The notes: generated by a model from the letters alone, not told the origin. Shown: positions 1-33,516, numbered from the stretch's first letter. The stretch is DNA of 33,516 nucleotides from Verrucomicrobiota bacterium (GCA_008933015.1 WBXH01000010.1:1-33516), one strand, 5' to 3'. Numbers and translations are program-made.

Positions 1-1741
1 CAGGCACGGACGTGCAGGATTCCCCTCGATCCTGAGCCAGATCGCCCAAGTATGGAGGGAGAACCGGGAAAACGTGGAGCAGGAGGCAAACCGCTCTCTG
101 GCTGCGCTTCAGGCAGCGGCGAAGACTGATTCCCAGAAACTTCCCGATCCCGAGATGCCGCTGACCCGGGCTGCCGACTCTTTTCGACGTACCTATGATG
201 AGCGGTGGGGAGGATTTGGAACTTCACCCAAGTTTCCGCGTCCCTCGGTGCTCTATTTTCTTCTCAGGCAGGCAAGGACTACTGACGTGGATCGCGATGA
301 TGGTCTGCTCCGGATCGTTCTCAGAACTCTTGAACGGATGGCCTCGGGTGGTATCCACGATCATCTCGGAGGGGGATTCCACCGCTACTCAGTGGATCGC
401 TCATGGCACGTTCCCCACTTCGAAAAAATGCTCTATGACCAGGCTCAGTTGACGATTGCCTACCTGGAAGCTTTTCAGGTCACCGGGGAATCGAGCCAAG
501 CTGATATCGTCCGGGATATCCTTGGCTACGTGCAGCGAGAGATGACTGCTCCGGGAGGTGGCTTTTACTCTGCGGAGGATGCTGACAGCCTGCTGGGGCA
601 CGGCTTCCAAGAACATGCCGAGGGAGCTTTCTTTGTCTGGACGGAGCAGGAAATCCTCTCAGCTCTCGAATCCCGACAGGCTGCCCTATTCTGCCGCCAC
701 TACGGAGTACGCCCGGATGGGAATGTGGATCCATCCAGTGATCCTCACGGGGAACTCTCAGGGAAAAATGTGCTGATGGAACAAGGCTCAATCAGGGAGA
801 CGGCTGCGGCACTGGGAATTCCGGAGGAAGTGAAGGAGGTTTCGGCATCCCTTGAGGCATCCCGGAAAATCTTGTTCGGGATCCGCGCAAAACGTCCCCG
901 CCCTCATCTTGACGATAAGATTCTCTGCGCTTGGAATGGTCTCATGATCTCGGCCTTCGCGCGGTCGGGGGCAATCTTGGGAGATCAGGACTACCTGAGG
1001 GCCGCCGAACGCGCCGCATCGTTCATCCGATCCAAGCTCACGGATCCCGAGTCGGGCCGGCTTTTCCGAAGTTGGCGTGACGGAAGGCTTGTTGATGGAG
1101 GATTTGCGGAAGATTACGCCTTCCTGATTCAAGGCCTTCTCGATCTCTACGAGGCAACGTTTTCCATCACCTGGCTGGAATGGGCGACCGAGTTGCAGTC
1201 GATCATGGATCGTCTCTTCTGGGACGATAAGGAGGGGGGGTACTTCAGCAGTGCCGAGGGGGATCCTCACCTGCTCCTCCGCCAGAAGGAGGACTATGAT
1301 GGTGCCGAGCCCTCCGCGAATTCGGTAGCGGCGTTGAACCTCCTACGTTTCTCCAGCATGCTTGGGAATATGAGTGCGGCGGAAAAAGCCTCACGGATCT
1401 TTGATCTCACGGCCCACATTCTGGAGGGAATGCCATCCGCCGTACCACAGCTTTTGGTGGCGCTCGGGTACAGTCTCTCCTCCAGATGGCAGATCGTCAT
1501 CGCTGGAACCCTTGGAGCCGTAGACACCATGGCCCTGATCCGGAAGGCTCGGGAGGGATTTCATCCCAATCAGATCATCATGCTGGCCGATGATGGAGTG
1601 GGTCAGGGATGGCTCGCGGAATGCCTACCTTTTTTTAAGGAGATCAAACCAATCAAAGGCGAGGCCGCCCTCTATCGCTGTGAAAATTTCACATGTTCTG
1701 CCCCGATGAGCCTGACAGAGTTGGAAGTTTGCGTGTCTTAG
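1..1741 (+). CDS. yyaL: YyaL/DUF255-type thioredoxin-domain protein, 5' truncated by window edge
   Basis: The frame is open from the window edge (first full codon at base 2) to the TAG at 1739-1741, so the gene starts upstream. A GTG at 74 is only an internal codon. The first residues (RAGFPSILSQIAQVW) match the stretch that follows the thioredoxin-like domain in the YyaL/spermatogenesis-associated protein 20 family, so that N-terminal domain lies outside the window. What is visible is the (alpha/alpha)6-barrel part, with the family signatures GGIHDHLGGGFHRYSVD, WHVPHFEKMLYDQAQL and DDKILCAWNGLMISAFA. Family members run about 650-700 residues; about 579 codons are seen here. The biochemical role is not established in bacteria. 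The family resembles both thioredoxins and N-acylglucosamine epimerase-type barrels. ffh follows after 55 nt on the same strand. Confidence 0.9.
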   Translation, partial: RHGRAGFPSILSQIAQVWRENRENVEQEANRSLAALQAAAKTDSQKLPDPEMPLTRAADSFRRTYDERWGGFGTSPKFPRPSVLYFLLRQARTTDVDRDDGLLRIVLRTLERMASGGIHDHLGGGFHRYSVDRSWHVPHFEKMLYDQAQLTIAYLEAFQVTGESSQADIVRDILGYVQREMTAPGGGFYSAEDADSLLGHGFQEHAEGAFFVWTEQEILSALESRQAALFCRHYGVRPDGNVDPSSDPHGELSGKNVLMEQGSIRETAAALGIPEEVKEVSASLEASRKILFGIRAKRPRPHLDDKILCAWNGLMISAFARSGAILGDQDYLRAAERAASFIRSKLTDPESGRLFRSWRDGRLVDGGFAEDYAFLIQGLLDLYEATFSITWLEWATELQSIMDRLFWDDKEGGYFSSAEGDPHLLLRQKEDYDGAEPSANSVAALNLLRFSSMLGNMSAAEKASRIFDLTAHILEGMPSAVPQLLVALGYSLSSRWQIVIAGTLGAVDTMALIRKAREGFHPNQIIMLADDGVGQGWLAECLPFFKEIKPIKGEAALYRCENFTCSAPMSLTELEVCVS

Positions 1742-1796
1742 GTTAGTTTTTTAATTCACGACCCTACCGTTACCCGACTCCCAATCTCACTTTTTC

Positions 1797-3206
1797 ATGT
1801 TTTCGAACCTATCAGAAAAACTCCTGCAGACCTTCAAGAGCCTCCGCGGCCATGGTCGTCTCTCCGAGGCCAACATTTCTGATGCACTCAGGGAGGTTCG
1901 TCTTGCGCTTCTTGATGCGGATGTTCACTTCGCCGTGGCCAAGGAATTTATTGCCAAGGTCAAGGAGCGAGCCATGGGCGAGGAAGTCCTTCTGAGCGTT
2001 ACTCCGGGCCAGCAGATCGTCAAAATCTTTCAGGATGAGCTGACCACGCTACTCGGTGGTGACAATGTACCCCTTCAATTCGGGAAGCCTACCCGTATCC
2101 TGATCGTCGGTCTCAACGGAGCAGGGAAGACCACTTCCTCGGCCAAGTTGGCCCGCCTACTGAAGAATCCAAGCCTCTTCAGCAGCATGCAGGGAACCAC
2201 CGCGCGCTCCCCTATGTTGGTGTCTCTGGATTTGGTCAGGCCTGCAGCCATCGAACAACTTGCCACGCTCGGATCACAGATAGAAGTACCGGTGTTCCGT
2301 CCATCTCCGGAAGAAAAGGATGTGCTGGCCGCCGCTCGTCGGTCCATCTCCTGGTGTGAGACCGAAGGAGGGAATGTCGAGATTTACGACACTGCTGGGC
2401 GGCGTGAAATCGACGATGATCTTGTTGGAGAATTGGTGCAACTGAAAGAGCTGCTTCGCCCCCAGGAGATCCTGCTTGTCTGCGATGCTGCAACCGGTCA
2501 GCAGGCTGTGAGCGTGGCGGAGAAGTTCCACGCGGCGCTGGGACTCACCGGTCTTATTCTTACAAAGCTCGATGGAGATGCCCGAGGAGGAGCGGCCCTT
2601 TCCCTTCGTTCAGTCACCGGACAGCCCATTAAGTTCGCCGGAGTCGGGGAAAAAGTGGAGCAATTCGAACCTTTCCATCCCGGCCGACTGGCTGGACGCA
2701 TCCTAGGTATGGGGGATATCGTCAGTCTTGTTGAGCGTGCGGCGGAAGCTGTGGAGATGGAGGAAATGTCAAGTCTTGAGGCGAGAATGAAGAGCTCTTC
2801 CCTCGATCTGGAGGACTTTCTTGCTCAGTTACGTATGATCAGGCGCATGGGACCCCTTGAAAATCTGCTTGGCATGATACCCGGAGCCGCTAGCATTCCC
2901 AATCCAGCGGTCCACGGAAAAGAACTGCAGCGGGTCGAGGCGATCATTTTATCGATGACGCCCGGCGAACGGAAGCGTCCCGAAATTCTCAACGCACGCC
3001 GTCGCCAACGAATCGCTCGGGGTAGTGGAAATTCAGTCACAGAGGTGAACAACCTCCTTCTGAAGTTTGGGCAGATGAAAAAACTGGCCAAAAACACTGG
3101 AAAAATGAAAAAAATGATGTCTCAAATGCAATCCCGTTCCGCCTTCGGTGGAATCCAGGGCCTTGCCCCGAACCAACCCACAACGAACCGACTCCCATGG
3201 CAGTAG
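1797..3206 (+). CDS. ffh: Signal recognition particle GTPase Ffh (SRP54)
   Basis: Ffh binds 4.5S RNA and nascent signal sequences and delivers ribosomes to FtsY at the membrane. The 469-residue product has the N domain (start MFSNLSEKLLQTFKSL), then the G domain with P-loop GLNGAGKTT (residues 105-113), RPAAIEQL, DTAGR and TKLDGDARGGAALS. The methionine-rich M domain carries RRRQRIARGSGNSV and ends in Met/Lys-rich sequence. Between the P-loop and RPAA it has about 10 more residues than E. coli Ffh, and LVSLDLVRPAA replaces the usual SADVYRPAA. The ATG at 1797 gives the expected N-terminus, but no Shine-Dalgarno site precedes it. Its last 10 bases overlap rpsP, which suggests coupled translation. 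Confidence 0.97.
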   Translation: MFSNLSEKLLQTFKSLRGHGRLSEANISDALREVRLALLDADVHFAVAKEFIAKVKERAMGEEVLLSVTPGQQIVKIFQDELTTLLGGDNVPLQFGKPTRILIVGLNGAGKTTSSAKLARLLKNPSLFSSMQGTTARSPMLVSLDLVRPAAIEQLATLGSQIEVPVFRPSPEEKDVLAAARRSISWCETEGGNVEIYDTAGRREIDDDLVGELVQLKELLRPQEILLVCDAATGQQAVSVAEKFHAALGLTGLILTKLDGDARGGAALSLRSVTGQPIKFAGVGEKVEQFEPFHPGRLAGRILGMGDIVSLVERAAEAVEMEEMSSLEARMKSSSLDLEDFLAQLRMIRRMGPLENLLGMIPGAASIPNPAVHGKELQRVEAIILSMTPGERKRPEILNARRRQRIARGSGNSVTEVNNLLLKFGQMKKLAKNTGKMKKMMSQMQSRSAFGGIQGLAPNQPTTNRLPWQ

Positions 3207-3466
3207 CAATCCGACTCAGGCGCGAAGGCGCACGCAATCACCCTTTTTACCGCATCACGGTGGCCGACCAGCGCTGCCCAAGGGACGGCAAGTTCATCGA
3301 ACTCATCGGTCACTACGACCCCAAGCAGGCTGGTGACAATTACAAGATCAACCTGCCTAGGGCCGAGTATTGGCTCAGCGTGGGAGCCCGTCCTTCCCAG
3401 ACGGTAATGAGCTTCATCAACAAGGCCCGCAAGATCGTCGTTGAGGCTGAAGCTCCAGCGGCCTAA
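3197..3466 (+). CDS. rpsP: 30S ribosomal protein bS16
   Basis: This 89-residue product has the bS16 pattern MAVAIRLRREGARNHPFYRITVADQRCPRDGKFIE (start residues MAVAIRLRR), followed by GHYDP and a short Ala-rich tail. bS16 binds 16S rRNA and helps assemble the 30S body. The ATG at 3197 lies inside the last codons of ffh (10-nt overlap, different frame). There is no purine-rich ribosome binding site, so initiation probably depends on ribosomes finishing ffh. The ffh-rpsP-KH order is common in bacteria. Confidence 0.97.
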   Translation: MAVAIRLRREGARNHPFYRITVADQRCPRDGKFIELIGHYDPKQAGDNYKINLPRAEYWLSVGARPSQTVMSFINKARKIVVEAEAPAA

Positions 3467-3480
3467 CGCTGGTATCCAGG

Positions 3481-3711
3481 ATGGAAGAGTTTCTGCGCTA
3501 CGTGGTGCTGGAACTCGTGGAGTACCCCGACGAAGTTGTTTTGAACTCTCGTGACGAGAGCGGAAGGACTCTTTTTCAACTCTCCTTAGCCGGTAGTGAT
3601 GTGGGCCGCCTAATCGGAAAGGGGGGAGGCACCGTACAAGCCATCAGGACTCTTCTGAATATGTCTGCTGAAAGAAAAGGACAGCGTGCTTCCTTGGATA
3701 TTCTGGGTTGA
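3481..3711 (+). CDS. khpA: KH-domain RNA-binding protein, KhpA/YlqC family
   Basis: This single-KH-domain protein has 76 residues, the usual family length. The GxxG RNA-binding loop is visible in GRLIGKGGGTVQAIRTLL, and the N-terminus LRYVVLELVEYPDEV is typical of the family. KhpA binds RNA, often together with KhpB, and affects cell-envelope or division phenotypes in Firmicutes; its role here is inferred only from family. It lies 14 nt after rpsP and is presumably in the same transcript as ffh and rpsP. In many genomes rimM, trmD and rplS follow; here the next gene is hemB, 116 nt downstream. Confidence 0.92.
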   Translation: MEEFLRYVVLELVEYPDEVVLNSRDESGRTLFQLSLAGSDVGRLIGKGGGTVQAIRTLLNMSAERKGQRASLDILG

Positions 3712-3827
3712 TTGGTCTTTGCAAGAAGAGGCTTGATGGAATTCGTGGAACGAAGTGATCGTGATGTCTCCATGAGCAGTTCTGCTGAGTTCCTTGACTC
3801 CCAGTCCTTTCGGTTGAAGATGCTAGA

Positions 3828-4835
3828 ATGAGTGCTAATCCCATCGAATTGTCTCTCTTGAGAAGGATGAGGCGCAACCGTGCCACTGCGTCCCTTCGCT
3901 CTCTCGTGAGGGAAACGACTCTAACCCGTGGAGATCTTGTCCAACCACTTTTCATAAGAGCTGGGGAAGGGGAACCTGATCCGGTGGAATCGATGCCGCG
4001 GGTGGTGAGGCACACACTCCGCTCACTGGCTGAGGAATGCAGGCTCCTTGTGGGACGAGGCATCCCCGCCATTGCTCTCTTTCCCAGCATCGATGGGTCA
4101 AAAAAGGATGCCTTGGGAACCCATGCAACCGCATCCGACAATATCCTTTTCGAGGCGATCCGATCCGTAAAGTCCGCATGTCCATCACTGGTGGTGATTA
4201 CCGATGTCGCGCTTGATCCCTACACAGACCATGGGCATGATGGTTTGCTGAACGGACGGGGAGAGGTGGACAATGATTCCACTGTCGAGGCCCTCCAACG
4301 ACTTGCCTTGACTCAGGCTCAGGCTGGAGCCGATGTGGTGGCCCCCTCCGATATGATGGACGGGAGGGTGAAAGCCATCCGAGAGTTTCTTGATGGGGAG
4401 GGCTATGTAGAGACATCCATACTGGCCTATGCCGCAAAATATGCCTCAGGTTACTATGGTCCGTTCCGCGATGCTGTGAAGAGCGGAAGCAAACATGCCC
4501 GGCTTGATAAGCGAGGTTATCAGATGGATCCCTCGAATGTGCGTGAGGCTCTCCTTGAGGTGAAACTAGACGAGGAGGAGGGAGCTGACATGGTCATGGT
4601 CAAGCCAGCAGGCCCCTACCTTGATATCATCCGAGCGGTGAGGGAGTATACCCTCCTCCCGCTCGCGGCTTATCAAGTTTCCGGCGAGTATGCTCAGATC
4701 CACGCCGCCGCACGACTTGGATGGCTCGATTACGACGCCACTCGCGATGAATCATTGCTTGCGATCAAAAGGGCTGGGGCCGACATGATCTTCACCTATT
4801 TTGCCGCCGAGGTTGCCGATTCCCTCACGCGATGA
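3828..4835 (+). CDS. hemB: Delta-aminolevulinic acid dehydratase (porphobilinogen synthase)
   Basis: HemB condenses two 5-aminolevulinate molecules to porphobilinogen in cytoplasmic tetrapyrrole synthesis. The 335-residue product keeps both active-site lysines, K204 in KYASGYYGPFRDA and the Schiff-base K259 in MVMVKPAGPYLD. The metal loop reads DVALDPYTDHGHDG (residues 126-139). The three zinc-binding cysteines of E. coli-type enzymes are replaced by Ala128, Asp130 and Asp138. This is the zinc-independent type known from plants, cyanobacteria and Pseudomonas. The chosen ATG gives the conserved start RRMRRNRATASLRSLVRETT. The TGA stop overlaps the start of the next gene (ATGA), indicating coupling to the L,D-transpeptidase. 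The two functions have no obvious link. Confidence 0.97.
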   Translation: MSANPIELSLLRRMRRNRATASLRSLVRETTLTRGDLVQPLFIRAGEGEPDPVESMPRVVRHTLRSLAEECRLLVGRGIPAIALFPSIDGSKKDALGTHATASDNILFEAIRSVKSACPSLVVITDVALDPYTDHGHDGLLNGRGEVDNDSTVEALQRLALTQAQAGADVVAPSDMMDGRVKAIREFLDGEGYVETSILAYAAKYASGYYGPFRDAVKSGSKHARLDKRGYQMDPSNVREALLEVKLDEEEGADMVMVKPAGPYLDIIRAVREYTLLPLAAYQVSGEYAQIHAAARLGWLDYDATRDESLLAIKRAGADMIFTYFAAEVADSLTR

Positions 4836-5425
4836 ACACGCGAGGGTGGAAGGTAATCTGGTCTTCCTTTTTGGCGACCTGCATTTTGCTGATTTTTTCC
4901 GGTTGCGCAGGAGATACGCGCCATCGTCTTGTCGTGAGTCTGCCTGACCAGAAGATGCTTCTTCTCACCGATGGAAATCCGGTGGCGACTTACAGGGTTT
5001 CAACCTCAAAGTTCGGCACGGGGGATGGGGAGGGGAGTTATGCCACTCCGCTCGGTCATCTCTGCGTCAGGAAAAAAATCGGCGATGGGGCTCCAATTGG
5101 GGAAGTGTTCAAATCACGAAAACCAACGGGAGAAGTGCTCCCACCCGATGCCCAAGGGCGCGATCCTATCGTGACCCGGATCCTTTGGCTGGATGGCCTA
5201 GAGGTTCACAATCGGAATGCCTTTCAGCGCTGTATATATATTCATGGCACACCGCAGGAGTCCCTCTTGGGAAAACCGGTCAGTTACGGGTGTATCAGGA
5301 TGAGTTCATCGGATGTCGTGAAGCTTTATGAAATCGTTGGCAATGGGGCTCAGGTCGAGATCACAACCGAGCATTTAATCAGCGCTACCCCAAAAGAAAC
5401 GGGATTACAGAAGTCGCTTCCTTGA
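4832..5425 (+). CDS. L,D-transpeptidase (YkuD domain), probable lipoprotein
   Basis: The 197-residue protein begins with a basic stretch and a hydrophobic core ending in IFSGC, with Cys25 as the candidate lipidated residue. The -3 residue is Phe, slightly off the lipobox consensus. The YkuD domain follows, with catalytic-site residues in IHGTP (His138) and SYGCIRM (Cys154). Such enzymes form 3-3 peptidoglycan cross-links or attach proteins to peptidoglycan in the periplasm. The stretch between Thr/Ser-Phe-Gly and HGT is nearly the same as in the next gene, so the two are tandem paralogues. Its ATG overlaps the hemB stop by 4 nt. Whether it is a cross-linker, a lipoprotein-anchoring enzyme or a hydrolase cannot be read from the sequence. 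Confidence 0.9.
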   Translation: MNTRGWKVIWSSFLATCILLIFSGCAGDTRHRLVVSLPDQKMLLLTDGNPVATYRVSTSKFGTGDGEGSYATPLGHLCVRKKIGDGAPIGEVFKSRKPTGEVLPPDAQGRDPIVTRILWLDGLEVHNRNAFQRCIYIHGTPQESLLGKPVSYGCIRMSSSDVVKLYEIVGNGAQVEITTEHLISATPKETGLQKSLP

Positions 5426-5479
5426 ATCATCCATGGGGGTGGGGTTGACGTGATCGCTTTATAAGTTAATCTTATAGAC

Positions 5480-6160
5480 TTGAATCAAGAAGTCCTCCGC
5501 CACGTCCTCTTAGGCGTCCTCATTTTAATCGTTCCTCCGGTTGTCCTTCACGCAGAAGCAACCCAAAGGCCATTATCTTATGTATCAGATGCAGTTGGGG
5601 ATTTGAGGAGCGAGATCATTGTGAGTGTGAAAGATCAGCAATTAGTGCTGAAAAAGAATGGGAAAATGGAGGCCCATTATCCCGTCTCGACCTCCCGATT
5701 TGGAATCGGTGATCGCTTCGGAAGCTTTGCCACACCCCTTGGGAAGTTTTTTGTCCGCATGAAGATCGGATCGGGGCAACCGCTGGGCGAGGTCTTTCAT
5801 TCCCGGACTCCGACCGGCGAGGTGCTTAAGCCGAATGCTCCTGGGCGGGATCCTATCGTGACGAGGATCCTGTGGCTGGAGGGTGCTGAACCTGGTAATA
5901 GGAATGCCTTTCACCGTGGGATCTATATCCATGGGACTCCTCAGGAAAAGCTCCTTGGTCGTCCTGCCAGTTATGGGTGTATCAGGATGCGCTCCGTTGA
6001 TGTCGCAGCGCTCTTTGATCGTGTGGATACTGGTACGACGGTTAGGATTATCGCCGATCACCTGCCGTCGGTCCCCCCTCGCCTGAGTGGCATGGGCTTC
6101 CTAAATGCCCACGGCCTCATAGCGTCTCAAGCCAGCCAGCCAGAGTCCACGAGCCAGTAG
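5480..6160 (+). CDS. L,D-transpeptidase (YkuD domain), secreted paralogue
   Basis: This is a 226-residue paralogue of the preceding gene, sharing the blocks PTGEVL, GRDPIVTRILWL, IYIHGTPQE (His151) and SYGCIRM (Cys167). It begins with a typical signal peptide (hydrophobic LLGVLILIVPPVVLHAEA) but has no lipobox cysteine, so it should be released into the periplasm or held by other means. The start is a TTG at 5480: an in-frame stop lies just upstream and no ATG or GTG occurs before the signal peptide. A promoter-like TTGACG lies at 5445-5450. The last 60 nt overlap the 3' end of the minus-strand permease gene, so its C-terminal 19 residues, rich in Ser and Gln, are encoded antisense to that gene. 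Confidence 0.88.
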   Translation: MNQEVLRHVLLGVLILIVPPVVLHAEATQRPLSYVSDAVGDLRSEIIVSVKDQQLVLKKNGKMEAHYPVSTSRFGIGDRFGSFATPLGKFFVRMKIGSGQPLGEVFHSRTPTGEVLKPNAPGRDPIVTRILWLEGAEPGNRNAFHRGIYIHGTPQEKLLGRPASYGCIRMRSVDVAALFDRVDTGTTVRIIADHLPSVPPRLSGMGFLNAHGLIASQASQPESTSQ

Positions 6161-6919
6161 AAAGGTCAGAACAACCCAGGCCGCCTGAATCGCGAGTCCA
6201 TTCCAGAGCGCGACTCCCTCTACTTTTCCCATCAAAACTGCCACAGGAAAGTAGACCTCGTAAGGGAAGGGGAGCAGGCGGAGGATTGTTCCGGCAACTC
6301 CCGGTACCGTGTCGAGAGGGAAGAGCTTTCCGCTCAGGAAATACTCAAAGGAATAGAGGATGAAGACAACCGTTGAGATTTCGAGAATCCAGAAAGCAAG
6401 CATTGCAAGTGCGTAGGCAATCATGAATTGGATTGCTCCTGCCATGACCAGACTGAGTAGGAAGAACCCCCATATGGAGAGGTGCCCGGGCCACTGAAGA
6501 TACTGTCGGAACCACCAGAAAACCCCGATCACCGGCAATATCGTGACGGCTGTGTAGAGGAGGCGTGATCCCACAAAGATACAGGAGCGGTAGGCCAAAA
6601 AATCAAAAGGCTTCAGCAGGAAAGAGCTCAACTGCCCCTCCCTGATCTCGGCTGCGATCTGCCACTCGTCCTCAGTCGGGGTGATAAGATTATCGACTAG
6701 TAGGACGACCAGAAAGTAAAAGACCATTTCCCCGAACGAGTATCCGGCGATTTCGCCTGATGTGCCTGCATAGATGGATCTCCAGACAAAGACGGTGCCG
6801 AAAAGTGGTACCAGCGCAAAGAGCGAGCGCAGCAGGAAGTTCCAGCGGTAAACGAAGGTATTCTGAAGACCGATCGAGAAGATGGCCCGGTATTTGTCGA
6901 AGATCTTGTGAATAGTCAT
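6101..6919 (-). CDS. ABC-2 family transporter permease (DUF990-like), orphan
   Basis: The product from the ATG at 6919 is 272 residues. Most of it is membrane: about six hydrophobic segments, for example SLFALVPLFGTVFVW, MVFYFLVVLLVDNLI, TILPVIGVFWWF, two or three segments within about residues 148-195, and a C-terminal AAWVVLTFLLARGLWLAG. The loop EIREGQLSSFLLKPFDF and the segment FLSGKLFPLDTVP are typical of the ABC2_membrane_6/DUF990 permeases. These usually work with a second permease and an ATPase encoded alongside; neither is next to it here. The reading frame stays open upstream to 7831, but that part is antisense to phosphoglucomutase and has no transporter features, so I place the start at 6919. 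Substrate unknown. Confidence 0.82.
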   Translation of the reverse strand: MTIHKIFDKYRAIFSIGLQNTFVYRWNFLLRSLFALVPLFGTVFVWRSIYAGTSGEIAGYSFGEMVFYFLVVLLVDNLITPTEDEWQIAAEIREGQLSSFLLKPFDFLAYRSCIFVGSRLLYTAVTILPVIGVFWWFRQYLQWPGHLSIWGFFLLSLVMAGAIQFMIAYALAMLAFWILEISTVVFILYSFEYFLSGKLFPLDTVPGVAGTILRLLPFPYEVYFPVAVLMGKVEGVALWNGLAIQAAWVVLTFLLARGLWLAGLRRYEAVGI

Positions 6920-6964
6920 CTGTTTTCTTTGAATATGAGGGCATTCACGCTTAAACCTTGCCAC

Positions 6965-8917
6965 ATGTCGACGCTCCTTGAATCCATCGCCGCGGCACAA
7001 GCTTCGGGCGCCCTTCTTCCCTCCTCTGCGGAAAATATCCGCACAATGCTCAGCAGAGGCTCCTCGCTGGTCGTTGACGTGATCAGCGAACTTGCGGAAT
7101 CCGGACGCTGGGATGAGTTGAACAACCGCTTCTTCCGGGCCATGGCATTCGGAACCGGTGGCTTGCGGGGGAAGACGATTGGAGAAGTGGTGACAGGAGC
7201 TGAAACCGGACCTGGTCGCCCCGATGGACGCCCCGAGCATGCGTGCATAGGCACCAACGCAATGAACGACTACAACATTGCCCGTGCAACCCGAGGGTTG
7301 GCGACCTATGTCCGCCAGTGGCATGAGCGAGAGAACCGTCCTGGTCGTCCCTCGATCGCGATCAGCTACGACACACGTTTCTTCTCCCGTGAATTTGCTG
7401 ATCTGGCCGCAAAAGTGATGACCGATCTCGGTTGTGATGCACTCCTCTTCGAGGGGCCTCGTTCCACTCCGGAGCTCTCCTTTGCGGTCCGCTACAAGAA
7501 TGCTGCTGCCGGAATTAATATCACGGCCAGCCATAATCCTCCCGGCTACAACGGCTACAAAGTTTACTTTGACGATGGTGGTCAGGTGGTTGCCCCCCAT
7601 GATCAGGGAATCATCGATCTGGTAAATGCCGGTGATGATTCTTACGAACCCCTTCCCGAAGCCAAGCGGGGTCAGGTCATCAAACTGGGTAGGGAAATCG
7701 ATGAGGCCTACATGGAGCGACTTGAAAAGCTCATCATCGATCCGGAACTTTTCCACCGTAAGCCGGCCTTGAAGACGGTTTTTACTCCTCTTCATGGAGT
7801 TGGAGGCGTGATCATCGTTCCGATGCTTCATCGCCTTGGGGTCACCTGCATCCCTGTGCCCTCTCAGATGGTGCCTGATGGTCTTTTTCCAACGGTCAAG
7901 TCACCTAACCCAGAGTATCCCGAGGCGTTAAAGTTGGGCATGGAACTTGCCGACATAGAGAAGGCTGATCTGGTCCAGGCGACCGACCCCGATGATGACA
8001 GGATGGGAGTTGCGGCACGTGATGCCTCGGGCAGGCTTGTCCTGCTCACGGGTAACCAGATCGGTTCGCTTATGGTCTGGTATCGGCTAAATCGTCTCTT
8101 TGACAAGGGGATCCTCACCAAAGAAAACCGCGATCGTGCGGTTGTTGTGAAGAGCCTCGTCACCACCGACCTGCAGAAGGAGATTGCTCTTGGATTCGGA
8201 GTGAAGTGCGTGGAGACCCTGACCGGGTTCAAGTATATCGGGGCGAAGCAGCGCTCTTACGAAGAGAAACTCCCAGCCGTTATTCAAGCCAACTACCGCT
8301 TGCTCCCCGAGGATGATACCCGTGAGGCGCGATTGAAAGATTCGTTCTTCTTTGTCTTCGGCGGCGAGGAGAGTTACGGCTACAATACCGGTGATTTCGT
8401 CCGCGACAAGGATGGCAATGCGGCTGTGATCTGTTTTGCGGAGGTTGCAGCTTACGCTGCGAGCCTTGGGATCACTGTCGTCACCCTGCTTGACAGGATC
8501 TATGCCGAGTTTGGCTTCTATCTGGAGCGTGGAGAATCGCTCACCTTTGAGGGAGCCGAGGGCGCCGCAAAGATCAAGAAACTCGTCGATTCCTACGCAG
8601 GGCATCCTCCCGCGGAGATTGAGGGATCCAAGGTGCTCTCCGTGCTGAATTATGCCACCGAAGACATTTATGATTCCGAGGGGGAACTCCTGCCCAAGGA
8701 GGCGATGATTGTCTTCGAGATCGAGGGAGGCTGGAAGGTTGCCGTCCGTCCCTCTGGCACCGAACCAAAAATCAAGTACTACCTCTATGCCATGGAGAAA
8801 CCGGCTTCTTGCAACTTCACTCCCGAGGAACTCGCCACCACCAAAGAGCGTGTGGCCGAGGGATTAGAAAAGCTCTGGCAGTCGCTTAGGGTCGACGCCG
8901 CGAAGCGCGCAGCCTGA
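6965..8917 (+). CDS. Phosphoglucomutase/phosphomannomutase (alpha-D-phosphohexomutase family)
   Basis: This cytoplasmic enzyme interconverts hexose 1- and 6-phosphates. The sequence shows the phosphoserine loop ITASHNPPGYNGYKVY (Ser189), the metal loop DPDDDRMG (residues 341-348), the sugar-binding loop GGEESYGYNTG and the phosphate-binding RPSGTEPKIKYYLYA, all in the expected order. From the ATG at 6965 the product is 650 residues, a little longer than the roughly 580-600 of PgcA-type enzymes. In-frame starts at 6908 (GTG) and 6935 (ATG) would add residues that look unlike the family and would run into the divergent permease gene. The preference for glucose or mannose phosphate cannot be read from sequence alone. 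It may supply sugar phosphates for the glycosyltransferase genes downstream. Confidence 0.93.
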   Translation: MSTLLESIAAAQASGALLPSSAENIRTMLSRGSSLVVDVISELAESGRWDELNNRFFRAMAFGTGGLRGKTIGEVVTGAETGPGRPDGRPEHACIGTNAMNDYNIARATRGLATYVRQWHERENRPGRPSIAISYDTRFFSREFADLAAKVMTDLGCDALLFEGPRSTPELSFAVRYKNAAAGINITASHNPPGYNGYKVYFDDGGQVVAPHDQGIIDLVNAGDDSYEPLPEAKRGQVIKLGREIDEAYMERLEKLIIDPELFHRKPALKTVFTPLHGVGGVIIVPMLHRLGVTCIPVPSQMVPDGLFPTVKSPNPEYPEALKLGMELADIEKADLVQATDPDDDRMGVAARDASGRLVLLTGNQIGSLMVWYRLNRLFDKGILTKENRDRAVVVKSLVTTDLQKEIALGFGVKCVETLTGFKYIGAKQRSYEEKLPAVIQANYRLLPEDDTREARLKDSFFFVFGGEESYGYNTGDFVRDKDGNAAVICFAEVAAYAASLGITVVTLLDRIYAEFGFYLERGESLTFEGAEGAAKIKKLVDSYAGHPPAEIEGSKVLSVLNYATEDIYDSEGELLPKEAMIVFEIEGGWKVAVRPSGTEPKIKYYLYAMEKPASCNFTPEELATTKERVAEGLEKLWQSLRVDAAKRAA

Positions 8918-9187
8918 TTAGGCATCATTGTTTGCTCGCCAGTATGCTTGCGATACCAAGGAAACTCCTGTTCCACTAATAGCCAATGCGGTTGTTGGTG
9001 CCCGCCATGACACCTCTGATCTTGGTGTGAATCTTTCGGCAACAAGGGTTTCAGCTCTGATACAGTTGTTATCTCGGAGCCCTGTCGGGTTAAGAGCAGT
9101 TCGGGTGCAAACTACTTCTTTCGCTTAGATTGACTGCGGGGGGCTTTGTCCCCTTGTCCGCAAGACTTTCAAAATCTAAATTGACTT
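8918..9187. other. Gene-poor spacer between phosphohexomutase and glycosyltransferase
   Basis: These 270 nt contain no ORF with recognisable homology. A short frame, 9024 to about 9134, reads like the tail of a protein (it ends SSSGANYFFRLD then TGA), which could be a remnant. The 66-codon ORF at 8928-9128 is low-quality and I do not call it. The 3' end carries the stem-loop listed separately. Confidence 0.5.
9125..9179 (+). promoter_or_regulatory. Compound stem-loop just upstream of the glycosyltransferase start
   Basis: A perfect 7-bp outer helix pairs 9125-9131 (TTAGATT) with 9173-9179 (AATCTAA). Inside it, TGCGG (9135-9139) pairs with CCGCA (9158-9162) and GGGG (9140-9143) with CCCC (9150-9153), leaving the loop CTTTGT. 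The structure ends 8 nt before the GTG start at 9188. No T-tract follows, so it looks more like a leader structure than an intrinsic terminator. Pairing was worked out by eye. Confidence 0.45.
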
Positions 9188-11533
9188 GTGGTAAGTCTTG
9201 TTTCCCAGAATCAGCGAATCGCTTTCTTGGGAAATTATGTGCCTAGGCTTTGCGGGATCGCTACGTTTACCCACGATCTCTGCGAGTCGGTTGCTGCTAT
9301 TTCTAGGAATTCGGATTGCTTCGTGACGGCTATCAATGATCGTGCTGAGGGTTATTCTTATCCGCCTCGTGTCCGTTTTGAGATCATGGAGAAGGATCTC
9401 GACTCCTACAGGAGGACAGCCGATCTCCTGAATTTCAACAACACCGATCTTCTTTGTGTTCAGCATGAATTTGGAATTTACGGGGGAAATGCAGGTAGCC
9501 ATTTACTTGCTCTGCTCAAAGAGGTCCGGATGCCGGTGGTGACAACCCTTCATACTATTCTTCGTGATCCCGATGCCCCGCAGCGCCGTGTGATGGAAGC
9601 TTTGCTATCTCGCAGCAGTCGTCTTGTTGTGATGTCCCTGAAGGGACTCGAAATCCTGAAGGAAACTTATGGAGTTTCAGATCAAAAGGTGGATGTCATT
9701 CCCCACGGCATTCCAGATCTGGAATTTTTGAAATCTAGACTCTGTAAAGAACAGTTTGGGGTTGCGGGAAAGCAGGTTCTTCTCACCTTTGGATTGATCG
9801 GTCCCGGCAAGGGAATCGAGTATGCGATCGAGGCTCTACCCGAGATTGTGAGGAACCATCCGGAAGTTGTCTATTTGGTGCTCGGCGCCACGCATCCGAA
9901 CCTCATTGCGATCGAAGGGGAACGCTACCGATTGAGTCTGGAACGTTTAGCTCATGAGAGGGGGGTCAAGGATCATGTGATCTTCTACAACCGGTTTGTC
10001 TCTTCCGACGATCTGAAGGAGTTTGTCAGGGCGACGGATATTTACCTGACACCCTATCTGAGCGAGGCTCAGGTAACCTCGGGAACCCTTGCATATGTGA
10101 TTGGGGCAGGGAAAGCCGTTGTCTCCACTCCATACTGGCATGCTCAAGAACTCCTTTCAGGAGGTCGTGGTATTCTTGTCCCATTCCAAGATCCTCAGGC
10201 TATCGCAAAAGGTGTTTGCGGGTTGCTTGATGATCCTACTCGCATGGAAGAGATCTGCCGAGCGGCTTATGCCATGGGTCGCGAAATGATCTGGCCTAGG
10301 GTTGCCCAACTCTATCTTCAAACTTTTGAGAAGGCCCGCCGTGATCGCCGGCAAGAGCCCCAGGTGCCCGTGCCAGTCGAGAGAAGGATGGCTCCGCGTG
10401 CAGCATTTGGAGGCTGGACGCTGGCCAGTCGACCCTTGGAACTTCCTCCACTCAAGCTTGACCATATCATACGCATGAGCGACGGCACGGGAATCTTCCA
10501 GCACGCCATTTTCAATGTACCCAATTTCCACGAGGGCTACTGCACGGATGACAACGCACGGGCTTATATCCTCTGTAATCTCCTCGATGAGATCGGGACC
10601 CAACCTCCCGGCGAAAACTTGGCAGTTCAATCCACAAGTTATCTTGCCTTTCTAGCTGCTGCCCTTGATCGGACGACCGGGCGCTTCCGTAACTTCATGA
10701 ATCATGGTCGGCAGTGGCTTGAGGATGCCGGGAGTGAGGATAGTCATGGACGTGCTCTGTGGGCCTTGGGATCAGGTGTTGGACGTTCCCGGAATGAAGG
10801 GCATCGGAAACTTGCCTCACAGATATTCGACCTCGGGCTTGCTGCGGTTGAAAAGTTCACCTCCCCTAGGGCATGGAATTTCACGATCCTTGGAATTCAT
10901 GAATACCAACGCCGATTTCCCAATGACGAGAAGACCGGCCTTCTGCGTGCAGTCCTCGTTGAGAGACTCATTACGCTTTGGAAAGAATACTCATCTGAAA
11001 AATGGCCTTGGTTCGAGGCCGGTCTGACCTATGACAATGCCCGTTTCTCGGAGGTGATGATTCTCAGCGGTGACTCCATGAATCATAAGGAAGCCCTTAC
11101 CTTGGGACTTAAATCCCTTCGCTGGCTTACCTCGATCCAGACAACGGCAAAGGGTTGCTTCCGCCCTATCGGGAGCAATGGATTCTATCCACGAGATGGA
11201 GTGCGTGCGGATTTTGACCAGCAACCTCTGGAAGCACTTGCCATGGCTTCGGCCTGCCACGCAGCTCTTCGGGCAACGGGTGATACATTCTGGTCACAAG
11301 AAGCCAGACGTGCCTTTGAGTGGTTTCTTGGGCGCAATGATCTTACTCTTCCGCTCTACGATTTCGGCACCGGGGGCTGCAGTGACGGACTCCATCATGA
11401 CAGGGTGAGTGAGAACCAAGGGGCAGAATCTTCATTGGCCTTTCTCCTTTCCCTTGCCGAGATGAAATTGACGGATCCTGACATACCTCCGGAACCTTTT
11501 TCACATCCTTGTCCAATTTTCCCTGCACCATGA
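9188..11533 (+). CDS. GT4 glycosyltransferase fused to a C-terminal glycosidase-like (alpha/alpha) domain
   Basis: The 781-residue product has two parts. Residues 1 to about 390 form a GT-B glycosyltransferase of family 4 type: RIAFLGNYVPRLCGIATFTHDL at the N-terminus, LLCVQHEFGIYGGN, VTTLHTILRDP, VIPHGIPD, LTFGLIGPGKGIEYAIEAL and the donor-site region SEAQVTSGTLAYVIGAGKA. Residues from about 410 are helix-rich, with DDNARAYILCNLLDEIG, EDSHGRALWALG and DQQPLEALAMA, resembling an (alpha/alpha)6 barrel; I cannot name its family. The GTG at 9188 is the only plausible start, because an in-frame TGA lies at 9182. The stop overlaps the start of the GH130 gene (ATGA), so the two products are probably made together. 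Substrates are unknown. Confidence 0.85.
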   Translation: MVSLVSQNQRIAFLGNYVPRLCGIATFTHDLCESVAAISRNSDCFVTAINDRAEGYSYPPRVRFEIMEKDLDSYRRTADLLNFNNTDLLCVQHEFGIYGGNAGSHLLALLKEVRMPVVTTLHTILRDPDAPQRRVMEALLSRSSRLVVMSLKGLEILKETYGVSDQKVDVIPHGIPDLEFLKSRLCKEQFGVAGKQVLLTFGLIGPGKGIEYAIEALPEIVRNHPEVVYLVLGATHPNLIAIEGERYRLSLERLAHERGVKDHVIFYNRFVSSDDLKEFVRATDIYLTPYLSEAQVTSGTLAYVIGAGKAVVSTPYWHAQELLSGGRGILVPFQDPQAIAKGVCGLLDDPTRMEEICRAAYAMGREMIWPRVAQLYLQTFEKARRDRRQEPQVPVPVERRMAPRAAFGGWTLASRPLELPPLKLDHIIRMSDGTGIFQHAIFNVPNFHEGYCTDDNARAYILCNLLDEIGTQPPGENLAVQSTSYLAFLAAALDRTTGRFRNFMNHGRQWLEDAGSEDSHGRALWALGSGVGRSRNEGHRKLASQIFDLGLAAVEKFTSPRAWNFTILGIHEYQRRFPNDEKTGLLRAVLVERLITLWKEYSSEKWPWFEAGLTYDNARFSEVMILSGDSMNHKEALTLGLKSLRWLTSIQTTAKGCFRPIGSNGFYPRDGVRADFDQQPLEALAMASACHAALRATGDTFWSQEARRAFEWFLGRNDLTLPLYDFGTGGCSDGLHHDRVSENQGAESSLAFLLSLAEMKLTDPDIPPEPFSHPCPIFPAP

Positions 11534-13020
11534 ACTCCATCAATCTTCGACGCCATGAGGTGACGCTTCTCCCGGATAGCTCGCGTGTTATCATCCGGCC
11601 TTTTATTCCCGCTGACCCCCATCGCATCACCACAATCGTTGGAAGGGCTCTTGCACTCACCGAGGAGGAGGTGGATCAGGAGCTGCAATCCGTCTGGAGG
11701 GAGTTTGATTCCCGCCATTTTGATATCGAATCCCTGCTTCTCAGTCATTACTCGAAAGTTAAGACACATATCTTCACGCAAAGACCCCTTTCCCGGGCGC
11801 GTGAACTACTTATCGGGGCCCTCTTTTCAGGCGAATACGCACTGGAATCAGCGGCCATCTTCAACCCTTCTATCGTCCCTCATCCTGATCAATCTGGAGT
11901 CCCGTCCAATGGACTTCGGTTCATCATGAGCCTACGTGCCACGGGAGAGGGGCATATCTCCTCCATTGAGTTTCGTTCGGGAATGGTCGCAGGTGATGGC
12001 TGTATTACTTTGGACCCAGTTTCCCGTTTTGTTACCGTTCCAGAGATTCTCCCAAATCCCTCTTACGATAAAAAAAGATTCATTATCAAATTGGAGGAGA
12101 TGGGATTCGGTGAAAAGAACGAAAAGGGAGAGCGTCGTGAAAGCCATGCCTCCTCGGTTATGGGGAAGCTTGCAGAGAGTTTCACTCGGAATGATCTCAA
12201 TTCAAGGGTTGATGACGTGCGGCGTCAGAACCAACCGCCGATACTTGATCTTGACCGTACGCTGGAATGCATCCAGTGGCTGGCAGATTCCAATTACGAG
12301 ATACGCTTTTCCGATAAGTTGGCCATGAGCGAGCGGATTATCTTTCCAGTTTCCTCAAGTGAATCCTCCGGTATCGAGGATGCTAGATTCGTTCGCTTCG
12401 TCGAGGATGACGGAGTTGTCATGTATTATGCCACCTACACGGCTTATAATGGGCGCTCTATTTTACCCCAACTTATAGAAACCGGGGATTTTTTGCACTT
12501 TCGCATCCTGACCCTGAATGGGAGTGCCGTTCAAAACAAAGGAATGGCACTTTTTCCCCGCCGTATCAATGGTCGCTATGCCATGCTATCTCGGCAGGAT
12601 GACGAGAATCTCTTCATTATGTTCTCTGATAGTCCTCATTATTGGAGTGATCCTATAGTTATTCTGCGTCCCTCTGAGATGTGGGAATCGGTAAAAATCG
12701 GCAATTGCGGCTCTCCCATCGAAACCGAGGAGGGATGGCTAGTCATTACCCATGGGGTAGGGCCCATGAGGAAATATTGCATCGGAGCTGCTCTGCTTGA
12801 TCTGCATGACCCCACGAGAGTGATTGGGCGACTTCGGGAACCGCTCCTCTCCCCCGTCGGCGCTGAACGTGAAGGATATGTCCCCAATGTCGTCTATAGT
12901 TGTGGATCGCTCCTCCATGGCCGTGAACTCATTGTTCCATTTGCTGTGAGTGATCGTGCCTCTGCAGTGGTCAGCATCCCGTTAGATCATTTGATCGCTT
13001 CACTGAAGGGATTTTCCTAG
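11530..13020 (+). CDS. Glycoside hydrolase family 130 protein (beta-mannoside phosphorylase/hydrolase-like)
   Basis: The C-terminal half has GH130 five-bladed propeller signatures: GIEDARFVRFVEDDG, whose Asp sits in the family's catalytic ED-R motif; MYYATYTAYNG; KGMALFPRRINGRYAMLSRQ; KIGNCGSPIETEEGWLVITHG; and LREPLLSP. Characterised GH130 enzymes phosphorolyse or hydrolyse beta-mannosides. An N-terminal region of about 190 residues precedes the propeller, making this (496 residues) one of the long members. I place the start at ATG 11530, overlapping the stop of the glycosyltransferase (ATGA), rather than the TTG at 11509. The coupling suggests one shared glycan pathway, perhaps an intracellular mannose-containing oligosaccharide. 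Confidence 0.88.
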   Translation: MNSINLRRHEVTLLPDSSRVIIRPFIPADPHRITTIVGRALALTEEEVDQELQSVWREFDSRHFDIESLLLSHYSKVKTHIFTQRPLSRARELLIGALFSGEYALESAAIFNPSIVPHPDQSGVPSNGLRFIMSLRATGEGHISSIEFRSGMVAGDGCITLDPVSRFVTVPEILPNPSYDKKRFIIKLEEMGFGEKNEKGERRESHASSVMGKLAESFTRNDLNSRVDDVRRQNQPPILDLDRTLECIQWLADSNYEIRFSDKLAMSERIIFPVSSSESSGIEDARFVRFVEDDGVVMYYATYTAYNGRSILPQLIETGDFLHFRILTLNGSAVQNKGMALFPRRINGRYAMLSRQDDENLFIMFSDSPHYWSDPIVILRPSEMWESVKIGNCGSPIETEEGWLVITHGVGPMRKYCIGAALLDLHDPTRVIGRLREPLLSPVGAEREGYVPNVVYSCGSLLHGRELIVPFAVSDRASAVVSIPLDHLIASLKGFS

Positions 13021-13067
13021 ACGCTTCTTGCACAAGAGCGCCCATTCCAGATACTATGTGTTGCTTC

Positions 13068-13141
13068 CGGGGCGTAGCTCAGCTTGGTAGAGCGCTTGGT
13101 TTGGGACCAAGAAGTCGCAGGTTCGAATCCTGTCGCCCCGA
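13068..13141 (+). tRNA. tRNA-Pro (anticodon TGG)
   Basis: The full cloverleaf is visible. The acceptor stem pairs CGGGGCG (13068-13074) with CGCCCCG (13134-13140). The D stem is GCTC/GAGC, the anticodon stem CTTGG/CCAAG has loop TTTGGGA with anticodon TGG at 13102-13104, and the T arm holds GTTCGAATCC. The discriminator base is A at 13141. CCA is not encoded, so it must be added after transcription. The gene stands alone between the GH130 gene and the ceramide-type operon. Confidence 0.95.
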
Positions 13142-13164
13142 TTTTCTTTACTGAACCCTAATCG

Positions 13165-13187
13165 GTGCTCGCTGGGAGCGGGTGCAC
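13165..13187 (+). terminator. Possible stem-loop after tRNA-Pro
   Basis: GTGC (13165-13168) pairs with GCAC (13184-13187), and CGCT (13170-13173) with AGCG (13177-13180), around a GGG loop with small bulges. It has no T-tract, so termination is uncertain; it could instead be a processing or transcript-end structure. Confidence 0.3.
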
Positions 13188-13194
13188 GAAAGCA

Positions 13195-13223
13195 TTTACA
13201 CACCTTACGATTCCTGCGATTTT
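13195..13223 (+). promoter_or_regulatory. Candidate sigma70-type promoter for the spt operon
   Basis: TTTACA (13195-13200) and GATTTT (13218-13223) are 17 nt apart, directly upstream of the ATG at 13237. The match is weak in the -10 box. The predicted transcript would have a leader of only a few bases. Confidence 0.25.
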
Positions 13224-13236
13224 ATTTCACTGAATC

Positions 13237-14568
13237 ATGGCTAGAGACCTTTTCCAGAAGTGCCGGGAGTACAGCGATTCGGCAGATGCCCGAGCGCAGG
13301 GATTTTACCCCTATTTTCGCTGCATTGAGCAGAGCTACGGGAACCACGTCGTCTGCGGCGGCGAGGAGAAGATCATGATCGGGTCGAATAATTACCTCGG
13401 CCTTGCTCAGGATCCCCGCATCGTCGAGGCGGCTTGCGACGCAACGCGCAAGTTTGGGGCCGGTTGCACCGGATCCCGTTTGCTTAATGGTACGATTTCC
13501 CTGCATAATGAATTGGAGGAGTCGCTGGCAGCATTCCTTGGACGCGAAAGCGCCCTTCTATTTTCCACCGGTTTCTTCGCCAACCAAGGTGCGCTTGCAG
13601 CGCTGACAGAAGCGGAGGATTTCATTCTTTGTGACAGGGAAAACCACGCCTCGATCATCGAGGGGTGCCAGGTGGCACCGGCCAAATTGGTTCCCTACCG
13701 GCACAACTCCGTGGATGCTCTGCGTAATCGTCTCAAGCGCATCCCTGAAGATTCAGGCCGTCTCATCATCATGGATGGTATTTTTAGTATGTCTGGCGAC
13801 ATGGCGGACCTGCCGCCGATGGTGACAGCAGCCAAGGAATTCGGTGCCGTCATGTACGTCGACGAGGCTCATTCGCTCGGTGTGGTGGGTCCTCAGGGGC
13901 GCGGCGTGGTCCACCACTATGGTGTCAATGATGATGTCGAGATCGTCATGGGCACTTTTTCCAAGTCCTTTGGCTCGATGGGGGGCTTTATTTCCGGTTC
14001 TCATGAGATGATCGAGTTTGTAAAGCATAAGGCTCGTTGCTTCATTTTCACAGCCTCCTTGGCCCCAGCCGTGGTCGGCGGTGTTCTCAAAGCCCTTGAG
14101 ATCATGCAGGCCGAGCCCGAGCGTATCGAGATGCTCTGGCGCAACACGCGTAAGATGCACGAAGGATTCAAGTCCATCGGATTCAAAATCGGCTCCACTC
14201 AGAGCCCGATCGTACCGATTCTGATCGGTAGCGAAGCCAAGGCATTCGCCTTCGCCCAGCGCCTCTTTGAGGAGGGAGTCTTTGCCATTCCCGCGATCTA
14301 CCCCGCCGTTCGTTACGGTGAGGCGATCGTCCGCACAAGCTTCATGTCGACTCACTCAGAGGAAGATCTTGATAGGGTGCTCGACATCTTTGCCAAGATC
14401 GCCAGAGAATTAGGAACTTTCGATGACCCAGCATACACAGAACCAGGCCGCCGTAGAAATGTATTCGATTTTGCCCTGCCGCAGCGCGGCGGAGTTGAAG
14501 AAGTTCGAGTCGATTCCGGAACATCTTCACGGAACGGATCCGAACTTCACGCCGCCGTTTCCAGGTAG
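13237..14568 (+). CDS. spt: Serine palmitoyltransferase-like alpha-oxoamine synthase
   Basis: This PLP enzyme of the alpha-oxoamine synthase family probably condenses serine with a long acyl thioester to give 3-ketosphinganine. Visible features are the N-terminal IMIGSNNYLGLAQDPRI, GAGCTGSRLLNGT, DRENHASIIEG, YVDEAHSLGVVGPQGRG and the PLP lysine Lys243 in GTFSKSFGSMGGF. Other family members are 2-amino-3-ketobutyrate CoA ligase, BioF and HemA. The sphingolipid assignment rests on the two following genes, which match bacterial ceramide synthase and reductase types. The conserved domain ends near residue 395. The last 47 or so residues, Arg/Ser/Gly-rich, are read out of frame from the first 146 nt of the next gene, an unusual extension. 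The ATG at 13237 has no Shine-Dalgarno site. Confidence 0.87.
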   Translation: MARDLFQKCREYSDSADARAQGFYPYFRCIEQSYGNHVVCGGEEKIMIGSNNYLGLAQDPRIVEAACDATRKFGAGCTGSRLLNGTISLHNELEESLAAFLGRESALLFSTGFFANQGALAALTEAEDFILCDRENHASIIEGCQVAPAKLVPYRHNSVDALRNRLKRIPEDSGRLIIMDGIFSMSGDMADLPPMVTAAKEFGAVMYVDEAHSLGVVGPQGRGVVHHYGVNDDVEIVMGTFSKSFGSMGGFISGSHEMIEFVKHKARCFIFTASLAPAVVGGVLKALEIMQAEPERIEMLWRNTRKMHEGFKSIGFKIGSTQSPIVPILIGSEAKAFAFAQRLFEEGVFAIPAIYPAVRYGEAIVRTSFMSTHSEEDLDRVLDIFAKIARELGTFDDPAYTEPGRRRNVFDFALPQRGGVEEVRVDSGTSSRNGSELHAAVSR

Positions 14569-15574
14569 CGTCGTCGGCCTCATAGGGCCGAAGTCGGTCT
14601 TCCTGAAAAAACACGGGGAGATCACCCCTCTGATCGCATATCGCGATGGAAAACCCGTGGGACGAATTGCCGCGATCGTCAACCGCTCCCACAACAATTA
14701 CAACAAGGACTCGGTCGGATTCTTCGGTTTTTTTGATTTCATTAACGATGTTTCGGTGGCCAAAGCCCTCGTCGATGCCGCAGCTAAGATTCTCAAGGAA
14801 AAAGGGTTGACCATCATGAGGGGACCCTACAATCCCTCCATCAATGATGATTGCGGTGTCCTAACGGAGGGGAATGACCGTCCTACCTTCATCTCGATGC
14901 CGTGGAATCCGACCTACTACGATCAGATCTACAAGTCGGTTGGTCTTGGCGTTATTAGGACCCTTTACGCTTGGGATGTTCCTCTGCATGCGGACCCCCC
15001 CGCCCGCGTCACAAAAATCGTTAACTGGCTCAAGAAAAGGAACAACGTCTCGATCCGTACGATCGACATGAAGAACCTGAACAAGGAACTGGAGACAATC
15101 CATCGCCTCTACAACCAATGCCTCGATCGTAACTGGGGATTCTATCCGATCGCCCTGGAGGATCTACTTCATGCTGCGGATGATCTTAAGGCCATTGCCG
15201 ATCCGAGCATTATCGTCTTCGTCTGCATTGAGGGAAAGGATGTCGGTTTCTCTTTGGCTCTGCCGAATGTTAACGAGGTTTTCCATGCCTCCCGTGGAAG
15301 GAAAGGAATCTTCCGATTCCTTGAGATGGCCCTGCGTCTTCAGGTGCAGAAGATCAAAACGGATCGACTCACCGTGCTGGGTGTTGAGCCCGCTTACCGG
15401 GACAAGGGGCTCAGCGCCTTACTCTTCTTTGAGAGCTTCCGCATTGCCAAGGCCAAGTACGAACTCTCCGAAATCTCCTGGGTCGAAGCAAACAATGTGG
15501 AAATCCTCGAGGCTGCGGAACTCATGGGTGGCCACCACTCCCGCACCTACGAGCTTTTCGAGAAGGTCGTTTAA
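14423..15574 (+). CDS. bcerS: GNAT-like N-acyltransferase, probable bacterial ceramide synthase
   Basis: The 383-residue product belongs to a GNAT-like family often annotated only as N-acetyltransferase. Signatures are PLIAYRDGKPVGRIAAIVN, VGFFGFFDFI, MRGPYNPSINDDCGVL and a C-terminal acyl-CoA-fold segment with LGVEPAYRDKGLSALLF. In Caulobacter a GNAT-related protein encoded near spt acts as ceramide synthase, N-acylating the sphingoid base; this gene's position directly behind an spt-like gene supports the same job. The start is ATG 14423 or ATG 14459 (MYSILPCRSAAEL). Either way it overlaps spt by at least 110 nt in another frame. The assignment is inference from family and neighbours. Confidence 0.75.
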   Translation: MTQHTQNQAAVEMYSILPCRSAAELKKFESIPEHLHGTDPNFTPPFPGSVVGLIGPKSVFLKKHGEITPLIAYRDGKPVGRIAAIVNRSHNNYNKDSVGFFGFFDFINDVSVAKALVDAAAKILKEKGLTIMRGPYNPSINDDCGVLTEGNDRPTFISMPWNPTYYDQIYKSVGLGVIRTLYAWDVPLHADPPARVTKIVNWLKKRNNVSIRTIDMKNLNKELETIHRLYNQCLDRNWGFYPIALEDLLHAADDLKAIADPSIIVFVCIEGKDVGFSLALPNVNEVFHASRGRKGIFRFLEMALRLQVQKIKTDRLTVLGVEPAYRDKGLSALLFFESFRIAKAKYELSEISWVEANNVEILEAAELMGGHHSRTYELFEKVV

Positions 15575-15609
15575 AGCCCCCGGCCTACTGCTCCGGTTTA
15601 TCGCGCCCC

Positions 15610-16605
15610 ATGGAGTTGCTTCTGACTGGATCCACGGGGTTTGTGGGTCGTAATTTACTTCTCAGGATTCATCGAGATAATCGCTGGAGTCGGATCATCC
15701 TTCCTGTCCGTAATCCGGAAAAGCTTCTGTCCCAACTGGAGGGCGAGGGGGTTTCAGACGGTCGATTCGCCCCTTGTCGTGTCACTGGGGATTTTTGGGA
15801 GCTTCCTTCAGGTGCCGCGCCGGAGTTGGTGATTCATGCGGCGGGTCTTCTCTTTGGTCGTCGCCGCGAGGAGTATTTTAAAACGAATGTGGAGGGAACT
15901 TTGCGACTGATAGCCCAGTTGCCAAGGACAACCCGAATTATTGTTCTTTCCTCCCAGGCTGCCGGAGGCCCCACACCCCGTGGAGAGCATGCACGAACGA
16001 TGCATATTCCGGATAAGCCTGTCTCGTTCTATGGAGCCTCAAAGCTCACGATGGAGCGGGAGCTTCGCAATCGCCTTGGTTGGCGCCTCCTGATCCTCCG
16101 TCCATCGATGGTTCTCGGCCCGCGCGATGGCGCCACGCTGCCGCTCTTCAAGATGGCTGCCGGTCCCGTGCGGGTGAAACCGGGTTTTAAGGCCAAGCAC
16201 TATAGCTGGATCGATATCGATGATCTGTGCGATGGGATTCTGGCTGCTGCATTGGTTGCTCCCGCTCATTGGGAGAAGCAAGGGCCTTTTTATCTCGGCT
16301 CAGGAACAACGATTACCGACTCGGAGCTTATTGCCACTGCGGCTAGGGTCATCGAGTCTCGAGGTATCACCCTTCCGCTGCCTCAGGCTGCGATCCAACT
16401 CGCTTCTCTGGTCATTGACAGCGTCCCGGCCTGGCGGGAAGCCGTACCCAGTCTTGGGAGTGACAGGGTTCGTGAGATCCTGCCGGACCGCTGGGTCTGT
16501 GATTCGCGTCCATTTTCCGAGCACTTTGACTGGAACTCACGGGGCAATTTGGAGAATACCCTACGCTCCAGTGCGGATTGGCTGAAGAATCAAGGGAAGA
16601 TTTAA
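15610..16605 (+). CDS. cerR: NAD(P)-dependent epimerase/dehydratase, probable ceramide reductase
   Basis: This is a 331-residue extended short-chain dehydrogenase. It has the nucleotide-binding TGSTGFVG (residues 6-13), VIHAAG, NVEGTLRL, a Ser-rich strand IIVLSSQAAGG and the catalytic YGASK (Tyr141, Lys145). It lies 35 nt after the acyltransferase and ends the operon. In Caulobacter, CerR of this superfamily reduces the 3-keto group of oxidised ceramide, and the third position after spt and the acyltransferase fits that role. Alone, the sequence could equally be a nucleotide-sugar epimerase; the neighbours decide. No Shine-Dalgarno site precedes the ATG, which sits in a CGCCCC context. Confidence 0.75.
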   Translation: MELLLTGSTGFVGRNLLLRIHRDNRWSRIILPVRNPEKLLSQLEGEGVSDGRFAPCRVTGDFWELPSGAAPELVIHAAGLLFGRRREEYFKTNVEGTLRLIAQLPRTTRIIVLSSQAAGGPTPRGEHARTMHIPDKPVSFYGASKLTMERELRNRLGWRLLILRPSMVLGPRDGATLPLFKMAAGPVRVKPGFKAKHYSWIDIDDLCDGILAAALVAPAHWEKQGPFYLGSGTTITDSELIATAARVIESRGITLPLPQAAIQLASLVIDSVPAWREAVPSLGSDRVREILPDRWVCDSRPFSEHFDWNSRGNLENTLRSSADWLKNQGKI

Positions 16606-16619
16606 GGCTGTCGTGAGTG

Positions 16620-16642
16620 TTCTCCCGCAAAGGCTCGGAGAA
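16620..16642 (+). terminator. Possible stem-loop after the ceramide-type operon
   Basis: TTCTCC (16620-16625) pairs perfectly with GGAGAA (16637-16642) over an 11-nt loop, 14 nt after the cerR stop. No T-tract follows. The downstream T6 near 16690 is too far away to complete a classical terminator. Confidence 0.3.
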
Positions 16643-16730
16643 AGAGAAATTGATATAAATGGGAAAAAAGAAAGTCTCTCGGACGAAGTTTTTTAAACCT
16701 CTGCGTAACTGCGACTCTACTCTAAAAATT

Positions 16731-17300
16731 TCAATTCAACCCTGGATCATCCGGCGCATGGGAGAGCAAATGATACATCGTTCCCAGATCCTTCATGATC
16801 GCTTTCCAGCGATGGATGCCTTCCTCAGAGGTCCTTACAGGCTGAAGCATTTCCGCTGAGGGTTTAAGCAGGTGCCAAGATTTCTCAGTAATTTCCTGCT
16901 CGAGTTGTCCTGCTGTCCATCCCGCATAGCCGGTAAAGGCCAGAAGATTTTCCTCATCGTGGATAGTTTCACCATTTTCAATGCACAGATCTTTCTCCCC
17001 GAGCGATTGGAAACGCACGCCTGTATCCCTCCAGAGTAGGCGGGTCAGGATCAGATGCTGCTGTTCCACAGGACCTCCTTCAAAGACAGGTACGGCCGCT
17101 ACCTCTTTTGGTGCATCAGACAGCTCACCTAGGCTTTGATTCTTGGGGCGATTAAGAATGAAACCCATGGCGCCCGCCTGATCGTGGTGCGTGATCAGAA
17201 GGATCGCACGACGGAAATTCGCATCATGGAGCGCTGGAAGGGCTACTAGAAGCAAGCCTGCATGCCGGGTTTCGGTCGGATGGAATTCCTGAAGTCGCAC
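16731..17300 (-). CDS. yqgE: YqgE/AlgH family protein (DUF179)
   Basis: The 189-residue product has the family features HAGLLLVALPALHDANFRRA, GAMGFILNRP, VPVFEGGPVEQQHLILT, FTGYAGWTAGQLEQE and a C-terminal WKAIMKDLG. The molecular role is not known; in Pseudomonas AlgH has been linked to alginate expression. The start is a GTG at 17300, giving the usual distance to the conserved LLVALP block. A GGAGG lies about 15 nt upstream on the minus strand, further than a normal ribosome binding site. The gene is divergent from rplK, with 247 nt between the two starts. Confidence 0.93.
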   Translation of the reverse strand: MRLQEFHPTETRHAGLLLVALPALHDANFRRAILLITHHDQAGAMGFILNRPKNQSLGELSDAPKEVAAVPVFEGGPVEQQHLILTRLLWRDTGVRFQSLGEKDLCIENGETIHDEENLLAFTGYAGWTAGQLEQEITEKSWHLLKPSAEMLQPVRTSEEGIHRWKAIMKDLGTMYHLLSHAPDDPGLN

Positions 17301-17547
17301 GGAGATATTTTGATACCTCCGGAGAGACAGATCAATCCAATCTTGGATGCTTGAGAGGGTAGGATTTCATAGGTTGCAAAGTGGAGAAAAATTACGAATG
17401 GGCGCCGCGCTGATTGGCACTTGAATAAAAAATCAAGAAATCTCTTGCCCTGGTTAAGGGCTTCAGCTTTTATTCACTCCCCTTTTTTCGCCATAACCGG
17501 CGCCGAAACACCCGTTCAGACCCTTCCCATCATTTTTTCAAAGTACC
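17301..17547. other. Divergent intergenic region between yqgE and rplK
   Basis: These 247 nt hold no gene. secE and nusG, which commonly precede rplK, are absent. The A/T-rich centre (17420-17445) includes the short inverted repeat CTTGA/TCAAG, and GCCCT/AGGGC forms a 5-bp hairpin within 17448-17462. Promoters for both flanking transcripts must lie here. Confidence 0.6.
17445..17473 (+). promoter_or_regulatory. Candidate sigma70-type promoter for rplK
   Basis: TTGCCC (17445-17450) and TTTTAT (17468-17473) are spaced by 17 nt and each match four of six consensus positions. A start near 17480 would leave a leader of about 68 nt before rplK. The spacer contains a GCCCT/AGGGC inverted repeat. 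Confidence 0.3.
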
Positions 17548-17973
17548 ATGGCCAAAGAAATCACAGGACAGATCAAGCTCCAGATCCCAGCAGGTCAGGC
17601 AAATCCAGCACCTCCAGTCGGTCCAGCTCTTGGTCAGCAGGGTGTCAATATCATGGCTTTCTGCAAGGAGTTCAACGCTGCTACCCAGAAACAGGCCGGT
17701 GATATTCTTCCTGTCGTCATCACGGTATACAAGGACAAGAGTTTCACTTTCATCACCAAGTCCCCACCGGCTGGTGTTCTCCTTAAGAAGGCTGCTGGTA
17801 TCGCCTCCGGTTCCAAGGAGCCGAACAAGGTGAAAGTCGCCAAGCTTTCCAAAAAGCAAGTCATGGATCTCGTTAAGATCAAGATGAAGGACATGAACGC
17901 CCGCAGTGAAGAGGCCGCTTTCCGTACTCTTTGCGGCACAGCCCGCCAGATGGGTATCGAAATTGAGGCGTAA
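17548..17973 (+). CDS. rplK: 50S ribosomal protein uL11
   Basis: The 141-residue product is a typical L11, with [39 protein letters not shown] and [23 protein letters not shown]11 binds 23S rRNA at the GTPase-associated centre at the stalk base. It is the first gene of the stalk-RNA polymerase cluster. The ATG at 17548 has the context GTACCATGGC and no Shine-Dalgarno site. nusG does not precede it. Confidence 0.98.
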
Positions 17974-18063
17974 GAACGTAAGACCAATTTCCTAAGACAC
18001 ATTATCAACAACCAATCGCAGGAGGCTCTTAAATCTTGAGGGCCGATTGAACTGCAATAAAAA

Positions 18064-18765
18064 ATGCAAAACAAACGAAGCAAACGCTACCGCGCGGCTA
18101 ACGAACTCATTGAGCAGGGTCGCAAATATCCCTTGAACGAGGCCTTGGCTGTCCTCAAGAAGATGCCCCCCACGAAGTTTGATCAGACGGTGACCGTCTC
18201 AATCCGTCTAGGGGTTGATCCCAAGCAGAGCGACCAGATGGTGCGTGGCACTTGCCCATTACCCCATGGAAGCGGAAAAAATGTCCGGGTTCTCGTCTTC
18301 GCAACCGGAGCCGCAGCCACCGCAGCCCAAGAGGCTGGTGCTGAGTTTGTAGGTTTCGAGGATCTTCTCAAGAAAGTGCAGGGTGGATTTTCCGATTTCG
18401 ATGTTGCTATTGCGACCCCCGCAGCCATGGTTGAGGTTCGTAAACTTGGTAAAGTGCTCGGACCACGTGGTCTGATGCCAAATCCAAAGACGGGCACGGT
18501 GAGTGATGACACTGCCAAGGCAGTGTTAGAGGTCAAGGCTGGGCGCGTTGAGTTCAAACTCGACAAGAACGCTAACATTGCCGTTCCAGTCGGAAAAATC
18601 TCCTTCTCCCAAGAGCAACTCCTCGACAACACCAAGTCGGTCATTGAGGCTGTTGTGAAATCTCGCCCAGCGACCGCCAAGGGATCCTTTGTCGAATCCC
18701 TCACACTTGCAGCGACAATGTTGCCTGGCATTTTGCTTGATGCGGCTCCATTTCTTAAGAGCTAA
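18064..18765 (+). CDS. rplA: 50S ribosomal protein uL1
   Basis: The 233-residue product has L1 features: KRSKRYRAANELI, SIRLGVDPKQSDQMVRGT, LPHGSGKNVRVLVFA and KVLGPRGLMPNPKTGTV. L1 forms the mobile L1 stalk at the E site and in many bacteria represses its own operon. The 90-nt spacer after rplK contains an AGGAGG, but at 18020-18025, 38 nt before the ATG, too far to act as a normal ribosome binding site. The immediate leader is A-rich (CAATAAAAAATG). Confidence 0.98.
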   Translation: MQNKRSKRYRAANELIEQGRKYPLNEALAVLKKMPPTKFDQTVTVSIRLGVDPKQSDQMVRGTCPLPHGSGKNVRVLVFATGAAATAAQEAGAEFVGFEDLLKKVQGGFSDFDVAIATPAAMVEVRKLGKVLGPRGLMPNPKTGTVSDDTAKAVLEVKAGRVEFKLDKNANIAVPVGKISFSQEQLLDNTKSVIEAVVKSRPATAKGSFVESLTLAATMLPGILLDAAPFLKS

Positions 18766-18814
18766 ATAACAAGCTCGGAACTGAAAACCAAATAACGGAA
18801 CCAGGACTAATACA

Positions 18815-19489
18815 ATGCGCCCCGAGAAACCCACGATCGTAGAGGACGTAAAACTGCGCCTCACCAATTCACCTTTCCTCATCATTGTCGAGTACGGCGG
18901 GATGAATGTTCAACATTTTGCTGAGCTCCGCACTCGTCTTGGAGGAGTTGGCTCTTCCATGACCGTCGTCAAGAACACATTCCTTCGTCGCTCGGTGAAA
19001 GACGCTGGTCTGCCTGATCTTGATCATCATCTGACTGGCCAGACTGCATTTGTTGTCGGAGAAAAGGATATCTGCGCGGCGGCTAAGATCCTCAAGACCT
19101 TCGCTGCTGAATTCACAAAACCGACGATCCGGGCCGGCATCCTCGACAACCAGATCCTTGAGACCTCGCAGGTGATGGCGTTGGCGGATCTTCCTGCGAA
19201 GGAAATCCTTCAGTCTCAGTTGCTCGCTCTCCTTCTTACTCCGGCCACACAACTTGTCCGTACTCTTAATGAGCCTGCGGCCAGCTTGGCACGCGTACTT
19301 AAGGCTATGGGAGATAAGATGCCCTCGTCTCCAGCCAAGGCAGATGTATCCGAATCGACCAAGGAGCAAGAAATCGCACCCATTGTTGCAGAATCCGCAG
19401 CGCCGGCTCCCGAGGCAGTTGCAGAGTCGTCCGAGGCGGCTGCGCCAGCAGTTGTGGAGGAGGCTCCATCCGCCCCTGCCGCCGAATAG
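18815..19489 (+). CDS. rplJ: 50S ribosomal protein uL10 with extended acidic tail
   Basis: L10 holds the L7/L12 dimers on the ribosomal stalk. The 224-residue product starts MRPEKPTIVEDVK and shows GGMNVQHFAELR, VVKNTFLRRSVKDAGL and LLTPATQLVRTLNEPAASLARVLKA, the last being the start of the helix that carries L7/L12. Most L10 proteins have about 165-180 residues. Here about 45 extra residues follow, rich in Ala, Pro, Glu and Ser (for example ESAAPAPEAVAESSEAAAP). The tail is low-complexity and probably disordered. The 49-nt spacer after rplA is too short for a classical L10 leader. Confidence 0.97.
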   Translation: MRPEKPTIVEDVKLRLTNSPFLIIVEYGGMNVQHFAELRTRLGGVGSSMTVVKNTFLRRSVKDAGLPDLDHHLTGQTAFVVGEKDICAAAKILKTFAAEFTKPTIRAGILDNQILETSQVMALADLPAKEILQSQLLALLLTPATQLVRTLNEPAASLARVLKAMGDKMPSSPAKADVSESTKEQEIAPIVAESAAPAPEAVAESSEAAAPAVVEEAPSAPAAE

Positions 19490-19585
19490 TTTCAGATCTT
19501 TCAACCCGATCAGCAAAACCCTAACCAAAAAAATTTCTCCCGGCGTACGAAGCCACGACGGGTGAAGGAAACACAACACGATGAA

Positions 19586-19640
19586 CTGTCGGGCCGGCGG
19601 CTGCCGGACTCAAATGTCCTGAGGCTTCGGGACGCGACAG
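19586..19640 (+). promoter_or_regulatory. Three-way-junction-like RNA fold between rplJ and rplL
   Basis: An outer 6-bp helix pairs CTGTCG (19586-19591) with CGACAG (19635-19640). It encloses two hairpins: CCGGC/GCCGG (19594-19598 with 19603-19607) and GTCCTGA/TCGGGAC (19616-19622 with 19627-19633, one G-T pair). Both have the same four-base loop GGCT. The fold ends 22 nt before the rplL ATG. It could bind a ribosomal protein or modulate processing or translation of rplL. I do not recognise it as a known leader family. Confidence 0.5.
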
Positions 19641-19662
19641 CATCAAAATCCAAACCAACATC

Positions 19663-20043
19663 ATGTCCGATAACCAAGCCATTGTAGATCAACTCAGCAA
19701 CCTGACGGTTCTTCAGATTGCAGACCTCGTTAAGTCCCTTGAAGAGAAGTGGGGCGTCAGCGCCGCCGCTCCTGTTGCTGTAGCCGCCGCTGGCGGTGGT
19801 GGAGCCGCAGCTCCTGCCGCCGAGGAGAAGACCTCCTTTGACGTCATACTCAAGGAAGCCGGATCCAATAAGATCGGCGTCATCAAAGAGGTTCGTGCAG
19901 CAGTTCCAGGGCTCGGTCTTGCCGAGGCTAAGGCACTCGTTGAAAGCGCACCAAAGGCCATCAAGGAAGGCGCCACCAAGGAAGAGGCCGAGGAGATCAA
20001 GAAGAAGATCGAGGCCGCTGGTGCCAAGGTCGAGATCAAGTAG
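19663..20043 (+). CDS. rplL: 50S ribosomal protein bL12 (L7/L12)
   Basis: The 126-residue product has the N-terminal dimerisation part ([20 protein letters not shown]), an Ala/Gly-rich hinge and the C-terminal factor-binding domain with [19 protein letters not shown] and [16 protein letters not shown]12 recruits elongation and initiation factors to the ribosome. A 173-nt spacer follows rplJ, much of it structured, and the last bases before the ATG are A/C-rich (AAATCCAAACCAACATC) with no Shine-Dalgarno site. Confidence 0.98.
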
Positions 20044-20070
20044 CCGAAGGCTGCCTGATTACGCAATTCC

Positions 20071-20121
20071 TGCCGGTCATCGTGTTCAAGGGGGACTTCC
20101 TCATTGACACAATGGCCGGCA
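20071..20121 (+). promoter_or_regulatory. Long stem-loop in the rplL-rpoB spacer (processing or attenuation candidate)
   Basis: The arms 20071-20089 and 20104-20121 form 17 base pairs: TGCCGGTCAT with ATGGCCGGCA, then GTGT with ACAC, then CAA with TTG, broken only by one mismatch and one bulged T. The loop is 14 nt. It starts 28 nt after the rplL stop. No T-tract follows, so a double-strand cleavage site of RNase III type is more likely than an intrinsic terminator. In E. coli the same spacer holds an RNase III site and an attenuator. Confidence 0.6.
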
Positions 20122-20199
20122 AAGCGTAAAAAGAAAAGTTTCACCTGCCTCAAGTTCTGCACCTCAGTCTCAAGACTCCTAGTCAATCATTTTATAGTG

Positions 20200-20239
20200 C
20201 CGCCCGCTCCGGTTCCTCAAAGGAACCAAGAGCAGGCGG
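20200..20239 (+). promoter_or_regulatory. Second stem-loop in the rplL-rpoB spacer (attenuator candidate)
   Basis: CCGCC (20200-20204) pairs with GGCGG (20235-20239), GCTC with GAGC, and GGTTCCT (20211-20217) with AGGAACC (20221-20227) over a CAA loop. This makes 16 pairs with two small internal loops. It is followed by a T-containing run (ATTTTGGTTTATT), so it could act as a partial terminator before rpoB. Confidence 0.55.
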
Positions 20240-20349
20240 ACATTTTGGTTTATTGGTTCCCTCCTCCCTTTCTCCCAGCACACAACCCCGTCTCACCCTT
20301 CTTGGCAAAAGCCTGAAATGGTAGAGAAAGCCACCCCGGCGATCACTTA

Positions 20350-20371
20350 GCGACAACAACGCGACAACAAC
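20350..20371 (+). repeat. Perfect 11-nt tandem repeat in the rpoB leader
   Basis: GCGACAACAAC occurs twice without a gap (20350-20360 and 20361-20371), 11 nt before the rpoB ATG. The leader has no Shine-Dalgarno site and almost no U. CAA-rich repeats of this kind keep mRNA unstructured and can act as translation enhancers, as in the tobacco mosaic virus omega leader. Their role here is inference. Confidence 0.7.
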
Positions 20372-20382
20372 GACCAAGTACC

Positions 20383-23300
20383 ATGTCTGACCGTATCTCC
20401 TTTGGCAAACTGTACGAAGCTATCCAACCACCCAACCTCATTGAGTTGCAGATCAAGTCCTATGAGGAGTTCTTCCAGACGGGTGTCGATCCAACGAAGA
20501 GGAAGAACGTGGGTCTTCAAGCTGTCTTCCGTGAGTTTTTTCCTATCTATGGCTTCGAGGAGAAGTCGCATCTGGATTTTGTCAGCTACTCCTTGGAGGA
20601 ACCCAAGATCGGACCCGTAGAATGTCAGATCGAGGGTGAAACTTACAGCGCTCCCCTTTATGTGACCTTTCGTTACAAGGACGAGAAGTCCACCAAGGAA
20701 GAGAAGGTCTACATGGGCGAAATCCCTCTCATGACCAAGCAGGGCACTTTCATGGTCAACGGAGCCGAGCGGGTCGTCGTCAGCCAGTTGCATCGCTCTC
20801 CCGGTATCTGCTTTGAGAGCGACGTGCACCTCAATGGAAAGCTGCTTTACGGCTTTCGCATCATTCCTGATCGTGGTTCTTGGACAGAAGTCCAGTTTGA
20901 CACGAACGACCTCCTTTACGTCTACCTCGACCGACGCAAGCGTCGGCGCAAGTTTCTTGCCACAACTTTCCTCCGTGCTCTTGGTTTCCCGACCGATGAG
21001 GAGATCGCGGCACTATTCTACAAGATCGAATCGTTAAAACTAACCGACAAACTCAACGACGAGGTGCTTAGCACCAAGGTACTGCTACAGGATGTCAGGG
21101 AGGGTGACGCCATCATTGCCAGGGCCTACGAACCCCTGACACCCGCCATCGTGCGTGATCTGCTGCGCCTAGGACATTCCACGGTGAAGGTAATCGACAC
21201 CAAGGAAGACGACACCATCGTCAAATCACTCAAGCGTGATACGACCAAGAATGAAGAGGAAGCCCTCAAGGACATCTACCGCAAACTTCGTCCCGGCGAT
21301 CCTCCGACGGTGCAGAATGCACGCGGCATGCTCAAGCGACTCTTCTTTGACTCCAAACGCTACGATCTTGGTCGTGTTGGCCGTCATAAAATCCAGCAGA
21401 AGCTAGGTCTTGATCCTAAAATCGACGACCGGATCCTTCGTAAGGAGGATATCGTTGAGTCGATGCGTTATCTGCTAAAACTAAGGCGCGGCGATGGTAT
21501 GACCGATGATATCGATCATCTGGGTAGTCGTCGTGTGCGTACAGTGGGTGAACTTCTCGCTAACCAGTGCCGAGTGGGTCTGTCCCGCACAGAGCGTCTC
21601 GTTCGCGAGCGTATGGCCCTCTACGACCCAGCAGTCGATCACATCACACCGCAGAAGCTCATCAATCCGAAGTCGCTTAGCGCCGTGGTACGTGATTTCT
21701 TCGGTCGTTCACAGTTGAGCCAGTTCATGGATCAGACCAATCCGCTTTCCGAATTGACTCACAAGAGACGTCTCTCGGCCCTTGGGCCCGGAGGGCTTTC
21801 TAGGGAGCGCGCAGGATTCGAGGTTCGTGACGTACATCCGTCGCACTACGGGCGCATCTGTCCGATCGAAACCCCTGAAGGTCCGAACATCGGACTGATT
21901 AGCTCTTTGAGCACCTACGCTCGGGTCAATGACTTTGGATTCATTGAGACCCCGTACCGTAAGGTCATCAATGGCAAGGTCACCGACGAGATCGAATATC
22001 TCACCGGAGACCGCGATGAAAATTTCTACATCGCGCAGGCAAATTCAACCGTGGACAGCAAGGGCAAGTTCCTCGGTGAGACAGTCTCCTCGCGTTATCG
22101 CGGTGATTTCCTCGAGATTGAACCGGACAAGATTCAGTACATGGATGTCTCTCCGAAGCAGTTGGTCTCGGTTGCTGCAGGACTGATCCCGTTCCTTGAG
22201 CATGATGACGCGAACCGCGCACTCATGGGGTCGAACATGCAACGCCAAGGCGTACCTCTCCTCATCTCCGAGGCTCCCATCATCGGAACAGGACTTGAGG
22301 GCCGAGTTGCCCGTGACTCCCGTGCGGTCATTGTCTCTGAGGCCTCCGGGAAGGTTGCTTCAGTCGATTCACAGCGGATTATCATCACGAAAAACGGGGA
22401 ACTTCCCGAGGGTCGTAAGAAGCTCAAACATGATCCGGAGAACGGACTTCATGTATATGAACTCCGCAAGTTCATGCGCTCAAATAGCAGCACCTGCATC
22501 AACCAGCATCCTCTTGTCAAAAAAGGGCAGTCGGTGAAGGTCGGTGACGTTCTCGCAGACGGACCCAATACGGAGAATGGTGAACTCGCTCTCGGCCGTA
22601 ACGTGCTTGTCGCGTTCATGCCTTGGAATGGTTACAACTTCGAGGATGCCATCATGATCTCTGAAAGAGTCGTCAAGGAGGACATTTACACGTCGATCCA
22701 CATCGATGAGTTTGAAATCGGCGCTCGCGACACGAAGCTCGGACCCGAAGAGATCACCCGCGACATTCCGAACGTCAGCGAGGAGGCTCTGCTAAATCTT
22801 GGGCCTGATGGCGTCATCCGCATCGGTGCGGAGGTTAAGCCAGGCGATATTCTGGTCGGAAAGATCACCCCGAAAAGCGAGACGGAGCTTGCTCCCGAAG
22901 AGCGCCTTCTGCGTGCTATCTTCGGTGAGAAGGCAGCCGATGTGAAGGACACATCCCTGACCGTCCCATCAGGAACTTACGGCATTGTCATGGACGTGCG
23001 CGTTTCCTCCAAGGAGAAGGCCGCCAAGATCAAGATGACCCCTTCGGAGTCGAAGCGTCAGCAGAAGATGATACAAGAAGACAACAAGAAGCGGAAGGAC
23101 GAACTCTTCGAGCAACTCACGGAAGCGCTTGCAAACGTACTTCTTGGGGAGAAAATTCCTCTCGACGTTGTCAACGGCGAGTCCGGAGAGATCATCATCC
23201 CGGCTAATCGTAAGATCACCAAGATGCTTCTGCGCAAGCTTGCCGGCGTCTACAATCACGTCGAAATCGACCCGAGCCCGATCCGTAACAAAATCCAAGA

Positions 23301-24189
23301 GATTATCGGACAGTTCGAGCATCGGTTTGCCGACCTTGAGAATGAGAAAGAAGAGAATCTGGGCCGTGTTGAAAGCGGTGACGATGTCGATCCTGGAATC
23401 ATTAAGCAGGTCAAGGTCTTCATTGCCAGCAAGAGAAAACTCAGCGTCGGTGACAAAATGGCAGGCCGTCACGGTAACAAAGGTGTCGTGGCCAAGATCG
23501 TTCCGGAAGAGGACATGCCGTTCCTTCCCGATGGAACTCCGGTTGACATCGTCCTCAACCCGCTGGGCGTGCCGAGTCGCATGAACGTCGGGCAGGTTCT
23601 TGAGACGCACCTTGGTATCGCCGCAAAGGCTCTTGGTTTCAAGGTGGCCACACCCGTTTTCGACGGTATACCTGAGACTAGGATCCGCGAATACCTCGTT
23701 GAGGCTGGCAAGAAAGAAGGCTTCTCCTGGATTCAGGAAAACGGGAAGTCCACACTCTACGATGGACGTACCGGTGATGTTTTCGACCAGCAGGTCGTTG
23801 TCGGCATCATTTACATGCTCAAACTCGGTCACCTTGTCGCTGACAAGATCCACGCCCGTGCGGTCGGACCCTATTCCCTCGTTACCCAGCAACCGCTGGG
23901 AGGCAAGGCTCAGTATGGCGGGCAGCGCTTCGGTGAGATGGAAGTCTGGGCTCTTGAGGCTTATGGAGCGGCTTACACTCTCCAGGAGTTGCTCACCGTG
24001 AAGTCGGATGACGTCCAGGGGCGCACTCGCATTTACGAGAGCATCGTCAAGGGTGACAACTCGCTGGAGGCCGGTATTCCGGAGTCCTTCAACGTGCTCA
24101 TCAAGGAGATGCAGGGTCTCGGACTCGATGTTCATGTGGGCCGCAAAGATGCTGCCCAATCCTTCATTGATGAGGTCGCCTCAGTCTGA
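20383..24189 (+). CDS. rpoB: DNA-directed RNA polymerase subunit beta
   Basis: The 1268-residue product is a full-length beta subunit starting [20 protein letters not shown]. The rifampicin-pocket region (about residues 441-470) reads [16 protein letters not shown] then [14 protein letters not shown], keeping the Asp, His and Ser residues that are mutated in resistant strains, so the pocket is of sensitive type. Further landmarks are [40 protein letters not shown] and [18 protein letters not shown]. It pairs with beta' to form the catalytic core. The ATG is preceded by a CAA-rich tandem repeat instead of a Shine-Dalgarno site. rpoC follows after 75 nt. Confidence 0.99.
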
Positions 24190-24214
24190 GCGACCTCTCA
24201 AGCACATCCATTTA

Positions 24215-24248
24215 CAGCAACAAGCCGCAAAACAGCGCAGCAACAAGC
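24215..24248 (+). repeat. 11-nt direct repeat in the rpoC leader
   Basis: CAGCAACAAGC occurs at 24215-24225 and again at 24238-24248, within the 75-nt A/C-rich spacer before rpoC. The motif shares the CAACAA core with the repeat before rpoB, although the unit differs. No Shine-Dalgarno site is present between the second copy and the ATG at 24265. Confidence 0.65.
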
Positions 24249-24264
24249 AGCACAATAACGATCC

Positions 24265-27200
24265 ATGACCGACACAGCACTTGCAGTAGAAGCCAGCATT
24301 CTTACAAACCCCATCAAGTCAAACTTTGACGAGGTGGGAATCACGGTTGCCAACCCCGAGACCATGCGGAGTTGGAGCAAAGGTGAAGTCAAGAATCCGG
24401 AGACCATCAATTATAGGACCTTCAAACCCGAGAAGGGCGGATTGTTCTGCGAGCGAATCTTCGGACCCACACGTGATTGGGAGTGCTCGTGCGGCAAATA
24501 CAAGCGCATTAAGCATAAGAATGTTGTCTGTGATCGTTGTGGCGTCGAGGTCTGCCTGAGTCGCGTACGCCGCGAGCGCATGGGTCATATCGACCTGGCT
24601 GTTCCCGTATCCCACATCTGGTTTTACAAGTGCATGCCATCACGCATCGGTCTCATGCTGGATCTCACCGGTCGCCAACTTGAGCGAGTGATCTACTATG
24701 AGGATTACATCGTTATTGATCCGGGCAAGACTCCCTTTGAAAAGGGACAACTCCTGACGGAAATCGAGTTCCGTGAGGCAGAGGATCAGTATGGTGAAGA
24801 CTTTGTAGCCGGAATGGGTGCAGAAGCCATCCAGAAGCTGATGGAGGGACTGGATTTGCTCGAAGAGCAGCAGTCCATCGAGAAGCAGATGACCCAAACC
24901 AAGAGTAAGCAGATCCGCAAGAAGCTTGCGAAGCGACTTAAGCTTGTCCAAGGGTTCATGTCATCCAAGACGCGCCCGGAGTGGATGATCCTGAACGTTC
25001 TTCCCGTCATCCCTCCTGATCTCCGTCCGCTGGTTCCTCTCGAGGGTGGGCGTTTCGCTACATCCGATCTCAACGACCTTTATCGTCGCGTGATCAACCG
25101 CAACAACCGTCTCCGCACCCTTCTCCAGTTGAAGACCCCCGAGGTCATCATCCGCAACGAGAAGCGTATGCTTCAGGAAGCCGTGGATGCACTTTATGAT
25201 AATGGTCGCCATGGTCGCGCCGTCACGGGTGCAGCCAATCGTCCTCTGAAGTCCCTCAGCGACATGCTGAAGGGTAAGGGCGGTCGTTTCCGCCAGAATC
25301 TGCTCGGCAAGCGCGTCGATTACTCCGGTCGATCCGTTATCGTCATTGGACCTGAGCTTAAGCTAAACCAGTGTGGTCTTCCCAAGAAGATGGCACTCGT
25401 TCTGTTCGAGCCTTTCATCATCCGCAGGCTCAAGGAACTCGGATATGTCCACACGGTCCGCAGCGCCAAGAAGCTCATTGAGCGTCAGACACCGGAGGTC
25501 TGGGATATCCTTGAAGAGGTGACAAAGGGTCACGCCGTTCTGCTGAACCGCGCGCCGACACTCCACCGTCTTTCGATCCAGGCCTTCGAGCCGATTTTGA
25601 TCGAGGGAGAGGCGATCCGTGTTCATCCGCTGGTCTGTACTGCCTATAATGCCGACTTCGATGGTGATCAGATGGCAGTCCACGTGCCGCTTTCAGTCGA
25701 GGCCCAGCTTGAGGCTAGGACACTGATGCTGGCACCGAACAATATCTTTTCGCCCTCCAGCGGTAAACCGATCACGAACCCTTCTCAGGACATTCCTCTC
25801 GGTTGTTATTACCTGACTCAGAATCCGCGCAATATCACCCCGAAGGATGTGAAAGCCGCATCGGAAGCTCGTCTTCCGCTTTTCGCAGCTCCCTCCGAGG
25901 TTGAGTTAGCCCTCTCGGAGGAAAGTGTCAAGATTCACACCCGCATCCGTTTGAAGAATCCTGACCGTGGGATCAAGTCGGTTTACGGTAATGCGGAACT
26001 AGCTGTTATCGAGACCACTGTTGGGCGCGTTCTGTTCAATCAGATCTGGCCCAAGGAGCTTGGTTTCTACAATAAGGTTGCCGGTAAGAAGCAACTCAGT
26101 GACATCATCTGGCGCTGCTACAAGGCCGTTGGCCAGGCACGTACGGTCGAGACCCTTGACCTGCTCAAAGAGATCGGATTCCGTGAGGCCACGCGTGCGG
26201 GTGCCTCGATCGGCATCAATGACATGATCATTCCCAAGGAGAAAGCCTCTCTTATCGATGGAGCTCAGAAGCAGATCTCCGAGGTGCAGAAACAATATCG
26301 CCGCGGTATCATCACTGACGGTGAGCGTAAGAATAAGGTGCAGGATATCTGGACTCACACGGGTGAGGAGATTGCCAATGCACTCTTCAGGACCCTTGAG
26401 CACAACGAGGGTCGCCGTGAGGCCAACCCTGTTTTCATGATGGTCGATTCCGGGGCCCGAGGAAACCGCACCCAGGTCAAGCAGTTGGCCGGTATGCGCG
26501 GACTTATGGCCAAGCCATCAGGCGAAATCATCGAGCGTCCTATTCTCTCGAATTTCCGCGAAGGTCTTTCGGTGCTTGAGTACTTCATCTCCACGCACGG
26601 TGCACGTAAGGGTCTTGCAGACACGGCTCTTAAGACGGCTGATTCCGGGTACCTCACCCGCAAACTTGTTGATGCGGCCCAGGACGTGATCATCAACAAT
26701 TTGGATTGCGGAACGGTCAATGGAATTGTCGTCAGGCCCATCTACGAGGGAGACGAGGAAGTTGTCAGTTTGGCGACCCGTATTATCGGGCGCGTCAGCT
26801 GCGAAACCGTCAAGGATCCGGTCAACAATGAGGCGATTCTCAAGGCAAACCAACTCATCGATGAAGAGACTGCCGCCGCCCTTGACAGGATCGGTCACGA
26901 ACAACTCAAGATCCGCTCGGTGCTTACCTGTGAGAACAAGCGAGGAGTCTGCGCAAAATGTTACGGCCGCAATCTCTCGACTGGTCTTATGATCGGACTC
27001 GGTGAGGCTGTCGGAATTATCGCCGCCCAATCCATCGGTGAGCCCGGAACTCAGCTCACGATGCGAACCTTCCACGTTGGTGGAACGGCTAGCCAGACCT
27101 TTAAACAGCCAATCATCAAGGCCAAAAACGACGGACAACTCCGCTTCAATGACCTCCGTACCGTCAAGGCTTTGGACGGGACCTATATTGTTCTCTCCAA

Positions 27201-28392
27201 GAACGGAACGGTCGGCGTCCACGGGAAAGACGGACGCGAACTTGAGAGCTACCCTGTTGTCATCGGATCTGTCATCTCAACCGAAGATGGCGGCGCCATC
27301 AAGAAGGGGGAGACATTCGTCCAATGGGATCCCTACAACGTGCCCATCATCACGGAAAAGACCGGTAAGGTTGAATTCCGCGACATGATCAATGGGGTCA
27401 CCATCCGCAAGGAAGTTGACGAAGAGACGGGTGTCATGGGCACCGTCCTCATTGAGCACAAGGATGACCTTCATCCTCAGATCGTCATCGTTGACGCAGC
27501 CAAGGAGGTTCTTGCCAGCTACTCAATCCCTGCAGGAGCCCACCTTGAGGTCAAGGAGGGTGAAAAAGTCCAAGCCGGACAGCGTATGGCCAAAACTCCT
27601 CGAAAGATTGCCAAGACGAAGGACATCACCGGTGGTCTCCCGCGTGTGGCTGAACTCTTCGAGGCACGTCGTCCGAAGGATGCCTGCGAAATCGCACGGA
27701 TCGACGGTGTGGTTGATATCGGCGGCACGGTACGTGGTAAGCGGAAGTTGATCGTTCGTGATCCTCAGACCGGAACCGAAGAAGAGCACCTCATTCCTCT
27801 CTCGAAGCATATCATCGCCTTCAAGGGTGATTTCGTGAAGAAGGGCCAACAACTCACCGAGGGGCCTGTCGTGCCTCATGAGATCCTTGATGTCTGCGGA
27901 CCTCAGGAGCTTCAGGAGCATCTCCTCAACGAAGTTCAGGAGGTCTATCGTCTGCAAGGCGTGGAAATCAATGACAAGCACATTGAGATCATCGTTCGTC
28001 AGATGCTCCGCAAGGTGAAGATCACCGATCCCGGAGATACCCTTCTTCTATGGGGTGATCAGATCGATCGCCTTGAGTTTGAGAGTGAAAACGAGCGTGT
28101 CACTGCCAAAGGCGGAAAGCCTGCGGAAGCTGCACCCGTGCTCCTCGGTATCACCAAGGCCTCCCTTGAGACGGATAGTTTCATCTCGGCGGCTTCCTTC
28201 CAAGACACCACCAGGGTCCTCACGGAGGCTGCCACTCTTGGCAAATCCGACAGGCTTCGCGGTTTCAAGGAGAACGTCATCATGGGTCATCTCATTCCTG
28301 CAGGAACGGGATTCAAGTCGAACCGTTCGTTCGATCTTGTCCATCTTGGAGAGCCCTCCGATACAGAATCCCCAGTTGAAGAAGCCATCTAA
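24265..28392 (+). CDS. rpoC: DNA-directed RNA polymerase subunit beta'
   Basis: The 1375-residue product carries the catalytic magnesium motif NADFDGDQM (residues 462-470). The N-terminal zinc site has Cys74, Cys76, Cys89 and Cys92 (CSC and CDRC), and the second zinc cluster includes [13 protein letters not shown]. The trigger-loop region [20 protein letters not shown] is intact. Length is close to that of the E. coli subunit (about 1400). It is encoded as one unsplit polypeptide, with a normal insertion-containing C-terminal part rich in barrel-sandwich motifs. rpsB follows after only 35 nt, which is not the usual neighbour (rpsL, rpsG). Confidence 0.99.
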
Positions 28393-28427
28393 GTAAGTCA
28401 CCCAAGCAAGCAACCAAAAACCTTCCT

Positions 28428-29168
28428 ATGCCACTTGAAACTATGACAGAACTCCTCGAAGCAGGAGTCCACTACGGCCACCAGACCAAACGCTGGAATC
28501 CAAGAATGCGCGACTTCATTCTTGAGGAGAAAAACTCCATCCACATCATCGACCTTTCCAAGACGGTCGAGCAACTCCAGAAAGCCGGCGAATACCTTGC
28601 CGGTGTTTCGCGTCAGGGAGGAAAGATTCTCTTCGTAGGCTGTAAAAAGCAGGCCCAAGAAGCAGTTAAAGAAGCCGCACAGGCTTGCGGACAGTTCTAT
28701 GTGAATCAGCGTTGGCTGGGCGGAACTCTCACCAATCTTGTCACCATTCGCAAGAGCGTCTCAAAGTTGAAAGATTTCGAGGCACTTGAGAAGTCGGCCG
28801 GATTTAGCAAGATCAACAAGGCTGAGGCTTCCGCCCTTCGTCGTGAAGCAACACGCATCCGTCAGAACCTCGAGGGTGTTCTTGAGATGGACAAACTTCC
28901 TGACGTCATCGTTATCATCGATACCATCAAGGAAGCCATCGCGGTTGCCGAAGCACGTAGGCTCGGCATTCCCATTGTGGCGGTTGTTGATTCCAACAGT
29001 AATCCCGAGGAGATCAACTACCCGATTGCCGGAAACGACGACGCTATCCGCGCTATCCGCATTATCCTCCAGAAGTTGGTCGATTCCATCGTGAAATCAC
29101 GTCCAGGGAACAAGGTTGCTGCCGAAACGGCACAGCCTACCGAAGAACTCACAGCAGTTGCTGAATAA
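28428..29168 (+). CDS. rpsB: 30S ribosomal protein uS2
   Basis: The 246-residue product shows LLEAGVHYGHQTKRWNPRM, NSIHIIDLSKTVEQL, KILFVGCKKQAQEAV, QRWLGGTLTN and DTIKEAIAVAEARRLGIP. S2 joins late in 30S assembly and needs S1. The leader AAGCAAGCAACCAAAAACC is A/C-rich with short AAGC repeats and no Shine-Dalgarno site. It is followed by tsf after 32 nt, the widespread rpsB-tsf pair, here joined to the rpoBC operon. Confidence 0.98.
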   Translation: MPLETMTELLEAGVHYGHQTKRWNPRMRDFILEEKNSIHIIDLSKTVEQLQKAGEYLAGVSRQGGKILFVGCKKQAQEAVKEAAQACGQFYVNQRWLGGTLTNLVTIRKSVSKLKDFEALEKSAGFSKINKAEASALRREATRIRQNLEGVLEMDKLPDVIVIIDTIKEAIAVAEARRLGIPIVAVVDSNSNPEEINYPIAGNDDAIRAIRIILQKLVDSIVKSRPGNKVAAETAQPTEELTAVAE

Positions 29169-29200
29169 GCGATTGATTCATCACCGTACGCTTTATCACC

Positions 29201-30109
29201 ATGGCTGATATCAACCCAAAGCTGGTAATGACCCTCCGGGAAAAGACCAATGCCGGCATGATGGACTGCAAGAGGGCTCTAACCGAAGCCGGGGGAGACA
29301 TAGACAAGGCCGAGTCCATTCTCCGCCAAAAGGGTATTGCCAGTGCCGGCAAAAAGGCTTCCCGCCATGCAAAAGAGGGAGTGGTTATTTCGCACATCCA
29401 CCCATCAGGCAAAACCGGTGTTCTGGTTGAGATCAACTGCGAGACTGATTTCGTTGCAAAAAACGAAATCTTCACGAAATTCGTCAAGGAAATCACCGAT
29501 GAGATCTGCTCCGCAAAAGCTGTCACCGTCGACACTCTCCTTGAGGCCGCTAACTCGACCGGCATTCTCTTCAAGGATGAGATTGCTTCCAAGATTTCCG
29601 CCCTTGGGGAAAATATCGTTATTCGCCGCTTCTCACGATTCCACATCGGAGAGGGTAACGGAGGACTCGTTGCTTCGTATATCCACCTACAAGGCAAAGT
29701 CGGTGTCCTCGTTGAGATCAGTTGCGGGTCTGAGGCTACTGCAAAGCATGAGAGCTTCCGTGATTTTGTTAAAGACATCACCCTACAGATAGCAGCCGCT
29801 CATCCCACGGTTGTCTCCCGCAACGAGGTGGACGCCTCCTTGGTGGCCTCCGAGCGCGAAATCTTCAAGGCCCAGATGGCAGGAAAACCTGAAGCCATTG
29901 TTGAGAAGATAGTCGATGGCAAGATGGACAAGTTTTACAGCACGACGTGCCTCTTGGAGCAGGCTTGTATCAAGAACCCTGACATCACCGTTAAGGATCT
30001 CTTGGCTACCAAGGAAAAAGAACTCGCTGATAAAATTGTTATCACCCAGTTCGTCCGTTACGCACTTGGCGAAGAGTCCGGTGAGGCTCCCGTCGAGGAA
30101 GCGCTTTAG
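29201..30109 (+). CDS. tsf: Translation elongation factor Ts
   Basis: EF-Ts exchanges GDP for GTP on EF-Tu. The 302-residue product has the N-terminal UBA-like part (LVMTLREKTNAGMMDCKRAL), the signature EINCETDFVAKNE, and a second core subdomain with a parallel VEISCGSEATAKHESF, then the C-terminal module. The ATG at 29201 sits in a CACCATGGC context without a Shine-Dalgarno site. pyrH and frr, often found behind tsf, do not follow; a PTS EIIA-like gene does, 36 nt downstream. Confidence 0.98.
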   Translation: MADINPKLVMTLREKTNAGMMDCKRALTEAGGDIDKAESILRQKGIASAGKKASRHAKEGVVISHIHPSGKTGVLVEINCETDFVAKNEIFTKFVKEITDEICSAKAVTVDTLLEAANSTGILFKDEIASKISALGENIVIRRFSRFHIGEGNGGLVASYIHLQGKVGVLVEISCGSEATAKHESFRDFVKDITLQIAAAHPTVVSRNEVDASLVASEREIFKAQMAGKPEAIVEKIVDGKMDKFYSTTCLLEQACIKNPDITVKDLLATKEKELADKIVITQFVRYALGEESGEAPVEEAL

Positions 30110-30145
30110 CAAGAACTGCATCCCTTAACCGGGATCACAAGCACT

Positions 30146-30616
30146 ATGACCCTCGCGAGTCTCCTCTCCGAGAAACAGATTATCCCCGATATGGTCTCCA
30201 CCGATAGGTGGCAGGCCATCGAGGAGATGGTTTCTTGTCTGGTGAGAACGGGACACCTTGAGTCATCAAGCAAGGGAGAGGCCATGGCGGCCCTTAGTCA
30301 TCGTGAGGAGACGATGAGTACCGGCATAGGCTTTGGAATTGCCATTCCGCATGCGAGTTGTGATGCGGTGAGTGAAGTCACTGCATGCTTCGGTCGCTCA
30401 AAAGTTGGCATTGATTTCGAGTCGCTTGACGGCAAACCGGCCCATTTGATCGTCCTCTTTCTTGTACCCAAGGATCAGTTCCAGGAACACTTGAGGACAC
30501 TTGCAGCGATTGCCAAGTTTCTCAACGATCCGGCGGTTCGAGAATCACTGGCCTCCGCTACTGATGCTTCCCAGCTTCTGGCCGTCTTTGAGAAAAAAGA
30601 CGGTACAAATAGCTAA
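30146..30616 (+). CDS. PTS EIIA-Fru/Ntr domain protein (PtsN-like)
   Basis: The 156-residue product is one EIIA type-2 domain: LLSEKQIIPDM, REETMSTGIGFGIAIPHA with the phosphorylatable His69, and HLIVLFLVPKDQFQEHLRTLA. Stand-alone EIIA-Ntr proteins usually regulate rather than transport, receiving phosphate from PEP through EI-Ntr and NPr. No other PTS gene is in the window. It lies 36 nt after tsf and is probably co-transcribed with the translation genes, which would tie its level to growth. I leave the symbol empty because the EIIA-Fru and EIIA-Ntr subtypes cannot be separated safely here. Confidence 0.88.
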   Translation: MTLASLLSEKQIIPDMVSTDRWQAIEEMVSCLVRTGHLESSSKGEAMAALSHREETMSTGIGFGIAIPHASCDAVSEVTACFGRSKVGIDFESLDGKPAHLIVLFLVPKDQFQEHLRTLAAIAKFLNDPAVRESLASATDASQLLAVFEKKDGTNS

Positions 30617-30622
30617 CACCCG

Positions 30623-30657
30623 GGAATGCTGGAAGGGGACTCCCCTTTTCTGATTCC
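30623..30657 (+). terminator. Candidate intrinsic terminator after the EIIA gene
   Basis: AAGGGG (30633-30638) pairs with CCCCTT (30642-30647) over an ACT loop, followed by two more T residues. An outer GGAAT/ATTCC pair (30623-30627 with 30653-30657) extends the structure. The T-tract is short, so termination may be partial. This would be the end of the long rplK transcript. Confidence 0.4.
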
Positions 30658-30702
30658 ATGAGAGGAAATTCAGTTTTATAGAGTTTTGGTTTTTCATAAT
30701 AA

Positions 30703-32415
30703 ATGAGCCTGCAATCCCTACTTGAGTCCCGATTGGCGACCGCCTTAGGTAATGCGGGCATTGATCCTGCGATCGGTATTGTAACACCGGCAGCGAATGC
30801 ACAATTTGGGGATTTTCAGAGCAATGCCGCAATGGTTGCGGCAAAATCGCAAAAGAAAAATCCCCGCGAACTGGCGACCTCTATCCTAAATTATTTGCAG
30901 GTGGAGGATCTGTGTGAGCCACCTACTGTGGCCGGTGCGGGATTCATCAACTTCAAGGTGCTCGACTCAGCCCTCTCCGATGCGGTCAATAGAGTCAGGA
31001 ATGATGCCTGTCTTGGGGTGACGCCTGTTCCCCACGCCAAGACGATCATTATTGATTTTAGTTCGCCCAATGTGGCCAAGCCGATGCATGTCGGACACAT
31101 CCGCAGCACCATCCTCGGTGACTCTCTCTCCCGGATAGCCCGACATCTCGGTCACCACGTTATCACTGACAACCATATCGGGGATTGGGGCACCCAGTTT
31201 GGTAAGGTCATCTACGGATGGAAACATCTCTTGAACAGAGATGCCTTGTATAAGTCGCCCATCGACGAGTTGGTTCGTCTTTATCGTGAGGTGAATGCCT
31301 TAGAGGAGCATGATCCTGTCATCAAGGAGACTGTCCGTGGCGAGCTCGTGAAGCTCCAACAGGGAGATGTTGAGAATCTTGAGATTTGGAAGCAGGCCGT
31401 GGCACTCTCATGGAAGGAATTCGAGCACCTCTACGCTCTGCTTGATATTACTTTCGATGAGCGTCTCGGAGAGAGCTTCTACAACGATGCCTTGGAACCT
31501 CTGGTCGACCGGCTGCTTGCGCATGAGATCGCGAGGGAGAGTGAAGGTGCTGTCTGCATCTTCTTCCCTGACATTCCTGCGCTTCAGGAAAAGCCGTGTC
31601 TTATCAGGAAAAGCGACGGTGGCTTCCTTTACGCCACGACCGATCTCGCTACCCTGGAATACCGGGAGAAGCGCTGGAAAGCCGATGCCGTCTGGTATGT
31701 GACAGGCTCGCCCCAGCAGCTTCATTTCGAGCAGGTCTTCGCAGCCGGGAGGAAGATGGGGATTGAAACCGACCTTCGACACATTGCTTTTGGGAGCATC
31801 CTTGGCGACGACCGCAAGATGATGAAGACCCGTTCCGGCGAGAATGTCGAGCTGGGAGGACTGCTTCGCGAGGCAATCGAGCGTTCCCTGGCTGTTGTTG
31901 AGGAGAAGAACCCCGATCTCTCTAAGTCCCAGCAGGAAGAAGTGGCACGGATTATCGGTCTTGGCGCAGTGAAGTACGCCGATCTGATGCAGCACAGACT
32001 CACCGACTACGTCTTCTCGTGGGATAAGATGCTCTCCTTTCAGGGAAATACGGCACCCTATCTGCAAAACGCCTATGTGCGTATCCGCTCAATTTTCCGC
32101 AAGGCGGAGGCCGAAGGGGTTGAGATCTTGCCTGCTCCGATCTCGATTTCCGAATCAGCCGAGCGTGCGTTGGCCCTTCAGATTTTGAAGTTCGGAGAGA
32201 CACTGCATGCCGTTCTGGAGGACCAACGCCCCAACCTTCTCTGCCTTTATCTCTACGAGCTGGCGGACACCTTTCACCACTTTTACGAAGCATGCCCCAT
32301 TCTCAAATCTGAGGGGGGGATTCGCTCGTCGAGGATGGCACTGGCTGGTGTCACGTCCCAAGTGCTGAAGATCGGCCTTGGATTGCTTGGAATCGGCGTT
32401 CCTGAACGCATGTAA
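30703..32415 (+). CDS. argS: Arginyl-tRNA synthetase
   Basis: This class I synthetase charges tRNA-Arg. The 570-residue product has the N-terminal tRNA-recognition domain (FGDFQSNAAMVAAK). The HIGH-type motif is in SPNVAKPMHVGHIRSTILGD (HVGH, residues 129-132), followed by DNHIGDWGTQFGK, the KMSKS-equivalent KMMKTRSG (from Lys372) and the C-terminal anticodon-binding part with NTAPYLQNAYVRIRSI and LADTFHHFYEACPI, ending in ERM. As in most ArgS, the canonical KMSKS is degenerate. The ATG at 30703 follows an A/T-rich stretch (TTTTTCATAATAA) without a Shine-Dalgarno site. Confidence 0.98.
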   Translation: MSLQSLLESRLATALGNAGIDPAIGIVTPAANAQFGDFQSNAAMVAAKSQKKNPRELATSILNYLQVEDLCEPPTVAGAGFINFKVLDSALSDAVNRVRNDACLGVTPVPHAKTIIIDFSSPNVAKPMHVGHIRSTILGDSLSRIARHLGHHVITDNHIGDWGTQFGKVIYGWKHLLNRDALYKSPIDELVRLYREVNALEEHDPVIKETVRGELVKLQQGDVENLEIWKQAVALSWKEFEHLYALLDITFDERLGESFYNDALEPLVDRLLAHEIARESEGAVCIFFPDIPALQEKPCLIRKSDGGFLYATTDLATLEYREKRWKADAVWYVTGSPQQLHFEQVFAAGRKMGIETDLRHIAFGSILGDDRKMMKTRSGENVELGGLLREAIERSLAVVEEKNPDLSKSQQEEVARIIGLGAVKYADLMQHRLTDYVFSWDKMLSFQGNTAPYLQNAYVRIRSIFRKAEAEGVEILPAPISISESAERALALQILKFGETLHAVLEDQRPNLLCLYLYELADTFHHFYEACPILKSEGGIRSSRMALAGVTSQVLKIGLGLLGIGVPERM

Positions 32416-32448
32416 GTGCGCTCAAGATACGAATATTACTGAAATATC

Positions 32449-33123
32449 ATGAAGATAGGGTGGAAACTTTTAGCCTTCGTAGCGTCAGGGATTCTTTTCG
32501 TGGTTTCCAGTCCCGCGGATGCTGAGGTCGCCTACAAGGGCTTCCAGATTGATGAGTCAGAGTGTGCTGGGATTCCTCAGGTGGATTCCATGGTTTCTCG
32601 GACGAAGGATCAGATTGATATGGTTTTCGGATTGGGAGAATCCGATGACATGATCCGATTCTTTCAGACTCTGCAAATCAGATTAAAATCCAGTCCGCTT
32701 TCCGGAGGCACTCCTGGACTCTACCTCGGAAATCATACGCGGGACGTGGAGATCCTCCCCACCATCACGGTCACGGGTCATAAACCGGTGCTCTTGCATG
32801 AAATGCTGCACGCCTATCATGATCTCAAACTGGAAGGTGGTTTCATGAACAGCGACATCTTGCGTTACTATTTGACCGCGAAGTCTCGTCACCTCTTTGA
32901 CGTTCAATCCCACATGATGTCCAATCAGCGTGAGTTCTTTGCCTGCGCTGCTACAACGTACCTCTTCGGGGTTACTGCCCAGGAACCCTTTACTAGAGAA
33001 CATCTGAAACAAGCTGACCCAGAGTTCTACTCCTATCTGGCGACACTTTTTGGTCCCAGCACAGGTGCGTATACGGGGTGGCTTTCTTACCTCATGGAAT
33101 GCAGGGGATCCCTTAACGGTTAA
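32449..33123 (+). CDS. Putative secreted HExxH zinc metallopeptidase-like protein
   Basis: The 224-residue product has a signal peptide (KIGWKLLAFVASGILFVVSSPADA), so it is exported. The mature part contains LLHEMLHAYHD with a zinc-binding HExxH (His117 to His121). About 40 residues later, QREFFACAATTYLFG offers Glu162 as a likely third ligand. That spacing fits the gluzincin arrangement, and the segment resembles the catalytic region of ATLF-like proteins, but I cannot place it in a named family with confidence. Three cysteines occur in the mature part (ESECAG, FACAA, MECRG) and could form disulfides. It lies 33 nt after argS on the same strand. Substrate unknown. Confidence 0.7.
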   Translation: MKIGWKLLAFVASGILFVVSSPADAEVAYKGFQIDESECAGIPQVDSMVSRTKDQIDMVFGLGESDDMIRFFQTLQIRLKSSPLSGGTPGLYLGNHTRDVEILPTITVTGHKPVLLHEMLHAYHDLKLEGGFMNSDILRYYLTAKSRHLFDVQSHMMSNQREFFACAATTYLFGVTAQEPFTREHLKQADPEFYSYLATLFGPSTGAYTGWLSYLMECRGSLNG

Positions 33124-33168
33124 GCACGTCTGCCAACTCAAGGAGGAGGGTCTTTGTACTTTCAGGCA

Positions 33169-33187
33169 GCCGAGTCGGCCCTTTTTT
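33169..33187. terminator. Candidate terminator between convergent genes
   Basis: GCCG (33169-33172) and CGGC (33176-33179) form a short stem over AGT, followed by CC and six T residues (33182-33187). It lies 46 nt after the stop of the HExxH gene and could also serve the opposing gene. The stem is short, so strength is uncertain. Confidence 0.45.
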
Positions 33188-33214
33188 CTTTCACCCTGCC
33201 GAATCAGATAACTC

Positions 33215-33516
33215 CTAAAAATACTCCTTGTCGTTCTTAAAGCTTATGACGTTATCAAAACTCCCTTTAAGCATGGGAATAAAAGTAGAGAGGTTTCCTG
33301 GATAAGTGATCGAGTAGCGACACATCGATGATAGATTCGCTAAACATAGTATTTTTTGTAAATACGTCACCTTTGTCATGTTGTGGCATTTATGAAAACG
33401 ATCATCATCCAGAGCACAGAGTCCCACATGAAATCCCTTCTGATCCGTATCATAGGGGATTTCGTCCAAGGTTCTGAACTTCAGCCCGGATTGTTTGAAT
33501 TCCTGCAGAACGTTAA
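33215..33516 (-). CDS. 3' end of an unidentified AT-rich gene, truncated by window edge
   Basis: The minus-strand frame is open from the window edge (first full codon 33512-33514) to the TAG at 33215-33217, giving about 100 residues. The sequence reads like a real protein (LQEFKQSGLKFRTLDEIPYD, then FHVGLCALDDDRF, ending in SFKNDKEYF). A TTG at 33469 is in frame, but the residues upstream of it also look coding, so the start is probably outside the window. The stretch is clearly richer in A and T than the rest of the window, with Asn-, Lys- and Tyr-rich composition, which may mark a transferred gene. I do not recognise the family. It is convergent with the HExxH gene. Confidence 0.5.
   Translation of the reverse strand, partial: NVLQEFKQSGLKFRTLDEIPYDTDQKGFHVGLCALDDDRFHKCHNMTKVTYLQKILCLANLSSMCRYSITYPGNLSTFIPMLKGSFDNVISFKNDKEYF

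Follow-up and report, generated by a model that had tools for sequence, protein, structure and literature searches.

The locus raises two questions: do its three closely packed genes encode the core of bacterial ceramide synthesis, and how are the first two of them read in different frames from the same bases? In the window, the whole 33,516-nucleotide stretch of Verrucomicrobiota DNA that was analysed, a compact ceramide operon had been proposed from the sequence, and the three open reading frames of this original prediction were all present at that place, on one strand and separated by an overlap or a 35-nt gap. The genes, all on the plus strand, are spt (13237-14568), which encodes a serine palmitoyltransferase of 443 residues with a 48-residue C-terminal extension, a gene in the +1 frame relative to spt (14423-15574), which encodes a 383-residue bCerS-like tandem GNAT N-acyltransferase, and a cerR candidate (15610-16605), which encodes an extended SDR of 331 residues (Pfam Epimerase, 2.3e-19). 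The overlap had been noticed, but its length of 146 nt (14423-14568, both genes on the same strand) and its conservation had not. A tRNA-Pro(TGG) gene found by ARAGORN (13068-13141, plus strand) forms the upstream boundary of the operon, and a convergent open reading frame (16731-17300) lies downstream of the SDR gene. Promoter and terminator scans gave nothing above chance level. Elsewhere in the window, positions 4832-6160 contain two tandem, similar secreted proteins that by reading appear L,D-transpeptidase-like (YIHGTPQE...SYGCIRM), and positions 17548-30109 look, also by reading, like a cluster of ribosomal protein and RNA polymerase genes, rplK-rplA-rplJ-rplL-rpoB-rpoC, with rpsB and tsf immediately after it.

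The host assembly is a draft of 1.42 Mb in 114 contigs that is 85% complete. Its nearest named genomes are Spartobacteria/Chthoniobacterales (Verrucomicrobiota), which bears out the earlier guess of a PVC-group host; the genomes compared are metagenome-assembled (MAGs), and the isolate names of many of the nearest ones apparently indicate lake origin. As spt, bCerS and the SDR gene are all retained in 16 of the 16 genomes of the genus, the three-gene set is not due to chance. A literature search found no lipid data for the host organism and no literature on Spartobacteria sphingolipids, the sole paper containing both words being a soil survey.

The first protein had been read as Spt on the strength of its PLP lysine, and this residue was confirmed as K243. 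The other alpha-oxoamine synthase (AOS)/SPT active-site residues are also all present (N52, H137, D209, H212 and R366). The best PDB match was the Sphingobacterium SPT (408 bits), upon which the Spt model superposed with a TM score of 0.96 by target length. The rival possibility that the enzyme is KBL, BioF or another AOS, and hence that the operon makes something else, gains some plausibility from the 36% identity of E. coli KBL to Spt and from the lack of any other strong AOS match in the host assembly (itself 85% complete), such that a role in biotin or threonine metabolism would not be absurd. However, KBL scored only 262 bits, and in the tree proposed for this purpose, which took in characterised SPTs together with KBL/BioF outgroups (SulA and ALAS were not included), the protein grouped with the SPTs with support of 100/97. 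Moreover, its Ala273 is SPT-like, whereas KBL and BioF carry Asn or Thr at that position, and bCerS and SDR genes are linked to such spt-type genes in many phyla. The tree and residue 273 led us to reject a KBL/BioF identity, and a product other than a sphingoid base seems very improbable.

Residue 273 bears equally on a sulfonolipid (capnine) pathway composed of a cysteate acyltransferase, an N-acyltransferase and a reductase. Cysteate acyltransferases share the fold and are about 31% identical to Spt, but their PDB chains scored 237 and 228 bits, compared with the 408 bits of SPT. Lys281 marks SulA and Ala marks SPT (PMC9304779), and the corresponding residue here is Ala273. Sulfonolipid synthesis was rejected on this residue, and we consider it scarcely credible. 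The first protein is thus best read as Spt, and by sequence its subgroup is nearest to the Bacteroidetes/delta type. It fell short of the NCBIfam equivalog cut-offs for SerpalmtaseCFB (490 of 640 bits) and BetaP (402 of 500 bits), and we therefore place it in the wider bacterial SPT clade only.

The second protein had been called a GNAT-related ceramide synthase. It matches E. coli YghO essentially over its full length (residues 24-383, 28.5% identity, E=3e-40), and YghO is the counterpart of Caulobacter CC_1154 (PMC9386255). The E. coli and Sphingomonas orthologues served as references in place of the Caulobacter proteins; by way of YghO, the protein passes the homology thresholds of E <= 1e-30 and coverage >= 50% used in PMC11334938. 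Identity was 33.6% to the spt-linked GNAT of Rubrobacter and 28.5% to the protein of Sphingomonas; Roseomonas plasmid genes and the spt-linked GNAT of Aureispira also matched. Foldseek returned tandem GNATs (E down to 6e-13) for a model of pLDDT 89. Taken together these data make a good case for the bCerS assignment. We also observed that a plasmid record of E. coli strain PN43 carries a complete set of AOS, ACP, SDR, acyl-AMP ligase and yghO genes adjoining lptF/lptG-like genes.

Assignment of the third protein as CerR is weaker by sequence. The SDR motifs are in place (TGSTGFVG at residue 6, SS at 114 and YGASK at 141), and the matches to proteobacterial counterparts are weak (1.8e-8 for E. 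coli, 9e-10 for Sphingomonas). Matches to Rubrobacter (2e-20) and Aureispira (3e-23) came closer to a threshold of E <= 1e-30, all four values having been obtained with a query set other than the published one. When the E. coli CerR counterpart was the query, however, the cerR candidate was the best match in the host genome. The strongest evidence is co-occurrence, for the SDR tracks Spt across the 197 genomes of the order: both genes are present in 59, Spt alone in 3, the SDR alone in 3 and neither in 132, such that 59 of the 65 genomes having either gene have both, with the proviso that shared ancestry makes these counts non-independent. The two genes are on different contigs in 18 of the 59 genomes, and thus the association is not merely one of linkage. 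These data support the original identification of the protein as CerR. In a set of genomes of one family (f7; G027, G037, G307, G312, G331 and others) the cerR homologue was found on a contig apart from an overlapping spt-bCerS pair. The Caulobacter CerR is periplasmic. The cerR candidate has no obvious signal peptide, its Rossmann strand beginning at residue 2.

Given these assignments, the overlap itself must be accounted for. Spt usually ends at about residue 396 with bCerS usually beginning shortly thereafter, whereas here bCerS starts within spt codons. The ATG at 14423 is preceded by an RBS-like AGGA embedded in spt (approximately 14412-14415, plus strand), which is formed by a CTA Leu codon followed by GGA (or GGG, giving AGGG), an arrangement absent from other families. 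In the family the Leu codon is CTA in 19 of 21 genomes and TTA in one, although CTA makes up 2.6% of Leu codons, and Spt Asp396 is GAT in 21 of 21, which creates the bCerS ATG; other families mostly use GAC. Fixation of GAT and of the rare CTA codon in the family supports the ATG at 14423 as the bCerS start.

Could the overlap be an assembly or annotation error, arising from a frameshift at the spt 3' terminus or from a wrongly called start of bCerS? A 2008 survey of 338 prokaryotic genomes gives reason for caution in that it accepted as real none of 715 co-directional overlaps longer than 60 bp (PMC2478687), although later cases may exist. Against an artefact, the overlap is 146 nt in the genus and has the same length, frame and bCerS ATG in most genomes of the family, which are separate assemblies, and it extends to other families, being 41-161 nt across the Chthoniobacterales and related Bdellovibrionales depending on the relative and the start codon chosen. 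The embedded Shine-Dalgarno sequence and ATG are conserved, and bCerS residues 15-48 are predicted to be folded and align with the bCerS proteins of other organisms. Conservation within the family and beyond it largely refutes an artefact, and we consider the chance of one negligible. One relative (L022) has an insertion in the bCerS alignment (430 columns for 381 residues), possibly denoting a disrupted or extended copy.

If the overlap is genuine, is the Spt tail a functional part of the protein? The tail consists of a conserved part that is kept order-wide (residues 396-414, DDPAYTEPGRRRNVFDFAL; 14422-14478, plus strand) and a variable end that is predicted to be disordered (14479-14568, plus strand), the TAG stop codon of which lies within bCerS codons Gly48-Ser49. 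In the Chthoniobacterales and in one group of Bdellovibrionales the tail motif is approximately G.F[DE][DE].AY followed by basic residues and then FDF or GYDF. The motif is retained in four relatives in which bCerS does not overlap (L113, L116, L118 and L123) and is therefore conserved for its own sake. In the structural models Spt residues 412-443 have pLDDT values below 50, whereas the same bases encode bCerS residues 15-48 as strand and helix (block means 84-94). The reverse holds for bCerS residues 1-11, which are predicted to be disordered and share their bases with the conserved Spt motif. Two proteins encoded by the same bases would be expected to show such complementary order and disorder.

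Dual coding was tested by simple counts over related sequences rather than by a full phylogenetic model. Within the genus, divergence at bCerS fourfold sites was 0.21 at codons 15-48 versus a mean of 0.58 elsewhere; none of 301 other bCerS windows fell below 0.47, and the shift falls at the Spt stop codon. The bCerS leader (codons 2-14) is free to vary. Changes that are missense in Spt and synonymous in bCerS occurred at 0.023 per site at Spt residues 397-409 and at 0.25 at residues 418-443, as compared to 0.51-0.63 in 14 downstream control windows. Both missense and nonsense changes in the Spt frame were depleted, and the missense depletion persisted after nonsense changes were removed. The dN/dS-like ratio NN/SN was 0.13 in the first part of the tail. 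Upon random synonymous recoding the Spt frame stayed open in 15-31% of cases and the native stop codon was reached in 1-2%. The counts argue firmly for selection on roughly the first 20 tail residues. Over the last 26 Spt codons the NN/SN ratio was 1.27 versus 1.43 in the control, giving no clear constraint at the amino-acid level; hence, the remainder of the tail is under weaker constraint and may in part be carried passively.

The latter values speak for a further alternative, that Spt simply lost its stop codon and runs on along bCerS, the constraint reflecting RNA structure or initiation rather than the Spt tail. Disorder is predicted for the last part of the tail, where NN/SN is near 1, and the tail is shortened in some relatives, with the Spt stop codon shifted to residue 419 in three of them. 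However, this explanation sits poorly with the low NN/SN ratio of the first ~20 tail residues and their conservation even without an overlap, with the end of synonymous constraint at the Spt stop codon, and with the depletion of Spt missense changes when nonsense changes are set aside. We therefore regard a purely passive overlap as unlikely, albeit the most serious of the alternatives, and both frames of the overlap appear to be kept by selection.

Hence, we think it highly likely that the locus is a three-gene operon for the core of bacterial ceramide synthesis in which bCerS starts inside the Spt tail. From the genes it encodes, the organism very probably makes ceramide lipids by the three-gene route known from other bacteria. 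Spt would condense serine and a long-chain acyl thioester into 3-ketosphinganine, bCerS would N-acylate 3-ketosphinganine (or sphinganine) and CerR would reduce the ketone. The order of these reactions is itself inferred; the original prediction took the order, inverted relative to eukaryotes, as known from Caulobacter, but published studies disagree on it (PMC11087976, PMC11324152). In this lineage Spt would have gained a C-terminal tail and bCerS would be translated from a Shine-Dalgarno sequence and ATG within spt codons, such that reading 146 nt in two frames would tie the expression of Spt and bCerS by translational coupling. A bolder version, which we consider decidedly doubtful, has the Spt tail as a functional module for docking to bCerS or to the membrane, with 3-ketosphinganine passed directly to bCerS prior to reduction, and the overlap setting the stoichiometry while CerR is free to relocate. 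If the tail did act in docking, the gene architecture would provide independent support for acylation before reduction, the disputed order. In either version the overlap makes testable the notion that Spt and bCerS are coupled and act before CerR. Replacement of LPS by a sphingolipid was considered and set aside; lpxC occurs in the host genome and in 19 of the 22 genomes of the family, and so LPS has not obviously been lost.

The pathway and the compact operon are ordinary and already known; the novelty is the overlap. The same three enzyme families are found in Caulobacter crescentus as spt (CC_1162), cerS/bcerS (CC_1154) and cerR (CC_1164) (PMC9386255, PMC11324152) and in E. coli as ECD_02854, yghO and ECD_02852. 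Caulobacter has dedicated acpR and aasR genes with cerS in a separate operon, whereas here bCerS overlaps spt and no dedicated ACP or acyl-ACP synthetase gene was seen adjoining the three genes; the Bacteroidetes/delta-like Spt also differs from that of Caulobacter. In environmental MAGs spt, bCerS and cerR have been reported to co-localise in about 40 phyla, with 22 MAGs of the Verrucomicrobiota encoding Spt-like proteins (PMC11334938), and thus the same gene set in the same phylum as here; the passages of that paper on the MAG clusters mention neither an overlap nor a Spt tail. The tight packing emphasised in the original prediction is present, but is not unique: a Rubrobacter radiotolerans plasmid carries spt, GNAT and SDR genes arranged as here, the first two overlapping by 8 nt and the last two 13 nt apart, although that Spt ends near the usual length and lacks a long tail.

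The closest parallel is in another phylum. The spt-bCerS-cerR loci of Bdellovibrionales have both the tail, with a variant motif ending in GYDF, and the long overlap (identities of 58-65, 44-48 and 38-44%, respectively). Since each of the three Bdellovibrionales proteins resembles its Chthoniobacterales counterpart more closely than it does those of other phyla, and the Spt and bCerS trees both join the two groups, the data point to transfer of the operon between the two phyla, the direction depending on rooting. Sphingophosphonolipids are known products of Bdellovibrio/Bacteriovorax stolpii (PMC6148460). A long same-strand overlap that is kept over much of an order plus Bdellovibrionales with constraint in both frames is rare. 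The locus contrasts both with the 2008 overlap survey and with the statement of a 2024 paper that bacterial cerS is always in an operon separate from spt. The longest true co-directional overlap given in that survey is 56 bp, and holD-rimI of Enterobacteria, likewise a conserved overlap between two functional genes read in the same direction, falls within this limit (PMC2478687), as compared to the 146 nt shared by spt and bCerS.
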